Assembly (NCBI GenBank): GCA_016720345.1
Contig: JADKKV010000003.1
Location: 1 to 64,000 of the forward strand
Reading direction: 5' to 3'
DNA: 64,000 nt
From: Thermomonas sp.
GTDB taxonomy: Bacteria; Pseudomonadota; Gammaproteobacteria; Xanthomonadales; Xanthomonadaceae
In this document: piece by piece, positions 1 through 64,000 of the stretch
Layout of the letters: each line of letters begins with the position of its first letter
Position numbering within the stretch: the stretch's first letter is position 1
Program-made: the position numbers and the translations under genes
Notes under the pieces: generated by a model
Told to the model about the DNA's origin: nothing
Database searches by the model: none
Seen by the model: only the letters and a program-made list of their open reading frames with translations

Positions 1-600
1 GCATCGACGCCGGCAGCGACACGGCGACCCTGACCCATCGGTTGGTGGATATTTCGCGCTGGCAAGCAATGGTGCTGATGCTGGTGCTGTCGGGCCTGGT
101 GCTGTTTGGCCAGCACTTCATCCTTGCCTGGATGGGCCCCGGCTACGAACTGTCGTATTGGGTGCTGCTGTTGACGCTGGGACCCTATTCCCTCGAACTG
201 ATCGGCAACGTCCGCAATGTCGTGTTGCAGGTCAAGGGCCTGTACTGGTGGCGGGCGGGCGTTTTCCAGGTGGCGGCCCTGGTCAATATCCCCGCCACCC
301 TCTTCGCGCTGCGCCATTGGGGCATCCTGGGCGCCGCGGCGTGTACCGGCACCGGTATTTTCGCGGCCTACATGGGCGTGGCCTGGGTGCTGTCGCGCAA
401 GGCGGGCATTCCCGTGTTCGCCTACCTGCGCGGGGTCTGGAAGGGTATTGCGCCTGCCTTGCTGCTGGCTGTGGGCATTGGCGCGGTGGGGCGCCACGAT
501 GCTGCCCGATGCAGGCTGGCTCGCGCTTGCCGGCAAAGGTCTGCCTGTACTCGGTCGTGTACCTGGTCGCCATGTGGAGCATCGGCGCGAGGTCCGATGA
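1..600 (+). CDS. Polysaccharide flippase (Wzx/MATE-like), C-terminal part only
   Basis: The window opens inside this gene. Several hydrophobic helices are visible, for example around LVLSGLVLFGQHFILAW (from about base 70) and VLLLTLGPYSLELIGN (about 160-210), the pattern of the last transmembrane helices of Wzx/polysaccharide-export flippases, which move undecaprenyl-linked repeat units across the inner membrane. The frame breaks near 495 and again near 540; a last hydrophobic stretch (YSVVYLVAMWSIGA) resumes in a third frame, so the exact end is uncertain (about 600-640). It sits directly before a glycosyltransferase gene, as expected in an O-antigen or capsule locus. A second, complete flippase gene lies at 4511-6023, so this one may belong to a different assembly unit. 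Family-level call only. Confidence 0.6.
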
Positions 601-644
601 GCGGTCGCCGTGCGCGCCGCGCTTCGTCGAAAGGTGCCGGGGTG

Positions 645-1872
645 ATGCCCGGGCAGGGGGGGCGGCCGTGGGTCGCCTACGTCGGGCCATTCCCGTATCC
701 AGGGGGTGCAGCAGCCTCCCGGCGGGTGCTCGGCGTCGCGGAAAGCCTGTCGCTGGCGGGGTTTGACGTCGTTATTGCCAGCGGAGCAGGTGATTCGCCC
801 CAGGATGCAGGGAAATTGGTCGGGCAGGGCGAACGCATCGCCTGGTGTCACCTGCCCGAGCGTGTCGCCGAGCACTGGCCGCGGCCTTTGCGCCGGTTCC
901 GCTATGCCTTGATGGGCGGGCGCACGGTGGAATGGCTGGCATCGCAACCCACGCTGCCTGCTGCGGTCATCCTGTACAGCGGCTACACCCCTTACCTGCA
1001 GCGGCTGTTGCCATGGTGCCGGCGCAATCGGGTGCGCCTGCTGTTCGACGCGGTCGAGTGGTACGAGCCGGAGCACGCAAGCGGCTACCTGACATCGCCG
1101 TACCAGTGGAACATCGAATGGGCGATGCGCCGGTTGATCCCCAAGACCGATGGCGTGATCGCGATCAGCCGTACCTGGCCGACTACTACCGCAGGCGCGG
1201 CGTGCCGGTCGCCATCGTGCCGCCCACCACCAGCGCGATCGCGGCGGGCGACTGGCAGCCCGATGGCGTCCTGCGCCTGTGCTATGCCGGCTCGCCCGGC
1301 AGCCACAAGGACGACCTGGGCACGGTGCTGCAGGCGGTTGCGCGGCTGGCGGATGAAGGCGCCGCGGTGCGCCTGGACGTGGCCGGCCCCGAGCCTGTCC
1401 ACGTCGCGGCCCTGCTTGGGTTGGACGCCTGCACCGGCATCCCATGGCTGCATGCGCACGGGATGCTGCCGCAGGCGGCGGTCGGCCAACTGGTGGGCAA
1501 GGCCGACTTCACCGTGCTGGTGCGCGAGGATCGCCGCCAGTCCAATGCCGGCTTCCCGACCAAGTTCGTCGAGAGTTTCGCCGCCGGCACGCCGGTGATC
1601 GCCAACCTGACCAGCGACCTTGGCGAGCACCTGCGCGATGGCGAGACCGGCCTGGCCTGCGCGTCCAACGACGTCGACAGCCTGGCCGCCACCCTGCGGC
1701 GCGCCCTTGCGCTGGATGTCGATGCCAGGCGCCGGATGCGCGCGGCATGGCGCACGCCGGTGCCGCATTCCATCCGCGCGCGTATTCCGCGGCGCTGCGC
1801 GACCTTGCGTGCGCGGGAATTGATCTCGCCAGGCGTCATGACCCGGCCGCGCCTTATCATGTACGACTCTGA
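645..1872 (+). CDS. Glycosyltransferase, GT4-like, two frameshifts
   Basis: Probable retaining GT-B glycosyltransferase adding a sugar to a lipid-linked glycan. The ATG at 645 precedes WVAYVGPFPYPGGAAASRRV, the usual N-terminal strand and Gly-rich loop of GT4 enzymes. The C-terminal half carries LCYAGSPGSHKD (strand at the start of the second Rossmann domain) and FPTKFVESFAAGTPVIAN, the nucleotide-sugar-binding E-x7-E-like region. Homology runs through three frames: a 1-base loss near 1170 (ISR followed by YLADYY) and another near 1740; in the last frame the protein ends at 1872. About 408 residues, normal for the family. Substrate unknown. Confidence 0.7.
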
Positions 1873-1887
1873 ATCCCGGGATCTCCC

Positions 1888-2673
1888 ATGAACGACGGCG
1901 CGAACGAGCGGGATATCCGCGCGTACGAAGCGGCCTACGCCTCGACCTACGATTTCGAGTCGGTGCAGGTCCGGTTCCGCCGCGAGGCCGTGCTCGGCAG
2001 CCTGCTTGCGCGCAAGCCGCGCCGCGTGGTCGAGATCGGCTGCGGCATGGAGCCCTTGCTGCCGCATTACCTGGCCAGCGGCAACACCATCGACTCGTGG
2101 GTGGTGGTCGAGCCCGCGCCGATGTTCGCGCAGGCGGCCCGCGAGGCCGGCAAGGACTGCGCGGGCATGGTAGTGATCGAGGACTTCTACGGCGACGAAG
2201 TGGCGAATCGGATCCTCGAAGCGCACGGCCTTGCGGACATGGTGGTGTGTTCGGGCCTGTTGCACGAGGTCGCCGACCCGATGGGATTGCTGCATGCGAT
2301 CCGCAAGGTGATGGCGGACGACGCGCTCGTCCACGTCAATGTGCCGAATGCGGCCAGCCTGCATCGCCGGCTCGCCAGGGCGATGGGCCTGATCCGGGAC
2401 CTCGAGACCCTGAGCGACCGCAACGTGGAGCTGCAGCAGCACCGCGTGTACTCGCTCGCCACCTTGCAGCGCGACCTGCAGGCGGCCGGCCTGCGGCCAG
2501 TGGAGGACGGCGGCATCCTGATGAAGCCGTTCACCCACGCGCAGATGTCGACGGTGGTGGACGCGCTGGGAAGCGACATCCTGGCCGGGCTGGCCGTGCT
2601 GGGCGCGGGAGCTGCCCGAGCTCTCGTCCGAAATTTTCGTCAACGCGACTGCCGAGGCCCGGTGAACGCGTGA
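1888..2673 (+). CDS. SAM-dependent methyltransferase, class I
   Basis: The ATG at 1888 opens a 261-residue protein with the class I methyltransferase motif I VVEIGCGMEPLLPH at about residues 47-60, an acidic strand end (VVVEPAP) and a post-motif region VVCSGLLHEVADP. This is the layout of small-molecule or sugar methyltransferases, so the likely role is methylation of a sugar or nucleotide-sugar in the polysaccharide pathway. Its stop (2671-2673) overlaps the GTG start of the next gene by four bases. The last 20 residues look unlike protein; a shift near 2605 would instead give ELPELSSEIFVNATAEAR ending at 2665, so a frame error near the end is likely. Acceptor unknown. Confidence 0.7.
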   Translation: MNDGANERDIRAYEAAYASTYDFESVQVRFRREAVLGSLLARKPRRVVEIGCGMEPLLPHYLASGNTIDSWVVVEPAPMFAQAAREAGKDCAGMVVIEDFYGDEVANRILEAHGLADMVVCSGLLHEVADPMGLLHAIRKVMADDALVHVNVPNAASLHRRLARAMGLIRDLETLSDRNVELQQHRVYSLATLQRDLQAAGLRPVEDGGILMKPFTHAQMSTVVDALGSDILAGLAVLGAGAARALVRNFRQRDCRGPVNA

Positions 2674-3611
2674 ATATCCGGATCGAACGCTACGGCAGCG
2701 AGCACGCCGACGCGTGGGCAAGCGTGCTGCGCAACGCGAAGAACGGGATCTTCCAGTTCGAGCGCGCGTACATGGAGTACCACGCGGATCGCTTCAAGGA
2801 TGTGTCGCTGTTGGCGTTCGTCGATGACCAGCCGGTTGCGATCCTGCCCGCGGCCATCGACGCGCACGGATTGGTGACCAGCCATCCGGGCCTGACCTTC
2901 GGTGGCGTGGTGCTGGATGCGCGGATCCGCAGCGGCGTCGCCTTCGAGGTCTTCGACGCGATGTTCGCGTTCCTGCGCGAATGCGGCGGGCGGCGTTGCG
3001 TGGTCAAGCTGCTGCCAGCCGCGCTTTCGTCGTATCCGTCGGCGGAGCTGGAATATGCGTTGTGGCGCCGCGGGTTCACCCTGCAGCGGCGCGACCTGTC
3101 CAGCCTGCTGCCGCTGGGTGCGGCGCTGCCGTTCAACAATTTGAAGTCCAGGGGCGTGAAGAAAGCGGCGAAGGCCGGCATCGAGGTCGGCGCCGACGAC
3201 GTGTCGGTGTTCCATGCGCTGCTGCAAGCGGTCCTGGCCGCCAAGCACGGAGTCGCGCCGGTGCATTCGAGCGAAGAACTCGTGCTGCTGCAGGGCAGGT
3301 TCCCCGAGCGCATCTTCTGTCGCTTGGCGCGGTTGCGTGGCGATCCGGTGGCAGGTGCATTGGTCTTCGATTACGGGCGCGCCTGGCACACGCAATACCT
3401 GGCATGTTCCGACCAGGGGCGTGACACTGGCGCGCTGGACCTGGTGGTTCACGAACTGATCCGCGAAGCGCGCGAGCGCGACGCGGAGTGCCTGAGCTTC
3501 GGCACATCCACCGTTGAAGCGGGCCGCGTGATCAACGAAGGGCTGCTCTGGCAGAAGGAAAGCTACGGCGCCCGCGCGATCGTCCACGATTTCTACGAAG
3601 GTGACTTGTGA
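2670..3611 (+). CDS. FemAB-like/GNAT-fold acyltransferase
   Basis: A 313-residue protein from a GTG start at 2670, within the GTGA overlap with the upstream methyltransferase. The middle region (FNNLKSRGVKKAAKAGIEV) matches the R-x-x-VRKAxKAGIEV strand/helix of FemAB-like and BioF2-like acyltransferases (PF13480 type), and the C-terminal half has the second acetyltransferase fold with GALVFDYGRAWHTQYLACS. Such proteins occur in polysaccharide and exosortase loci, where they transfer acyl or aminoacyl groups. Intact frame, codon use like its neighbours. The substrate cannot be read from sequence. Confidence 0.7.
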   Translation: MNIRIERYGSEHADAWASVLRNAKNGIFQFERAYMEYHADRFKDVSLLAFVDDQPVAILPAAIDAHGLVTSHPGLTFGGVVLDARIRSGVAFEVFDAMFAFLRECGGRRCVVKLLPAALSSYPSAELEYALWRRGFTLQRRDLSSLLPLGAALPFNNLKSRGVKKAAKAGIEVGADDVSVFHALLQAVLAAKHGVAPVHSSEELVLLQGRFPERIFCRLARLRGDPVAGALVFDYGRAWHTQYLACSDQGRDTGALDLVVHELIREARERDAECLSFGTSTVEAGRVINEGLLWQKESYGARAIVHDFYEGDL

Positions 3612-3664
3612 TGGCAGACATTCGATCGATGCGCGCGACCATGGCGCAGGACCCGGCGCGATGA
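3611..3664 (+). pseudogene. 17-codon remnant with intact gene junctions
   Basis: ATG at 3611 overlaps the stop of the preceding gene (TGATG) and a TGA at 3662-3664 overlaps the ATG of the next gene (ATGA). Both junctions look like those of a true operon gene, yet only 17 codons lie between them. I read this as a gene that has lost nearly all of its interior, in the chromosome or in assembly. Too little is left to name it; a sugar isomerase or acetyltransferase would be usual before a DegT-family aminotransferase. Confidence 0.4.
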
Positions 3665-4506
3665 TCCCGTTCCTCGACCTGCGCGCCGGCTACGACGAAC
3701 TGCGTCCGGAGATCGACGCGGCGATCTCGCGGGTGCTGGACTCCGGCATGTACATCCTCGGCGAGGAAGTGGCGGCATTCGAGCGCGAATACGCCGCGTA
3801 TTGCGGCTGCAAGCACGCGATCGGCGTGGCCAACGGGCTGGACGCGCTGCACCTGGCGCTGCGCGCGATGGACGTGGGGCCGGGCGATGAGGTCATCGTG
3901 CCGTCGAACACCTACATCGCCACCTGGCTGGCGGTCAGCCAGTGCGGGGCGACGCCGGTGCCGGTGGAGCCGGTGGAGGGCACCAGCAATCTCGACCCGG
4001 CCCTGGTCGAAGCCGCCTTGGCCGAGCGCCTGCGCGTGCTGCGCAACTACGGCTCGCGGGTGAAGTACGTCAACGACGTGCAGGGCTGGAACAGCCGCCT
4101 GGATCCGCTGCAGGCCGCAGTGCTGCGGGTGAAGCTGGCGCACCTGGACGACTGGAACGCACGCCGGCGCGCCATCGCGGCGCGTTACCTGGACGGCCTG
4201 CGCGATGCCGGCGTGGCGCTGCCCGAGGTTCCCGACTGGGCCGAGCCGGCATGGCATCTGTTCGTGGTGCGCTCCCCGCGTCGCGATGCGCTGCAGGCAC
4301 GGCTGGGCGAGGCCGGCATCGGCACGCTGATCCACTATCCGTTGCCGCCGCATCGGCAGCAGGCCTACGCCGAACTGGGTTTCAGCGCGGATGCCTTCCC
4401 GATCGCGAATCGCCTCGCGGACCAGTTGCTGAGCCTGCCGATCGGCCCGCACCAGCCCGAGGCCGCCACGTCCGCCGTGATCGATGCGGTGCGCGCGGGC
4501 GCCTGA
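3661..4506 (+). CDS. DegT/DnrJ-type sugar aminotransferase lacking its PLP-lysine segment
   Basis: The ATG at 3661 starts IPFLDLRAGYDELRPEI, the classic opening of DegT/DnrJ/EryC1/StrS aminotransferases, which make amino sugars from keto nucleotide sugars with PLP. The N-terminal part (GVANGLDALHLAL, EVIVPSNTYIAT) and the C-terminal part (LRNYGSRVKYVNDVQGWNSR, ending in a normal small domain) are intact and in one frame. Between residue ~112 (DPALVEAALA) and ERLRVLRNYG about 80 residues normally present in the family are missing, including the conserved SFYPGKNLG-type segment with the catalytic lysine. The product is 281 residues against about 365 in the family and should be inactive as written. 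Confidence 0.8.
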   Translation: MIPFLDLRAGYDELRPEIDAAISRVLDSGMYILGEEVAAFEREYAAYCGCKHAIGVANGLDALHLALRAMDVGPGDEVIVPSNTYIATWLAVSQCGATPVPVEPVEGTSNLDPALVEAALAERLRVLRNYGSRVKYVNDVQGWNSRLDPLQAAVLRVKLAHLDDWNARRRAIAARYLDGLRDAGVALPEVPDWAEPAWHLFVVRSPRRDALQARLGEAGIGTLIHYPLPPHRQQAYAELGFSADAFPIANRLADQLLSLPIGPHQPEAATSAVIDAVRAGA

Positions 4507-4510
4507 GGCG

Positions 4511-6023
4511 ATGTCCGGCAAGAGTTCCTATCGGCAGATCCTGCGCTCGTCCGCGGTGATGGGCGGTGCGCAGGCGATCAACTACATGGTCGGCCTGCTG
4601 CGGATCAAGGTGGTGGCGGTGCTGCTGGGACCGGCCGGCGTCGGCGTGATCGGCCTGTACACCTCGGCCAGCAACCTGGTGGGAGCGGTGACCGGCCTGG
4701 GCCTGCAGCGCAGCGCGGTGCGCGCCATTGCCATCGCGGACGGCGATCCTGTCGCGGTGGCGCGCGCCACCCGCATGCTGCGACGCCTGTGCTGGGCGAC
4801 CGGCGTGCTGGGGTGGGTGGCCAGCGTGGCGCTGGCGATCCCGCTGAGCCGGATGATGTTCCAGTCCAGCACGCATGCCTGGGCCCTGGCGATCCTGGGC
4901 GGCACCCTGCTGCTGGGCGCGATCAACGGCGGGCAACTGGCGTTGCTGCGCGGCTTGCGCCGGATCGACGACATCGCGCGCGTGCAGGTCGTCGGTGCGG
5001 TGCTGAACACGATCGTGACGGTTGCGTTGTATGCGTGGCTGCGCGAGCGCGGCATCGTCCCGGTGATGCTCGCCACCGCGACGGTCTCGCTGGCGATCAG
5101 CTGGTGGTTCGTGCGCAAGGTCGAATTCCCGGCGATGAGCATGACCTGGACCGAGGCGGTGGCCGAGGCCAAGCCGATGGTCAGCCTCGGCATCGCCCTG
5201 ATGACCAGCACCGTGCTGTCGATGGTGCTGGAGTTCTACACCGCGCAGCCTGGTCAGCCGGACCTACGGCGTGGATGCCGTCGGCATCTACCAGGCGGCG
5301 TGGTCGCTGTCGGGCATGTTCGCGGGATTCGTGCTGACCGCGATGGGCACCGACTTCTATCCGCGCCTGACCGCGGTCATCGACGACCGCGTTGCCGCGA
5401 TCCGCGAAATCAACGAGCAGACCGAGATCGGCGTGCTGCTTGCCTTGCCCGGGCTGCTGGTGACCCTGGCGCTGGCCAAGTGGATCGTCTGGGCGCTGTA
5501 TTCGTCCGCGTTCGCGCCCGCCACCAACGTGCTGGTGTGGATGTCGCTGGGCGTGTTCGGACGGGTGGTGTCGTGGCCGTTGGGCTATGTGCAACTGGCC
5601 CTCAACACGGGCAAGTGGTACGCCGCCACCGAATTCTTCTTCATCGCCCTGCAAGCGGCGCTGGTGACGTGGATGGTGCCGCGCTTCGGCGTGGTCGGTG
5701 CCGCGTATGCCTTCTTCGGCTGCTATGTGTCTTATTTCATCGGGATGTCATTGCTCACCCGCAGGCTGATCGGCTTCCGCCATTCGCCGGCCGCCCTCCG
5801 CCTGATCGCGATCGCGACCCTGCTGATGCTGGTGACGATGGCGGTCAGCCGCCTGCTGCCGGACCTGCCGGCGGCCATCCTCGGCAGCGCCTGCGCCTTC
5901 GTGGGCGGGCTCTGGTGCCTGCGCGGGTTGTCGCACCGGCTGGGCAACGATCACCGGCTGATCCGCGCGGCCACCAGGATCCCCGGCATTTCGCGCGTGC
6001 TGGCGAAGCAGGAACCGCAATGA
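4511..6023 (+). CDS. O-antigen/capsule repeat-unit flippase (Wzx-like), one frameshift
   Basis: Multi-helix inner-membrane protein of the MATE/MVF clan (about 503 residues when repaired). The ATG at 4511 gives SGKSSYRQILRSSAVMGGAQ, typical of O-antigen translocases, with helix pairs throughout, including LLRIKVVAVLLGPAGVGVIG. One extra C near 5250 shifts the frame (read ...YTAQLVSRTYGVDAVGIYQ); the second half then runs open to the stop at 6023. It should flip the undecaprenyl-linked repeat unit to the periplasm. Its stop overlaps the next gene's ATG (ATGA at 6020-6023). Confidence 0.8.
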
Positions 6024-7057
6024 GCGTGATCGAAGACGGCCCGATGCAAGAAGGCGGACCAACGCAGGCGCCGCTCGCGACCTTCACCGTGTTCGCGTAC
6101 AACCAGGAGGCCTACGTGGCCGAGGCGGTGCGCGGCGCGCTGGCGCAGCGCTACCGACCGCTGCAGGTGATCCTCTCGGACGATGCGTCGACCGATCGCA
6201 CCTTCGAGGTGATGACCGAAGCCGCGCGGGCTTGCCCGCCCGATGTCTCCCTGATCCTGAACCGAAACCCGCACAACATCGGCATCGCCAGGCATATCAA
6301 CAAGGTCGCCGGTCTGGCCGATGGCAAGTATCTGGTGTTGTCGGCGGGAGACGATGTCAGCCTGCCCGAACGCACCGGCATCTCCGTCGAGGCGCTGGCC
6401 AACGATGCGCAGGGACGATTGGCACTGCATTCCGCGGTGACCAATGTCGATGCCGAGGGCCGAACCCTGTTCGTGCGTGAGAACCCGCACCATGGTCGGC
6501 TGGGCTCGCCGCAAGCGGTGCTTGCGCACGACGTCTACCTGACAGGGAGCTCGGTGACGGTCGACAGGCGGCTGTATGCCGATTTCCCGGCATTGCTGCC
6601 CGACGTGGTCAACGAAGACAAGGTGACCGCGTTCCGCTGCGCGTTCCTTGGCGGCGCCGTGTACATCGAGCAGCCATTGGTCAACTACCGGGCTGGCGTG
6701 GGTGTGTCGACGCTCAATGGGGCGCTCCTGCATGGCCGAGACGATCCAGCCAGGGAGGCGCGCTACGTCAGGACGGGCCTGGCCAGGCGCCGCTCGGTGC
6801 TTGCGCAGATGCAGCTCGATTGCACCAAGGAGCCGATCGCCGGGAAGGTGGATCCGTCGCTGGAAGGTGCCATCGCCAGCGAGGCGCGCACGCTCGACCG
6901 CCTGCTGGCATTCGCCGACAAGCCGCACTTCCTCGCTTTGCCCGGCGTGTTCCGCGCGGCGGGGCTGGACAGGAAGACCGTGAAGCTGGTGATCCTGTTC
7001 CTGATGCCGGGCCTGTTCACCCTCTACAAGGGACTCGTCCGCCGGCGCGATCGCTGA
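6020..7057 (+). CDS. Glycosyltransferase family 2
   Basis: A 345-residue GT-A enzyme starting within the ATGA overlap at 6020. Residues ~20-60 hold FTVFAYNQEAYVAEAVRGAL and LSDDASTDRTFEV, the nucleotide-binding strand and first Asp pair of GT2 enzymes; KYLVLSAGDDV near residue 115 is the DXD-like metal site. A hydrophobic patch at the C-terminus (LVILFLMPGLFTLYKG) may anchor it to the membrane. Likely an inverting transferase extending the repeat unit. Followed by a gap of about 135 bases before the FucNAc genes. Confidence 0.75.
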   Translation: MSVIEDGPMQEGGPTQAPLATFTVFAYNQEAYVAEAVRGALAQRYRPLQVILSDDASTDRTFEVMTEAARACPPDVSLILNRNPHNIGIARHINKVAGLADGKYLVLSAGDDVSLPERTGISVEALANDAQGRLALHSAVTNVDAEGRTLFVRENPHHGRLGSPQAVLAHDVYLTGSSVTVDRRLYADFPALLPDVVNEDKVTAFRCAFLGGAVYIEQPLVNYRAGVGVSTLNGALLHGRDDPAREARYVRTGLARRRSVLAQMQLDCTKEPIAGKVDPSLEGAIASEARTLDRLLAFADKPHFLALPGVFRAAGLDRKTVKLVILFLMPGLFTLYKGLVRRRDR

Positions 7058-7112
7058 CGGCGTGAAAGCGTGCCGCCTGCGGTGCCGGGCGCGGGCAGGG
7101 GGCCCGCTTCGG

Positions 7113-7119
7113 TGATAAT
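7113..7119 (+). promoter_or_regulatory. Candidate extended -10 element upstream of the capE-like gene
   Basis: In the 136-base gap before the capE-like gene, TGATAAT stands out in GC-rich sequence and matches an extended -10 hexamer (GATAAT). I see no good -35 at the right distance. It would give the FucNAc genes their own start of transcription. Weak evidence. Confidence 0.3.
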
Positions 7120-7193
7120 GGCCGGCATCATGGCGCGCCGTCGCGCGCGCCCCAGCACCATGTCGCATCGCCAAGCTGCATTGGCCGAGGAGA

Positions 7194-8233
7194 GTGAGGT
7201 TGTTCGAGAACAAGACGCTCCTGATCAGCGGCGGCACCGGCTCCTTCGGCAACGCCGTGCTGCGCCGGTTCCTGCAGACGGATATCGGCGAGATCCGCAT
7301 CCTCAGCCGCGACGAGAAGAAGCAGGACGACATGCGCAAGCGCTATGCGTCCGACAAGCTGAAGTTCTACATCGGCGACGTGCGCGACCCGGCCAGCGTG
7401 ATGAACGCGATGCGCGGGGTGGACTACGTGTTCCACGCGGCGGCGCTCAAGCAGGTGCCGTCCTGCGAGTTCCATCCGATGGAAGCGGTGAAGACCAATG
7501 TCATCGGCACCGAGAACGCCACCGAGGCGGCGATCCAGTGCGGCGTCAAGCGCATGATCTGCCTGAGCACGGACAAGGCGGTGTATCCCATCAACGCCAT
7601 GGGCATTTCCAAGGCGATGATGGAAAAGGTGTTCGTGGCCAAGTCGCGCAACGTCGATCCGGCGAAGACCACGATCTGCGGGACGCGCTACGGCAACGTG
7701 ATGGCCTCGCGCGGGTCGGTGATCCCGCTGTTCGTCAACCAGATCAATGCTGGCAGCCGATCACCATCACCGACCCGGAAATGACCCGGTTCATGATGAC
7801 CCTGGACGATGCGGTCGACCTGGTGCTGTATGCCTTCGAACATGGCAAGAGTGGTGACATCTTCGTGCAGAAGGCACCCGCCGCCACCATGCAAACGCTG
7901 GCGCAGGCACTGACCCAACTGCTGGGCAGGCCGGATCACCCGATCCAGATCATCGGCACCCGCCACGGCGAGAAGAAGCACGAGGCGCTGATGAGCCGGG
8001 AAGAGATGTCCCAGGCACAGGACCTGCCCGGCTACTTCCGGGTGCCGCCGGACCTGCGCGACCTCAACTACGGGAGGTTCGTGGAACAGGGCGAAAAGAA
8101 GATCAGCGAAGCCCAGGACTACACCTCAGCCAACACCCAGCGCCTGGACGTGGATGGCATGAAGACCCTTCTGATGAAGCTGGACTTCATCCGCGACCTG
8201 GTGGCCGGCCGCCCGGCCGTGCCGGTGGATTGA
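7194..8233 (+). CDS. UDP-GlcNAc 4,6-dehydratase/5-epimerase (CapE/FnlA/WbjB type), one frameshift
   Basis: First step of UDP-N-acetyl-L-fucosamine synthesis: dehydration and C5 epimerisation of UDP-GlcNAc. A GTG start at 7194, behind a GAGGAG ribosome site, opens LFENKTLLISGGTGSFGNAV, the Gly-rich NAD(P)-binding motif of the CapE family, followed by ILSRDEKKQDDMRKRY. The active-site stretch STDKAVYPINAMGISKAMME shows the S...M-x3-K arrangement of this subfamily. One A is missing near 7752 (GK before PITITDPEMTRFMM), shifting the frame; the rest runs to 8233. CapF- and CapG-like genes follow, which supports the assignment. Confidence 0.88.
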
Positions 8234-8234
8234 C

Positions 8235-9343
8235 ATGAAGATCCTCGTCACCGGCGCCGACGGCTTCATCGGCAAGAACCTGTGCGTTGCGCTTGGAGAG
8301 CGCGAAGGTTTCCAGGTGCTGCCGATCACCCGCGCCAGCAGCGACGCCGAGCTTGCCGAGGCGGTGGCCAGCGCGGACGCGGTGATCCACCTCGCCGGCG
8401 TCAACCGCCCGCAGGATCCGGCCGAGTTCGCGGCGGGCAATGCCGACTTCACGGCGCGCCTGTGCGCATTGCTGGCATCCGGGGGGCGGCCGGTTCCGGT
8501 CGCGTTTGCGTCCTCCATCCAGGCGGAGCGCGACAATCCCTACGGCGCAGCAAGCGCCACGCGGAAGAGCATCTTTCTGAGTACGCCAATGCAACCGGCG
8601 CGCCCGTCGCGATCTACCGGTTCGCCAATGTGTTCGGCAAGTGGAGCCGGCCCGACTACAACTCGGCGGTCGCCACGTTCTGCCACAACATCGCGCGTGG
8701 GTTGCCGATCCGCATCGACGATCCGTCGGCGCCGGTGCGCCTGGTCTACATCGACGACGTGGTGTCCGAGTTGCTGCGTTTCCTCGCGGATCCTGGCCAG
8801 GGCACCCGCTTCCAGGAAGCAGGGCCGGTGTACACGACGACCGTCGGCGAGCTCGCGCGACAGATCGAGGCCTTCCGCGAGGTGCGCAGCACGCTGGTGA
8901 CCGAGCGTGTCGGCACCGGCTTGGTACGAGCGCTGTACGCGACCTACGTCAGCTTCCTGCCGCCCGAGGCGTTCAGTTACGGCGTGCAGAAGCATGGCGA
9001 TGCGCGTGGCGTGTTCGTGGAGATGCTGAAGACGCCCGATTGCGGGCAGTTCTCGTTCTTCACCGCGCACCCGGGCATCACCCGCGGCGGCCACTACCAC
9101 CACAGCAAGACCGAGAAATTCCTGGTGATCAGGGGCAGGGCGCGCTATCGCTTCCGCCACCTGCTCACCGACGAGGCCTTCGAGGTCGACAGCGATGGCG
9201 ATGAACCGCTCGTCGTGGAAACGATCCCCGGCTGGGCGCACGACATCACCAATATCGGCGACGACGAGCTGGTGGTGATGTTGTGGGCCAATGAAATCTT
9301 CGACCGGCAACAACCGGACACGGTGGCGAGCAGGGTGGCTTGA
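8235..9343 (+). CDS. UDP-2-acetamido-2,6-dideoxy-hexulose reductase (CapF/FnlB/WbjC type), one frameshift
   Basis: Second step of UDP-L-FucNAc synthesis. The N-terminal SDR domain begins MKILVTGADGFIGKNLCVAL and lacks one base near 8550, where NPYGASKRHAEEHLSEY is recovered by changing frame. The C-terminal third is a cupin with the metal-binding pattern GITRGGHYHHSKTEKFLVI and ETIPGWAHDITNIG, the two-domain layout specific to CapF. Starts one base after the CapE-like stop. About 369 residues, normal length. Its partner gene (CapG) is separated from it by an inserted toxin-antitoxin pair. Confidence 0.88.
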
Positions 9344-9363
9344 CTCCGGCGTCTGGAATGTCA

Positions 9364-9391
9364 GGATATACATCTCGATGAGCGTATATCC
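9364..9391. promoter_or_regulatory. Inverted repeat, likely operator of the toxin-antitoxin pair
   Basis: GGATATAC at 9364-9371 and GTATATCC at 9384-9391 form perfect 8-base inverted arms around a 12-base spacer, 11 bases before the antitoxin ATG and next to its GGAGG ribosome site. AbrB/MazE-type antitoxins typically bind such palindromes to repress their own operon, so autoregulation is a fair inference. Confidence 0.55.
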
Positions 9392-9402
9392 GGAGGGTCG
9401 TC

Positions 9403-9633
9403 ATGAAAGTCGCCAAATGGGGCAACAGCCTGGCCGTGCGCTTGCCCGCGGCCGTGGTCGAGGTGCTGCAGCTGCAGGACGGGGACGAAATCGAAATTCG
9501 CGCCGAAGGCCAGCGGATCCTGACGGTGTGCAAGAAGCCCGACATCGAGGAAATGTTCGCGCGTGTGCGCAAGCTGCGCGGTGCGATCCCCAGGGATTTC
9601 AAGTTCGACCGCGACGAGGCCAATGAGCGATAA
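9403..9633 (+). CDS. AbrB/MazE-type antitoxin
   Basis: A 76-residue protein. Residues 1-45 (KVAKWGNSLAVRLPAAVVE, LQDGDEIEIR) match the swapped-hairpin SpoVT/AbrB DNA-binding domain of MazE/VapB antitoxins; the acidic and basic C-terminal tail would wrap the toxin. It has a GGAGG ribosome site and a palindrome directly upstream. Its end overlaps the toxin start by 11 bases, so the two are co-translated. The pair splits the CapF-CapG gene pair. Confidence 0.85.
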   Translation: MKVAKWGNSLAVRLPAAVVEVLQLQDGDEIEIRAEGQRILTVCKKPDIEEMFARVRKLRGAIPRDFKFDRDEANER

Positions 9634-10045
9634 CCCGTTCTTCGACAGTAACGTGTTGCTGTACCTGGCCTCGGATGACGGTGCCAAGGCCAATCGTGCA
9701 GAAGCCTTGCTGGCGGATGGCGGCACGATCAGCGTGCAGGTACTCAACGAAATGTCGAATGCGGCCATTCGCAAGCACGGCATGACTTGGTCGCAGGTGA
9801 GTGCCTTGCTGGAACCCGTGCGGGTGCTGTGCCGCATTGAACCGTTGACCGAGGCTACTTACGACCTGGGCGCGCAACTGGCTGCGCGCTACCGGTTCTC
9901 CGTCTACGACGCCATGATCGTGGCGGCCGCCCTGCTGGCGGGCGCGGACATCCTGTATAGCGAAGACATGCATGATGGCTTGCTGGTTGAGGATCGCTTG
10001 CGCATCCGCAATCCGTTCCGGGTTAGATCGGTGCAAGAGCGATGA
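9623..10045 (+). CDS. PIN-domain ribonuclease toxin (VapC-like)
   Basis: A 140-residue PIN-domain protein. The acidic active-site residues expected in VapC are visible: Asp in NPFFDSNVLLYL near the start, Glu in LNEMSNAAI, Asp in SVYDAMIVAAAL and Asp/Glu in YSEDMHDG. Such toxins cut RNA when freed from the antitoxin. The ATG at 9623 lies inside the antitoxin gene; upstream in-frame starts are not needed. Pairing of a MazE-like antitoxin with a PIN toxin is common. Confidence 0.85.
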   Translation: MSDNPFFDSNVLLYLASDDGAKANRAEALLADGGTISVQVLNEMSNAAIRKHGMTWSQVSALLEPVRVLCRIEPLTEATYDLGAQLAARYRFSVYDAMIVAAALLAGADILYSEDMHDGLLVEDRLRIRNPFRVRSVQER

Positions 10046-10061
10046 CCAGAGACCTTCACCC

Positions 10062-11198
10062 ATGAACACACGCAAGTTGAAAGTCGCCACCATCGTCGGA
10101 ACGCGCCCGGAGATCATCCGCCTGTCGCGGGTGATGGCCGCGCTGGACGCGCATTGCGAGCACACGCTGGTGCATACCGGCCAGAACTACGATTACGAGC
10201 TCAACGGCATTTTTTTCGACGACCTCGGCATCCGCAAGCCGGATCGTTTCCTCGAGGCGGCCGGCGCCACCGGCGCGGAAACCATCGGCAAGGTGATCAT
10301 CGCCGCCGACCAGGCGCTGGCGGAACTCCAGCCCGACGCGGTGCTGGTGCTCGGCGACACCAACAGCTGCCTGGCGGTGATCCCGGCCAAGCGCCGCAAG
10401 ATCCCGACCTTCCACATGGAAGCCGGCAACCGCTGCTTCGACATGCGCGTGCCGGAAGAGATCAACCGCCGCATCGTCGACCACACCGCCGACATCAACC
10501 TGACCTACAGCGACATCGCCCGCGAATACCTGCTGGCCGAGGGCCTGCCGGCGGACCGGATCATCAAGACCGGCAGCCCGATGTGCGAGGTGCTGGCGCA
10601 TTACGCGCCGAAGATCGCCGCATCCGATGCGCTCGACCGGCTGGGCTTGCAGGCCGGTCGCTATTTCGTGGTCAGCGCGCACCGCGAGGAGAACATCGAG
10701 TCCGACCGCAACTTCGCCGGGCTCGTGGACACGCTCAATGCGGTTGCGGCGACTTACGACATGCCGGTGGTGGTCTCGACCCACCCGCGCACGCGCAAGC
10801 GCATCGATGCGCTGGGCATCGTGCTCGATGAACGCGTGCAACTGCTCAAGCCGCTCGGCTTCAGCGACTACGTGCGCCTGCAGAAGGACGCGAAGGCGGT
10901 GTTGTCGGACAGCGGCACGATCAACGAGGAAGCCTCGATCCTGAACTTCCGCGCGCTCAACCTGCGCGAGGCGCACGAGCGCCCGGAAGGCATGGAAGAG
11001 GCGGCGGTGATGATGGTCGGCATGAACGTCGAGCGGGTGATGCAGGGCCTGGCGATCCTGGAATCGCAGCCCACCGGCGACCAGCGCCTGCTGCGCCAGG
11101 TGGCCGACTACAGCATGCCCAACGTGTCCGACAAGGTCGTGCGCATCATCCACAGCTACGTGGATTACGTGAACCAGGTGGTGTGGAAGAAATGGTGA
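10062..11198 (+). CDS. UDP-2-acetamido-2,6-dideoxy-L-talose 2-epimerase (CapG/FnlC/WbjD type)
   Basis: Last step of UDP-N-acetyl-L-fucosamine synthesis. The intact 378-residue protein belongs to the WecB-like non-hydrolysing 2-epimerases: VATIVGTRPEIIRLSRVM at the N-terminus, HTGQNYDYELNG, FHMEAGNRCFDMRVPEEINR and SDSGTINEEASIL near the UDP site. The NRCFDMRVPEE form, rather than the WecB version, is typical of CapG/FnlC. With the CapE- and CapF-like genes it completes the pathway, so the repeat unit probably contains L-FucNAc. Confidence 0.9.
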   Translation: MNTRKLKVATIVGTRPEIIRLSRVMAALDAHCEHTLVHTGQNYDYELNGIFFDDLGIRKPDRFLEAAGATGAETIGKVIIAADQALAELQPDAVLVLGDTNSCLAVIPAKRRKIPTFHMEAGNRCFDMRVPEEINRRIVDHTADINLTYSDIAREYLLAEGLPADRIIKTGSPMCEVLAHYAPKIAASDALDRLGLQAGRYFVVSAHREENIESDRNFAGLVDTLNAVAATYDMPVVVSTHPRTRKRIDALGIVLDERVQLLKPLGFSDYVRLQKDAKAVLSDSGTINEEASILNFRALNLREAHERPEGMEEAAVMMVGMNVERVMQGLAILESQPTGDQRLLRQVADYSMPNVSDKVVRIIHSYVDYVNQVVWKKW

Positions 11199-11243
11199 TC
11201 GCTGGCGCAACCGCAGCCACTTGCCACCTGGAGGAACGGCTGA

Positions 11244-13183
11244 ATGTGCGGTATCGCGGGGGCATTCCATCCCGACCGGCTGTCGGAAGCGGCATTTGAG
11301 GCGGTACGCAGGATGCAACGGGCACTGGGTCACCGTGGTCCCGATGGCGAAGGCTGGTTCCAGGGCCAGCGCATTGCCTTGGCGCATCGTCGGTTGAGCA
11401 TCATCGACCTCTCAGGCGGCGCGCAACCCCTTGCTGGTGAGCGCGATGGAACAGTTGCCATCGTCAATGGCGAGATCTACAACTACATCGAGTTGCAGCA
11501 GGAACTCAAGGCGGACGGCGCACGCCTTCGCACCCGCAGCGACAGCGAAGTCGTTCCCTACCTGTATGAACGCCATGGCGAGGATTTCGTGCATCGCCTG
11601 CGCGGGGCGTTCGCGGCCGCGATCTGGGACGAGTCGCGCCAGCAATTGCTGCTGGTGCGTGATCGCCTGGGCGAGAGGCCGTTGCTGCATGCGACGGGCG
11701 CCGACGGCACCGTCTACTTCGCCTCCGAGATCAATGCACTGGTCGCGTCAGGGATGGTCCCGGTCGAGCCCGACATGGAAGCGATCAATCGCTACTTCCA
11801 TTTCCGCTTCGTCCCCGAGCCTGCCACGCCCTTGCTGCATGTCCGCAAGCTGCGCGCCGGCCACCTTATGGCGCTGTCGCCCGACACTCCACAGCCGGCA
11901 CCACGCCAATACTGGAATGTATCCGCGGTTCCGCCCCTCGATGGCGATCCCGTCGAGATCCTGCGCGCCGACCTGGACGACATCGGGCGGATCATCGTCC
12001 GTTCCGACGTGCCGGTGGGCGTCGCCCTGAGCGGTGGGCTCGATTCGAGCATCGTCGCGAGCCTCGCGGTGAAGCATTCGCCGGGAAAGGTCACCGCCTT
12101 CAGCGTGGGCTACGAAGGCAGGCCTGCCTGCGACGAGCGCGCGGATGCATCCGCATTCGCCCAGCACCTCGGCATCGACATGGTCGAGGTCGAGCTGTCC
12201 TCGCAGGCGATGTCGTGTCCGGGTTCGACGGGCTGGTCGCCGACATGGGCGAGCCGATCGCCGATGCCGCGGGCTCCAGTTATCGGGCGTTGATGCAGGC
12301 CGCCCGCCGAGCCGGCATCAAGGTGATGTTCCAGGGGCAGGGTGCGGACGAATTGTTCTGGAGCTATGGCTGGATGCGGCAGGCGCTGGCCGAGAACCAG
12401 CCCGCGATGCGAGGCCAAGTGCCCTGGCTGCACTTGCAGGCAGCCTGCGACAGAAGCTTCGCTTGCCTCCAGTGGTCGCCGCGCGCCTGCGCAATGGCTG
12501 GCGCAGGGCGGCGGCATCGCCGATGCCTTGTGCCCAGCGAACGGCTTCGCCAGCCGGATCCCGAACAGGCCCTGTTCTGGGACGTGGCAAGGCCGATGGA
12601 CCGGATCGCCCGTTCGGTCTCCGCGCTGGCCGGCGAGCGCTGCGCGACACGGCCACGCTCGCGCAGGCCCGCGGCGCATTCCGTGGGCGCGAGGCCGGGG
12701 AGTCCTGGCAACGCGCGCTGGTCCGGCACATCCTGGCCACCTACCTGCTGGAAAATGGCATCTCCCAGGCGGATCGCTACAGCATGGCGGCCGGCGTCGA
12801 AGCGCGGCTGCCGTTCGTGGATTACAAGCTGGTCGAGCATGCCGTGGGCCTCAACGACACACAGCCGGATGCGGTCGCACCCGGCAAGCAGTGGTTGCGT
12901 GCGGCCGTCGCAGGCGAGATCCCGGCATGGGTGCTGAACCGACCCAAGCGCGGTTCTCGCCGCCACCCGGACTGGGTCGCGGCGTGGTGCGCGCCCGCGG
13001 CGATTCGCTGGTGGGCGGCCGCCTGGCATCCTGGGTGCTGTCCGATGCGGGCGCAGCGCTGGCGCCCGCCCTCCGGGGCCTTTGATCGCGGGCTGCGCGA
13101 CCAACTTGGCCTATCAGTCGCTCGTGCTCGAGCAGTGGTTCCGCGGAAGCTGCCCGGGCATTCAGGAGGCCGCTTGGCAGTGA
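11244..13183 (+). CDS. Glutamine-dependent amidotransferase of the asparagine synthase family, several frameshifts
   Basis: Starts MCGIAGAF behind a TGGAGGA ribosome site, so it keeps the Cys2 nucleophile of the glutaminase domain, and carries LGHRGPDGEGW and VNGEIYNYIELQQEL. The synthetase domain has the ATP-binding loop GVALSGGLDSSIVAS. Unlike the lasso cyclases at 20335 and 40653, this enzyme can use glutamine; in polysaccharide loci such proteins amidate uronic acids. The frame breaks near 12220, 12460-12500, 12640 and 13000-13080; the C-terminus is recovered as LVLEQWFRGSCPGIQEAAW, with the stop at 13181-13183 overlapping the next ATG. Confidence 0.75.
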
Positions 13184-14363
13184 TGCAGGCCAGGCGGCGC
13201 CCGCCCGCCGAGGATCCTGCTGCACTATCCGGTGTTGAATCGAGGGTGCGGAACGCTCCACCTTGCGCCTGCTGGCAGCGCTGGCCGACCGCGGTTGCGA
13301 GGTGCACCTGGTGCTCACGGTCGCCGGTGGGCGCACTGGAGCCCGAGATCGACCCAAGGTGATCGTCCATCACCTGCGCGACACGGTGGGGCATTTCCCA
13401 GCCAGATCTCGGGCATCGCGTCGGCCTGGGGTTTCGCGCCGGCGCGATGCAATGGGCCGGGGCAGGTTGCAGCAGGACGGCGTTCGCGGCGGTTCGCGGG
13501 CATGCGGTTCGATGCGGCCATCGCCGGATTGCACGGCTGTCGCCCGCTTCATCTGCGAGTCGTGCGTGCCCGGCGCGCTTTGGTGATGGTGCGCAACGAT
13601 GCGGCCGATGACAGCCGGCGATGCCGCGAACATCGCGTTTCCACGATGCGCATCGACGGCTACATCTGCGTGTCGCAATCGGTGCTCGACTCGTTGGTGG
13701 CCTTGTACCCGCAACGCGGCCCAGGCCCCCTGCGGTCTACAACCTGCATCGACCCCGACGGAATGCGAATCGGGGCGATGCAGGGTGCCGATCCGTTCGC
13801 AATGGAACCTGACGGTTTGCGCGTGCTGAGTGTGTGCCGCCTGCAGGAATCGCAGAAGGCGTTGCTGCGCATGGTCGAGGTACATGCCCGGCTGCTGGAG
13901 GCGGGGTTGGCCCATGTCTGGCACGTCCTGGGCGATGGCCCGGATCGCGCGCTGCTCGAGAACGAGATCGAGGGGCGGGGGGTCTCGGCCACATTCAAGC
14001 TGCACGGCGCGATCAGAACCCGCTTCCCTATTACAAGCACGCGGATATCTGCGCGGTCCTGTCCCGCTACGAGGGGCTATGCGGCGTCGTCAACGAGGCG
14101 CGCGTCTGGAACGCCCTGTCATCGCGACGAGGTTTGCCGGGATCGAGGAGCAGATCGAGACTGGTGTGAACGGCTTGGTCGTGGAACAGGACGTGGATGC
14201 AATTTGCGACGGGCTGGGGTCGCTGATTCGCGACGCCGGATTGCGCCAGCGGTTGGCGCAGGGCGGCTATCCCCGTGAATTGCTGGATGACGATGCAAAA
14301 GTGGATTTGTTGATGGGTCTGATGACCGGCTCGGCCTGCCAGGCTACGACGGACGCTCGGTGA
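13183..14363 (+). CDS. Glycosyltransferase, GT4-like, heavily frameshifted
   Basis: The ATG at 13183 overlaps the previous stop. Fragments in all three + frames join into one GT-B protein: ILLHYPVLNRG and LRLLAALADRGCEVHLVL at the start, DGYICVSQSVLDSLVALYP in the middle, LRVLSVCRLQESQKALLRMV and HVLGDGPDRALLENEI in the nucleotide-binding half, and RFAGIEEQIETGVNGLVV near the end. At least five breaks fall between 13230 and 14110. It matches GT4 enzymes in length (about 390 residues). Acceptor and sugar unknown. Confidence 0.65.
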
Positions 14364-15398
14364 GAATACTGATTCTCGCCGGATTCGCCGAATCGATCGG
14401 GTCTTTCAGGGGCGCGCTGATCCGTGATCTCGTGGATGCGGGTTGTGAGGTTCATGTTGCGGCACCGGACCTGATGAGCGAAACAGGCCTCGACCGAACC
14501 CTTGGCCTGTCGCATGACCGCTTCCATGAAATTCCCGTCAAGCGGACCGGTACAAATCCGGTAGCGGATCTGAGTGCAATGTTCGCCCTTTGGCGTTTGA
14601 TGGGGGCGTTGCGGCCCGACGTGACCTTGCCCTACACCATCAAGCCGGTCATTTACGGGAGCTTGGCCGCGTGGCTGGCAGGAGTTCCAAGGCGCTTCGC
14701 GCTCGTCACGGGACTTGGGTATGCCTTCACTGGCGAACGCCCGGGTCCTATCAGGCGCATCGTCAACTGCTGTACCGATTGGCGCTGGGTCAGGTGCACA
14801 AGGTGTTTTTCCAGAACCCGGATGACGAAGCCTGTTCCGTGCGGCGGAATTCTTCCTGCAGGCGTTCCGTCGGTGGTGGTCAACGGTTCCGGCGTGGACC
14901 TCGCGGTGTATGCGTTTCAAGCGCATTTGCGGCCGCCCAGCACCCGGTCTTCCTGATGATCGGCAGGCTGCTGGGCGACAAGGGTGTCCGCGAATATGCG
15001 AGTGCCGCCCGCAGGGTGAAGGGCCAAGTTTCCGCGTGCAAGGTTCCAACTGGCAGGCTGGATCGACGAAAACCCGGACGCCATCGCCCAATCCGAACTG
15101 GATCTATGGATCGCGGAAGGAACCCTCGAATTTCTTGGCAGGCTGGACGACGTGCGCCCTGCCATCGCTGCCTGCACGGTCTATGTCCTGCCCTCTTACC
15201 GGGAAGGCACCCCTCGCACCGTGCTGGAGGCCATGGCGATGGGCGGCCCGTCATCACGACCGATGCCCCCGGCTGCCGCGAAACCGTGGTCAATCGCCAG
15301 ATCGTCGAAGACAAGTATGATGTGCACAAGGTAAATGCGGTCATGTTGCGGGAGATGGGCATCACCGGTTCCGACACCCGCAAGGGGCCCACGCGTGA
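14360..15398 (+). CDS. Glycosyltransferase, GT4 (CapM-like), frameshifted and internally shortened
   Basis: Begins MRILILAGFAESIGSFRGAL and has TLPYTIKPVIYGSLAAWLAG and LVTGLGYAFTG, close to CapM/PglA-like GT4 enzymes. Later fragments in other frames give VFLMIGRLLGDKGVREYA, LEFLGRLDDVRPAI and YVLPSYREGTPRTVLEAMAM. After DAPGCRETVVN about 40 family residues (the GFLV...DP stretch) are absent before IVEDKYDVHKVNAVMLREMG, so an internal loss is likely. With one further indel the stop would be TGA 15396-15398, overlapping the next gene's GTG. Probably adds the second sugar to the lipid-linked primer. Confidence 0.65.
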
Positions 15399-16571
15399 CA
15401 AGACCACGCTTGGTCCAAGCCGTGGTGGACTTGGTTCGCTCGATCTACGGCGATGGTTTCATCCCGCTCCACCGTCCCGTGTTCGAAGGCAACGAGAAGC
15501 AATACCTGCTTGACTGCATCGATTCCAACTTCGTTTCCTCCGTGGGGGCGAAGGTAGTCGAGTTCGAGCAGCAGATCGCCGCCTTCACCGGGTCGAAATA
15601 TGCGATCGCCACCGTCAACGGCACGGCAGCATTGCATGTCGCGTTGCAATTGGCCGGCGTGCAGCGGGGCGACGAGGTGATCAGCCAGGCGTTGACCTTC
15701 ATCGCCACCTGCAATGCGCTGAGCTATGCAGGCGCGCATCCCGTGTTCGTGGACGTTGATCGGGACACTCTGGGCATGAGCCCCGTGGCGCTGCAGCGCT
15801 GCTTGTCCGCGAATGCCGAGGTCCGCGAAGGGCGGCTGTGGAACACCTGGCACCGGCCGCCGGATCGCAGCCTGCGTGCCGATGCATACCTTCGGATTTC
15901 CGGCCCGCATCCGGGAGATCGTGGCCGTTTGCGAGGAATACGGCATCCCGGTGGTCGAAGATGCTGCGGAGTCGTTGGGCAGCTATGTAGATAGGCGCCA
16001 TACCGGGACCTTCGGCAAGCTGGCCACGCTGAGTTTCAATGGCAACAAGACGATCACCACCGGCGGCGGCGGCATGATCGTCACCGACGACGAAGCGATC
16101 GCCGTGCATGCCAAGCACCTGACAACCACAGCCAAGATTCCGCATCCATACGAATTCGTCCACGACGAGGTGGGCTACAACTACCGGCTTCCCAACCTCA
16201 ATGCGGCGCTCGGCTGCGCGCAGATGGAACGGTTGCCGGAAATGCTGGCCTTCAAGGCAGGCGTGGCGGTGCGTTATGCGGAATTGTTCGCCGGCAGCGG
16301 CATCCATTTCCAGCAGCCGCTCGAAGGCAACGTGGCCAACCGCTGGCTCAACGCGATCGTGCTGGCGTCCGAGCAGGAGCGCGACGAATTCCTGCAATAC
16401 ACCAATGCCCGCGGGGTCATGACCCGTCCGGTCTGGCGGCTGATGTCGCGCCTCGAGATGTACAAGCATTGCCAGCACGACGGGCTGGAAAATTCGTACT
16501 GGCTTGAAGCACGGGTGGTCAATTTGCCGTCCAGCGTGCCCGACGCGGCGATGGAGAAGAAAGCGCGATGA
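15395..16571 (+). CDS. PLP-dependent sugar aminotransferase (LegC-like), one frameshift
   Basis: A GTG at 15395 preceded by AAGGGG begins a DegT-family aminotransferase: GFIPLHRPVFEGNEKQYLL, FVSSVGAKVVEFEQQIAAFT and VNGTAALHVALQLAGV. The frame breaks near 15835. The second half has VEDAAESLGS and LSFNGNKTITTGGGGMIV with the PLP lysine, then NYRLPNLNAALGCAQ. This family aminates C4-keto nucleotide sugars. The gene overlaps the dehydratase that would supply a 4-keto substrate by four bases. Together with a GNAT and a PglC-like transferase it suggests a di-N-acetylated trideoxy sugar as the first residue (inference). Confidence 0.78.
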
Positions 16572-17753
16572 ATGTCCTGGGACTGCTCGGGCGCGATCGT
16601 CCCATGTTCGAGGCCGACATCGAGCGCCATGAAGGCGAGCTGTCCGCCTTGGTGGGAGCGAGCCGTTTCCTGGTGATCGGCGGCGCGGGTTCCATCGGGC
16701 AGGCGGTCACGCGTGAAATATTCAGGCGAAAGCCGAAGGCGCTGCACGTCGTCGACATCAGCGAAAACAACATGGTCGAGCTGGTGCGCGACCTGCGCAG
16801 CACGCTGGGCTACATCGATGGCGATTTCCGCACCTTCGCCATCGATTGCGGCAGCCGGGAGTTCGACGCGCTGATGGCATGCGGAACGTGGCTACGACTA
16901 CGTGCTGAACCTGTCCGCGCTCAAGCACGTGCGCAGCGAGAAGGACCCGTTCACGCTGATGCGGTTGATCGAGGTGAACGTGCTGAATACCATCAGCACG
17001 ATGGCCCAGGCGCAGGCCGGTGGCGCGCGCAAATATTTCTGCGTCTCCACCGACAAGGCCGCGAATCCGGTGAACATGATGGGCGCCAGCAAGCGCATCA
17101 TGGAGATGTTCCTGATGCGCGCCAGCGAATCGCTGGCGATTTCGACGGCGCGCTTCGCCAACGTCGCGTTCTCCGACGGCTCCCTGCTGCATGGCTTCAA
17201 CCAGCGGTTCGCCAAGCAGCAACCGATCTCGGCGCCCAACGATGTCCGTCGCTACTTCGTGACCCCGCAGGAGTCCGGCGAGCTATGCCTGAGTTCCTGC
17301 CTGCTGGGCGAGAACCGCGACATCTTCTTTCCCAAGCTCGACGGGCAACTGGACCTGACCCGCTTCTCGGATATCGCAACGCGCTATCTGCAAGCGCTTG
17401 GCTTCGAGCCCCACGAATGCGCCAGCGAAGACGAGGCGCGAGACAGCGCGGCGAACTGATCGCGCGCAAGCAGTGGCCGGTCTACTTCTTCGCCAGCGAC
17501 ACCACTGGTGAGAAGGACTTCGAGGAGTTCTACACTGGCGCGGAGACGCTGGACATGGATCGATTCCAGAATATCGGCATCATCAAGAACGATCCGGTTT
17601 ACGACGACGCGAAGCTGGAACATTTCCTGTCCACCATCGACCGCATCCGCCCAACCCACATGGGACAAGCCCGAACTGGTAGACCTGTTCAATCACATGA
17701 TCCCGGAGTTCCAGCACAAGGAAACCGGGAAATACCTCGACGGCAGGATGTGA
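16568..17753 (+). CDS. Nucleotide-sugar 4,6-dehydratase (FlaA1/WbpM clan), several frameshifts
   Basis: The ATG at 16568 (ATGA overlap) opens a short cytoplasmic member of the CapD/FlaA1 clan. FLVIGGAGSIGQAVTREIF is the NAD-binding loop; VSTDKAANPVNMMGASKRIM is the active site, with Met where classical SDRs have Tyr, as in WbpM-type enzymes. Breaks near 16885, 17440 and 17660; the protein ends HKETGKYLDGRM at 17753. Length about 395 residues, without the membrane domain of full WbpM. Likely gives UDP-4-keto-6-deoxy-GlcNAc for the adjacent aminotransferase. Confidence 0.75.
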
Positions 17754-17755
17754 GC

Positions 17756-18421
17756 ATGCAGCGTCTGCTGGATATCCTGCTGTCCGGGTTGGCATTGGTG
17801 GTGCTTTCGCCGCTTTTGGTGCCCATTGCCATTGCCCTGCGTCTCACGGGCGAAGGCGAGGTTTTCTTCGTGCAGCAGCGAGTGGGGCTTGGAGGCAAGG
17901 CGTTCGGTTTGTACAAGTTCGCCACGATGCTCAAGAACAGCCCCAGCATCGGCACCGGCACCGTGACGGTCAAGCACGATCCACGCGTGTTGCCGCTGGG
18001 TCGCTTTCTGCGCAAGACCAAGATTAATGAACTGCCGCAGCTGCTGAATATCTTCAAGGGCGACATGAGCATCATTGGCCCGCGACCGCAGACGCAGCGC
18101 TGTTTCGATGCTTTCCCGATCGCCTCGCAGATGGAGATCGTCAAGGTGCGTCCTGGCTTGTCCGGCATTGGCTCAATCGTCTTCCGCGACGAGGAGGAGT
18201 TGATGCATGCCAGCGCAGAGCCGGAGCGGTTCTACGACGATGTGATCATGCCGTACAAGGGCAGGCTGGAAGAGTGGTACGTGGCGCACCAGGGGCTGGT
18301 TACCTACATGCTGTGCATTTTCGCCACCGCATGGGTGGTGTTGTTTCCAACGTCACGAATCGTATGGAGTCTGTTCGCGGACTTGCCGAAGCAACCCACG
18401 GTGCTGGTTGACTCGCTGTGA
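17756..18421 (+). CDS. Phosphoglycosyl transferase initiating repeat-unit synthesis (PglC/WcaJ C-terminal type)
   Basis: A 221-residue intact protein: one N-terminal membrane hairpin (LLDILLSGLALVVLSPLLVP), then VFFVQQRVGLGGKAFGLYKF and the motif ELPQLLNIFKGDMSIIGPRP. This is the small monotopic class that moves a sugar phosphate onto undecaprenyl phosphate. The residue before the catalytic Glu is Asn (TKINELPQ), where PglC has the Asp of its Asp-Glu pair. The C-terminal hydrophobic end (MLCIFATAWVVLF) is longer than in PglC. Located at the end of the amino-sugar gene set; the stop and next start overlap (TGATG). Confidence 0.85.
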   Translation: MQRLLDILLSGLALVVLSPLLVPIAIALRLTGEGEVFFVQQRVGLGGKAFGLYKFATMLKNSPSIGTGTVTVKHDPRVLPLGRFLRKTKINELPQLLNIFKGDMSIIGPRPQTQRCFDAFPIASQMEIVKVRPGLSGIGSIVFRDEEELMHASAEPERFYDDVIMPYKGRLEEWYVAHQGLVTYMLCIFATAWVVLFPTSRIVWSLFADLPKQPTVLVDSL

Positions 18422-19007
18422 TGGCTTCGGATGCAGAGGGTACGTATCGTCAAGTTGCGGCATTGCATGCTGCAAACATCGATCAAGGGTTCCTCGCAAC
18501 ACTGGGCGTGCCGTTCCTGGCATTGATGTATCGCGCGATTGATGAAGCTGCCGATAGCGTGCTGTTTGTCGAAGAGAGTGGCGGGCGTGTGCCGGTTTCA
18601 TTTCTGGCGGCACGGGAATGGGATCGATCTATCGGACGATGTTGCGGAAGCCTGTTGCTCTCGGCTTGTCGCTCTTGCCCTCAATCGTCAAGCCCGCTCG
18701 CATCAAGCGCATTCTGGACATCCTGCGCTACGGCCGGAACGAACCCACAGCGCAACTGCCGCGTGCAGAGTTGTTAAGCCTCGCTGTCGCGCCGGACGCC
18801 AGGGGAAGCGGGGTAGCGGAGCGCTTGTATCACCGGCTTGCAACGTATTTCGAGGAGGCAGGCGAGGGCGCCTTCAAGATTACGGTGGGTGACGCATTGG
18901 CGCCCGCACATCGCTTCTATACCAGGATGGGCGCGGCACCCGCAGGTCGAGTGGAGGTGCACCAAGGGCAGGGCTCCATCCTCTACGTCCACACCCTCGT
19001 CGAGTGA
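18421..19007 (+). CDS. GNAT-family N-acetyltransferase, one frameshift
   Basis: The ATG at 18421 gives ASDAEGTYRQVAALHAANID and GFLATLGVPFLALMYRAI. An extra T near 18592 breaks the frame; repaired, it reads GRVAGFISGGTGMGSIYRTM. The acetyl-CoA loop is visible in LLSLAVAPDARGSGVAERLY, followed by AHRFYTRMGA. About 195 residues. By position after dehydratase, aminotransferase and phosphoglycosyl transferase genes it may N-acetylate the 4-amino sugar, in place of the hexapeptide-type PglD. Substrate is inferred only from context. Last gene of the + strand polysaccharide block. Confidence 0.7.
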
Positions 19008-19149
19008 GCGGTTCGCCAACGACATCGCGGCTGGCCATAGGTGATAAATTGTTGATGGAACATTGAACATTCTCGGCAAGCGCTTGCTTTGATGGCCGGT
19101 AAAGGAGTTCATTCGTCAATGTTGCGTCAGGGGGAGTGCAGTAGCAGCA

Positions 19150-20335
19150 ATGGCAATGGAGATTCACCGCCTCGACCAGGCATCGCGACGCCTGTTGCTG
19201 CTGTCCGCGCGCGGCGACTGGAACGACGCCCAGCGGGCGAGGGCGCTGCAGCTTGCTGCGGCCGTCAGCGACTGGAATGCGTTTTGCGACGTGGCGATCC
19301 GTTCGTTCGGTGCCTGCCTCGCGTATCGGCTGCTCTCGACGCTGGATGCCGGATCCGTTCCGCCGGCGATCCTCGAGCGGATGCAGCAGGTCTCGCGCAT
19401 GGTTGCGGTGCGATCCCTGCAGATCGAAGGCGCGATGCTGGATTTCACGTCCGGGTGCCTTGAGCCGCTCGGCGTGCGCCATGCGTTCTTCAAGGGCGCG
19501 TCGCTGGCCCATCGCTACCATTCCGCGCCGGCTGCCCGCCCGAGCCGCGACGTCGACGTGCTGGTCGACCAGGCGATGGCGTTCGCGGTGGTGCGGCACG
19601 CGCGCCAGGCCGGCTACACCCCGGTCAGGCCGATTGGCCCCGGCGATCGCGACCTGGCCCGCTGGATGAAGCAGGAAACCGTGTACGGCATGCATTCGCC
19701 GAACGGGGTGCTGATCGAAATCCACCATTCGCTGGACCATGGCGACGGCGTGCTGGACAGCCACAAGATGCTGGGCCGCGCCGAGCGCATCGAGTTCCGC
19801 GGGCGGTCATTGCCGGTGCTGCGCACCGCGGACCTGTTCGTCTACATGTGCATGCACCACACCCGGCATTTCTGGTCGCACCTGCACTGGTATGCCGACC
19901 TCGATGCGATCACCGCGCACCCGCTGTTCGACCTGGCCGAAGTGCGCGAGCTCGCCGCCGGCGTCCGCCTGGGCTCCACCATAGAGGCTTGCCTGCAACT
20001 GCACGAGTTCGCGCGCTCGGCCGATTGGCCGGAATCGTTGTCGCTCGAGCGGTGGCGCAAGCGAGGCGCTGCTGACCCGCTCCGTCGAATGCCTGGAAGG
20101 CGGACCGGCGCGCGAGGTCAAGCTGCGCGCCACGCGGTTGTCGCGCGACCGCGCGTTCGCGTGGCAGTCGTCGTTGTCGGAGCGCGCCGTGCTGTTTGTG
20201 CAGCGAGTCCGCAGGCGGCTGGTCAAGCAGTTCCGCAGGATCACGACTGGCATCGCGCGCCGGATGCGAGCCAGATTGAAGGGTGGTGTCTATCCGCACG
20301 GGGACTCGGGTGGGAGTGGAGGCGGTCGAGCCTGA
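19150..20335 (+). CDS. NTP_transf_5-type nucleotidyltransferase of lasso module 1, one frameshift
   Basis: About 395 residues. The nucleotidyltransferase core shows HAFFKGASLAHRYH, then RPSRDVDVLVD (paired Asp of the metal site) and EIHHSLDHGD. An indel near 20063 shifts the frame; the C-terminal helices are recovered as EALLTRSVECLEGGPAREVK and end at 20335. The family (PF14907 type) accompanies lasso clusters with an HPr-like kinase; in the paeninodin system such an enzyme adds to the phosphorylated peptide. The stop overlaps the cyclase ATG (TGATG). The 142 bases upstream (19008-19149) are relatively AT-rich and may hold the promoter; I could not settle on hexamers. Confidence 0.8.
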
Positions 20336-22324
20336 TGGGCGCGATTTTCGGTGTCCTCGCACGGGATCGCGCTGCCGCTGAGTCCATGTGCATCGCCGCG
20401 TTGGAACACGCGCTGGCGCACCGCGGCAGCGACGTGTCCGGCTGCTGGAGCGGCGAAGGCGCCTCGCTGGGGATTCGGTTGTTCCATACCACCCCGGAAT
20501 CGCTGCTGGAAACGCCACCCAAGGTTGCGGGTGGGCGAGGGCTGGTGATCGCGTGTGATTGCCGCATCGACAACCGTGAAGAGCTTTACCGCTCGCTCGG
20601 CGATCTGGTCGAGGTTCCCTGCGCGGATTCCGCGCTGGTGCTGGCCGCCTATGAACGCTGGGGCGGTGACTGCGTGGACCACCTCATCGGTGATTTCGCA
20701 TTCGCGATCTTCGATCCGGGCAAGCACGAGCTGTTCTGCGCGCGCGACCATTTCGGCGCCAAGCCCTTCTGTTACACGCGGCAGGACGGATTGTTTCGCG
20801 TTCGCCTCCGAGGCGAAGGCGCTGGTGTCCGCCGGCCTTGCGCCCGACGAAGTGGACGAGGCACGCATCGCCGACTTCCTGCTGATGCAACTGGATGAAA
20901 AGGAAAGCACCTTCCATCGCCATGTGCGGCGCCTGCCGCCGGCGCATGTGATGGTCGTGCGTCACGACGGCGTGGAGATGCGGCGCTACTGGCGACCAGT
21001 GGCGGATGGCTCGGGCGCACACCTGAGCGACGAGGACGCGGCCACGCGTTTCCGTGCATTGTTCGAGCAGGCGGTCGCGTGCAGGCTGCGCAGCGTGCAT
21101 CCGGTGGGGAGTTTCCTGAGCGGCGGGCTGGATTCCTCGGCGGTGACCGTGGTGGCCAGCCGCCTGCTGGCCAGCAGCGCGTTGCCGATGGATACCTTCT
21201 CGGCGGTATTCCCGGAGGAGACGCGTTCGGACGAAAGCCCATGGATGGCGCTGGTCGAACAGCAGGCGCAAGCGGAAGGTCGGCCGTTGCGCCGGCACCT
21301 GTTCCAAGGCGACAGCACCGGCCCGCTGGAGGTGATCGACGAGATCACCCGATGCCTCGGCGCCCCGAGTTCGGCTGCCAACCTGTATCAACCCTGGCAG
21401 ATGCTGCGCATGGCGCGCGATGCCGGCGTGCGGGTCATGCTGGGCGGCCACGATGGCGATACCGTGGTCTCGCACGGGTTCGCCGTGTTGACCGAATTGG
21501 CCGTCGCCGGGCGCTGGGACGATGCCGATCGGCAACTTGCCGAGATCGGCACGCTCCTCGGCAACTACGAAGGGGTTCGCAAGTCGCTGGCGCGAACGTA
21601 CCTGCGCACCGTCCCCGGTCACCTCTGGCGCGCCGGGCACTACCTGCGGGCACTGCGCGCGTTGGAGCAGGTGTTCCGGCGTTACGGCGGATCCCGCAAG
21701 ACCATGCTGCTTGAGCTGCTCGGGCGTCGGAAGCCGCAGGCGCATCGTGGCCTGGCATCCGTCTCATTCGCCGGCAGCGCGGTCTTCCGCGCCCGGCAGG
21801 CAGCGCCGCGCGCGCAGATGGGCGCCAGCGCTGCCGAGGATCACGTCCGCGGGATCGACTCCGGGCTGATGGCGTACGCGTTCGAGGACATCGAATGCGT
21901 GTCGTCCGCCTTCGGCATCGAAAGCCGGCATCCCTTCTTCGACAAGCGGCTGGTCGAGTTCTGCCTGTCGCTGCCGGCAAGGCAGAAGATCCGCGATGGC
22001 TGGACTCGCGTGGTCCAGCGGGAAGCGATGCGCGGAGTCTTGCCGGAGCCGCTGCGCACCAGGCCCGACAAATCCAACCTGGGGCACAACTTCAACGCCA
22101 GCCTCAAGCACGGTGGGGCCAGGATGGACCAAGCCCTCGCGACCCTGGCCGGAATGGCGGGGGAAGACAAGCAGGGGGGCTATGTGGATGCCGCCATGCT
22201 GGAAAAGGTGCTGGCCCGATACCGGCAGGTCCCGAAGGCCAATGATGCATTGCTGCTGTACCTGGCCGCGGGCTTCGCGGCCTGGATTCGACCAAGTCCC
22301 AAGGTGTCGCCCCCCAGCCCTTGA
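20335..22324 (+). CDS. Lasso peptide cyclase (asparagine-synthetase homologue, protein C), one frameshift
   Basis: Forms the macrolactam between the core N-terminus and an acidic side chain. It begins MGAIFGVL, without the Cys2 of true glutamine amidotransferases, as expected for lasso cyclases. The remnant glutaminase fold (AHRGSDVSG, DCRIDNREELYRSL) is followed by an extra T near 20793, then FAFASEAKAL. The ATP site is SFLSGGLDSSAVTVV, and MLGGHDGDTVVSHGF and IESRHPFFDKRLVEF match the C-terminal domain. About 662 residues. The TGA lies inside the predicted promoter of the first precursor gene. Confidence 0.88.
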
Positions 22325-22349
22325 CACCCGGCAGGCACTTGCCTACGCT
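22321..22349 (+). promoter_or_regulatory. Predicted sigma-70 promoter of precursor gene A1
   Basis: TTGACA at 22321-22326, a 17-base spacer and TACGCT at 22344-22349. The -35 overlaps the cyclase stop codon. The second precursor gene has the same -35 hexamer and spacing, which strengthens both calls. Transcription would begin about 40 bases before the A1 ATG. Confidence 0.6.
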
Positions 22350-22396
22350 GGCATCGACCGGTGCTCTGCCGGGTACAGACTCTGAGGAAGCCTTAC

Positions 22397-22528
22397 ATGA
22401 ACGCAGAAATGAAGCAGGAATACAGTGCGCCTGTGCTGGTGACCTTGGGCTCGGCGGATCAGCTGACCAAGAACGTCAATGTGCTCGGCGGTGGTGATAC
22501 CGTGTTCAGCTCTTTGAATCCGAGCTGA
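22397..22528 (+). CDS. Lasso peptide precursor A1
   Basis: A 43-codon gene with GAGGAAG ribosome site 6-12 bases before the ATG. The leader has the RRE-recognition pattern YSAPVLVTLGSADQLT (Y-x2-P-x-L-x3-G...LT). Thr followed by Lys places the usual Thr at leader position -2, predicting the 18-residue core NVNVLGGGDTVFSSLNPS. Its Asp at core position 9 would close a nine-residue ring with Asn1, and it ends in Ser, the kind of terminal residue phosphorylated by HPr-like kinases in paeninodin-type clusters. The cleavage site and ring are inferred; Gly1 would be more usual than Asn1. Confidence 0.82.
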   Translation: MNAEMKQEYSAPVLVTLGSADQLTKNVNVLGGGDTVFSSLNPS

Positions 22529-22584
22529 TATAGACGAGTCGGTATCCATCGACTCCCGCCCGATTCGGTGGTGTTGCAGACGGT

Positions 22585-22616
22585 AAGCCCGCAGCCTGTC
22601 CAGGTGGCGGGCTTTT
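22585..22616 (+). terminator. Rho-independent terminator after A1
   Basis: AAGCCCGC (22585-22592) pairs with GCGGGCTT (22607-22614) across a 14-base loop and runs into TTTT. It lies 57 bases after the A1 stop and before the A2 promoter, so the two precursor genes form separate transcripts. Confidence 0.75.
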
Positions 22617-22643
22617 CAATTTGAAGGAAAGTAAAAATGCCGT

Positions 22644-22672
22644 TTGACAGGCCTTGTTGGTACGCTTAGGCT
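22644..22672 (+). promoter_or_regulatory. Predicted sigma-70 promoter of precursor gene A2
   Basis: Perfect -35 TTGACA at 22644-22649, 17-base spacer, -10 TAGGCT at 22667-22672. It follows the A1 terminator and gives a leader of about 55 bases before the A2 ATG. Confidence 0.65.
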
Positions 22673-22732
22673 GTCGGTATCCGTAACTCGCAAGAGCCGG
22701 ATTGGCATTGGAAATCGGGGGGACAATCGAAC

Positions 22733-22858
22733 ATGGAAATGAAACAGGCCTACAGCGCGCCGGTTCTGGTGACGCTGGGTTCGGCGGAAGAGTTGACCCA
22801 GAACGTGAACACGCCGGGCCCCGGCGATACGGTTTTCTCGGTTCTGGCTCCGAGCTGA
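22733..22858 (+). CDS. Lasso peptide precursor A2
   Basis: A 41-codon paralogue of A1. The leader MEMKQAYSAPVLVTLGSAEE is nearly identical to that of A1 and ends LTQ; the predicted 18-residue core is NVNTPGPGDTVFSVLAPS. Asn1, Val2, Asn3, Gly8, Asp9, the TVFS stretch and the final Pro-Ser are shared with A1, while positions 4-7 in the ring and the tail vary. This points to duplication and divergence of one lasso scaffold. The spaced, conserved Asp9 again fits a nine-residue macrolactam. Own promoter upstream and terminator downstream. Confidence 0.82.
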   Translation: MEMKQAYSAPVLVTLGSAEELTQNVNTPGPGDTVFSVLAPS

Positions 22859-22918
22859 TCCAATCCGGACCAAGGCCTTCGGATCCTGATGGATTTGAAG
22901 GTTGAACGAACAAAGGCT

Positions 22919-22951
22919 CGTTGCCTGTTGCAGGCAACGGGCTGTTTTTTT
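22919..22951 (+). terminator. Rho-independent terminator after A2
   Basis: CGTTGCCTG and CAGGCAACG form a perfect 9-base stem with a TTG loop (22919-22939), followed by GGCTG and seven T. It lies 60 bases after the A2 stop and 24 bases before the B1 gene, which would therefore rely on readthrough or a start inside this gap. Confidence 0.85.
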
Positions 22952-22974
22952 GCTCCGTATCGAGGTGTTTTGCG

Positions 22975-23268
22975 ATGTCTGGAACCGTGGCCTCGATGGA
23001 ACATCGCCGCTTGCGGCGCTCGCCCGACGCGTTGGCGACGCAGGTCGATGGCGACATCATGATGCTGGTCCTCTCGACCGGCATGTACCACAGCCTGAGC
23101 GGCGTGGCCGCCCGGATCTGGGAAGTGCTGGAAACGCCCTCCACGCTGGACGAAATCTCGGCACGCATCGCCGAGGAATATGGCGTTTCGCTGGAACAGT
23201 GCCGTATGGACACGCAGGCATTCCTTGCAGACCTCTCGCGGGCCGGGTTGGTCGACGATTTCGCCTGA
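22975..23268 (+). CDS. PqqD-like precursor-recognition protein (lasso B1)
   Basis: A 97-residue winged-helix RRE protein that binds the leader peptide and hands it to the protease. Typical PqqD features: DGDIMMLVLSTGMYHSLSGV (beta hairpin and wing) followed by AARIWEVLETPSTLDEI and a helical C-terminal half ending LSRAGLVDDF. It lies directly before the B2 protease gene. Intact frame, ATG at 22975. The start context is poor in Shine-Dalgarno bases. Confidence 0.88.
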   Translation: MSGTVASMEHRRLRRSPDALATQVDGDIMMLVLSTGMYHSLSGVAARIWEVLETPSTLDEISARIAEEYGVSLEQCRMDTQAFLADLSRAGLVDDFA

Positions 23269-23284
23269 GCGGTCACGCGTCCGC

Positions 23285-23794
23285 ATGTTGCGTCGCAGGC
23301 AGGCCATCGCCGCAGTAAGGCTGCTGGTGCTCATTGCGCTGGCACCGTTCGTGTTCATTGGGCTTGGCCTGGCGCGCGCCGCCGTGTTGCTGGTGCCTTT
23401 CCCGAGGCTCTCGCGCCGGTTCGGACAGTCGATGGGGGCGGTGGCCCTGGTGCCGCTGGCCACGCCCTCCGATGCACGGACAGCGACGCTGGTCGGTCGG
23501 GTGATCCGGGCGGTGGCGCTGCGCACGCCCTGGGAATCCAATTGCCTGGCCCAGGCGATCCTTGCGCGGGCCTTGCTCGGGCTGCTGCGCGTTCCCTATG
23601 CCTTGCACCTCGGCTTGCGATCCTCGCCGGCTGTCGCCGACGATCCGATCGCTCACGCCTGGGTGGCCTGTGGGCGCGTCTTCGTTACCGGGGGCAACGG
23701 CTTCGCGAACTACGCGGTGGTGGCGGTCTTCGTGCCCACCGGCTGGGTGTCGGACGCGCCAGCCTCCAGCGCGGCGATCAAGGGCTCGAGGTGA
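23285..23794 (+). CDS. Lasso leader peptidase (transglutaminase-like B2)
   Basis: A 169-residue protein whose N-terminus carries a hydrophobic helix (LLVLIALAPFVFIGLGLARA). The catalytic Cys is in WESNCLAQAILARALL and the His in DPIAHAWVACG, the Cys-His pair of lasso B2 cysteine proteases that remove the leader after the Thr-x site. The core domain normally ends just after FANYAVVAVF; the remaining ~20 codons read into DNA that codes the kinase on the opposite strand, giving an 85-base convergent overlap. Confidence 0.85.
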   Translation: MLRRRQAIAAVRLLVLIALAPFVFIGLGLARAAVLLVPFPRLSRRFGQSMGAVALVPLATPSDARTATLVGRVIRAVALRTPWESNCLAQAILARALLGLLRVPYALHLGLRSSPAVADDPIAHAWVACGRVFVTGGNGFANYAVVAVFVPTGWVSDAPASSAAIKGSR

Positions 23795-24696
23795 TGGTCG
23801 TAATCGGCCAGGCTGCGGGGCCGTGAGAACCTGAGCACGGCAATGCTGGCGGCGATGCGCGCGCTGTCCAGGAACAGGCTGCCGGGTTTGCGCCACGCCT
23901 CCGCGAACTCGTGGCGATACACCGACCCCATCACCGTCGCCAATGCGTCGTGTCCGCGCAGGCGGGCAAGCGCGCTCTGGGTGTCGTCGACGGACTCCAG
24001 CAGGACCAGGCCGCGCAGCGGCATCGCGCCGTCGATCATGGGCCCCGATGGCATCTGGAATTTGTCGAAACGCACCAGGTCGCGGACCAGGCCATCCTCC
24101 GGCACCGCCAGCGCCGACAGCGCGTCGCGCCACAGGCGCAGGCGGGGAATCCCGCCGCGCGCATGGACGGCACCGTTGGCGGCGTCGATCACGGTGACGT
24201 CGTCGCTGAGGATCGGCCAGCCGAAGCGCCGATGCAGCCACGCGACCAGGGTCGACTTGCCGGCACCCGAGTGGCCGGTGAACAGCCACGCTCCCGAAGG
24301 CGTTGCCACCCCACTGGCATGCAAGGCGAACAACCCGCGCTGGTGCAGCAGCACGCCGAGCGCGGTGCCAAGCATGTAGACCCGGATCGCATGATCGTCG
24401 CGCGGGTGGCCGGCGCAGGGCTGGAAGCGGATCGTGCGGCCGTCCGCGATCAGGTAACGCGCGATGCCGGGCGCCTCGAACAGGAACCGGGCGGCGTCCG
24501 CCTGCCAATAGGCGCCTGCGCTCGCATTATTGCCGAGCGAGGCGGGGACCCCGCCTTCGCTGATTTCGACATCCGCGCCTTCGCCGTTGTCGCCAGCGGC
24601 GCCGGCAAGATCCGGAAGCGCGATCGATGACGCCACGCGCAGGCCATGCACGAAATAGCGGAGCGCGGGATTCGAAGCGGCGCAATCAGCCTGCAT
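23710..24696 (-). CDS. HPr-kinase-like serine kinase of lasso module 1
   Basis: A 328-residue protein with an N-terminal domain of unknown fold and a C-terminal HPr-kinase-like domain: FALHASGVA, Walker A FTGHSGAGKSTLVAW and WPILSDDVTVID. In paeninodin-type clusters the homologous kinase phosphorylates the C-terminal Ser of the precursor; both module 1 precursors end in Ser, which fits. The start overlaps the exporter stop by 11 bases, so kinase and exporter form one - strand operon facing the rest of the module. Confidence 0.82.
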   Translation of the reverse strand: MQADCAASNPALRYFVHGLRVASSIALPDLAGAAGDNGEGADVEISEGGVPASLGNNASAGAYWQADAARFLFEAPGIARYLIADGRTIRFQPCAGHPRDDHAIRVYMLGTALGVLLHQRGLFALHASGVATPSGAWLFTGHSGAGKSTLVAWLHRRFGWPILSDDVTVIDAANGAVHARGGIPRLRLWRDALSALAVPEDGLVRDLVRFDKFQMPSGPMIDGAMPLRGLVLLESVDDTQSALARLRGHDALATVMGSVYRHEFAEAWRKPGSLFLDSARIAASIAVLRFSRPRSLADYDHHLEPLIAALEAGASDTQPVGTKTATTA

Positions 24697-26527
24697 CGTC
24701 GACCCGCAGGTCCGCGTCGTCGCGGTAGAAATGCGCCTGTTTGTCGAACAGGCCTGCGTAAACGCCTTGCTTCGCCATCAGTTCCTCGTGCGTCCCCGCT
24801 TCGCGGATGACGCCGTCCTCGAGCACGTAGATGCAGTCGGCCTGGCGAATGGTGGACAGCCGATGGCTGATGATCAGCACCGAGCGCGTCTCGATCAATC
24901 GCTTGAAATCGCGGAACAGCTCAAACTCTACCCCGGGATCCAATGCACTGGTGGGTTCGTCCAGGATCAGTACCCGCGACTGCGCGGCGAAGGCGCGTGC
25001 AAGGGCGACGCGCTGCCACTGCCCCTGGCTCAGTTCGACGCCGTCGAACATGCGGCTCAGGTAGGTGTCGTAGCCTTTTTCAAGTTCCTGGATGAAGCCG
25101 TCCGCCTCCGATTTCTCCGCCGCCTGCTGGATCCGCGGCGAGTCCCTGGGGATGCGGATATCGCCGAAGCGTATGTTCTCGCCGGCGGTGTCCGCATAGC
25201 GGGCGAAGTCCTGGAAAATCACGCTGAACGTACGGCGGTATTCGTCCAGCGCGAACTCGCGTACATCGCGGCCGTCGAGGGTGATCCGGCCATGCGTCGG
25301 GTCGTACAGGCGACACAGCAGCTTGATCAGGCTGGTCTTGCCGGAGCCATTGGCGCCGACCAGCGCGATGATCTTGCCGGCGGGTATCTCGAGGTCGATC
25401 CCGTTCAGCACTTCGCGCTCGGTGCCAGGGTAGGTGAAGCCCACGCTTTCCAGTCGCAGGTTCACCGCATCGCTACCGGGAATTGGCGTGGGCACGTCCG
25501 GCGAGGCAAGTACCGGGCGGATGTCCAGGTATTCGAACAGCAGGCCGAGGTAGAGGTTGTCCTCATACAGCTGCGATACCTGCTGGGTCATTTCCTGGCC
25601 CATCGCCTGGGCGCGCTGGAACACCACCAGGAACAGCGCCAGGTCGCCGACGCTGTTGCGGCCATGCGCGGCCTCCAGCGCGAGGTAGCCCAGCGACCCG
25701 AAGAAGATGAGGGTCGCCATCGACATTACCACCGCCTCGGCGCCGGCGCGCTTGCGCCCGATCGCGATCTGCTCGGTCCGGATGGTCTGCCGCAGCACGA
25801 TGTACTGGTCGCGCAGGAACTCACCCAGTGCGCCGGTGCGCATTTCCTTCGCGTGGCTGTCGGAGGTCATCAGCCAGTCGAGGTAGGCAGCGTGCCGCTC
25901 CATCCGGGTGCGTTTGCGACGCCAGTCGTACAGGGTGCGGGTGAAGTAGATGCGCACGATCAATGCGGGGATGATCAGCGCGCCCAGCATCAGCAAGACG
26001 AAGCCGTTGATCGATCCGAGCAGGCCGATGACGCCCGCCAGCAACAGGCAGTTCTTGCCGAGCATCAGCAGGTTCGAGGTGATCTGCGCGGGGCGCTGGC
26101 TGCCGGAGGCGCGTGCACGCTGCAGGGTGTCGAAGTAGCGCGAGCTTTCGAAGAAGGCGAGGTCCAGCCGGATCGAATGCGACTGGATCATGCCGTTGAC
26201 GTGATCCGCCAGGTGCATGCCCTGCGCTTCGCGGGCGAAGCCGGACAGGGTGCGGGCAGCCAGCGAGGCCAGCGCGCAGCCGGCGGTGTAGGCGACGACG
26301 CGGAGCAGGGCGTCTGCCTGCGCATCGCTCCACACCTCGCTGGAAGGCATGGCGGACACGTGGTCGATCAGTTGCTTCACCAGATACAGCGCAGCGAGGC
26401 CGAATGCGATCTCGGCGACCATGGCGATCATGCCGAGGATGGTCCAGCCGCGGGAACTGACCCAGAGCAGGGCCAGGATGCGCCTCGCGGCCACGAAGGG
26501 GGCGAAGACCTTTGTCGCGCCGATCAT
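24686..26527 (-). CDS. ABC exporter (fused permease-ATPase) of lasso module 1
   Basis: A 613-residue half-transporter with six predicted helices in the first ~330 residues (e.g. IVFGLAAL-like stretch [20 protein letters not shown]) and a nucleotide-binding domain: Walker [18 protein letters not shown], signature [17 protein letters not shown], Walker [13 protein letters not shown]. It has no N-terminal peptidase domain, as in lasso D proteins, where B2 does the cleavage. Expected to export the mature peptide and give self-protection. The 194 bases to the epimerase gene hold the divergent promoter region. Confidence 0.88.
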
Positions 26528-26721
26528 GGATGGCCTTGGGTGGATGCAGGCTTCGCTTGCGACTTCGGCGGAATCCTTGCGTAAGCGGGCATGATTGCCG
26601 GGCCGGCTGGTCCGGTCAAGCGGGTTGCCGCGCGCGGCGACGCGCGTTCATCAAACCCGCGAAGCCCGCCCCTGCCACCGGTAGAATCCCCATCCCGATC
26701 GCGCAACGGATACACCCTGCA

Positions 26722-27732
26722 ATGAAAGTCCTGGTCACCGGCACCGCCGGGTTCATTGGTTCGCACGTCGCCCAGGTATTGCTGGCGCGCGGCGACACGG
26801 TCATCGGCTTCGACAGCCTCAACGACTACTACGACGTCACCCTGAAGCAGGCGCGGCTGGCGCGCTTCATCGACCACCCGAACTACATCCACGTGCAGGC
26901 GGACCTGGCGGACCGCGCGGCGGTGGAGCAGGTGTTCGCCCACCACAAGCCGGAGCGGGTGATCAACCTGGCGGCGCAGGCGGGCGTGCGTTACGCGGCG
27001 GAGAACCCGCATGTGTACGTGGCCAGCAACGTCACCGGCTTCCTGCACATCCTGGAGGGCTGCCGCCACCACGGCGTGCAGCACCTGGTGTATGCCTCCA
27101 CCAGTTCGGTGTACGGCGCCAACACCAACATGCCGTTCTCCGAGCACGGCTCGGCCGAGCATCCGCTGACCCTGTACGCGGCCACCAAGAAGGCCAACGA
27201 GCAGATGGCGCACAGCTACGCGCATCTGTACGCCATCCCCACCACCGGCCTGCGCTTCTTCACCGTGTACGGCCCGTGGGGCCGCCCGGACATGGCGCTG
27301 TTCCTGTTCACCCGCGCGATCCTGGACGGCAAGCCGATCCGCGTGTTCAACCACGGCAAGCACAAGCGCAGCTTCACCTACGTGGACGACATCGTGGAAG
27401 GCGTGGTGCGCGCGCTGGACCGGGTGCCCGGCAAGGACCCGGTGTGGAACAGCGCGGCCCCGGACCCGGCCACCAGCGGCGTTGCGCCGTATCGCCTGTA
27501 CAACATCGGCAACGAACAGCCGGTGGAGCTGCTGCGCTACATCGAGGTGCTGGAACAGTGCCTGGGCCGGAAGGCGCAGATGGAGCTGCTGCCGCTGCAG
27601 GCCGGCGACGTGCCGGACACCGAGGCCGATGTCTCCGACCTGATCGCCAACGTGGGCTATCGCCCGCAGGTGCAGGTGGAGGAGGGCGTGGCGAAGTTCG
27701 TGGATTGGTATCGCGGCTACTACGACGCCTGA
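26722..27732 (+). CDS. UDP-glucuronate 4-epimerase
   Basis: An intact 336-residue extended [23 protein letters not shown] (NAD site), [17 protein letters not shown], the catalytic YAATKKANE with upstream TSSVYG, and [14 protein letters not shown]. The AAQAGVRY and GPWGRPDMA stretches are typical of enzymes converting UDP-GlcA to UDP-GalA (LspL/CapI type). It probably serves the capsule or O-antigen locus although it stands between two RiPP modules. TAGAAT at 26689 may be its -10. A second, damaged copy lies at 34785-35415. Confidence 0.88.
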
Positions 27733-28078
27733 TGCTCACGCGGCGCTCCCGCGGCGTGTCGACCTCGATGCCGCGTCGCATCGGAGACACCTGGCATGGC
27801 GCAGCTGAATGTCCTCGGGAACCGGGTGTTCCCGGCATGCATGGTGCCTGCCAGCTCGGCTGGACCGCGTCTGCGCACATCACTGGCCGCGATGCGCGCA
27901 TCGCATTCCCCGGCCATTGGCGGCAAGCCTGCCGCCCGGACCCCCACTGCCCTGCCGTTCTGGGCGCGCCCGCCCTCGGTGCGGCAGATGCGCGTGAGCC
28001 AGTGGGTGGCATCGATGGCGGCGCACGCAACCTTGAACTCGCGCAAGAAGCCTGGCCGTGCCAGTGCGCGGATCCGCC
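27733..28078. other. Gap of 346 bases without a supported gene
   Basis: Between the epimerase stop and the end of the - strand nucleotidyltransferase gene. A - strand open frame crosses it (27720-28172) and a + strand frame starts at 27796, but neither resembles a known family, and the former overlaps the nucleotidyltransferase end out of frame. I see no clear terminator or promoter here. It may hold the scar of a lost gene. Confidence 0.4.
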
Positions 28079-29224
28079 TCAGTCCATTGCGGCAGTGGAG
28101 GGCTGCGCGCCCGACAAGGCGTCGCCGAGTCGCGATGCGCCGTACAGCGCGAAGGCCGCTGCGACCCGCCACGCCGAACTCGTCCCCGTGCCCAGGATCA
28201 GGCTACGCCGGAATCCCGGCCGGTTGCGCCGTGCGACCGGATGGAGGGGGTAGTCGGGTGGCGCAAGCCAGTCGATGGCGCGCCTGCGCAAGGAATCGAC
28301 ATCGGCTTCAAGGGATGCGGTGCGTGCCGCCAACGACGCAGCTCGTCCAGGCGCCAACGCGTCCAGCGCGAGGCAATGCCGTGCCTGCCTGAGCGACAGG
28401 AACAGAGCGGGCAACAACTGGTGGCGCGCGGCGCGCGAACGCAGCGCCTGCCAGCCCGCGTCGTCAAGATCGTCCACGTACCAGAGCAGGTCGATGTATT
28501 CGCGCAGCGGCCGGTGCATTCCGCTGCGCACCACGTGCAGTGCGATCATGCACACGCAATCCTCGAGGCCCGGCACGCGAATGCCGCTGGCGCGCGCGTC
28601 GGTGCCGAGGATGTCGCGGGTCAGCGAGTTGCACACCGGCGGCTCGGTGACCCGCGCATGCACGTCCAGGTTCTGGTACGCGTTGCCGCTGCCTTTGCAG
28701 GCCATCCATCCCTTGGCCAGTCGGCGGGTCAGCCACGATCCGGGCGAAGCGGAGGCAAAGCCCCTGCGCGCCAGCGCCTCGCGCAAAGCGTTCGCCTGTT
28801 CCTGCGGCACGATCAGGTCGTAATCGGCCAACGCGCGCAATTCGCGCATCAGCGGCCAGCGCGCATGCAGCGCGCCGCCCTTGAACAACACCGGCGCAAT
28901 GCCGTCCTCGGATTCAAGCGATACAAGCAGGCTTGCCAGTGCATTCCAGCGGCTGGTGTTGACCGCGGACAGCTGCATGCCGCGGATCAGGGTGGCGCGA
29001 TCGCTCGCGACGCCCAGGTGCTGGCAGAGATTTGCGTGCATCCCGGCCAGTCCGCTGCGGTCGAGGACGGCTGCAGCCGGTTGCAGCGGCAGATGCGCGG
29101 GATCGCCCGTGCGCAAGGCGAGATAGCAGGCACCCGCCAAGCGGCAGACCGCATCGTCCGTCGCATCACCTGGTGCAGCGGGGCCTTGCGGCACTCCACG
29201 TGATGCATCGCGTCCGTCACGCAT
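28079..29224 (-). CDS. NTP_transf_5-type nucleotidyltransferase of RiPP module 2
   Basis: A 381-residue intact protein. The start is taken at ATG 29224, just after the radical SAM stop; a longer open frame upstream is out-of-frame shadow of that gene. Core motifs: APVLFKGGALHARWPLMREL and ALADYDLIVPQEQANALREA, giving the G-G and paired-Asp positions of the family (here DYD). Then ITALHVVRSGMHRPLREYID-like His-containing helices. Last gene of the module 2 operon, 20 bases after the radical SAM gene. By analogy it modifies the phosphorylated peptide. Confidence 0.8.
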   Translation of the reverse strand: MRDGRDASRGVPQGPAAPGDATDDAVCRLAGACYLALRTGDPAHLPLQPAAAVLDRSGLAGMHANLCQHLGVASDRATLIRGMQLSAVNTSRWNALASLLVSLESEDGIAPVLFKGGALHARWPLMRELRALADYDLIVPQEQANALREALARRGFASASPGSWLTRRLAKGWMACKGSGNAYQNLDVHARVTEPPVCNSLTRDILGTDARASGIRVPGLEDCVCMIALHVVRSGMHRPLREYIDLLWYVDDLDDAGWQALRSRAARHQLLPALFLSLRQARHCLALDALAPGRAASLAARTASLEADVDSLRRRAIDWLAPPDYPLHPVARRNRPGFRRSLILGTGTSSAWRVAAAFALYGASRLGDALSGAQPSTAAMD

Positions 29225-29244
29225 GGCGAGTTCCGCTTGGCGGG

Positions 29245-30333
29245 TCAGGCCACTATCAGCTGTAGCGGGATCTTGCGGCCCTGTTTCTGCTGCAGGTTCC
29301 AGGACGGCACGCCGGTGCGCGCGAAGGACTTCTCGCAATCCTGGATCGACGGGCCGCGCATGTTGCCTTCCAGGTACGCGAGGCCGGGGCAACGGGTGCA
29401 ACTGCTGCCGTGCACGCACGACGAGCAGCCGTGCAGGTCGCTGACGCGGATCGAACGCACGTCGTTGAGCTGCGGCGAGTCCCGCCAGATGTCGATGAAC
29501 GCCTGCTCGCGGACGCTGCCGACCTTGTACGGGAACTGCACGCAGGGGAACACGTCGCCATAGGGCGAGATGTAGCAGGCGGTGTGGCCGGCGCTGCAGG
29601 GCAGGGTCTCGTAGGCCTCCTCCAGCGGCGTTGGGCCGCTGGGGGCGGCCAGCAGGCGTTCGGCCTGGTCGCCGAGCAGCGAGGTGTCGTGCATGATCCC
29701 GGCCAGGCGGCCCGGATCCATGTTCAGGTCGACGATGCCGCGGTCGCCGTCCATCATCGGGGTGATCGTGGCGTCCACCTCGTAGCGGATGCCCATCTCG
29801 TCCGCCAGCGCCTGCACGTCCTTGTAGTGGTCGGCGTTCTGCTTCATCAGCACGTTGGCGAAGATCACCTTGACCCCGGCGTCGCGCAGGAACTGCGCGC
29901 CTTCGATGGTCCGCTTGAACGAACCGGGCAGCTTGGTGATTTCGTCGTGGGTCTCGGCGATGTGCGAGTACAGGCTGATCTGCACTGCCTCGATGCCCAG
30001 CTTGGCGATGCGCTGGGCCTTGGCCGCGCGGATCATCACGCCGTTGGTCTTGAGCTTGACCGAGAACTGCAGCTTGCGCGCGTGCTCGATGATGGTGAAC
30101 AGGTCGGGGCGCATGAAGATCTCGCCACCGCTGACATTGAGGAAGAACACGCCGGCGTGCGCCATCTGGTCGAGCAAGCCCAGGATCTCCGCGGTGCTCA
30201 TCTCGCCATGGTCTTCATGGTCGAGGTAGCAGTGGATGCAGCGCTCGTTGCAACGATAGGTCAGGTCCAGCTGGACGCTGAGCGGGATGCCCAGCTCCAT
30301 CGCGCGCGCGCCCATGTCCTGCATCACGCTCAT
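29245..30333 (-). CDS. Radical SAM/SPASM peptide maturase
   Basis: A 362-residue enzyme with the 4Fe-4S motif TYRCNERCIHCYLDHED (C-x3-C-x2-C) near residue 27, FLNVSGGEIFMRPDLF and LKTNGV, all in the radical SAM barrel. The C-terminal SPASM region has many Cys (LPCSAGHTACYISPYGDVFPC, then CSSCVHGSSCTRCPGLAYLE), able to hold two auxiliary clusters, as in PqqE and sactipeptide maturases. Starts inside the PqqD gene end (ATGA). With the PqqD protein and a Cys-containing precursor, a thioether, C-C or other cross-link is possible; the chemistry is not readable from sequence. Confidence 0.88.
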   Translation of the reverse strand: MSVMQDMGARAMELGIPLSVQLDLTYRCNERCIHCYLDHEDHGEMSTAEILGLLDQMAHAGVFFLNVSGGEIFMRPDLFTIIEHARKLQFSVKLKTNGVMIRAAKAQRIAKLGIEAVQISLYSHIAETHDEITKLPGSFKRTIEGAQFLRDAGVKVIFANVLMKQNADHYKDVQALADEMGIRYEVDATITPMMDGDRGIVDLNMDPGRLAGIMHDTSLLGDQAERLLAAPSGPTPLEEAYETLPCSAGHTACYISPYGDVFPCVQFPYKVGSVREQAFIDIWRDSPQLNDVRSIRVSDLHGCSSCVHGSSCTRCPGLAYLEGNMRGPSIQDCEKSFARTGVPSWNLQQKQGRKIPLQLIVA

Positions 30334-30641
30334 GTCGCGGCCGATCCCGTGTCGAACGGTTGCTGGGCGACCTGCAGGATGCCACGTTCGGCCAGGCCGT
30401 GGGCCAGTTCGGCGGCATCGCGCAATGCGGTTTCGGCATCGATGTCGAACGCGGGGCAGATGTCGCGCGCAACGATCTCCGCGAGCGTGGTCTTGCCGTC
30501 CGCGGCCCCCCAGAGCATGGCGGCGGTCTCGTTGAGGCTGAACAACGCGGAATCCGACGCCGACATGATCATCAGCTCGTCGCCGATCTGGCGTGCGGCC
30601 ACGTTGGCCTCGGCGGAGGATGTAGAGGGGTCGCTACTCAT
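30330..30641 (-). CDS. PqqD-like peptide chaperone of module 2
   Basis: A 103-residue RRE protein: GDELMIMSASDSALFSLNET (beta hairpin), AAMLWGAADGKTTLAEIVAR and a helical tail ending GLAERGILQVAQ. It should bind the precursor leader and present it to the radical SAM enzyme, as PqqD does for PqqE. Both ends overlap neighbours by four bases (ATGA at 30638-30641 and at 30330-30333), so translation is coupled. Confidence 0.87.
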   Translation of the reverse strand: MSSDPSTSSAEANVAARQIGDELMIMSASDSALFSLNETAAMLWGAADGKTTLAEIVARDICPAFDIDAETALRDAAELAHGLAERGILQVAQQPFDTGSAAT

Positions 30642-31489
30642 GCGTCTTTTCCGAACAGGTCCCAGACGCGTGCGTCAGGGTAGAAAGTGAGGCGGCGGAC
30701 CGGTACCCGTGCGGCCAGCGAGATCGCGTTGTCGAAGACTTGCGACGTCAGGGCGCCGTCCTTGGCGAAATACAGGATATTCGACATCAAGGCGCGGACC
30801 GCATCGGCGGGCGACAACGGTTCGATCGGTTTCCCGGGCCCTGCGCCAGCAGGAAGATGCCGGCCAGCGGGGCGCTCATGCTTTCGCCCGGGATGGCCCA
30901 GTTCGCCGGCGAATGGCGTGCCGTGCGCGAAATATTCGCCGCCCTCGCGGCGGATGAAGGACATCTCGTCGGTCAGAAGATGCGCGCCTTCGGGCGCCAG
31001 CCGCGAAATGGTTGTCTTGCCGGCGCCGGAAACGCCGGTGAACACGTAGGCACGGCCGCTCAGCACGACGCTGGACGCGTGCATCAGCATGCCGCCTTCC
31101 CCGGCCAGCGCCACGGTGAGCAGGATGCGCAGGATCGAGTCGAGCGAATAGGGGCTGGGCACCAGTTCGATGCGGCCGCTGCGTGCCCGCGGGTCCCATT
31201 CGACATGGAAGTCGCTGCGGGTGAGCCGCCAGCCGGAGCTCGCGCGTCGCTTCGACGCCATCCTCGAGGCGATTCGCCGTCGTCCTCCACCTCCGCCTCG
31301 TCGGTGATGGCGGGCGGGGGCAGCAAGGTGACGTCCAGCACGTGCGGTGCTTGCGCGCCGGTTTGGATGAAGCCCGCGAAACGCTCCGCCATCATCGCCA
31401 CGAAGGCGTCCGACACCGAGCGCAGGCGCACGCCACATGCCGCCGATGACGATATCCAGGTGTCGCTGGCCGGGCACGACCCCGTTCAC
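30638..31489 (-). CDS. HPr-kinase-like kinase of module 2, frameshifted
   Basis: GTG start at 31489 within a GTGA overlap with the peptidase gene. The N-terminus shifts frame near 31440 (then VRLRSVSDAFVAMMAERFAG) and near 31260. The kinase domain is clear: LMHASSVVLSGRAYVFTGVS leading into Walker A GVSGAGKTTISRL, then LLTDEMSFIRREGGEYFAHG. A disturbed stretch near 30850-30890 may be another indel. About 284 residues. It would phosphorylate the precursor, whose last residue is Ser. Confidence 0.78.
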   Translation of the reverse strand: MNGVVPGQRHLDIVIGGMWRAPALGVGRLRGDDGGAFRGLHPNRRASTARAGRHLAAPARHHRRGGGGGRRRIASRMASKRRASSGWRLTRSDFHVEWDPRARSGRIELVPSPYSLDSILRILLTVALAGEGGMLMHASSVVLSGRAYVFTGVSGAGKTTISRLAPEGAHLLTDEMSFIRREGGEYFAHGTPFAGELGHPGRKHERPAGRHLPAGAGPGKPIEPLSPADAVRALMSNILYFAKDGALTSQVFDNAISLAARVPVRRLTFYPDARVWDLFGKDA

Positions 31490-31967
31490 GACACCAGCGC
31501 CGTCAACGCGGGGATCCGATGGAACAGCGCCTGGGTGACAGGTACCCGGCACAGCAGCCAACGCGAGATCCGCTGGTGACGGTTCCAGTGGCGGCCACCG
31601 GGATGCAGATGGCGATGCCCGCGCCGGTGTCGACCAGCCGGCCCATCACGTCGCGTGGGTCCCACGGCGCGTCGTTGGCCGCAGGTGCATCACCGCGGGC
31701 GACGGCGACCCCGGACCGACGGCGACCACGCGGTGCGCCACCAGGCCGCCGTTTCGACGAGCAGCACCACGTCGTTGCGTCGAAGCGTCCGCCGAACAGC
31801 GGTGGAACTCAGCAGGTCCCCGGGGCGATTGCCGGCAGCATGCTGCCGCCGGTTGCCAAGCGCAGCCTGCCGAAGCGCCGCAGGACATCCACTGCCAGCG
31901 CGATGCGCGGGCACTGGAGCTCCGATCGCACGTGCGCGCTCAGGAGTTCTTTTGGTTGGTCCGGCAT
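31486..31967 (-). CDS. S26/S24-type peptidase (signal-peptidase-like) of module 2, frameshifted
   Basis: Assembled from three frames, about 160 residues. The ATG at 31967 gives MPDQPKELLSAHVRSELQCP, then RLATGGSMLPAIAPGDLL, the Ser-x-x-Pro catalytic loop of S24/S26 peptidases. After breaks near 31800 and 31740 it reads RRNGGLVAHRVVAVGPGS (the second conserved block with the HRV motif), NDAPWDPRDVMGRLV and a C-terminus LLCRVPVTQALFHRIPALTA. The general base lysine is not clear. Could remove the leader of the precursor encoded just upstream and overlapping it by 28 bases. Confidence 0.7.
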
Positions 31968-32107
31968 GAATTCTGGGTGGTGCTGACCTTGCCACAGGCA
32001 AGCGCCATGGTTTCGAACACGTGCTCGTGGCGGAATTCCGGCTTGACGTAAGCGCGGCGCTCCGCCCGGGGGGCGCCCGTGGAATCAGGTGCGTGGGATG
32101 CGTGCAT
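31940..32107 (-). CDS. Candidate RiPP precursor of module 2 (Cys-containing, ends in Ser)
   Basis: A 55-residue open frame at the head of the module 2 operon. The N-terminal part carries a leader-like AYVKPEFRHEHVFET (Tyr-x2-Pro, as in many PqqD-bound leaders), the rest is LACGKVSTTQNSCRTNQKNS with two Cys ten residues apart and a C-terminal Ser. Its stop lies inside the peptidase gene, so the two are translationally linked. The ribosome site is weak. I do not recognise the sequence as a named family; the call rests on size, position, leader motif and cysteines. Confidence 0.6.
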   Translation of the reverse strand: MHASHAPDSTGAPRAERRAYVKPEFRHEHVFETMALACGKVSTTQNSCRTNQKNS

Positions 32108-32168
32108 GAGGTGGGATCTCGTGGCGAATGGGTTGGTTCGGGGAAGGCGCTGCCCTGCCGCGCGGTGG

Positions 32169-32194
32169 CTGCCCCGGCGGTCAGGCCGGGGCAG
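32169..32194. terminator. Strong hairpin between the secreted-protein gene and the module 2 precursor
   Basis: CTGCCCCGGC (32169-32178) and GCCGGGGCAG (32185-32194) form a perfect 10-base stem with a 6-base loop, 25 bases past the stop of the secreted-protein gene on the - strand. There is no T-run, so it may be a Rho-dependent end, a processing site or an attenuator ahead of the module 2 operon. Confidence 0.45.
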
Positions 32195-32218
32195 GGCGGT
32201 GCGCAGCAGGCGGCTTCG

Positions 32219-34581
32219 TCAGTCCAGGGTCGCCTGGCTGGCCTGGATGGCGTTGCCGCCTGCCTGCAGCTGGCTGAAGTAGACCTGCGACGCGCCGGTC
32301 GAGGCACTGGTGTTGTCCACCACGATGCCGCCGGTGCCGCCGGGCGCGGCCAGGCCGGCAGAGGGAACGTTCGTTGTTGCCCAGGTGGCACCGGTGCCCG
32401 CGCCGGCACCATTCAGGTCGGCCAGGTTGCACGTACACGCAGGCGTCGTTGATCGTGCCACTCCCGGTGTTCGGGCCGCAGCCGTCGACGTTCGCATCGG
32501 CGTAGCTTGCCGTGCTGACGAACACGTACTCGTTGCTGCCGTTCTTGATGACGGTGGCAGGCGCGATCTGCTCAGGTTGTCGGTGCCGCTCGCAGCATCG
32601 TCGTCCTCCACGTAACGGTCGCGGTCGCCGAAGGTGTGGCCCTGGACAGGAGTCTGCATCACGCCGCTGATGATCGGGATTTTCCACATGGTGGCGTAGA
32701 ACGTGTTGTCTGGCCGGCCACCCACGATGTACATCGCGCCGGTGCCGTTGTTGCTGTTGTAGAAGGCGTCGTCGAACGCGCCTGCATAGAGCACGCGACT
32801 GACGCCGTTGCCGCGGCCGATGAACTGGCGGCTGCCGATGGTGTCGTTGGCGAAGAACTCCGTGAACTGGATCACGGCGCGACAGCCGTCGGTTTCGCCT
32901 GCGAACGCGTCGCAGCGACCGGCGTCCGTGTAAACGAGGTGTTGTCGTTGTAGACGAAGGTGTAGATCCGGCCGGTGGCACCATCGATGATCGGCGATTC
33001 GCGCACGCCGGGCGTGTCGTCGCGCGTCAACTTTTGCACTGGTGGCCAGCGACCCGTCGAAGCCCTGACCCGGTACAGCTTGCCGCCCACGGTACCGGTG
33101 CCCGCCGAGCTGCCGATGTAGACCTGCCCGTTGTTGGCGACCGGGAGGACATCTGTCCAGGCCTGCCTCCAGCGTCCGCGGGAAGTTGACCACCACCTCT
33201 GCCGGCGTGCCTGGAACACGCCGGTGAACTGTGCAGGCGGCCGTTGCCGTCGCCGACCCTACATACGTCGTTGACATAGTCCACGAACGGCGAGGAGTAG
33301 GTAGGCGTGCTGCCCACGTTGCTGGTGCCGTCCAGGTCATCACGTACATGACGCTGCCGGCACTGCCGCGCTGCGCCGCATAGCCTGCGCCGTTGGCGGC
33401 GATGATCGGAAGGCGTTGCGGGCGCGCCGGCCACGCCCTGGCCCGCGGCCCACTTCAGCAGGACCAGTTGCAGGGTATTGCCGCTGCGCTGGATGAAGGC
33501 GACCTGCTTGCCATCGTCGTAGTAGGACAGCACCGGCGAGGTTTCGACCACATAGCCGGTGCCGGTGTTGTAGGCCCACATCGTATTGGGGGCTTTGGTG
33601 GTACCGCTCCGGTTCCAGCTGCCGTTGAGGCGCCAGCGCCTGGTAGAGCTGGTTGAAGGCGATGATGGTGGGCTGGCCCGGAGTCCCCGACCCATCGGAA
33701 CCTGGCCATAAGCTATTGCCGTCAAAGTTGTCCAACGCCTCGGACATGGCGTTGTTGGGGACGTTGCCAACCGTGTTGGAGTAGACAGTGACCTGCGCGC
33801 CAACAACCTCTGCCCGCAAGCCGGTTTGATGGGACCAGCGGTTGATGGCCTCACCCAGGTTTGTCGCGCGGGTGTTGTCATTCACGCCAGCGGTCCGGAA
33901 GTTCAAACCGGTGTTGTCGGTGGCATGGGAGGTCAGCACAACTCGACGGGGGGCTGTCGCGCCCACGGTCACGGTCCGATTCGCCCCTTGGCCGGGATCG
34001 CCCGTAAAGGAGCGGATAGAGGTTTCCTCAGCGCCGGAGCTGGTGTTGCCCGCTGCATTTGTGGGATAGACCGCGAAATCGTTTGCACAACTGGGTGCGG
34101 CCGTGATGTCGAAGTTGTACTTGGCCGGGAACACCCCCGGCACGCCGCGGCCGCCAAGTCCGTTGACGCCGCCGCCCAGCACGTTGCTCCAGTCGCGGAC
34201 GAGGCTGCCGTCACCAGCTTGAGGGCGGCTTGCGCGGATCGCGATGGCGGTCGCGTCCGCGTGATGCGGTTTCGCCCGACTTGGCCTGCTGGCCCAACGA
34301 CGGGCGCCTTTGCTCGGCCTCGAAACGACGCAGCACGGACGCCACGTAACGCGGATCCCGGTAGCGCTGCTGCAATTCCGCATCGCGGCCCCTGCGCTTC
34401 AATTCGTCCGGCGCCAGCGGCTGCCGGTGGATGACCGCGCGGCTGCTCCAGTCGAGACGGTCGGAATTGGCGCCGCTGCCTGCGTGCCTGCCCCTGGAAT
34501 GCCCGACTGCGCCTGCACGGCGCCGATGCTGATGACGCCAGCCAGCGCAACCAGCGCTTTCTGGAGGTTCGAATGCTTCAT
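32219..34581 (-). CDS. Large secreted repeat protein, probably beta-propeller, function unknown, many frameshifts
   Basis: ATG at 34581 behind AGGGG; the N-terminus KHSNLQKALVALAGVISIGA with VQAQ is a Sec signal peptide. Fragments in three frames join into about 780 residues: ELQQRYRDPRYVASVLRRFE, SCANDFAVYPTNAAGN, TIIAFNQLYQ, NTMWAYNTGTGYVVETSPVL, KQVAFIQRSGNTLQLVLLKW, STPTYSSPFVDYVNDV, GQVYIGSSAGTGTVGGKLYR and NNGTGAMYIVGGRPDNTFYA. The recurring V-Y-V-G-x-G-x-G-x-L pattern is like blades of a propeller. Rich in Gly, Thr, Asn. It lies upstream of, and in the same direction as, the module 2 operon. No function assigned. Confidence 0.6.
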
Positions 34582-34664
34582 GGCCAAATTTCCCCTGAGG
34601 TGCCTGCTGAGCCTTGCTGCGGAAGTTTAGCGAAAACTGGGTCACGGATCCAAAGCAAAATGCT

Positions 34665-34693
34665 TGACATCCCCGCAGTGCGCTGGGGTGTCA
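34665..34693. promoter_or_regulatory. Imperfect inverted repeat upstream of the secreted-protein gene
   Basis: TGACATCCCC and GGGGTGTCA face each other around 10 bases, pairing except for one extra T. It lies about 85 bases ahead of the secreted-protein ATG (- strand), where an operator could sit. On the + strand it contains TTGACA but no matching -10. Confidence 0.35.
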
Positions 34694-34784
34694 CGGGGGC
34701 AGGCCAGGACTGGTCACGCTGCCAGTACCCCCTTGCTCGGCCGCGAGACTTTCAAACACAAATTGGCCCTGGCCACGTTTCGCA

Positions 34785-35415
34785 GGCGGCGCAGGCGGGC
34801 GTGCGTTACGCGGCGGAGAACCCGCATGTGTACGTGGCCAGCAACGTCACCGGTTTCCTGCATCCCGGAGGCTGCCGCCTGGGTGCAGCACCTGGTCTAT
34901 GCCTCGACCAGCTCGGTGTACGGCGCCAACACCGCGATGCCGTTCTCCGAACATGTCTCGGCCGAGCATCCGCTGACCCTGTACGCGGCCACCAAGAAGG
35001 CCAACGAACAGATGGCGCACAGCTACGCGCACCTGTACGCCATCCCGACCACCGGCCTGCGCTTCTTCACCGTGTACGGCCCGTGGGGCCGCCCGGACAT
35101 GGCCCTGTTCCTGTTCACCCGCGCGATCCTGGACGGCAAGCCGATCCGCGTGTTCAACCACGGCAAGCACAAGCGCAGCTTCACCTACTCGGCAACGAGC
35201 AGCAGGTGGAGCTGCTGCGCTACATCGAGGTGCTGGAACAGTGCCTGGGCAGGAAGGCGCAGATGGAGCTGCTGCCGCTGCAGGCCGGCGACGTGCCCGA
35301 TACCGAGGCCGACGTCTCCGACCTGATCGCAAACGTGGGCTATCGCCCGCAGGTGCAGGTGGAAGAGGGCGTGGCGAAGTTCATGGACTGGTATCGCGGG
35401 TATTACGGCGCCTGA
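34785..35415 (+). pseudogene. Damaged second copy of the UDP-glucuronate 4-epimerase gene
   Basis: From 34785 the DNA follows the epimerase gene at 26722-27732 closely (GCGGCGCAGGCGGGCGTGCG and onward) but lacks its first ~250 bases, carries small indels near 34865-34890, and loses 124 bases (equivalent to 27382-27505) at 35190, where TTCACCTAC runs straight into TCGGCAACGAGCAG. Synonymous differences are scattered through it, so it is a diverged paralogue and not the same locus read twice. No functional product is possible. Its end keeps the normal stop and is followed by a nucleotidyltransferase gene. Confidence 0.8.
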
Positions 35416-35476
35416 CCCTCACATCACTGGGGGACTTCGCTTGCGAATCGGTGCCAACGCCTCGAACATCGCAGCC

Positions 35477-36631
35477 ATGACCGGCGATGGATCCAAGCCA
35501 GGCGACGACAACCTGCACGCAGTGCTGGCCGATTGGCTGGTGCAGCGCGAAGGCTGCACGCCTGCGGAGGCCGTGGCGCACCATGGAGCGAACGCGGTGC
35601 TGGCCGCCTGCGAGCACGAGGGAGGGGTCAGCCTGGTACATGCGCGGCTGTCGGAAATGGCGGCGACCGATCCGGTGCCACCGGCGTTGCTGCAGGCGCT
35701 GGCCACGCGTGCGCGCCTGTGTGCGGCGCGCAGCCTGCTGTGCGTGTCAGAGGCTGGCAAGATCGAGCAGGCGCTGGACGCGGCCGGCATTCCGGCGATC
35801 TGGTTGAAGGGCATCGCGCTGGGGCACTGGCTATACCCACGCGCGCACCTGCGCGACATCGCCGACATCGACCTGTTGCTTCCCGACCATGCCACCACCC
35901 TGCGCGCGGCGCAGGTGCTGGCACCGCTGGGCTATGTGCTGCCGAACCCGCACATTGCCGGCGACCTGGTGGTGCACGAACTGCTGGCGTGGTCCGAGCG
36001 TGCGCAACTGGAGCTGGACCTGCACTGGGACCTGAGCAACGGGGCCTTGTTCGCGGGGCGCTTGCCGTGGTCGCACTTGCAGCAAGGTTCGGTCTCGCTG
36101 CCGGTCCTTGGCGAAGGCGCGCGTGGCCTGTCGCCGCCCGATGCATTCCTGCACGCCTGCCTGCATCGCGCCGTCAACACGTTGACCGGACGCGGGGATC
36201 GCCTGCGCTGGTTGTACGACATCCACCTGCTGGCGTCGGGTTTCGACCCGGAGGCCTGGCGCCAACTGCTGCGCAGCGCACGACAGGCACGCCTTGCCGA
36301 TGCCTGCGCCTCTGCGCTGCAGGCCAGCCAGCGCACGTTCGGCACGCCGGTGCCGGCGACGCTCATGCCCGCCTTCGAGGCGGCCGCGGCAGGCGAGCCG
36401 ATCCGCACGGAACGCTTGCGCAACTGGTCGTATTTCCAGCGCGCCTGTTGGCAGCGCCTGCCGGACCTTCGCAGCCGCCTGCGCTGGCTGCGGCAGCTGT
36501 TGTTCCCGGACCTTGCGCATTTGCGCGTGCGCTATGCGGAGGATGGCGCGGGGCACGCACGCATCCTGCTGCGCCGGCTGCGCGATGGGATTGCGCGATG
36601 GCGGGGTTACACGCTGGGGGCACCGCGCTGA
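35477..36631 (+). CDS. NTP_transf_5-type nucleotidyltransferase of lasso module 3
   Basis: An intact 384-residue protein from ATG 35477 (an in-frame TTG at 35441 is possible). Motifs: GIPAIWLKGIALGHWLYPRA, DIADIDLLLPDH (paired Asp) and QLELDLHWDLSNG, in the same order as the paralogues at 19150 and 28079. The C-terminus is Arg-rich and helical. Its stop overlaps the ATG of a cyclase-like gene as TGATG, exactly as in module 1, suggesting that it once headed a module 1-type operon. Confidence 0.82.
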   Translation: MTGDGSKPGDDNLHAVLADWLVQREGCTPAEAVAHHGANAVLAACEHEGGVSLVHARLSEMAATDPVPPALLQALATRARLCAARSLLCVSEAGKIEQALDAAGIPAIWLKGIALGHWLYPRAHLRDIADIDLLLPDHATTLRAAQVLAPLGYVLPNPHIAGDLVVHELLAWSERAQLELDLHWDLSNGALFAGRLPWSHLQQGSVSLPVLGEGARGLSPPDAFLHACLHRAVNTLTGRGDRLRWLYDIHLLASGFDPEAWRQLLRSARQARLADACASALQASQRTFGTPVPATLMPAFEAAAAGEPIRTERLRNWSYFQRACWQRLPDLRSRLRWLRQLLFPDLAHLRVRYAEDGAGHARILLRRLRDGIARWRGYTLGAPR

Positions 36632-36850
36632 TGGCGGCGATTTCCGGCGTCCTGCGATTCGATGGTTCTCCCGTGGCGGGCGAACTGGTGCGGCGCATCG
36701 CCGGTCGCATGGTTCATCGCGGCTCCGATGGGGCCCGGGTCGATCATGCAGGTGCGCTTGCACTTGCCTCGTGGGCGCTGCATGCCTCGCTTTACTCCGC
36801 GAAGGATGTGCAGCCCGCCATATTGCCGGCGGGCGGGTTGCTGGTGGTGA
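36631..36850 (+). pseudogene. 5' remnant of a lasso cyclase gene
   Basis: ATG 36631 gives MAAISGVLRFDGSPVAGEL, VHRGSDGARVDHAGALAL and LPAGGLLVVN, the N-terminal region of a lasso cyclase without Cys2. Homology stops near 36850, where a methyltransferase gene on the opposite strand ends equally abruptly. The open frame continues only as shadow of that gene. A rearrangement or a chimeric join removed the rest of the cyclase. Confidence 0.7.
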
Positions 36851-37494
36851 ATCGAGGCTTCGGACAGGCCGTAGTCGACGACACCCCAACAGCGTGGGGT
36901 GCCCAGCAGGCGATCGGTGGGGATCGGGGCGCCGTCGGCCCGCCACCAATGGTTGACGACGAACGGGAGCGCAGCCGACAGGTCGATCCCGTAGGCGTTG
37001 CCGCACCACGGCGATTCGACTTTCCGGTACTCGTGCGGAGCGTGCGCCGGCGCCACGTGCAGCACGTCGCGTGCCGGGATCATGCGTCCACCCGGCTTGA
37101 GGTGCCGTTTGCGCGCGTCCGCCATCGATTCGATGTTGCCCTTGAAGAACGGCAAGGTGCCGTGCAGGTCGCCGACCACCACGTCGACGGGCTCGGGCAG
37201 GTCGAGGGCGGTGGTGAGTCCCTGCAGCCAGGTGATGCGGTCGCTGCCGGGGACGTCCGCCGCGCAGGGTCTTGCGACCTCGAGCGCAATCGCATTCGCT
37301 TCCGCCGCTTACGCGCGCGCGGCCCCGAACTGGCAGGCGAGGAAGGCGAAGATGCCGGTGCCGGTGCCGATGTCCAGCACCACGCTGCCCTCGCCAATGG
37401 CCTGGCGCTGCGCACTAACGAACGGACCGGTGCAGCGGGCGTTGTCGGTCATCCGGGTGTACGCGATCGCCGAATAGTCGTCGTAGTTCGCCAT
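36850..37494 (-). CDS. SAM-dependent methyltransferase (PRMT-like) in lasso module 3, C-terminus missing, frameshifted
   Basis: ATG 37494 begins ANYDDYSAIAYTRMTDNARC, then motif I SVVLDIGTGTGIFAFLACQF, followed after frame breaks near 37310-37190 by VVVGDLHGTLPFFKGNI and LKPGGRMIPARDVLHVAPAH. The DIGTGTGIF and double-E-loop-like region recall arginine methyltransferases and related RiPP O-methyltransferases. It starts four bases after the kinase stop, in one - strand operon. It is cut off near 36850. Possible target: the module 3 peptide (inference). Confidence 0.65.
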
Positions 37495-37498
37495 GGCG

Positions 37499-38459
37499 TC
37501 AGCGTGAGAGGTTGGCCAGGTGGATGGCCAGCGCGTCGAGCAAGGCATCCTTGTGCTCGAAATCGCGCGGGTAGTCCAGCAGGAAGGCCGGAACCTGGTT
37601 GGCGATGCGGCTGCACTGTGCGAGCTGCCGGGTGCTGGCCACGCGGTCGCCCAGGTCGAGGCGGAACGAGTGTCGGATCAGCGCGAGGCAGGCCTCGGCG
37701 GGGCGCAATGCGCGGATCAGCACGGTCTCGCCCGCTTCCCGCGGGTCGCCCAGCACATAGAGCGCGTCGACGCCGTGCCATGTGCCGGGGCTGGCCGCCA
37801 TTGGCACCCGTCGCTTCGCCGAATACCCCGCCACCGGTCCGGTGGCAGTGACCGCGGGCAGTGCAACCCCGAGGCTGTCCGGATACAGGCGCAGGCTTGG
37901 ATAGGTCGGTGCGACCCGCGGCATCCCCTGCGCGGCATCCAGCAGCACGCAATCGTCGGAGAGCACGCGATGCCCCCGCGCGCGTGCAGCAGGGCGGCTA
38001 GGGTGGATTTCCCGTAACCGCTCGGCGCCAGGAACAGGGCGACGCACCCGGCGATGGCCACCGCGCTTGCGTGGACGAGCAAATCGCCCCGCTGCGCCAG
38101 CAGGCGCGGTAATACCTGGTCGACCAACAGGTGTTCCAGCGTGGCCGGGTCCGCCAGGCCTGCATCAGCTGCCATCAGGCACCGCGCCTCGCCGGGCTCG
38201 AGCAGGAAATCGGCGATCCCGGGCGCGCGCAGCCAATAGGCAGGCCCGGCGTGCGCGAGCGAGAGGACGATCTCGCTACCGTCCCGCCAGTGGTGCGTCC
38301 AGTTGCTGTCGATGGCCGCCGAGGTCGGGTGCCAATCCAGGCGGAGTACCGGGGCTATGGTGTCGCAGGCAGCGGCTGCTGGCGCGGCCAGTGCCAGCGG
38401 CGAGTCCAGAACGAAAGGCCCGAACCAGTACCTGGCCGGGCCGCTGAACGCAGGTCCAC
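37499..38459 (-). CDS. HPr-kinase-like kinase of lasso module 3, frameshifted
   Basis: Likely GTG start at 38459, 25 bases after the precursor stop; a shift near 38432 leads to YWFGPFVLDSPLALAAPAAA. Then IVLSLAHAGPAYWLRAPGIA, DLLVHASAVAIAG, Walker A FLAPSGYGKSTLAALLHARG, another shift near 37985, and HRVLSDDCVLLDAAQGMPR. The C-terminal half ends IHLANLSR. About 320 residues, like the module 1 kinase. The module 3 precursor ends in Pro, so the phosphorylated residue, if any, would be an internal Ser/Thr. Confidence 0.75.
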
Positions 38460-38484
38460 GTGGTCTAGATTGCCGACGTTCGAT

Positions 38485-38685
38485 TCAGGGCCTGCAGCTA
38501 CTGAACGTGGTGTCGACCTGGCCAGTGCAGTTGCCCGGGTTTCCGTCCGTGTCTTCGGCACCGGGCGTGGAACCGGTCTCGGTCAGCAAGCGCACATCCC
38601 CGAGGCGGTTCAGCGACGGCGTGTTCCATGTCGCGCGATTGCCGGCCTGGACGGGCATCGCCGCGTGGTTCGGGTGGCTAGGCAT
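38485..38685 (-). CDS. Lasso peptide precursor A3 (cysteine-containing)
   Basis: A 66-residue protein lying between cyclase and kinase. Leader motif WNTPSLNRLGDVRLLT has Trp in place of Tyr in the Y-x2-P-x-L-x3-G...LT pattern. After LTE the core would be TGSTPGAEDTDGNPGNCT followed by GQVDTTFSSCRP, 30 residues with two Cys; a start at the next Gly is also possible. Glu or Asp at core positions 8 and 9 (7 and 8 if Gly1) are candidates for ring closure, and the Cys pair could make a disulfide. A ribosome-site-like AGAGG precedes the ATG. Confidence 0.75.
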   Translation of the reverse strand: MPSHPNHAAMPVQAGNRATWNTPSLNRLGDVRLLTETGSTPGAEDTDGNPGNCTGQVDTTFSSCRP

Positions 38686-38716
38686 GGGAGATGGCCTCTG
38701 CGGTTGTGTGCTTTCG

Positions 38717-38743
38717 ACTCTATCAAGAATCGCCGCCGGTCAA
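38717..38743 (-). promoter_or_regulatory. Weak candidate promoter of precursor A3
   Basis: On the - strand TTGACC (38743-38738) and TAGAGT (38722-38717) are separated by 15 bases, shorter than ideal, in the AT-richer gap between the cyclase stop and the precursor start. By analogy with the two module 1 precursors a dedicated promoter is expected here. Confidence 0.35.
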
Positions 38744-38754
38744 ATGTCCTGGCG

Positions 38755-40653
38755 CTACACGGGGAGCCCCCCCGTGGCGCGCTCATGCAACCAGCAGTGG
38801 AGGCGGATGGCACGCAACATGGCTTCGCTGACGTGTGCGGGATGTGAATGCTCCGGGCCGGCCATGTCTGGCCGCCGCATCCAGGGTTCCGGGCCCGGCG
38901 GGTTTGGCAAAAGGCCGGCCTTGCGGGCATGTTCAAAGGTTGCGTGGGCGAAGCGCCGCCCCAGGTGGCTCTTGTCCTGGCGCCAGGCCACTGACGGCGG
39001 CAGCAGGCCCGACATCGCCTGCCTCAGCACCCATTTGCGATGGCCGTCCCTGGTCCGCAGCGCCAGTGGCATCCATGCCTGGAACTCGACCAGGTCGCGG
39101 TCCGCGTAGGGTGGGCGGGGCTCCACCCCGAACAGCGATGCCACCCGGTTGTACCGCTCCAGCGCAGCGGTGATGAAAGGGGCAGTGATGCTGCTCAACG
39201 CCTCGTCCGTGGGGTGCCACTGGTGGCTGCCGCCGATCGTCCGCCGGTAGCGCCGGTAGCGCGGCCAGAATCCGGTTGCCCTTGCATGGTCGCGGTCCAG
39301 CAGGCTTTCCCGCAGCAGGGCGCGATAGCTGCGCGTGTCAGCGACGAAGTCGCGGATGGCGTGCACCGACCCGGGGGCGAGGGTGCCGGCCATGGTCCAC
39401 AGCGCATGCAGGCGCGGATGATTCTTGCCGGGCAAGGTCCACTGGGTCACGGCCGCCTGCCAGGCCTCTCCCCAGCGACCTTGGCGCGCCAGGTGTTTCG
39501 CGTACTCGCCGGTCACGTACAGGTTGTCCGCGGGCACGCCGTCCATCAGGCTGGCGCCGCCGCCTGAGGCGGCGGCCCGATAGAGCGTGGCAGCCAGGTT
39601 CAAGGTGCCGTCGAAGGGTTCTTCGCACAGCTGCCACCACGCCTGCTCGGCGCTTGGCGCGGCGGCGAACGCGGTCAGGTCGACCGCGGTGGGGGCGCAG
39701 CGCACCCCGGCGATCACCGTACGGATGCTGCGCGTCTCGGCGCAGTGCGAATCGCTGGAATCGATCGCCGAATACACCGGGAATGCGGGCAAGCCCCGTG
39801 CCCCGCAGGCCGCGGCGGCGAGTACCACCACCGACGAGGAATCCAGCCCTCCGCTCAGCATGGAGCCGACCGGGCGATGGCTGCGCAAGCGACGCCGCAC
39901 CGCGCGATCCAGTTGCTCGCGTTGCGCTTCGATCCAGTCCGCCTCGTGCGTCGGGAGCCAACCTGGCCGGTCATGCAGCGGTTGCCAGTAGCGGCTGATC
40001 GTCAGCCGTCCACCAGCGACCCGCAACCAATGCGCCGGCGGCAGCCTCGACACCGACCGGTAGAACGTGGCGGTGGCATCGACGCCTTCGGTTTCGCCGA
40101 ACAGGGCATCGGCGACGCGGGCCTGGTCGAGGTCGTTTGGCACGTTGCCTTGTGCGACCACCGTCTTCGCGCTTGAGGCGAATACGAACAGTCGGTCGGG
40201 TTGGAGGTGGTACGCGAATGGCCGCACGCCCATCGGATCGCGCGCGCAGAACAAGGCCTGCTTGCGCGGATCCCAGATCGCGAACGCGAAGTCTCCGCGA
40301 AGGCGATCGGCGCAACCTTCTCCCCAGCGCTGCCACGCCGCGTGCAACAGCGCAGCGTCGCCCACCTGGTCGGCAGGCAGGTCGATGGCAAGTGCATGCA
40401 GCAGTTGCGGCCGGTTGTCGAGGCGGCTATCCGAGACGACGACGCAACCGGACCCGGGGTGACGCCAGGGTTGTGTTTCCGCCAGCGACTCCGGCGTGGT
40501 GGCCAGGAGTGCCTGGCCCAGCGCCGCGTTGGCGCCGACCCAAGTTTGCCGCCGGTCGGGTCCGCGCCGTCGCATCGTCGCCAGCATGGCGTCGATCCGG
40601 GCCGGGTCGACGGGGGCCGCATCGAGCTGGATGAAGCCGGCGATTCCGCTCAT
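38755..40653 (-). CDS. Lasso peptide cyclase of module 3 (protein C)
   Basis: An intact 632-residue asparagine-synthetase homologue. It starts MSGIAGFIQ, again without Cys2, then MRRRGPDRRQTWV, CVVVSDSRLDNRPQLLHAL and DFAFAIWDPRKQALFCARDP. ATP site: SMLSGGLDSSSVVVLAAAA. The C-terminal domain has VEPRPPYADRDLVEFQAW and WRQDKSHLGRRFAH. It should activate the ring Glu/Asp of precursor A3 and close the macrolactam. The start overlaps the B2 stop by four bases (ATGA). Confidence 0.9.
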   Translation of the reverse strand: MSGIAGFIQLDAAPVDPARIDAMLATMRRRGPDRRQTWVGANAALGQALLATTPESLAETQPWRHPGSGCVVVSDSRLDNRPQLLHALAIDLPADQVGDAALLHAAWQRWGEGCADRLRGDFAFAIWDPRKQALFCARDPMGVRPFAYHLQPDRLFVFASSAKTVVAQGNVPNDLDQARVADALFGETEGVDATATFYRSVSRLPPAHWLRVAGGRLTISRYWQPLHDRPGWLPTHEADWIEAQREQLDRAVRRRLRSHRPVGSMLSGGLDSSSVVVLAAAACGARGLPAFPVYSAIDSSDSHCAETRSIRTVIAGVRCAPTAVDLTAFAAAPSAEQAWWQLCEEPFDGTLNLAATLYRAAASGGGASLMDGVPADNLYVTGEYAKHLARQGRWGEAWQAAVTQWTLPGKNHPRLHALWTMAGTLAPGSVHAIRDFVADTRSYRALLRESLLDRDHARATGFWPRYRRYRRTIGGSHQWHPTDEALSSITAPFITAALERYNRVASLFGVEPRPPYADRDLVEFQAWMPLALRTRDGHRKWVLRQAMSGLLPPSVAWRQDKSHLGRRFAHATFEHARKAGLLPNPPGPEPWMRRPDMAGPEHSHPAHVSEAMLRAIRLHCWLHERATGGLPV

Positions 40654-41132
40654 TGATCCGCGGTATCGGCCAGGCGGGTGGCAGTGTTCGCACTGGCCTT
40701 CGCCACTTCTTCAAGCGCGCGGTGGCGAAGGCGCGGATGGGCCAGTGCAACGCCGTCCAGTTCAACCCACGCGTGCATGTCCGCCGCGCGACCCGGCAGG
40801 CGGTCGACGCCGAGCTTGAGCTCCGGTCGCAAGCCACGGCGGCGCAGCAGTCCATGCACGGCAAGTGCCTGGCGCAGGCAAGTGGTCACCAGAACGCCGC
40901 GGCGCCCGGCGATGCGGGCCAGTCGCGCCAGGCGATCGGCCGCTGCCAAGTCTGCGGCGGAGGCCTCGCGCGGTGCCGGATGTTTGCTCAACGCCTCCAC
41001 GTGGCCGCGGGTCTTGCCGTACCCAAGGACGCGCAGGGACAGCGACAGGACTGGCTGCGTCGCCATCAGCACGAGGAGTAGGCCGCGTTCCGCCCACGGC
41101 AACTGCCACCATTGGCGCAGGCGTCCCAACAC
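40650..41132 (-). CDS. Lasso leader peptidase (B2) of module 3
   Basis: A 160-residue protein with an N-terminal hydrophobic stretch (GLLLVLMATQPVLSLSLRVL). The catalytic Cys is in VLVTTCLRQALAVHGLL and the His in AADMHAWVELDGVAL, matching transglutaminase-like lasso B2 proteases. Length and spacing (about 50 residues from Cys to His) are those of stand-alone B2. It starts two bases after the B1 stop. Confidence 0.88.
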   Translation of the reverse strand: MLGRLRQWWQLPWAERGLLLVLMATQPVLSLSLRVLGYGKTRGHVEALSKHPAPREASAADLAAADRLARLARIAGRRGVLVTTCLRQALAVHGLLRRRGLRPELKLGVDRLPGRAADMHAWVELDGVALAHPRLRHRALEEVAKASANTATRLADTADQ

Positions 41133-41134
41133 TG

Positions 41135-41428
41135 CTACCGCACCTGCACCAGGCCGGCGTCCGCCAAGGCCTGCGCCAGCGCGAGCAATTCCTCGCCGAT
41201 CCGCTGCGGCGCTGCGTCGTAGGTGTCGGCCAGCACCGCCTGGATGTGGGCCAGGTCGTCGTTGCCGTCCAGCAGATGCCAGATCCTGGTGCCAACCGGA
41301 TCGAGCCCGAAATACTGTTCGCTGGCGAGGTCCAGGAGCACGGCTTCGCCGCCGACTTCCTGGTACAGCACGTCATCCGCGCGTTGCAGGATCGAGGCGA
41401 GGGTGACTGAAACCGGGCTTGAGGTCAT
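41135..41428 (-). CDS. PqqD-like precursor-recognition protein (B1) of module 3
   Basis: A 97-residue RRE protein: DDVLYQEVGGEAVLLDLASE (strands), YFGLDPVGTRIWHLLDG and a helical tail ending ALADAGLVQVR. First gene of the - strand operon B1-B2-C-A3-kinase-methyltransferase. Only 37 bases separate it from the divergent exporter gene, so both promoters must lie in or beside that gap. Confidence 0.88.
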   Translation of the reverse strand: MTSSPVSVTLASILQRADDVLYQEVGGEAVLLDLASEQYFGLDPVGTRIWHLLDGNDDLAHIQAVLADTYDAAPQRIGEELLALAQALADAGLVQVR

Positions 41429-41465
41429 GCTGGCAGCAGGTCGCGGGCGGGGGAATCACAGGGTA

Positions 41466-43185
41466 ATGGCAGGACGTGAACCAGGGGAGAGTCTACGGGC
41501 CGCCGCGGAGGTGCGGGCACTCGTGGCGGGCCTGTTGCGGCCACACGTGGCAGTGCTGGCGCTGGCATTGGTCCTGATGCTCGTGCAGAGCACCGCGACC
41601 CTTTCCCAACCCTGGCTGGGCGGCGTACTGACCGATCGCTTGTTGCTTGGCGCGGGTTCGGGGCCGCTGCTGTGGGTCCTGTTCGGACTGATCGTGGCCC
41701 AGCAGGCCATCGGCTACCTGGTCTCGATCCAGCTGCAGGCGGTGTCCGGGCGGCTGGTGGCCGATGCAGGCAGCCATGTGTATGCGCACTTGCAGTCGTT
41801 GCCGCTGGCCTGGCACCATGCGCGCCAGCGCGGCGACGTGCTGGCGCTGCTGACCGGGGACGTCTATCGGCTGGGCACCTACGTGACCGGCACCCTGGTG
41901 CCGCTGGTGCCGCTGCTGTTCACCTTCGTCGGTGCGTTGCTGATGATGCTGCGGATGGCCCCGGCGATCGCCATCGCCATCGGCGTGCTGATGCCGCTGC
42001 TGTTCGTGCTGCTCAAGCTGGTCGGGCGGCGGCTGCGCCCGCTTTCGCATGAGGCGATGCAGGCGTGGGCGGACCAGGCCTCGATGGCGGAGCAGAACCT
42101 GTCGATGCTGCCGGTCATCAAGGCCTTCGCCACCGATCCGGTGGAGGCGCGGCGCTATGCCGGGCAGGTGGAGGCGGTGCGCGACATCGACCTGCGCCGC
42201 GCGCGGCTGGAAGGGGCGATCGCGCCGGTGGTGCACGTGCTGGGGGCCGGCGCGGTGCTGCTGTTGCTGGGCCTGGCCGGCCGCCACGTGGCGAGCGCGG
42301 AATTGCGGGTCGGCGAGCTGGTCAGCCTGCTGCTGTATGGGCTGGTGCTGGTGAACCCGGTCAGCCAGCTGGCGCATCGTGTACGGCAGCACCCAGTCCG
42401 CGCGCGGCACCGTGCAGCGGATGCTGGCGGCGCTGGGCGCGGCGCCCGAGGTCGACACTGGTGCCCGCGCGTTCGCCGGGGTGCGTGGCGAGGTTTCGTT
42501 CGAGGGCGTCGATTTCGCCTATCCCGGGCGGCCGCCGCTGCTGCAGGCCTTCGACCTGCGCATCGCCGCCGGCGAGACGGTGGCCATCACCGGGCCCAAT
42601 GGCGCCGGCAAGAGCACCCTGGTCCACCTGCTGCTGCGGTTGCTGGAGCCGGGCGTGGGCCGGGTGTGCATCGACGGCATCGACGTGCGCGAGTTCCGGC
42701 TGGCGGCGCTGCGCGAGGGCGTGGGCCTCGTCTCGCAGCAGGTGTTGCTGTTCAACGCCAGCGTGGCCGACAACATCGCCTACGGCCGCAGCGATGCCAC
42801 CCCGGCGCAGATCGAGGCAGCGGCGCGCGCCGCGCGTGCGCACGCGTTCGTGGCGGCGCTGCCGCAGGGCTACGACACGGTGGTTGGCGACCAGGGCGTG
42901 CGGCTGTCGGGTGGGCAGAAGCAGCGCATCGCCCTGGCCCGCGCGCTGCTGAAGGATCCGGCGATCCTGGTCCTCGACGAAGCCACCGCGATGTTCGACC
43001 CGGACGGCGAGGCCGAATTCATCGCCGAATGCCACGATGTGCTGAAGCAGCGCACGGTCATCCTGATCACCCATCGCCCGGCCAGCCTGGCGCTGGCAGA
43101 CCGGATCCTGCGGCTGGATGGCGGTTCGCTCACGGATGTGAATAATTCCCTGATCCAGAACGACCCCTCGCATCCTGAGCCGTAG
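41466..43185 (+). CDS. ABC exporter of lasso module 3, one frameshift
   Basis: About 573 residues: six-helix permease (e.g. VAVLALALVLMLVQSTATLS, LVPLVPLLFTFVGALLMML) and a nucleotide-binding domain with Walker A AITGPNGAGKSTLVHLL, signature VRLSGGQKQRIALARALL and Walker B AILVLDEATAMFDPDG. An extra C near 42378 breaks the frame (read QLAIVYGSTQSARGTVQRM). No peptidase domain. Divergent from B1. Should export the module 3 peptide. Confidence 0.87.
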
Positions 43186-43218
43186 AATGCCAACGCCGGA
43201 AGTGTTGCGGTGCAACGA

Positions 43219-44295
43219 ATGGATGCGAGCTTGATCGAGGGTCTTCATTTCGCCGGGGCGGGGTTGGCGTTCGTGCTGACTTCGCTCGCGCTGGTATTGC
43301 TGCAGCCGGTGGCGGCACGGCTGAACCTGCTGGACCACCCGAACGACAGCCGCAAGGACCACGCGCACCCCACGCCGGTCACTGGCGGCATCGCCATCCT
43401 GATCGGGTGCGTGGTCGCGTTCTTCGGCATGCAGACCAACGGTCCCAGCGTGCAGGCGTTCGGCCGCGCCGCGGTACTGCTGGTGGCGGTGGGCGTGTAC
43501 GACTACCTCCATGACCTGCGCTGGTACTGGCGGATCCTGGCGCAGGTGTTGGCGGCGCTGCTGATGATCTACTGGGGCGGGGTGCGGGTGGAGCAGCTTG
43601 GCCCCGCGTTCGGCCTGGGCGAGCTGTCGCTGGGCTGGCTGGCGGTGCCGTTCACGGTGTTCGCCACCGTTGGCCTGATCAATGCGATGAACATGATCGA
43701 TGGCGCCGATGGGCTGGCCGGTTCACTGGGCCTGGCCGCGCTGGCGATGCTGGCCGCGGCCGCGCTCTATGCCGGCAACGCCGGGCTGGCCAGCCGGCTC
43801 TCGGTGTTGTGCGGCGCGCTGGCCGCGTTCCTGGCCTGGAACGTGCGCCTGCCGTGGCGGCCGCGGGCAAAGGGTATTCCCTGGGCAACGCCGGCAGCGC
43901 GCTGCTGGGGCTGGTGATCGCCTGGGTGGCGTTCCGCCTGACCCAGAACCCCGGGCACCCGGTCAACCCGGTGCTGGCGCTGTGGCTGCTGCCGATCCCG
44001 GTGATGGACTGCCTGGTCCTGATCGTGCGCCGCCTGCAGCAGGGGCGCTCGCCGTTCTCCGCCGGCCGCGACCACATCCACCATGTCATGCAGGACGCCG
44101 GCTTCGGCCCCACCCGCGCGGCGATGGTGCTGACCGCGGTCTCGCTTGCGTGCGGCCTGCTGGTGGCGCAGGCGATGCGCCGGACGTCCCGCACCCCGTG
44201 CTGCTGGCCGCCTACCTGCTGCTGTGCGTCGGCTGGTACCTGCTGACCCGCAAGCGCGAACGCGCAGTGGCGCTGTTCCGGCGGCTGCGCGGGGG
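43219..44295 (+). CDS. Polyprenyl-phosphate N-acetylhexosamine-1-phosphate transferase (WecA/TagO type), frameshifted
   Basis: Polytopic enzyme of the MraY/WecA family, which loads a HexNAc phosphate onto undecaprenyl phosphate. ATG 43219 is chosen over the in-frame upstream GTG. Motifs: NLLDHPNDSRKDHAHPTPVT, GLINAMNMIDGADGLAGSLG (catalytic Asp region) and the cytoplasmic His motif SAGRDHIHHVMQDAGF. Frame shifts near 43870 and 44180; the end (LLTRKRERAVALFRRLRG) runs into a G-rich stretch at 44290, where the stop seems lost. TAGAAT just after the exporter stop may be its -10. Confidence 0.8.
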
Positions 44296-44327
44296 TGGGG
44301 GGGGATGGGGGTGGCGCGACTGGCGAC

Positions 44328-44354
44328 GTGATTGCGGCCATGGGCCGCTCCTGC
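44328..44354 (+). repeat. Palindromic intergenic repeat (REP-like), single unit
   Basis: GTGATTGCGGCCATGGGCCG followed by CTCCTGC. It is one arm of the repeat family seen at 46038, 49218, 53183 and 57440 and sits just past the stop of the - strand gene at 44357, next to a G-rich stretch. Confidence 0.7.
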
Positions 44355-44356
44355 GG

Positions 44357-45206
44357 CTATTCCAGCTGGTCCCTGGCATGCGCCGCGTCCAGCGCTTCCA
44401 TCGCATCCAGCGGCTTGCACTTGGCGGCCTTCTCGAAGGCCGCGGCGGCGGCGTCTTCGTTGCGGTTCTCGTCGAGCAGCAACAGCACGTTGGCGTGTTC
44501 GATGTGGGCGATGGGGAGGCGGGGTGAGTTTCACCGCTTCCTTGATGTGCTTCTCGGCTTCGCTGGCCTTGGCGCCGTAGGTCAGGCCGCCGATCATCGC
44601 GCCGATCTTGTTGATGATCTCGGCGTGGTACAGGGCCAGCGCGGTGTGCGCCTCGGCGTGCTTCGGCTCGCGCTGGAGGGTGGCGTCCAGCGACACCCGG
44701 ACCTTCCCGGCGATCCCCATCTTCAGCGCCTTGGCGATCGACAGGCCCGGGCTGTAGCGGCCCAGCGCGAACGCGTGGCGGTAGTGGCTGTTGGCGTCGT
44801 CGGGCAGGGCCTTGATCGCGGCTTCGGCCAGCATCGCGGCGTGCTCGTAGCGCTTGAGCTGTTCGGCCTCGTCATCGACCAGGTAGGTGGCGTGGATGCC
44901 GAGCGCCTTGACCGCGACCGAGGCACCGACCGCGCCGAGCTTCTCGCCGGCATCGAATGCGGCCTTGAAGTCGCCGCGGTGGAACGCGCGCCAGGCGTCC
45001 TGCAGGGCCTCGGCCAGCGCATCGGCATCCAGCTTGGGCGCGGCCTTGCCGGCGGCCTTCAGCAGCGCGGCGGCGCGCTTGGCGTCGGGGAACGGCTCGC
45101 AGTCGCCGGCGTGCAGCTTCGGCCACGCCTTCTTGAGCGCATCGCCGGCATAGGCGAATCCCTTGGCGTCGTGCGGAAAGGCGGCCCAACCGGACTTGCT
45201 TGCCAT
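44357..45206 (-). CDS. TPR-like helical repeat protein, one frameshift
   Basis: ATG 45206 gives ASKSGWAAFPHDAKGFAYAG, with helical Ala-rich repeats after it (ALAEALQDAWRAFHRGDFKA, YEHAAMLAEAAIKALPDDAN, KHAEAHTALALYHAEIINKI), about 34-residue spacing typical of TPR. One indel near 44525; the repaired end is IEHANVLLLLDENRNEDAAA to RDQLE at 44357. Around 282 residues, no signal peptide seen. Probably cytoplasmic protein-protein scaffold; function unknown. Confidence 0.65.
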
Positions 45207-45347
45207 GCGATTGCCCCTGCGTCGAATTGAACGCGCAGCATCCCGCCGCGCGCGCGCGCTGGCAAGGGGGCGGCTAGTGTGATTGCTCGACGCCGGCGGC
45301 CCAGGCTATGCGCATCGGACACCCCACGTCCCATCACGGAGCCTTCC

Positions 45348-45767
45348 ATGGCCGCACTCAAGAACAAGGCAACCCGCAAGACCCGCGCCGCCACCCTCGA
45401 GCCGACCCCGCGCCACCTGTGGCTGGCCGCGCTCGGCGTGCTGGTCGCCGGCCGCCGCGAATCGCTGGCCGCGGCCAAGCGCGCCGCCACCCGCGTGGAG
45501 AACACCATCGCCGATGCGCGCTACGCCCTGCGCCGCGCCGAAGCGGACCTGCGTGCCGGCGTCGACGGCGTGCGCAGCCAGGTCGAACCGCGGGTGCAGA
45601 AGCTCAGCGGCGATGTCGAAGCCCGCCTGGCCCCGATCATCGCCAAGCTGGGCCTGAAGCCCAAGACCACCCGCAAGGCCCGCAAGCCGCGCAAGACCGC
45701 AACCAAGGCCGTGCGCCGCACCACCCGTACGCCCGCGACCCGCGCGGCGAAGAAGGCCGCTGGCTGA
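45348..45767 (+). CDS. Small phasin-like/PhaF-type basic protein
   Basis: A 139-residue intact protein. First half: helical, PTPRHLWLAALGVLVAGRRE and RVENTIADARYALRRAEADL; second half: Lys/Ala/Pro-rich tail (KPKTTRKARKPRKTATKAVR) like the histone-H1-like tail of PhaF phasins. May coat polyhydroxyalkanoate granules or bind DNA. A clear terminator follows. Another phasin gene is at 50472-51042. Confidence 0.6.
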   Translation: MAALKNKATRKTRAATLEPTPRHLWLAALGVLVAGRRESLAAAKRAATRVENTIADARYALRRAEADLRAGVDGVRSQVEPRVQKLSGDVEARLAPIIAKLGLKPKTTRKARKPRKTATKAVRRTTRTPATRAAKKAAG

Positions 45768-45794
45768 GTCCCACCGTCTCCTGTCGGTACCGGC

Positions 45795-45825
45795 AACGCC
45801 CCGCGCATGCGGGGCGTTGTTTTTT
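45795..45825 (+). terminator. Rho-independent terminator of the phasin-like gene
   Basis: AACGCCCCGC (45795-45804) pairs perfectly with GCGGGGCGTT (45809-45818) around GCAT, followed by G and six T. Confidence 0.92.
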
Positions 45826-45838
45826 GGGGCGTCCCTGT

Positions 45839-46101
<263 letters not shown>

Positions 46102-46168
46102 GGGGCGATGGGTAGCGCGCCACCGTCGCGGGGCGCGGGCGCGGCCGGGCCCCATAACGCAGGGATCG

Positions 46169-46796
46169 TCAGTCCAGGTACGCGCGGGTCAGGGTGTTGA
46201 GGTGCAGGCGTTCGGCGTCGCGCAGGAACGGGGCGATCAGCATCATGACCTGCACGATGCCGTCGCGGATGGAGGCGCGTTCGTCCTTGTCGCCGCGGGC
46301 CGCGGCGTAGTTCATCCAGAAGGTGGCGATGACCAGAGGATGTTGGTGGAGGCGGCGTCCACCTCGTCGGCGGAGGCACGCATGATGCCGGCTTGACCAG
46401 GCCGCGCATGACCTGGTGGGCCTGTTCGTCGGCGCGCTTGAGGATGCGCGCGAAGCGCAGGCGCAGGCGGCGGTTGCGGCTGAGGATGTCGACCAGGTCG
46501 CGGTACAGGAAGCGGTAGTCCCAGATGCACTCGAACACCAGGTGCAGTTGCAGCCAGACGTCCTCCAGGCCGGGCAGGCGGCCGCTGGGGGCGCTGAGGG
46601 CGGCATCCATGCGCTGTTCGTAGACCGCGAACAGCTGCTCGATGATGTCGTCCTTGTTGCGGAAGTGGTAGTACAGGTTGCCGGGGCTGATCTCGAGCTC
46701 GTCGGCGATGTGGTTGGTGGTGACGTTCGGCTCGCCCTGGCTGTTGAACATCGCGAGCGACGCATCGAGGATGCGCTGGCGGGTCTGCCTGGCCAT
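46169..46796 (-). CDS. TetR-family transcriptional regulator, frameshifted
   Basis: About 208 residues. The N-terminal helix-turn-helix is typical of TetR: TRQRILDASLAMFNSQGEPN, VTTNHIADELEISPGNLYYH, FRNKDDIIEQLFAVYEQRMD. The ligand domain (LFECIWDYRFLYRDLVDILS) breaks between 46395 and 46335 and resumes as VIATFWMNYAAARGDKDERA to TLTRAYLD. It lies 13 bases after an acyl-CoA-binding-protein gene and close to the divergent fatty acyl-CoA reductase, so an acyl-CoA ligand and control of these genes are plausible (inference). Confidence 0.8.
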
Positions 46797-46809
46797 CGGT
46801 CGTGCGGGC

Positions 46810-47067
46810 CTATGCGGTCAGCTTCTTGACCAGGTCGACGTATTTCTGCATCGCGTCGTCCTGGCTGGTGCCGGCCAGCTTGGCCCAGGCGTCGTACTTG
46901 GCGGTGCCGACGAAGTCGAAGAAGCCCGGCTTGGGGCCGCTGACGTCGCCTTCGGCACCCTGCTTGTAGAGCGCGTACAGGCGCAGCAGGGTGTCGTTGT
47001 CGGGGCGCTCGGCCAGTGCGTGGACGTCCTTGGCGGCCTGCTCGAAGCGGGATTTGAGGTCGGACAT
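46810..47067 (-). CDS. Acyl-CoA-binding protein
   Basis: An 85-residue ACBP: SDLKSRFEQAAKDVHALAER, LLRLYALYKQGAEGDVSG (the YxLYKQ acyl-CoA site), KPGFFDFVGTAKYDAWAKLA and DDAMQKYVDLVKKL. It binds and carries long-chain acyl-CoA in the cytoplasm. Start set at ATG 47067 with GGAGAA-like sequence upstream; the longer frame upstream has no ACBP homology. Transcribed with the TetR gene and divergent from a fatty acyl-CoA reductase. Confidence 0.9.
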   Translation of the reverse strand: MSDLKSRFEQAAKDVHALAERPDNDTLLRLYALYKQGAEGDVSGPKPGFFDFVGTAKYDAWAKLAGTSQDDAMQKYVDLVKKLTA

Positions 47068-47209
47068 GGCGGTTCTCCCAGTGAGGCCGGCATCAGAGCA
47101 TGCGCCCCGGGAGGGGTCAATACGCAGGGGAATTGTCGGCGGCGCGCGGGTCTGGCAACGTAGCGCCATGCAGGCGCGTTTCGCGCCGGCGACTTCGGAG
47201 GACGTGCGC

Positions 47210-49203
47210 ATGAGCTACTTCGTCACCGGCGGTACCGGGTTCCTGGGCCGCTTCCTGATCGGCAACCTGCTCAAGCGCAAGGGCAGCATCCACGTGCTGG
47301 TGCGCAAGGAGTCGATGAAGAAGTTCGACGCGCTGGCGAAGAAGCAGGGCTGGGACCGAAGCGGGTGGTCGCGGTGCCCGGCGACATGACCGCGCCGAAG
47401 TGCGGGTTGTCGGCGGCGCAGGTGCGCACGCTGGGGGCGAAGAAGATCCAGCATTTCTTCCACCTGGCGGCGATCTATGACCTCACCGCCAGCGCCGAGG
47501 AGCAGCGCGCGGCCAACATCGACGGCACCCAGCACGCGCTGGACCTGGCCGCCGCGCTGAAGGTCGGCTGCTTCCACCACACCAGTTCGATCGCCGCCGC
47601 CGGCCTGTACCCGGGGGTGTTCCGCGAGGACATGTTCGACGAGGCCGAGGGCCTGGACGATCCCTACCTGCGCACCAAGCACGACTCCGAGGGCCTGGTC
47701 CGCAACGAGACCCGCATCAAGTGGCGGATCTACCGGCCGGGGATGGTGGTGGGCCATTCGAAGACCGGCGAGATGGACAAGATCGACGGTCCCTACTACT
47801 TCTTCACCTTCCTCAAGAAGCTGCGCGAGATGCTGCCGCCGTGGATGCCGACGCTGGGCATCGAGGGCGGGCGGATCAACGTGGTGCCGGTCGATTTCGT
47901 GGTCGATGCGATGGACCACATCGCGCACAAGCCGCGGCTGGACGGGCATTGCTTCCACCTGACCGACCCCGGAGCCGATGCCGGGTCGGCGAGGTCCTCA
48001 ACACCTTCGCCCGCGCCGGCCATGCGCCGGAAATGACGATGCGCATCGATGCGCGGATGTTCGCGTTCGTGCCGGGCGGGGTGCGGATGGCGGTGGGCAA
48101 CCTGCCGCCGGTCAAGCGCTTCATCGGCATGATGTTGCGCGACCTCAAGATCCCGAAGGAAGTGCTGAAGTTCATCACCCACCCGACCCGCTTCGACAAC
48201 CGCGAGACCGAGCGCGCGCTGAAGGGCAGCGGGATCAAGTGCCGGCGCTGGATACCTACGCCTGGCGGCTGTGGGACTACTGGGAGCGCCACCTCGACCC
48301 GGATCTGCACATCGACCGCTCGCTCAAGGGCACGGTGGCCGGCAAAGTGGTGCTGATCACCGGCGGCTCCTCCGGCATTGGCACCGCCACCGCGCAGAAG
48401 GTGGCGGCGGCGGGTGCGGTCACGGTGATCGTGGCGCGCGGCGAGGAGGAGCTGTTCAAGGTGCGCGACGAGATGCAGGCGGCCGGCGGCAGGTGTTCGC
48501 CTACACCGCGGACCTCACCGACATGGCCAGCTGCGATGCGCTGGTCAGGCAGGTGCTGGACGCGCACGGCCACGTCGACGTGCTGGTCAACAACGCCGGG
48601 CGTTCGATCCGGCGTTCGATCGAGGCCAGCTACGACCGCTTCCACGACTACCAGCGGACGATGCAGCTGAACTACTTCGGCAGCATCCGCCTGATCATGG
48701 GCTTCATGCCGACCATGACCCAGCGCCGCAAGCGGGCCACATCATCAACATCAGCTCGATCGGGTGCTGGCGAACTCGCCGCGCTTCTCCGCCTACGTCG
48801 CCAGCAAGGCCGCGCTGGACGCGTTCAGCCGCTGCGCGCAGGGCGAGCTGTCGGGCAGGGCATCAGCTTCACCACCATCAACATGCCGCTGGTGAAGACG
48901 CCGATGATCGCGCCGACCAAGATGTACGACAGCGTGCCGACGCTGACGCCGGACGAGGCGGCCGACCTGGTGGTCAAGGGCATCATCGAGAAGCCGAGCC
49001 GGATCGCCACCCGGCTGGGCATCTTCCAGCGCGCTGATCAACGCGCTGGCACCGAAGGCCTACGAGGTGGTGATGAACACCGCGTTCGAGCTGTTCCCGG
49101 ATTCCGCCGCGGCCAGGGGCGACAAGGCCGCGCTCAGGGCGAGGCGCAGCCCAGCAACGAGCAGATCGCGTTCGCCTCGCTGATGCGCGGGGTGCATTGG
49201 TAG
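47210..49203 (+). CDS. Two-domain SDR, probable alcohol-forming fatty acyl-CoA reductase, several frameshifts
   Basis: ATG 47210 follows GGAGG. N-terminal domain: SYFVTGGTGFLGRFLIGNLL, FFHLAAIYDLTASAEEQRAA, YLRTKHDSEGLVRNE and YRPGMVVGHSKTGEMDKIDG, as in thioester reductases. C-terminal SDR domain: GKVVLITGGSSGIGTATAQK, DVLVNNAGRSIRRSIEASYD and SAYVASKAALDAFSRCAQGE (catalytic Tyr/Lys). Total about 664 residues, like the Marinobacter Maqu_2507-type enzyme that reduces acyl-CoA to fatty alcohol for wax esters. Breaks near 47355, 47985, 48245, 48495, 48740, 48855 and 49035. Confidence 0.75.
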
Positions 49204-49217
49204 CCGATCGGGGACGC

Positions 49218-49327
49218 GTGATCGCGGCCATGGACCGCTCCTACGAGGTCCGATGCATCCGTAGGAGCGCGCCATGCGCGCGATGGAATGCGCGGGTGGT
49301 GTGATCGCGGCCATGGGCCGCTCCTAC
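49218..49327. repeat. REP-like repeats: one single unit and one inverted doublet
   Basis: A single arm (GTGATCGCGGCCATGGACCG plus CTCCTAC) at 49218-49244 and a full inverted doublet at 49261-49327 starting GTAGGAGCGCGCCATGCGCG and ending GGGCCGCTCCTAC. This is the clearest copy of the family in the window. Confidence 0.82.
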
Positions 49328-49354
49328 AGGGGATCCGACGTTTTTCGCGCGTCG

Positions 49355-50312
49355 CTAGTACGCCTGGCACTGCCTGAAGCGCACCGACTTCTGGCTGCCG
49401 GCGGGCGGTTGCAGTTGCACGCGCGAGGCAGCCAGTTCCGGGTAGCGCTCCAGCAGCGGGCACAGCGAGGCGCTGGGGTCGGCCTCGTCGGTAGCGAGGT
49501 AGACCAGCAGCGTCGACTGGGTGGACCAGAACGCGCGGTCGACGCCGGCGAGGGTGGAAATCGCGTTGGCGGTCTCGGTGCGGCGGCGTTCCAGCACCAC
49601 CGGGTCGGTGGGAATCAGGCCGTTGCCGGGTTTGGCCGGGGCCACCGCCGCAGGCGCGGGCCGGGCCGCGGCGGCCGGCGCTGCAGCGACGGCAGGTTTG
49701 GCGACGACGATTTCGGGCGGCGCGGTCTGCAGGCCCTGCGCCAGCATCCACGCGACCGCCGCGGTCACCGCCGCGCCCGCCCGATCGCGGTGTTGCGGTT
49801 CGCGCCCTGTGGCGCCGCGTCCGCGGAGAAGTCGTGGTCGATGAAGGGCTTGACCTCGGGCCACAGGGCGGCGCCGTCGACCAGTTCCACGCGCTGCTGG
49901 CCGGCGACGCGGCGGGCTTCGTCGTCGAAGCGCCCGGGGGTGACCACGATCGCGGCGTGCGCGCCGCGCAGTTCCGCGGCCTTGCCGAGGCCGAGGATCG
50001 GCGGGGCGCCCACGATCAGCGCGTTTCCGTACTTGCACGACAGCAGGATGCGTTCGTTGCCGCGCTGCAGCAGCAGGTCGCCACCGTCGCTGGGCAGGCC
50101 ATCGGCGGGCCGTCGTCGTCGCGCACCAGGCTATAGCCGCGCTGCTCCATGGCCTGCAGCACCAGCTTGGTGAAATCGCGCCAGCGCACGCTGGCAAGGT
50201 GGGCGAGGCCCTGCTTGAGATCTCCGACTCCGCGGTCAGGTTGCGCAGGAGCGCGGTGCCGGCAATGCCTGCAACGGCGAACACGACGAGTGCGACCAGG
50301 GAGTGGAAACAT
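49355..50312 (-). CDS. Membrane-anchored Mrr-like restriction-endonuclease-fold protein, frameshifted
   Basis: ATG 50312, a shift, then a transmembrane helix SLVALVVFAVAGIAGTALLR. The domain VRWRDFTKLVLQAMEQRGYS, LVRDD followed by LLLQRGNERILLSCKYG-like sequence in the next frame, and ELRGAHAAIVVTPGRFDDEA with ARRVAGQQRVELVDG match the PD-(D/E)xK Mrr_cat fold. After it come a second hydrophobic segment, an Ala/Pro linker, and a C-terminal region ending VRFRQCQAY. About 318 residues. Nuclease activity is not certain. Confidence 0.6.
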
Positions 50313-50471
50313 GCTGCCGTCCAGTGGCTGATCCGGGAGCAGGGACTATAGACCCGAACGCGGGGTGGCGATCAAGCCAGCCGTGTTCGCGGCGGTCAAT
50401 GCCCGCCAGTCCGTATTCGCAGGGGGAGGGGAGCGAGCGAAGCGGCGGACTCGCGGGGCTGGACGAAAACC

Positions 50472-51042
50472 TCAGTCCGCGCTGGCGGCGGGCGTGGCCG
50501 CCTTCTGGCGGACGCGCGCTTCGCCGGGGCCTTGGGCGGCGGCTTGGCGGACTTCTGGCAGGGGCCTTGGCGGCGGTCTTGCGCGGCGCCTTGGCGGCCT
50601 GCTTCGGGGCACCGCCGTTGGCCTTGCGCAGTTCCTCGGTGAGGCGCTCGACCCGGTGGGTCAGCGCGTTGAGGTCGTCGCGGCCCGGCACGCCGAGCTT
50701 GACCAGCGCGCGCTGCACGCGGTCCTCGAACACCTTTTCCAGCTTGTCCCAGGTATCGGCGGCGCGTTCGCGGGCCTGGCCGACGCTGCCTTCGACCGCA
50801 TCGCGCACCATGTCCGCGCGGGCACCGGTGAACTTGCGCGCGGTCTGCTCCAGCGACAGGCCGTCGCGGACCGGGCTCTCGAACAGCTTGCCGCCTTCCG
50901 CCTGCGCGCGGTTGAACGCGCCCATCCCGGCCAGCCAGATCTGCTGCGCGGATTCGGTGATCGACTTGCCCAGGCGCTCGGCCTGCGCCTTTGCTCGCGC
51001 TTGCGGCGGGGTCTTGCGTGCAGACTTCTTCAGCTTGGCCAT
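50472..51042 (-). CDS. Phasin (polyhydroxyalkanoate granule-associated protein), frameshifts near the C-terminus
   Basis: ATG 51042. Helical phasin core: AERLGKSITESAQQIWLAGM, GAFNRAQAEGGKLFESPVRD, VFEDRVQRALVKLGVPGRDD and LNALTHRVERLTEELRKANG; then a Lys/Ala/Pro tail. Repairing indels near 50565 and 50520 gives an end QKAATPAASAD at 50472. About 190 residues. The AGMGAFNRAQ and VPGRDDLNAL stretches are typical of PF05597 phasins. Confidence 0.8.
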
Positions 51043-51107
51043 GGGTCCTCCAGCGGACGCGACGGGAATGGATCGACGCGCAGGATCGCGCCGATGTTCA
51101 GGAGCAT

Positions 51108-52363
51108 TCACACCATGCGCCGCGACGATCCGCCACCGCGCGGGCCTGCCGGCTTGCGGCGCAGGCCGTGTTCGGTGTCGTCCAGCGCGCGGCCGAGGAT
51201 CGCGGTGGTCTCCGGTGCTGCGCGGGACCTGCGGCAGGTGGGCGATGATCGAACGCGGGCGGTCGGCGATCGCCCGTGCCGCCGGCTGATGCCGTGCCGC
51301 GCGCACCGGCTCCAGCACGTCGCGGCGGTTGCGCAGGTCGGCCAGGTGTTGCGGTAGGCGATCTGCGAGATGCGGCGGCGCGCGGAGAAGCTGAAGACGT
51401 TGGTGTAGAACAGCTCGCGGTCGGCGGCGTTGGGTCCGGAACACCAGCTGGTCGATGTCCGGGTATTGCTGCGCGTAGCGCGCCAGGCCCACCTGCATGC
51501 GCGACTGCAGCATCGTGCGCAGGGTCTGCGAGCACCCGCCCTCGGCGATCCGGCGGTCGCTGAAGCGATGGCTCTGCGCTTCGCCGTCGCTGCCGGGATT
51601 GAACGGCACCAGCGGGTTGATGCCGAGCATCAGGTCGACGTCGCGGTCGAGCACCACCGAGGCGTGCATCGTGCGCCGCAGCGCGCCGTCGACGATGTGG
51701 CGGCCGCGCAGCTCCACCGGCGGGTACAGGCCGGGCAGGGCGGCACTGGCCTGCACCGCCTGCGAGATCGGGATGTCATCCCAGCCGCGGTCGCCGAAGC
51801 GCACCGCCTCGCCGCTGTCGAGGTCGACCCCGATCACGAACAGCGGGCGCCCACGGTGCGGAAATCGTTGCTGCGGCCGCGGCGGGTGAAACGTCGCGCA
51901 GGAAGCGCTCGACCTCGGCGTTGTCGAACAGGCCGGTCGGCACCAGCCCGCCGATGCGGGTGACCGAGGTCCGACCAGCGCGAATCGCCGCCACCGGACC
52001 ACAGGTCGCGGGTGAGCGGCCCCAGCCGCGGGATCGACACCGCGCGCCGCATGTATTCCAGCAACGCCGGGCGCAGGAAGGCATCCGGGCGGAACACCAC
52101 GTCCCGGCTGTCGCCGCTGATGAAGATGCGGCACAGCTCGGCGGTGTCCATGCGGTTGGCAAGGCCGGCGGCGAAGAACGCGCCGAGCTGACCCCACGTA
52201 GCAGTCCAGCCGGGTCAGGTCGAGGCCGTCGCAGAGCTTCGTCCAGCGCGCGCAGCGCACCGTCGTACATCGCGCCGGTCGGCCCGCCGCGCCGGCGATC
52301 GCCGGCCGATGCGGGGGCGGTTCCGGTGGTGCGGCGGTGCTGGGCGGCGTGCAGTGACAGCAT
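51108..52363 (-). CDS. Patatin-like phospholipase, frameshifted
   Basis: ATG 52363. The oxyanion loop is recovered as AGGGPTGAMYDGALRAL, and the nucleophile region as DCYVGVSSGAFFAAGLANRM (G-x-S-x-G) after indels near 52310 and 52200. Later parts: FISGDSRDVVFRPDAFLRPA, LFVIGVDLDSGEAVRFGDRG, SQAVQASAALPGLYPPVELR and the Asp-Gly of the dyad in HIVDGALRRTMHASV. The C-terminal third shifts frame again and ends near 51108. About 418 residues. Likely lipid acyl hydrolase. Confidence 0.75.
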
Positions 52364-52445
52364 TCAGGGGCTTCGCGCGGGCGCGCCCGGAGTGTAACCG
52401 GGGTGGAGTATTGCTTCGGTTCGCCGGCCTGCCGACACTTCGCGC

Positions 52446-53170
52446 ATGTCCAGCGTCCGCCCGCCGTCGGCTTCCGAAACCAGCGCCCGCCTCGCGCGCC
52501 GGCTGGCGTGGCACCCGGGCGCTGTACGACCCGGCGCGCGAACCGCGCAACGGCCTGCGTTGGCTCAAGCCGCTGCAGGCGTGGCAGGCGCAGCGCCTGC
52601 AACGCAGCTTCGCCGGCTTCCTGGCGGACCCGGCGCGACGCCCGGCCGCGCAGTTCTTCCTCACCGACCTGTACGGCGAGCATGACTTCAGCCAGCGCGA
52701 TGCCGACATCGCGCGGTCATCCCGATGATGCAGAAAACTGCTGCCCGGGGCGCTGCTGAAGACGGTGGCCGACGGCATCGAGCTGGGCGCACTGACCCAC
52801 GCGCTCGACCTGCGCATGGCCGCGGTGCTGGAGCCGATCGGCGGGCGCCGCCGCAGCCTCGATACCGACCTGTGCGCGCCTACCGCGAGGTCGGGCTGCC
52901 GCGCTGCGCGCGCGCCAGATCGCGCTGATCGAGGACGTCGGCCACGGACTGTGGTCGGCGCTGCGGATGCACGGCGTCGGTACCCTGCTGAAGATCTCGC
53001 GGATGCCGGCGCGGGCGATGGGATTCGGCGAGTTGCAGGGCTTCCTCGAGCGCGGCTTCGAGGCCTTCGGCCAACTCGGCGATGCCGCGCCGTTCCTCAC
53101 CGACATCCGCGCCAGCGAGACCCGCGCGATGCAGCGCCTGCTGGCCGGCGACGCGGATCCGTTCGGATAG
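52446..53170 (+). CDS. Conserved hypothetical protein with FFLTDLYGEHDF motif, frameshifted
   Basis: About 240 residues: ALYDPAREPRNGLRWLKPLQ, QAQRLQRSFAGFLADPARRP, AAQFFLTDLYGEHDFSQRDA, LPGALLKTVADGIELGALTH, IALIEDVGHGLWSALRMHGV and FLERGFEAFGQLGDAAPFLT. All-helical, cytoplasmic, no catalytic motif that I recognise. It is found in many proteobacteria as an uncharacterised protein. Breaks near 52500, 52720 and 52890-52915. Confidence 0.6.
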
Positions 53171-53182
53171 GTGTTCGCGCCC

Positions 53183-53250
53183 GTAGGAGCGGCCCATGGC
53201 CGCGATCACGCGCTGGGTGACGTCGGATCGCGCGCATGGCGCGCTCCTGC
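53183..53250. repeat. REP-like inverted doublet
   Basis: GTAGGAGCGGCCCATGGCCG at the left and GATCGCGCGCATGGCGCGCT + CCTGC at the right, with about 15 bases between the arms. It lies between two convergent genes. Confidence 0.78.
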
Positions 53251-53262
53251 GCCAGCTTGCTG

Positions 53263-54049
53263 CTAACGCGCGCCGAACAGCAGCAGCGCCGACAGCGCGG
53301 CCGCCAGCAGGATCGCCGCGACCAGCAGCCACGGCATCCGTTGCAGCCACGAGCGCCGTGGCGGTTCGGGGCTGCATCCGGGTCGCCAGCGGCGCGCGGG
53401 CGTCCGGCCGCCAACGCCGCGGTCGCCGGCGGCGGGCCTTCCAGCACGAACCGGTGCTGCACGTCGAATGCGATCTGGTCGCCTGCGCGCAGCACCGCCG
53501 GCGCACCCGCTGGCCGTTGACCAGCACGTCGGCACCGGCTTCGCGCAGGACTGCCTGGCCGTTCACCGCATCCAGCAGGGCGTGGCGTTCGGCGATGCCC
53601 GGGCCTTCGATGCGGATGTCGGCGTCGGCCGCGCGGCCGATCCGGCGCGGCGTCTCCAGGCTGATGCTGCGTCCGTGGTGGGCGCCGCCGACACCGCGCA
53701 GGACCAGCCGCAGGTTGCCGATCGGGTCGCGCTGGGCCGCCGGCGGCGGCAGCGCGCGCCCGTCGTTGGCGGCGGTGAGCGGCAATTCGTTGCCGTCGAC
53801 ATGGATGCTGTCGCCGGCGCGCAGCATCGCCACGTGCTGCACCGGGCGGCCGTTGACGTGGACCCCGCGCAGGTCGTCCGCGACCGTCAGCCAGATCCCG
53901 CGACGGTCGTTGCACAGCTGCAGCAGCCACGGCTGCTCGGCGTCGACCGGGCCCAGCCCGGTCGGCAGCCGGTCAAGCGCATGCACGCCGGAGCCGAGCA
54001 CCAGGTCGGGTTGGTCGCCATCGCCGAATCGAAGACGCAATTCATTCAT
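53263..54049 (-). CDS. Double FHA-domain protein with C-terminal membrane anchor, frameshifts
   Basis: ATG 54049 (NELRLRFGDGDQPDLVLGSG). Two FHA-like domains: the second has RRIGRAADADIRIEGPGIAE + RHALLD, the R...S/A...xRHA phosphothreonine-binding pattern, and NGQAVLREAGADVLVNGQRV. Indels near 53505 and 53370. The C-terminal helix PWLLVAAILLAAALSALLLF is a membrane anchor. About 262 residues. Presumably docks a phosphorylated partner at the inner membrane; no kinase gene is visible nearby. Confidence 0.75.
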
Positions 54050-54144
54050 CGGCGCGAATCTAACATGCGTGCGGGCCCGGCCCGGCTGGTTGTGCGCCGG
54101 ATCGCCGGGCACAATGCGCCATTGCCCGCTGGAAGCCGGTTGCC

Positions 54145-54413
54145 ATGTCCAAGATCGATATCCGCCATCCCCACTCCTGCCCAGGCCAAGGCGCGCAAGG
54201 CATCGAGGAAGTGGCGAAGAAGCTCGCCGAGAAGTTCGACATGGATTACGGCTGGGAAGGCGACACCTCAACTTCTCGCGCTCCGGGGTGGACGGCCACA
54301 TCATGCTGGAGCCGAACGACCTGCACGTGCACGCCAAGCTCGGTTTCCTGACCGCGATGTTCAAGGAGCCGATCGAGGGCGAGATCAAGCGCGTGCTGAA
54401 AGAGAAGTTCTAG
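54145..54413 (+). CDS. Polyhydroxyalkanoic acid system family protein (PHA_gran_rgn), one frameshift
   Basis: About 90 residues: SKIDIRHPHSCPGQGAQGIE, EVAKKLAEKFDMDYGWEGDT, an indel near 54270, then LNFSRSGVDGHIMLEPNDLH, VHAKLGFLTAMFKEPIEGEI. This matches the small PF09650 family found with polyhydroxyalkanoate genes. With the phasins nearby it suggests that the host stores polyhydroxyalkanoates. Its stop overlaps the presumed stop of the gene on the other strand. Confidence 0.75.
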
Positions 54414-55001
54414 GTTTCCAGCGCTTCCAGGTCCGCCAGCCCAGCAACAGCGCGACGATCACCGCATACAGCGCCGGTTCGCGCAGGTCGGATTTCACCA
54501 GCCACCAGAAGTGCAGCACCGCCAGCACCGCGACCGGGTATACCAGCATGTGCAGCCGCCCAGTTGCGGCCGAGCCGCCTGATCCAGCTGCTGGTGGAGT
54601 GACCGCCAGCGGCACCAGCAACAGCCACGCGGTGAACCCGACCGTGATGTACGGCCGCTTGGCGATGTCCTCGAACACCGCGTCCAGTACCCGCGCAGGT
54701 CGAAGTCCCAGGTAGGCCGCGAAATGCAGGGTCGCGTACGCGAACGCGTACAGCCCGAGCATCCGCCGGAACCGCACCAGCACGTTCCAGCCGGTGAGCT
54801 GCCGCAGCGGGGTGATCGCCAGCGTGACCGCCAGGAAGCGCAGCGCCCACAGGCCCAGCCGATGTTCGATCTCGGCCACCGGGTCCGCACCGAGCGCGTT
54901 GCCGCCGGTCTTCGCCACGCTCCACGCCTGCCACAGCAGGATCGCCAGCGGCGTCAGCGCGGCAAGGTGGAGCCGCTCTTCGGGAGGATCAGTGAGCGCA
55001 T
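54410..55001 (-). CDS. msrQ: MsrQ, heme-binding membrane subunit of periplasmic methionine sulfoxide reductase, frameshifts
   Basis: About 197 residues, six helices. Frame from ATG 55001 shifts near 54975, then LAALTPLAILLWQAWSVAKT, GLWALRFLAVTLAITPLRQL, ATLHFAAYLGL, DIAKRPYITVGFTAWLLLVP, GRLHMLVYPVAVLAVLHFWW and LVKSDLREPALYAV. The conserved His in ATLHF, RLHML and VLHFWW are the heme ligands of the family. It passes electrons from the quinone or flavin pool to MsrP, encoded just upstream. Indels near 54690, 54590 and 54430. Confidence 0.85.
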
Positions 55002-55204
55002 GTGGGGCCGGTGCGCCTTTGGGCGACCTTCGGCGACATGGATGTCGCCGAGAAGCTCGCATGGGTGAGGCAAGCGCTTGCGAAGCGCAGCTTCGCGCGC
55101 AGCCGAACGCCCGCGATCTGTGGTCGCGGGCCGGGCCTTGCGGAGCGGGTATTCACGGCGTGTCGCGCAAAGGCGCACCGGCCGCGCAGGCGCGAAGCGA
55201 GGAA

Positions 55205-56171
<967 letters not shown>

Positions 56172-56348
56172 GGGGATGGCTCCGTGGCGGGTGGCGGCAT
56201 TGGCCGATACGCAGGTGCGCGTTTGGCGGATGCGCCATTGCGTAGTACGCCCCGGCGGGGGGAAAGGTTACGTGCGCAACCGCCGCCACGCGCGTGCTGC
56301 ACTGCGGCATACTGCGGCGACCCAACCCCTTGTCGTGGAAGCCCTCCG

Positions 56349-57432
56349 ATGTCGCGTGCCTTCAACTTCAGTGCCGGTCCCGCCACTCCTGCCGGGCCCG
56401 TACTGCGCCAGGCGCGGGCGGAGATGCTGGAATTCGGCAACGCCGGCGCGTCGATCGTCGAGCTCAGCCACCGCGGCCCCGGAGTTCACCGCGGTGGCGC
56501 AGCGCACCGAGGCCGACCTGCGCACCCCTGCTGTCGATCCCGGACGACTACGCGGTGCTGTTCACCTCCGGCGGCGCCACCACCCAGGCGCTGCTGCCGC
56601 TGAACTTCGCCGCCGCCGGGCAGCCGGTGGACTACGTGGTGACCGGCCATTGGGGCAAGACCGCGCTCAAAGCAGGCCAAGCCGTATGCCGCCGCCAACG
56701 TCGCCGCCAGCAGCGAGGCCGATGGCTTCGCTCGATCCCCGCGCGCGCGTCCTGGAACCTGTCGCCGGACGCGGCGTACGTGCACATCACCGCCAACGAG
56801 ACCATCCACGGGGTCGAGTTCCGCGAGCTTCCGGACACCGGCAGCGTGCCGTTGATCGCCGACTTCAGCTCCTCGATCGCGTCCGAGCCGCTGGACATCC
56901 GCAGGTTCGGGGCGATCTACGCGGGAGCGCAGAAGAACCTGGGCCCGGTCGGGATCGGCGTGCTGATCGTGGACCGCCAATTGCTGGAACGCGCCGGCCA
57001 GCCGCGCGCCGACATCTTCGACTTCCGCAGCCAGCTGAAGGCGGAGTCGATGTCAACACCCCGCCGAGCTGGAACTGGTACATGCTCGGCCTGACCGTGA
57101 AGTGGATGCTCGACGAGGGTGGCGTGGCCGAATTCGTTAACCGCAACGCGCGCGCAAGGCGGCGGTGCTGTACGACGTGATCGACCGCTCCGGCGGCTTC
57201 TATCGCAACGAGGTCGAGCCGCCGAGCGTTCGCGCATGAACGTGCCGTTCTTCCTGTTCGACGAGGTTCCTGGACAAGCCCTTCCTCAAGGAAGCCGCGG
57301 ATGCCGGGCTGATCTCGCTGAAGGGCCACCGCGCCCTCGGCGGCATGCGCGCCTCGATCTACAACGCGATGCCGGAGCAGGGCGCAGGCGCTAGCCGATT
57401 TCATGCGCGATTTCGAGGCCAGGAACGGTTGA
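56349..57432 (+). CDS. serC: Phosphoserine aminotransferase, many frameshifts
   Basis: PLP enzyme of serine and pyridoxal phosphate synthesis. ATG 56349: [99 protein letters not shown], and [20 protein letters not shown] with the PLP lysine; end [14 protein letters not shown]. 361 residues when repaired, the usual length. At least eight single-base breaks (for example near 56475, 56530, 56690, 57050, 57155 and 57270), a measure of how error-rich this sequence is. Followed by pheA and aroA. Confidence 0.92.
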
Positions 57433-57439
57433 TGACCCT

Positions 57440-57465
57440 GTAGGAGCGGACCCTGTCGGTGGCCG
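57440..57465 (+). repeat. Diverged REP-like unit
   Basis: GTAGGAGCGGACCCTGTCGG and following bases share the GTAGGAGCGG head of the repeat family, in the gap between serC and pheA. The inner palindrome is diverged. Confidence 0.45.
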
Positions 57466-57532
57466 TAGCCTGGCGAACAGGCGGTCGCGGACGGGGTGGG
57501 CTCCCTGCAAACACATGCCAGGGAACGAAGCG

Positions 57533-58655
57533 ATGGCCGCAAAGAAGCAGGAAGCGAAGCCCGGCAAGGCCGCGAAGGTCGGCACCCGCCGACCCGGCCG
57601 ACGATGCGGCGCAGATCGACGGCCCGGACCGCCGCATCCAGGAACTGATCGCCGAGCGCGCGCAATGGCGCACCAGGTCGGCAAGGCCAAGGGCAGCTTG
57701 CCGCGGCGGTGGACTACTACCGCCCGGAGCGCGAAGCACAGGTGCTGCGGCGGGTGGTGGACCGCAATGACGGTCCGCTGTCCGACGAGGAACTGGTGCG
57801 CCTGTTCCGCGAGATCATGTCGGCCTGCCTGGCCCAGCAGGAGCCGCTGAAGATCGGCTACCTCGGCCCGGAAGGCACCTTCAGCCAGCAGGCGGTGCAC
57901 AAGCATTTCGGCCATTCCGCCACGGCCTGCCGATGGCCAGCATCGAGGAGGTGTTCGGAAGTTTCCGCGGGCAGCGCCGACTTCGGCGTGGTGCCGGTGG
58001 AACTTTCCGGGCAGGGCACCATCCAGGTGACCCTGGACATGTTCCTGACCTCGCCGCTGCGGATCTTGGCGAAGTCGAGCTGCGGGTGCACCAGTTCCTG
58101 TTGTCGCGCAGCCGCTGGATCGAGGACGTCGAACGGATCTTCGCGCATCCGCAGGCGTTCGCGCAGTGCTCGGGCTGGCTGCGCCAGCATTCGCCGCGGG
58201 TCGAGAAGATCCCGACCTCGAGCAATGCCGAAGGCGCGCCCGCGCGCGCAGCGCGGATGATTCGGCGGCGATCGCCGGCGAGTCGGCCGGGCAGGTCTAC
58301 GCACTGAAGAAGATCGCCGGCCCGATCGAGGACCGCAGCGACAACACCACCCGCTTCCTGGTCATCGGCCGCAGTGCGTTCCCCGCCGTCCGGCCACGAC
58401 CGCACTCGCTGCTGGTGTACATCCGCGACCGCCCCGGCGCGCTGTACGGCGTGCTGGAGCCGTTGGCGCGGCGCGGGATCAGCATGAGCCGGATCGAGTC
58501 GCGCCCCCGAGCACGGCCACAAGTGGCAATACGCGTTCTTCATCGACGTGGCCGGCCATTGCGAGGAATCGCCGCTGAAGGACGCGCTGGCCGAAGTCGG
58601 CGAGAAGGGCGACGAGGTGCGGGTGCTCGGCTCCTACCCGGTGGCGATCCTGTGA
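57533..58655 (+). CDS. pheA: Chorismate mutase/prephenate dehydratase, frameshifts
   Basis: Bifunctional enzyme of phenylalanine synthesis, about 373 residues. Domain order: chorismate mutase (residues ~20-100: [33 protein letters not shown]), prephenate dehydratase ([59 protein letters not shown] with the Thr-Arg-Phe motif) and a C-terminal ACT domain ([31 protein letters not shown], the phenylalanine site). Breaks near 57590, 57665, 57700, 57930, 57960, 58060, 58240 and 58505. The stop overlaps the aroA start (GTGA). Confidence 0.92.
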
Positions 58656-59971
58656 CGGCAGGCGCGCCTGCCGCCAGCGCCTGGATCGCCACGCCCGCCG
58701 GCCCGCTGCACGGAACCGTGGCGGTGCCCGGCGACAAGTCGGTGTCGCATCGCGCGATCATGCTTGGCGCGATCGCCGAGGGCGTGACCCGCATCGGGGG
58801 GCTTCCTTGAGGGCGAGGACACCCGCGCCACCGCCGCGATCTTCCGCCAGCTCGGCGTACAGGTGATCGACGCCCCATCCGATGGCGTGCGCATCGTGCG
58901 TGGCGTGGGCCTGCACGGCTTGCAGCCATCGTCCGAACCGCTGGACTGCGGCAATGCCGGCACCGCGATGCGGCTGCTGGCCGGGTTGCCTGGCCGGGCA
59001 GCGCTTCGACAGCGTGCTGGTCGGCGACGCGTCCCTGTCGAAGCGGCCGATGCGGCGGGTGATCGAGCCGCTGGCGGCGATGGCGCGCTGATCGAATCCG
59101 ATGGCGGCTGCGCGCCGCTGCGCTCCGCGGCGGACGGGCGTTCCAGGGCATCGATGCCAGCTTGCCGGTCGCAAGCGCGCAGGTGAAATCCGCGCTGCTG
59201 CTGGCCGGCCTGTACGCGAATGGCGAGACCACGTGCGCGAGCCGCATCCCACCCGCGACTACAGCGAGCGCATGCTCGCCGCGTTCGGCGTGCCCTGTGC
59301 GTTCGTGCCGGGCGAAGCGGCCCTGCTGGGCGGCTTCCCGCTGCAGGCGCGCGACGTCAGCGTGCCGGCGGATTTCGTCCGCGGCGTTCTTCATCGTCGC
59401 CGCCACCCTGGTGCCGGGCTCGGAGCTGCTGTTGCGCCGGGTCGGCATGAATCCGCGCCGTACCGGCCTGCTGCACGTGCTGCGTGCGATGGGAGCGGAC
59501 ATCGCCGAGGAGAACACCGGCGAACAGGGCGGCGAACCGGTGGCCGACCTGCGCGTGCGGCATGCGCCGCTACGCGGCATCGAGGTGCCGGTGGAACACG
59601 TGGCGGACATGATCGACGAGTTCCCGGCACTGTTCGTGGCCGCCGCCTGTGCCGAAGGGGCCACCGTGGTGCGTGGCGCGGCCGAGCTGCGGGTCAAGGA
59701 ATCCGACCGCATCGCGACCATGGCCACGGGCCTGCGCGCGTTGGGCATCGTGGTCGACGAAACCCCGGATGGCGCGACCATCCATGGCGGCGGATTTCAC
59801 GGCGGCATCGTCGAATCGCATGGCGACCACCGCATCGCGATGGCATTCGCGGTGGCCGCGCAGTTGGCTACGGGCGAGGTGCGGATCGGCGATGTGGCCA
59901 ACGTGGCCACCTCATTCCCCGGCTTCGACACCCTTGCGCGCGCCGCCGGCTTCGGGCTGCGCGCGGCCTAA
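58652..59971 (+). CDS. aroA: 3-phosphoshikimate 1-carboxyvinyltransferase (EPSP synthase), frameshifts
   Basis: Shikimate pathway step six. GTG start at 58652: [20 protein letters not shown] (the PGDKSxSHR site), [97 protein letters not shown] and [18 protein letters not shown]. 439 residues when repaired. Breaks near 58803, 58985, 59090, 59130, 59235 and 59385; the last third is intact. Completes the serC-pheA-aroA set. Confidence 0.93.
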
Positions 59972-59975
59972 GGCA

Positions 59976-60527
59976 TCAGCGGCGCGCGTCGGCCGCGGTT
60001 TCCGGCCACTGCTGCGGCACCTTGCGCAGCTGGGTGGTGTCGTAGCCGAGCGCCTTCGCCTTCGCCACCAGCGCCGCGTAGTCGGCGTCGGCGATGCTGG
60101 GGGTGCGCGCCATGATCCACAGGTAGTCGCGCTTGCTGCGGCCGATCACGGTCTGGCTGTAGTCGTCCGACAGGTCGACGATCACGTATTCGGCCTGGAT
60201 CGGCCATACGAACTGCATGTCCCAGACCGCGTTGTTGGTGCCGGGGACCACCCGCCCGACCGGCTCCATGGTCTTCAGCTTCGCGTCGAAGCTGCCCTTG
60301 CGGAACTGGAAGGTGGTGCGGATGCGGCCTTCGTCATCCAGCTGGTAGGACTCGATGGCGTTGAAGGCTTCGCGCTCCGGCATCGAGGGGATATGGGCGA
60401 TCACGTACCAGTCGCCCATGAAGCGCTGCAGGTCCACGTTCGCCACCGGCGGGATGGTGGGCGGGGTCGATGCGCAGGCGGACAGGGCCAGGCCGAGGCC
60501 GAGCGCGGCGAGCAGGGTGCGGGTCAT
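59976..60527 (-). CDS. Bacterial lipocalin (Blc-like outer-membrane lipoprotein)
   Basis: A 183-residue protein. The signal peptide TRTLLAALGLGLALSACAST has a lipobox (LSAC), so it is a lipoprotein. Lipocalin motif 1 is DLQRFMGDWYVIAHIPSMPE (G-x-W-Y); VWPIQAEYVIVDLSDDYSQT and YLWIMARTPSIADADYAALV follow. It binds lipids, possibly lysophospholipids or fatty acids, in the envelope. Start ATG 60527 overlaps the stop of the upstream CFA-like gene. Last gene of the - strand lipid operon. Confidence 0.9.
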   Translation of the reverse strand: MTRTLLAALGLGLALSACASTPPTIPPVANVDLQRFMGDWYVIAHIPSMPEREAFNAIESYQLDDEGRIRTTFQFRKGSFDAKLKTMEPVGRVVPGTNNAVWDMQFVWPIQAEYVIVDLSDDYSQTVIGRSKRDYLWIMARTPSIADADYAALVAKAKALGYDTTQLRKVPQQWPETAADARR

Positions 60528-61606
60528 GCGGGTTCCTTGGTGAAGCGGTAGTGGGCGACCATCCATTCGCGGCCGTGGTCGTAGCCGAACAGTTCGGCGC
60601 AGGCCATCCAGAACATCCGCCAGCGCTGGTACCAGAGCGGCGCGGCGTCGCCGTAGGCCTTGCGCAGGATCGCCATCACTTCATCGCGGCGGGAATCCTG
60701 CTCGCGCAGCCAGTGGTTGGCGGTGCGCTGGTAGTGGGTGCCGTCCAGCAGCCAGCGGTCGTCGATCCGCAGCGCGTCCTGGAACCACAGCAGGGTGTCC
60801 GCCGCCGGCATCAGGCCACCGGTGAAGAAATGCCGGCCCATCCAGTTGTCCTCGCCCGCGGTCTCGAACGGGTACAGCAGGGTGCGGTGGCAGAAGATGT
60901 GCACGAACAGCTTGCCATCCGCGCGCAGCCAGCCGCCGATGCGGCCGAGCAGGGTGGCGTAGTTGCGCATGTGCTCGAACATCTCGACCGAGACGCAGCG
61001 GTCGAAGCCTTCGGCCGGCAGCTCCAGCCGGTTCACGTCGCAGGTCAGCACGCGCACGTTGGCGAAGCCGCGTTCGCGGCAACGCGCCTCGATGAATTCG
61101 CGCTGCGGGCGCGAGTTGGAGACCGCGGTGATGCGGGCATTCGGGTAATGCTCCGCCATCCACAGCGTCAGCGAGCCCCAGCCGCAGCCCAGCTCCAGGA
61201 TGTCCTGCCCGTCCGCCAGCTGCGCGCGTTCGCCGTACAGCGCCAGCATCGCCTCCTCGGCCTGGGCCAGGGTCTCGTTGCCGGTGGGATAGAAGCAGGA
61301 CGAATACTTCAGGCGCGGTCCGAGGCAGGCGTGGAAGAACGCCGGCGGCAGTTCGTAGTGCTGGCGATTGGCGGCATCCGTATGGATCGCGACCGGGCTC
61401 TGCCGCAGCTCGGCGATCAGCGCGGTGGTGCGGCGCGCGGCGGCGGCCGGGTCGCCCGCGTGTTCGTCGCGCAGGCGCTGCGCGCACATCCGGCGGATCC
61501 CGGCACGCAGCAGCGCGTCCGGCACCAGCCCACGTTCGGCCAGGCCCAGCAGGCCGGGGGCGGATCGGTCGTCGGGCAATTCCATCGCGTCGGCAGGTGC
61601 GTTCAT
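60524..61606 (-). CDS. Cyclopropane-fatty-acid-synthase-like SAM methyltransferase
   Basis: A 360-residue intact protein. LPPAFFHACLGPRLKYSSCF and YPTGNETLAQAEEAMLALYG precede motif I DILELGCGWGSLTLWMAEHY, as in CFA synthases; ISVSVEMFEHMRNYA-type sequence (CVSVEMFEHMRNYATLLGRI) and HFFTGGLMPAADTLLWFQDA follow. The phospholipid-binding N-terminal domain is shorter than in Cfa. It differs from the Cfa at the window end and may methylate another lipid. Start ATG 61606 overlaps the DUF1295 stop (ATGA). Confidence 0.85.
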   Translation of the reverse strand: MNAPADAMELPDDRSAPGLLGLAERGLVPDALLRAGIRRMCAQRLRDEHAGDPAAAARRTTALIAELRQSPVAIHTDAANRQHYELPPAFFHACLGPRLKYSSCFYPTGNETLAQAEEAMLALYGERAQLADGQDILELGCGWGSLTLWMAEHYPNARITAVSNSRPQREFIEARCRERGFANVRVLTCDVNRLELPAEGFDRCVSVEMFEHMRNYATLLGRIGGWLRADGKLFVHIFCHRTLLYPFETAGEDNWMGRHFFTGGLMPAADTLLWFQDALRIDDRWLLDGTHYQRTANHWLREQDSRRDEVMAILRKAYGDAAPLWYQRWRMFWMACAELFGYDHGREWMVAHYRFTKEPA

Positions 61607-62384
61607 CGGTCCTCCTTCGGAAACCACGGGATCAGCATCGGGGTGCTGCGCTGGTAGCGCGCGTAGTCCTCGCCACGCGTGCGCAGGGCCTGCGCCTCGG
61701 TGTAGGGAATGCCGCTGATCCAGCGCAGGAACACGTACATGACGACCGGCCCGGCCCAGGCCAGCCACGCGATCGGCGAACCGATGGCCAGCAGCACGTA
61801 GGCGAACCAGTGCAGCCACTCGAAGAAGTAGTTCGGATGCCGCGAGTAACGCCACAGCCCGGCGCGGCAGGTCTTGCCCTTGCTGGCCGGATTGGCGCGG
61901 AAATCCGCGAGCTGGCGGTCGGCATGGCCTCGCCGCCGACGCTGGCCAGCCACATCGCGATGCCGGCCACGAACCACGCATTCCACGCCGCCGACGGGTT
62001 GGCCGCGACCGCCAGGAACGGCAGCGAGAACAACGCGATCAGCAGCGCCTGGAACTGGAACATCGCGAACCACTTGCGCTGGTCGTTGCCCCAGCGCAGC
62101 CGCAACTGGGCATAGCGGCCGTCCTCTGCCTCGCCGCGCACGCGGTGCCACAGGTACAGGCCCAGGCGCAGGCCCCACAGGCCGCCGAGCACCGCCAGCA
62201 GCGCGCGTGGCAGCAGCGCGCCGCCACCGGTGGCGGCCGCCAGCACCGCCGCCCCGCCCACGCCGAACGACCAGACCACGTCCACGATGCCCGCGTTCGT
62301 GCGCGTGCGCTGCCAGCGCCAGCCGAGGGTTTGCGCCAGCGCGGCGACCAGCCACACCAGCAGGAGTTGCTGCCACGGATTCAT
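61603..62384 (-). CDS. DUF1295 membrane protein (steroid-reductase-like), one frameshift
   Basis: ATG 62384: NPWQQLLLVWLVAALAQTLG, GIVDVVWSFGVGGAAVLAAA, FQFQALLIALFSLPFLAVAA, an indel near 61915, then KTCRAGLWRYSRHPNYFFEW, the RHPNYFxE motif of the ICMT/DUF1295 NAD(P)H-binding membrane enzymes, and RWISGIPYTEAQALRTRGED. About 260 residues, six helices. Commonly encoded with CFA-like enzymes; may reduce an unsaturated or methylene-modified lipid chain (inference). Confidence 0.82.
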
Positions 62385-62917
62385 GCGGAGACCTCGCGTT
62401 GGACCAGAGTGGTTGCCGGGTCGACGCGGGCGATGGCGACCAGCAGCCACATCGCGAAGCCCCAGCCGAAGCCCAGCAGCAGTGTCGCCTGCAGGGGCAT
62501 GTTGAACACCACCGCGTCGAAGCCGCGCGCGGCGCCCGAGTACGCCAGGGGGCCGCCCATCGCACCGAACAGGACCGCGGCCAGCGGGCGCGCCAGCAGC
62601 CACTGCATGGAATGCTGCAGGGTCATCGCGAAGGCCGCCCACAGCGCCACGATCCATGCCGGCGCCGGCAATGCAGGCAGCGGTGCGGCATAGGCCAGCC
62701 AGCCGGTGGCCGCCAGCGCACCGTCCAGCAGCAGCCCGCAGGCCAGCGCCGCCGCCACCAGCCGCAGGTCGGAGCGGCGCCGTGGCGACTGCCACCATGT
62801 CAGTGCCGCGAAGCCCAGGCAGGCGACGATGCCCGGCCACGCCAGTCCGCGCGCGGCGAAGCCGACCGCGACGAACCACGCCGCCTGGTAGCCCAGCAAG
62901 TTGATCCAGAAGCGCAT
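62381..62917 (-). CDS. DUF2878 membrane protein
   Basis: A 178-residue protein of six short helices: MRFWINLLGYQAAWFVAVGF, LVAAALACGLLLDGALAATG, WAAFAMTLQHSMQWLLARPL, ATLLLGFGWGFAMWLLVAIA. The N-terminal INLLGYQAAWF and later FAMTLQHSM pattern is that of DUF2878, a family found in the same operon in many gammaproteobacteria. Function unknown. Overlaps the DUF1295 gene by four bases and ends one base before the stop of the upstream Cfa gene. Confidence 0.8.
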   Translation of the reverse strand: MRFWINLLGYQAAWFVAVGFAARGLAWPGIVACLGFAALTWWQSPRRRSDLRLVAAALACGLLLDGALAATGWLAYAAPLPALPAPAWIVALWAAFAMTLQHSMQWLLARPLAAVLFGAMGGPLAYSGAARGFDAVVFNMPLQATLLLGFGWGFAMWLLVAIARVDPATTLVQREVSA

Positions 62918-62918
62918 C

Positions 62919-64000
62919 TCAGGCCTCCAGCAGGCCGGGCAGGTAGGAGCCGCCGCGCCAGCCCGGCTTCGCCATCAGCAGGTGGGCGACGCCGATGGAG
63001 CGTTCGCGGAAGCCGCCTTCGCAATAGGCCAGGTAGAACTCCCACATGCGCAGGAAGCGCTCGTCGTAGCCCTGCGCGCGGGCTTCATCGCGGCGTGCCA
63101 GGAAGCGTTCGCGCCAATGCAGCAGCGTGCGCGCGTACGACGGCCCGAAATCCTCCAGGTGCACCAGCGCGAGGTCGGTGCTGCGGGCCTTCGCCGCCAG
63201 CATCGCCGCGATCGACGGGATGAACGAGCCGGGGAAGATGTGCCGCTTGATGAAGTCCACGCTGCGCAGCGCCTGCTCGTAGCGGTGGTCCTCGATGGTG
63301 ATCGCCTGCACCAGCGCCAGCCCTTCCGGCTTCAGCAGGCGGCAGAGCGTGGCGAAATAGGTGTCCAGGTATTGCGCGCCGATCGCCTCGATCATCTCGA
63401 TCGAGACCAGCTTGTCGTACTGGCCCTGCAGGTCGCGGTAGTCCGACAGCAGCACCGTGACCCGGTCCTGCAGGCCGGCATCGGCCACCCGTTGGCTGGC
63501 CAGCGCGTGCTGTTCGCGGGAGATCGTGGTGGTGGTGACCCGGCAGCCGTGGCGGCGCGCGGCATGCACGGCGAAACCGCCCCAGCCGGTGCCGATTTCG
63601 ACCACGTGGTCGTCCGGCCCCAGCCGCAACTTGTCGCAGATGCGATCCAGCTTGCGGGTGGAGGCGATGTCCAGCGGTTCGTCCTCGCCGGCATACAGCG
63701 CGGACGAGTACATCAGGTCGTCCGACAGGAACAGCTGGAAGAAGTCGTTGCCGAGGTCGTAGTGCGCAGCGATGTTGCGGCGCGCACCGCTGCGGGTGTT
63801 GCGGCGCAGGGCATTCCAGCCGCGCATCGCCAGCCCGCCCAGGCGCGCCGGGCCGCGCTCCATCGCATCCAGCAGGTCGCGGTTGCGCACCAGCAGTTGC
63901 ACCAGCGCGACCAGGTCGTCGCAGTCCCAGTCGCCGTCCATGAACGCCTCCGCGGCGCCCACGCTGCCGTTGCCGGCCAGCGCGCGGTAGAACCCGGGGC
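62919..64000 (-). CDS. Cyclopropane-fatty-acyl-phospholipid synthase, N-terminus beyond window
   Basis: 360 residues visible, intact frame, running off the right edge. AAHYDLGNDFFQLFLSDDLM and YSSALYAGEDEPLDIASTRK are the substrate region of CFA synthases; motif I is DHVVEIGTGWGGFAVHAARR; then YDKLVSIEMIEAIGAQYLDT, FIKRHIFPGSFIPSIAAMLA and FGPSYARTLLHWRERFLARR. Adds a methylene to unsaturated phospholipid acyl chains using SAM. First visible gene of the - strand operon Cfa, DUF2878, DUF1295, CFA-like, lipocalin. Confidence 0.9.
   Translation of the reverse strand, partial: PGFYRALAGNGSVGAAEAFMDGDWDCDDLVALVQLLVRNRDLLDAMERGPARLGGLAMRGWNALRRNTRSGARRNIAAHYDLGNDFFQLFLSDDLMYSSALYAGEDEPLDIASTRKLDRICDKLRLGPDDHVVEIGTGWGGFAVHAARRHGCRVTTTTISREQHALASQRVADAGLQDRVTVLLSDYRDLQGQYDKLVSIEMIEAIGAQYLDTYFATLCRLLKPEGLALVQAITIEDHRYEQALRSVDFIKRHIFPGSFIPSIAAMLAAKARSTDLALVHLEDFGPSYARTLLHWRERFLARRDEARAQGYDERFLRMWEFYLAYCEGGFRERSIGVAHLLMAKPGWRGGSYLPGLLEA

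Follow-up and report, generated by a model that had tools for sequence, protein, structure and literature searches.

The stretch analysed here (the window) comprises 64,000 nucleotides of a Thermomonas sp. contig and carries, on its minus strand, a compact set of genes that the initial annotation had described as a six-gene operon for a ribosomally synthesized and post-translationally modified peptide (RiPP). Four of the six were found as annotated, by open reading frames and Pfam profile matches: a candidate precursor of 55 amino acids (31940-32107), a PqqD-family peptide chaperone, or RiPP recognition element (30330-30641; PF05402, E 4e-13), a radical SAM/SPASM enzyme (29245-30333; PF04055 and PF13186) and an NTP_transf_5 nucleotidyltransferase-like protein (28079-29224; PF14907, E 1e-20). 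Between the precursor and PqqD lie a gene for an S24/S26-type (signal-peptidase-like) Ser-His protease (~31489-31967), placed by profile match and frameshift alignment, and another for an HprK-like P-loop kinase (~30638-31489). Four-base overlaps join the radical SAM gene to pqqD and pqqD to the kinase gene, the start region of the S26 gene shares 28 bases with the precursor, and 20 bases separate the stop of the radical SAM gene from the ATG of the NTP_transf_5 gene. The precursor, taken for the head of the set, is indeed present, but the set begins further upstream, at a gene encoding a secreted beta-propeller (PROP4, ~32222-34581) directly upstream of the precursor on the same strand.

The six-gene operon corresponds to a real and recurring cassette, although its S26 and kinase genes are broken in the window. 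Alignment to intact relatives revealed four frameshifts in the kinase gene, four in the S26 gene (in a weak alignment, with 67/153 positions identical) and 11 in PROP4, 19 in total, while none was detected in the window precursor, PqqD or radical SAM genes; the same method found none in the S26 and kinase genes of two control relatives (L127 and L110). The rpoB and rpoC genes of the genome have uninterrupted reading frames, and therefore either local decay or a locally poor assembly is possible. The cassette may thus be non-functional in this genome. That it is a decaying pseudo-operon without product, a reading compatible with the biosynthetic one proposed below for the relatives, falls in our estimate slightly short of an even chance: the breakage spread over three genes, the intact polymerase genes and the decayed precursors seen elsewhere (L037 and L054) speak for it, whereas the aligned frames contain no in-frame stop, PROP4 retains 69% identity (523/759) to the protein of a relative (L045), the precursor, PqqD and radical SAM genes are unbroken, and decay would be indistinguishable from a fault of sequencing or assembly confined to this region.

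Six short patterns, which miss some members, retrieved at least 63 loci, 54 of which (at least 46% identity) entered the neighbour counts, with L057-L065 handled as remote and kept outside them. The order precursor, S26-type peptidase, HprK-like kinase, PqqD and radical SAM/SPASM enzyme on one strand is conserved in 43 of the 54 loci; five contain the same genes in another order and six a partial set, three of the latter (L009, L014 and L056) stopping at a contig edge. Hosts are Thermomonas and its kin, Burkholderiales and Acidobacteriota, and the cassette looks complete in Thermomonas flagellata (L005) and Granulicella mallensis (L034). The initial annotation had suggested looking for these maturation genes beside small ORFs bearing a VFET...LACGK stretch, and precisely this association recurs. 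The nucleotidyltransferase, expected to recur with them, turned out to be common but not constant, occurring in at least 29/55 loci within the fetched flanks and at least 14/27 with full flanks, counts in which the profile overlooked the L045 copy; the whole genome of the window strain contains three copies, all within the 64-kb window. No precursor was found in L031, L039 and L053 despite sufficient flanks, and 72,556 plasmid records gave no match for the radical SAM enzyme (E 1e-40) or the precursor (E 0.01).

Precursor and radical SAM enzyme also coincide at the genome level. Profile searches placed both in the same set of at least 5 of 247 genomes of the family Xanthomonadaceae and, for strong matches, in the same set of at least 6 of 347 Acidobacteriota genomes, with hypergeometric probabilities of 1.4e-10 and 4e-13, respectively, on an assumption of independent genomes that does not hold, the five belonging to one genus. 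Radical SAM homologues as such occur in at least 66 of the 347 Acidobacteriota genomes. These counts are lower bounds, up to 26, 18, 8 or 5 candidates being scored per genome, depending on the search. At least 12 Acidobacteriota genomes have a precursor match, and in four of them (G355, G432, G510 and G528) the listed radical SAM gene is either over 10 kb distant or found on a different contig.

The precursor alignment contains 48 rows, 47 of them distinct (those of L003 and L004 are identical), drawn from 45 loci and the window, L050 and L052 contributing two rows apiece. It omits L037, which is frameshifted, and eight loci without a BLAST precursor match, among them L054, which is broken, and L008, cut by a contig edge with a visible part ending in Ser; the broken precursors of L037 and L054 are still included in the locus counts. 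A variable N-terminus is followed by a Y-x2-P leader motif, the stretch VFET-x-ALACGK, a second Cys and a C-terminal Ser. Eight columns are invariant in 48/48 rows (Tyr, Pro, Ala, Leu, Cys, Lys, the second Cys and Ser as last residue), and the Tyr-x2-Pro, the two Cys and the terminal Ser first noticed in the 55-residue ORF are hence family-wide features. Ser at the end of every row likewise fits the C-terminal phosphorylation that had been proposed. On this sequence evidence the small ORF is a genuine family and not a chance reading frame, because the median dN/dS of its conserved part is 0.32 (640 usable of 1128 pairs) and its profile picks out the same five Xanthomonadaceae genomes that carry the radical SAM enzyme. 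Eight of eight divergent precursors also end in Ser, though their search matches stop at profile position 42-48 of 59. Some candidate precursors of a wider clan (L148, L149, L152 and L163) do not end in Ser, and therefore Ser may not be the kinase target throughout. The residue preceding the first Cys is Ala in 23, Ser in 19, Thr in three, Arg in two and Gly in one of the 48 precursors, Arg being ill-suited to a signal-peptidase-like cut. Three precursors gave no match to NCBIfam models at E up to 1, a collection that may hold no SynChlorMet precursor model.

A lipoprotein reading of the ALAC motif was considered and put aside. The lipobox consensus has a characteristic residue order at -3/-2, which is reversed here, and the precursor shows no strongly hydrophobic stretch.

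The maturation enzymes retain their catalytic motifs. In the radical SAM enzyme, the CX3CX2C motif and seven further SPASM cysteines (Cys 28, 32, 35, 246, 264, 303, 306, 312, 315 and 333 altogether) are invariant in 32/32 rows of an alignment made without interrupted genes such as that of L006 (Thermomonas beijingensis, seen also as an extra TGA in genome G212); the gene is interrupted in L051 and L053 too. Its top two matches of solved structure, SkfB and PqqE, both act on peptides, and the third-ranked one, cytosylglucuronate decarboxylase, is a non-peptide enzyme. Among named NCBIfam radical SAM equivalogs, all of the best 25 of 73 families stayed below cut-off, including NirJ2 (150 of 500) and mycofactocin (143 of 265). 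The assignment of an HPr-like kinase held: the window copy shows a P-loop and has profile matches, and the model of the L007 homologue (pLDDT 89.7), in the PEPCK/HPr-kinase fold, matches PEPCK structures and, less well, HPr kinase. The S26-type peptidase could be recognised through its relatives, that of L020 matching PF00717, PF10502 and TIGR02228, all below cut-off, and its Ser, His-Arg and Gly-Asp motifs are invariant in 33/33 aligned relatives. The NTP_transf_5 protein, whose family presumably includes PsmN, gave no hit among solved structures up to E 1. The rows of alignments A1, A3, A4 and A5 (36, 17, 32 and 18) were picked for intact frames and spread.

The conserved gene set, the precursor family with its invariant residues, the catalytic motifs and the genome co-occurrence are established. 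Taken together, they make it reasonably probable that the cassette produces a short peptide that a radical SAM enzyme cross-links and a kinase phosphorylates at the C-terminal Ser. From these features we infer the individual reactions, where the leader is cut, in what order the steps run and what the propeller does. The stand-alone PqqD protein would read the Y-x2-P leader motif of the ~55-60-residue precursor and present it to the radical SAM/SPASM enzyme, which would install a cross-link on the short core, C-G-K-x6..9-C-x5..8-S, probably starting at the invariant Cys of C-G-K; the likeliest link is a thioether formed by one of the invariant cysteines or by both. The HprK-like kinase would then place a phosphate on the hydroxyl of the last residue, the invariant Ser, in the manner of related kinases that act on lasso precursors, and the NTP_transf_5 protein, where present, could add a sugar or nucleotide to the Ser phosphate. 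Removal of the leader would fall to the soluble S26-type Ser-His protease, possibly after A-L-[A/S], just before the first Cys. In one branch an ABC-2 exporter would carry the product out of the cell; in others the product would work with the co-encoded secreted beta-propeller. The invariant residues render each of these proposed steps directly testable. To our knowledge, cross-linking by radical SAM enzymes and phosphorylation of a C-terminal Ser are known only apart; the predicted union of both in one cassette is common to Acidobacteriota and Pseudomonadota.

A distant relative, the cassette named SynChlorMet (NCBIfam TIGR04248-TIGR04251), likewise unites an HprK-like kinase, a PqqD-like protein and radical SAM/SPASM enzymes. 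The initial annotation had not recognised the combination as described; the kinase, PqqD and radical SAM/SPASM trio has in fact already received that name, but a literature search reaching few subscription journals recognised no paper describing the combination, and none was found for the SynChlorMet name. That the present cassette is a divergent SynChlorMet, different in detail only, we consider unlikely. ScmC is the best match for the kinases of the window, L020 and L121 and second for that of L124, ScmD is the best match for the PqqD of L020 and second for that of L124, and in a remote Omnitrophota locus (L057) PqqD, a small Cys-rich ORF, radical SAM genes, a kinase and NTP_transf_5 stand together. 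The scores, with ScmD and ScmE among the matches listed for the window, nevertheless fall far under the curated cut-offs: 30.5 bits for ScmC with the C-terminal portion of the window kinase that remains open and 47.8 with L020 (cut-off 125), 18.5 and 25.1 for ScmD in the window and L020 (cut-off 100), and 101.7 and 100.4 for ScmE and 78 for ScmF (cut-off 400). The SynChlorMet cut-off was passed in 0/7 genomes and 0/14 controls, the comparison being one of NCBIfam model scores alone. Moreover, the cassette has one radical SAM enzyme against two named SynChlorMet models, and contains in addition the S26-type protease and, in many cases, a propeller or ABC-2 exporter.

The propeller raises the question of what the cassette modifies. 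Secreted beta-propellers, assigned through a model of the L007 homologue with a fold search and a profile search of the PDB, recur upstream of the precursor in relatives; a BFVD fold search gave generic matches only, such as tail and repeat proteins. Among the 43 loci having more than 5 kb upstream, 38 carry a propeller or an ABC pair. Two sequence kinds of propeller, whose possible common descent was probed with hhalign (an alignment of 60 columns, probability 27%, E 7e-4), are paired with the cassette in branches of the family. It seems distinctly improbable that the radical SAM enzyme chiefly modifies the propeller, with the small ORF as adaptor or chaperone rather than product. Propellers of the two kinds do flank 27 of those 43 loci, L050 and L052 contain tandem precursor-propeller units, and orphan precursors sit beside a propeller in L114 and L115, the full cassettes of these two genomes (L038 and L055) lacking one. 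Yet precursor and maturases persist in the ABC-exporter branch, mostly with no propeller nearby (exceptions are L016, L118 and L120), the orphan precursor L113 has no propeller within 17 kb, and the precursor itself combines a RiPP-like leader with Cys residues and a terminal Ser that do not vary. With the modified peptide as product, the pairing could point to a new RiPP class, in which a cross-linked, C-terminally Ser-phosphorylated and partly phosphoglycosylated or nucleotidylated peptide is the dedicated ligand or prosthetic partner of the co-secreted propeller, an idea that we advance tentatively and judge rather doubtful. PQQ serves propeller dehydrogenases and offers an analogy for such a pairing. 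If the propeller partner is real, the peptide would be tied to an extracellular protein rather than, or besides, killing.

Lasso peptide clusters share several components with the cassette. Published work shows that lasso precursors receive a phosphate on their C-terminal Ser from HprK homologues, and that the addition of hexoses to this phosphate needs a nucleotidyltransferase homologue (PMC8498205, PMC9266682). Phosphorylated or phosphoglycosylated lasso peptides such as paeninodin and pseudomycoidin thus resemble the present system in the kinase, the C-terminal Ser, a PqqD-like B1 and the nucleotidyltransferase partner. Unlike those clusters, the cassette contains a radical SAM enzyme, places an S26-type protease in the protease position, mostly lacks an acidic ring residue and, as the initial annotation had maintained, has no lasso cyclase, one being present within the fetched flanks of only 1/27 loci for which these reach 9 kb or more on each side; identity as a lasso cluster was rejected for want of cyclase and ring residue. 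The window does contain cyclase-like genes at 20555-22324 and 38755-40653, 5.8 kb from one end of the six-gene set and 6.6 kb from the other, which belong to separate neighbouring clusters. It is highly improbable that the small ORF encodes a lasso precursor on which such a neighbour acts in trans, with the radical SAM enzyme in a tailoring role, for despite this proximity, the kinase, PqqD and nucleotidyltransferase in common with phosphorylated lasso clusters and a Y-x2-P motif in the two lasso-type precursors at 22361-22528 and 22733-22858, cyclases are so rare beside the relatives and Asp or Glu occurs at position 7-9 (from the Cys or the next Gly) in only 7/48 precursors.

Among radical SAM systems, the preferred reading of a cross-linked and phosphorylated peptide brings the cassette close to sactipeptides and ranthipeptides, whose maturases (SkfB, AlbA and CteB) are likewise of the SPASM type and act with small Cys-bearing precursors, SkfB being the nearest solved structure to the cassette enzyme. 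It differs from them in its separate PqqD gene, its kinase and the lack of a matching named family, and its thioether is putative. The PQQ pathway (PqqA, PqqD and PqqE) similarly combines a small precursor, a stand-alone PqqD and a PqqE-like radical SAM enzyme, whereas the cassette enzyme reaches 103 of the 381 bits of the PqqE cut-off and is accompanied by a kinase and a precursor ending in Ser.

On the minus strand at 28079-34581, the window carries, in transcription order, a beta-propeller gene, a 55-codon ORF for the putative precursor, an S24/S26-type protease (S26), an HprK-like kinase, pqqD, a radical SAM/SPASM enzyme (rSAM) and NTP_transf_5, and we conclude that this cassette is real, conserved and RiPP-like. 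The tight operon described in the initial annotation is present, with 4-base overlaps at both the kinase/pqqD and pqqD/rSAM junctions and a 20-base gap from the rSAM to the ATG of the final gene, NTP_transf_5. Scanning a collection of 84,980 species with six short rSAM patterns yielded 63 loci, and neighbours were counted in the 54 with at least 46% identity. The order precursor, S26, kinase, PqqD and rSAM, on a single strand, appears in 43 of these, bearing out the prediction that S26, kinase and PqqD recur with a small ORF around the rSAM; five loci (L046, L047, L049, L050 and L052) are arranged as kinase, PqqD, rSAM, precursor and S26, three hold only kinase, PqqD and rSAM, two lack the precursor alone and one is reduced to the rSAM. 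Window included, the 55 loci gave 55 matches for the rSAM, 54 each for kinase and PqqD, 51 for S26 and 49 for the precursor. Recurrence of the nucleotidyltransferase, also predicted, held in part, NTP_transf_5 being found in at least 29 of the 55 loci, a lower bound because the copy of L045, visible otherwise, escaped the count, by comparison with all 55 for the rSAM. The precursor is missing at contig edges in L009, L014 and L056 and absent despite available flanks in L031, L039 and L053, while the broken copies of L037 and L054 were still scored as matches. A single MAG, UWPOB_THERMO1, carries two cassettes (L003 and L045), each with an rSAM 91% identical to that of the window. In genome G528 (L119 and L166), kinase, PqqD and rSAM are on a different contig from the precursor, which is accompanied by an ABC-2 exporter; therefore, the cassette can be split.

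Frameshift-aware alignment to intact relatives, covering precursor, PqqD, rSAM, S26, kinase and propeller, added a feature absent from the initial annotation. Precursor, PqqD and rSAM of the window showed no frameshifts, whereas S26 showed four (in a weak alignment, 67/153 identical), the kinase four and the propeller 11; the corresponding S26, kinase and propeller values in control loci were 0, 0 and 0 (L127) and 0, 0 and 1 (L110). These frameshifts may be genuine decay, or the assembly may be poor at this place. The assembly comprises 2.66 Mb in seven contigs, and its rpoB and rpoC are open across their full length. The rSAM is also interrupted in L006, L051 and L053, so that breakage extends beyond the window. 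The loci closest to the window cassette are labelled Thermomonas or Lysobacteraceae/Lysobacterales; G225 and G237, of the same genus as the window, consist of one contig each.

Tyr, Pro, Ala, Leu, Cys, Lys, a second Cys and a final Ser are each present in all 48 aligned precursor rows (47 distinct), and Gly follows the first Cys in 46; spacing is seven residues from Lys to the second Cys in 43 rows and six from there to the last Ser in 39. The conserved part has a median dN/dS of 0.32 (640 usable of 1128 pairs), with 88% of usable pairs below 0.5 and a maximum of 0.91. In genome searches whose counts are lower bounds, the precursor profile matched five genomes among the 247 of the family, exactly those recovered with the rSAM profile at E 1e-50 and all of one genus, and 12 of 347 Acidobacteriota genomes, each of which is also one of the 66 that the rSAM profile matches at that threshold. 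The six strong acidobacterial matches (E <1e-15) are exactly the six genomes with an rSAM of at least 599 bits, the next scoring 301. The distance between precursor and rSAM is a few kb at most in eight of these 12 genomes and exceeds 10 kb in G355 and G432; in G510 and G528, the two are on separate contigs. The six weakly matching genomes yielded eight divergent precursors, seven of a common type, Y-x2-P...RA-x2-C-x-K...C...S, and one peculiar to L121; all eight ORFs terminate in Ser, though their profile matches stop at position 42-48 of 59. Among the newly located ORFs of L110-L126, 18 of 19 end in Ser, the exception being L117.

The propeller protein, of about 700 aa, is encoded upstream of the precursor in eight of the ten Pseudomonadota loci (L008 and L009, the remaining two, are cut upstream) and occurs in 15 of 44 Acidobacteriota loci. 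The copy of L013 has no Pfam or NCBIfam match; against the PDB, the profile found designed propellers, a PQQ-like protein and BamB over short repeat stretches, and an AlphaFold model of the L007 copy (mean pLDDT 68, pTM 0.71) matches propeller folds. In a divergent branch, the precursor is instead followed by another protein bearing propeller-like repeats, and L050 and L052 have such units in tandem; an alignment of the two kinds spans just 60 columns. The orphan precursors of L114 and L115 adjoin a propeller; that of L113 has none. Where more than 5 kb upstream was available (43 loci), 27 had a propeller, 12 an ABC-2 pair and 38 either. L003 has two consecutive propeller genes, the first truncated by the contig edge.

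The CX3CX2C motif and seven SPASM Cys are kept in 32 of 32 rSAM rows, and the closest solved structures are SkfB (1e-24), PqqE (4e-17) and cytosylglucuronate decarboxylase, followed by 5v1q and 5wgg, which we take to be SuiB and CteB; the window enzyme reached no curated cut-off among the 25 listed of 73 matched NCBIfam families. S26 retains the Ser of GxSMxP and a His-Arg in all 33 aligned copies, a Ser-His arrangement like that of archaeal or SipW signal peptidases; a relative matches TIGR02228 weakly, and a search of the protein for a strong membrane segment found none. Ala precedes the first Cys at -3 in 48 of 48 precursors and a small residue at -1 in 46, so this site would suit a signal-peptidase-like cut just ahead of that Cys. 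The invariant Cys and Lys would be the likeliest rSAM targets. Kinase rows preserve the G-x-S-G-x-G-K and Asp-Glu motifs (18/18); the L007 model (pLDDT 89.7) best matches PEPCK-type chains (TM about 0.5 by query), followed by HPr kinase/phosphatase (about 0.3). Its likeliest target, by analogy, would be the invariant terminal Ser, since HprK homologues act on lasso precursors prior to maturation by phosphorylating their C-terminal Ser, according to two reports (PMC8498205; PMC9266682). These also describe PsmN, an annotated nucleotidyltransferase, as required for one or two hexoses on the Ser phosphate, a host enzyme not being excluded.

All three NTP_transf_5 copies of the genome lie in the window, one in the cassette and two in adjacent lasso-like regions. 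The first region (19150-26527) encodes an NTP_transf_5 with a glutaminase domain, a lasso cyclase (second frame), an HprK-like kinase, an ABC transporter and two lasso-type precursors (22361-22528 and 22733-22858), both ending in Ser; the second (35441-43145) encodes NTP_transf_5 (35441-36631), an asparagine-synthase protein (38755-40653, minus strand) and an ABC transporter membrane part (41223-43145). Direct repeats of a sugar-nucleotide epimerase gene (26512-27732, with a partial copy at ~34785-35422) flank the cassette; they are ~94% identical over 646 aligned columns, and an epimerase is also near the cassette in L110, L045 and L005.

In the rSAM tree (41 rows), the Pseudomonadota cassettes group as a single clade (support 100/99) nested in Acidobacteriota, which suggests acquisition by transfer from the latter. 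Of 20 further acidobacterial regions of a wider clan, 16 have an HprK-like kinase and 17 have PqqD, and in 11 the two are no more than ~2 kb from the rSAM (the L157 region did not include the rSAM); these regions carry other precursor types, some without terminal Ser. In L148, L149, L151 and L152, a small ORF of the type '...W.RPA.EWEE.YEPVV.A.SC...NC...' or similar adjoins kinase and rSAM, the PqqD match lying at least ~4 kb off. L057, from Omnitrophota, clusters PqqD, a Cys-rich small ORF, rSAM genes, kinase and NTP_transf_5. The combination had not been recognised as described, and the literature searched contained no description of the cassette; its novelty is tempered by a distant kinase, PqqD and rSAM set, SynChlorMet, which is already modelled in NCBIfam.
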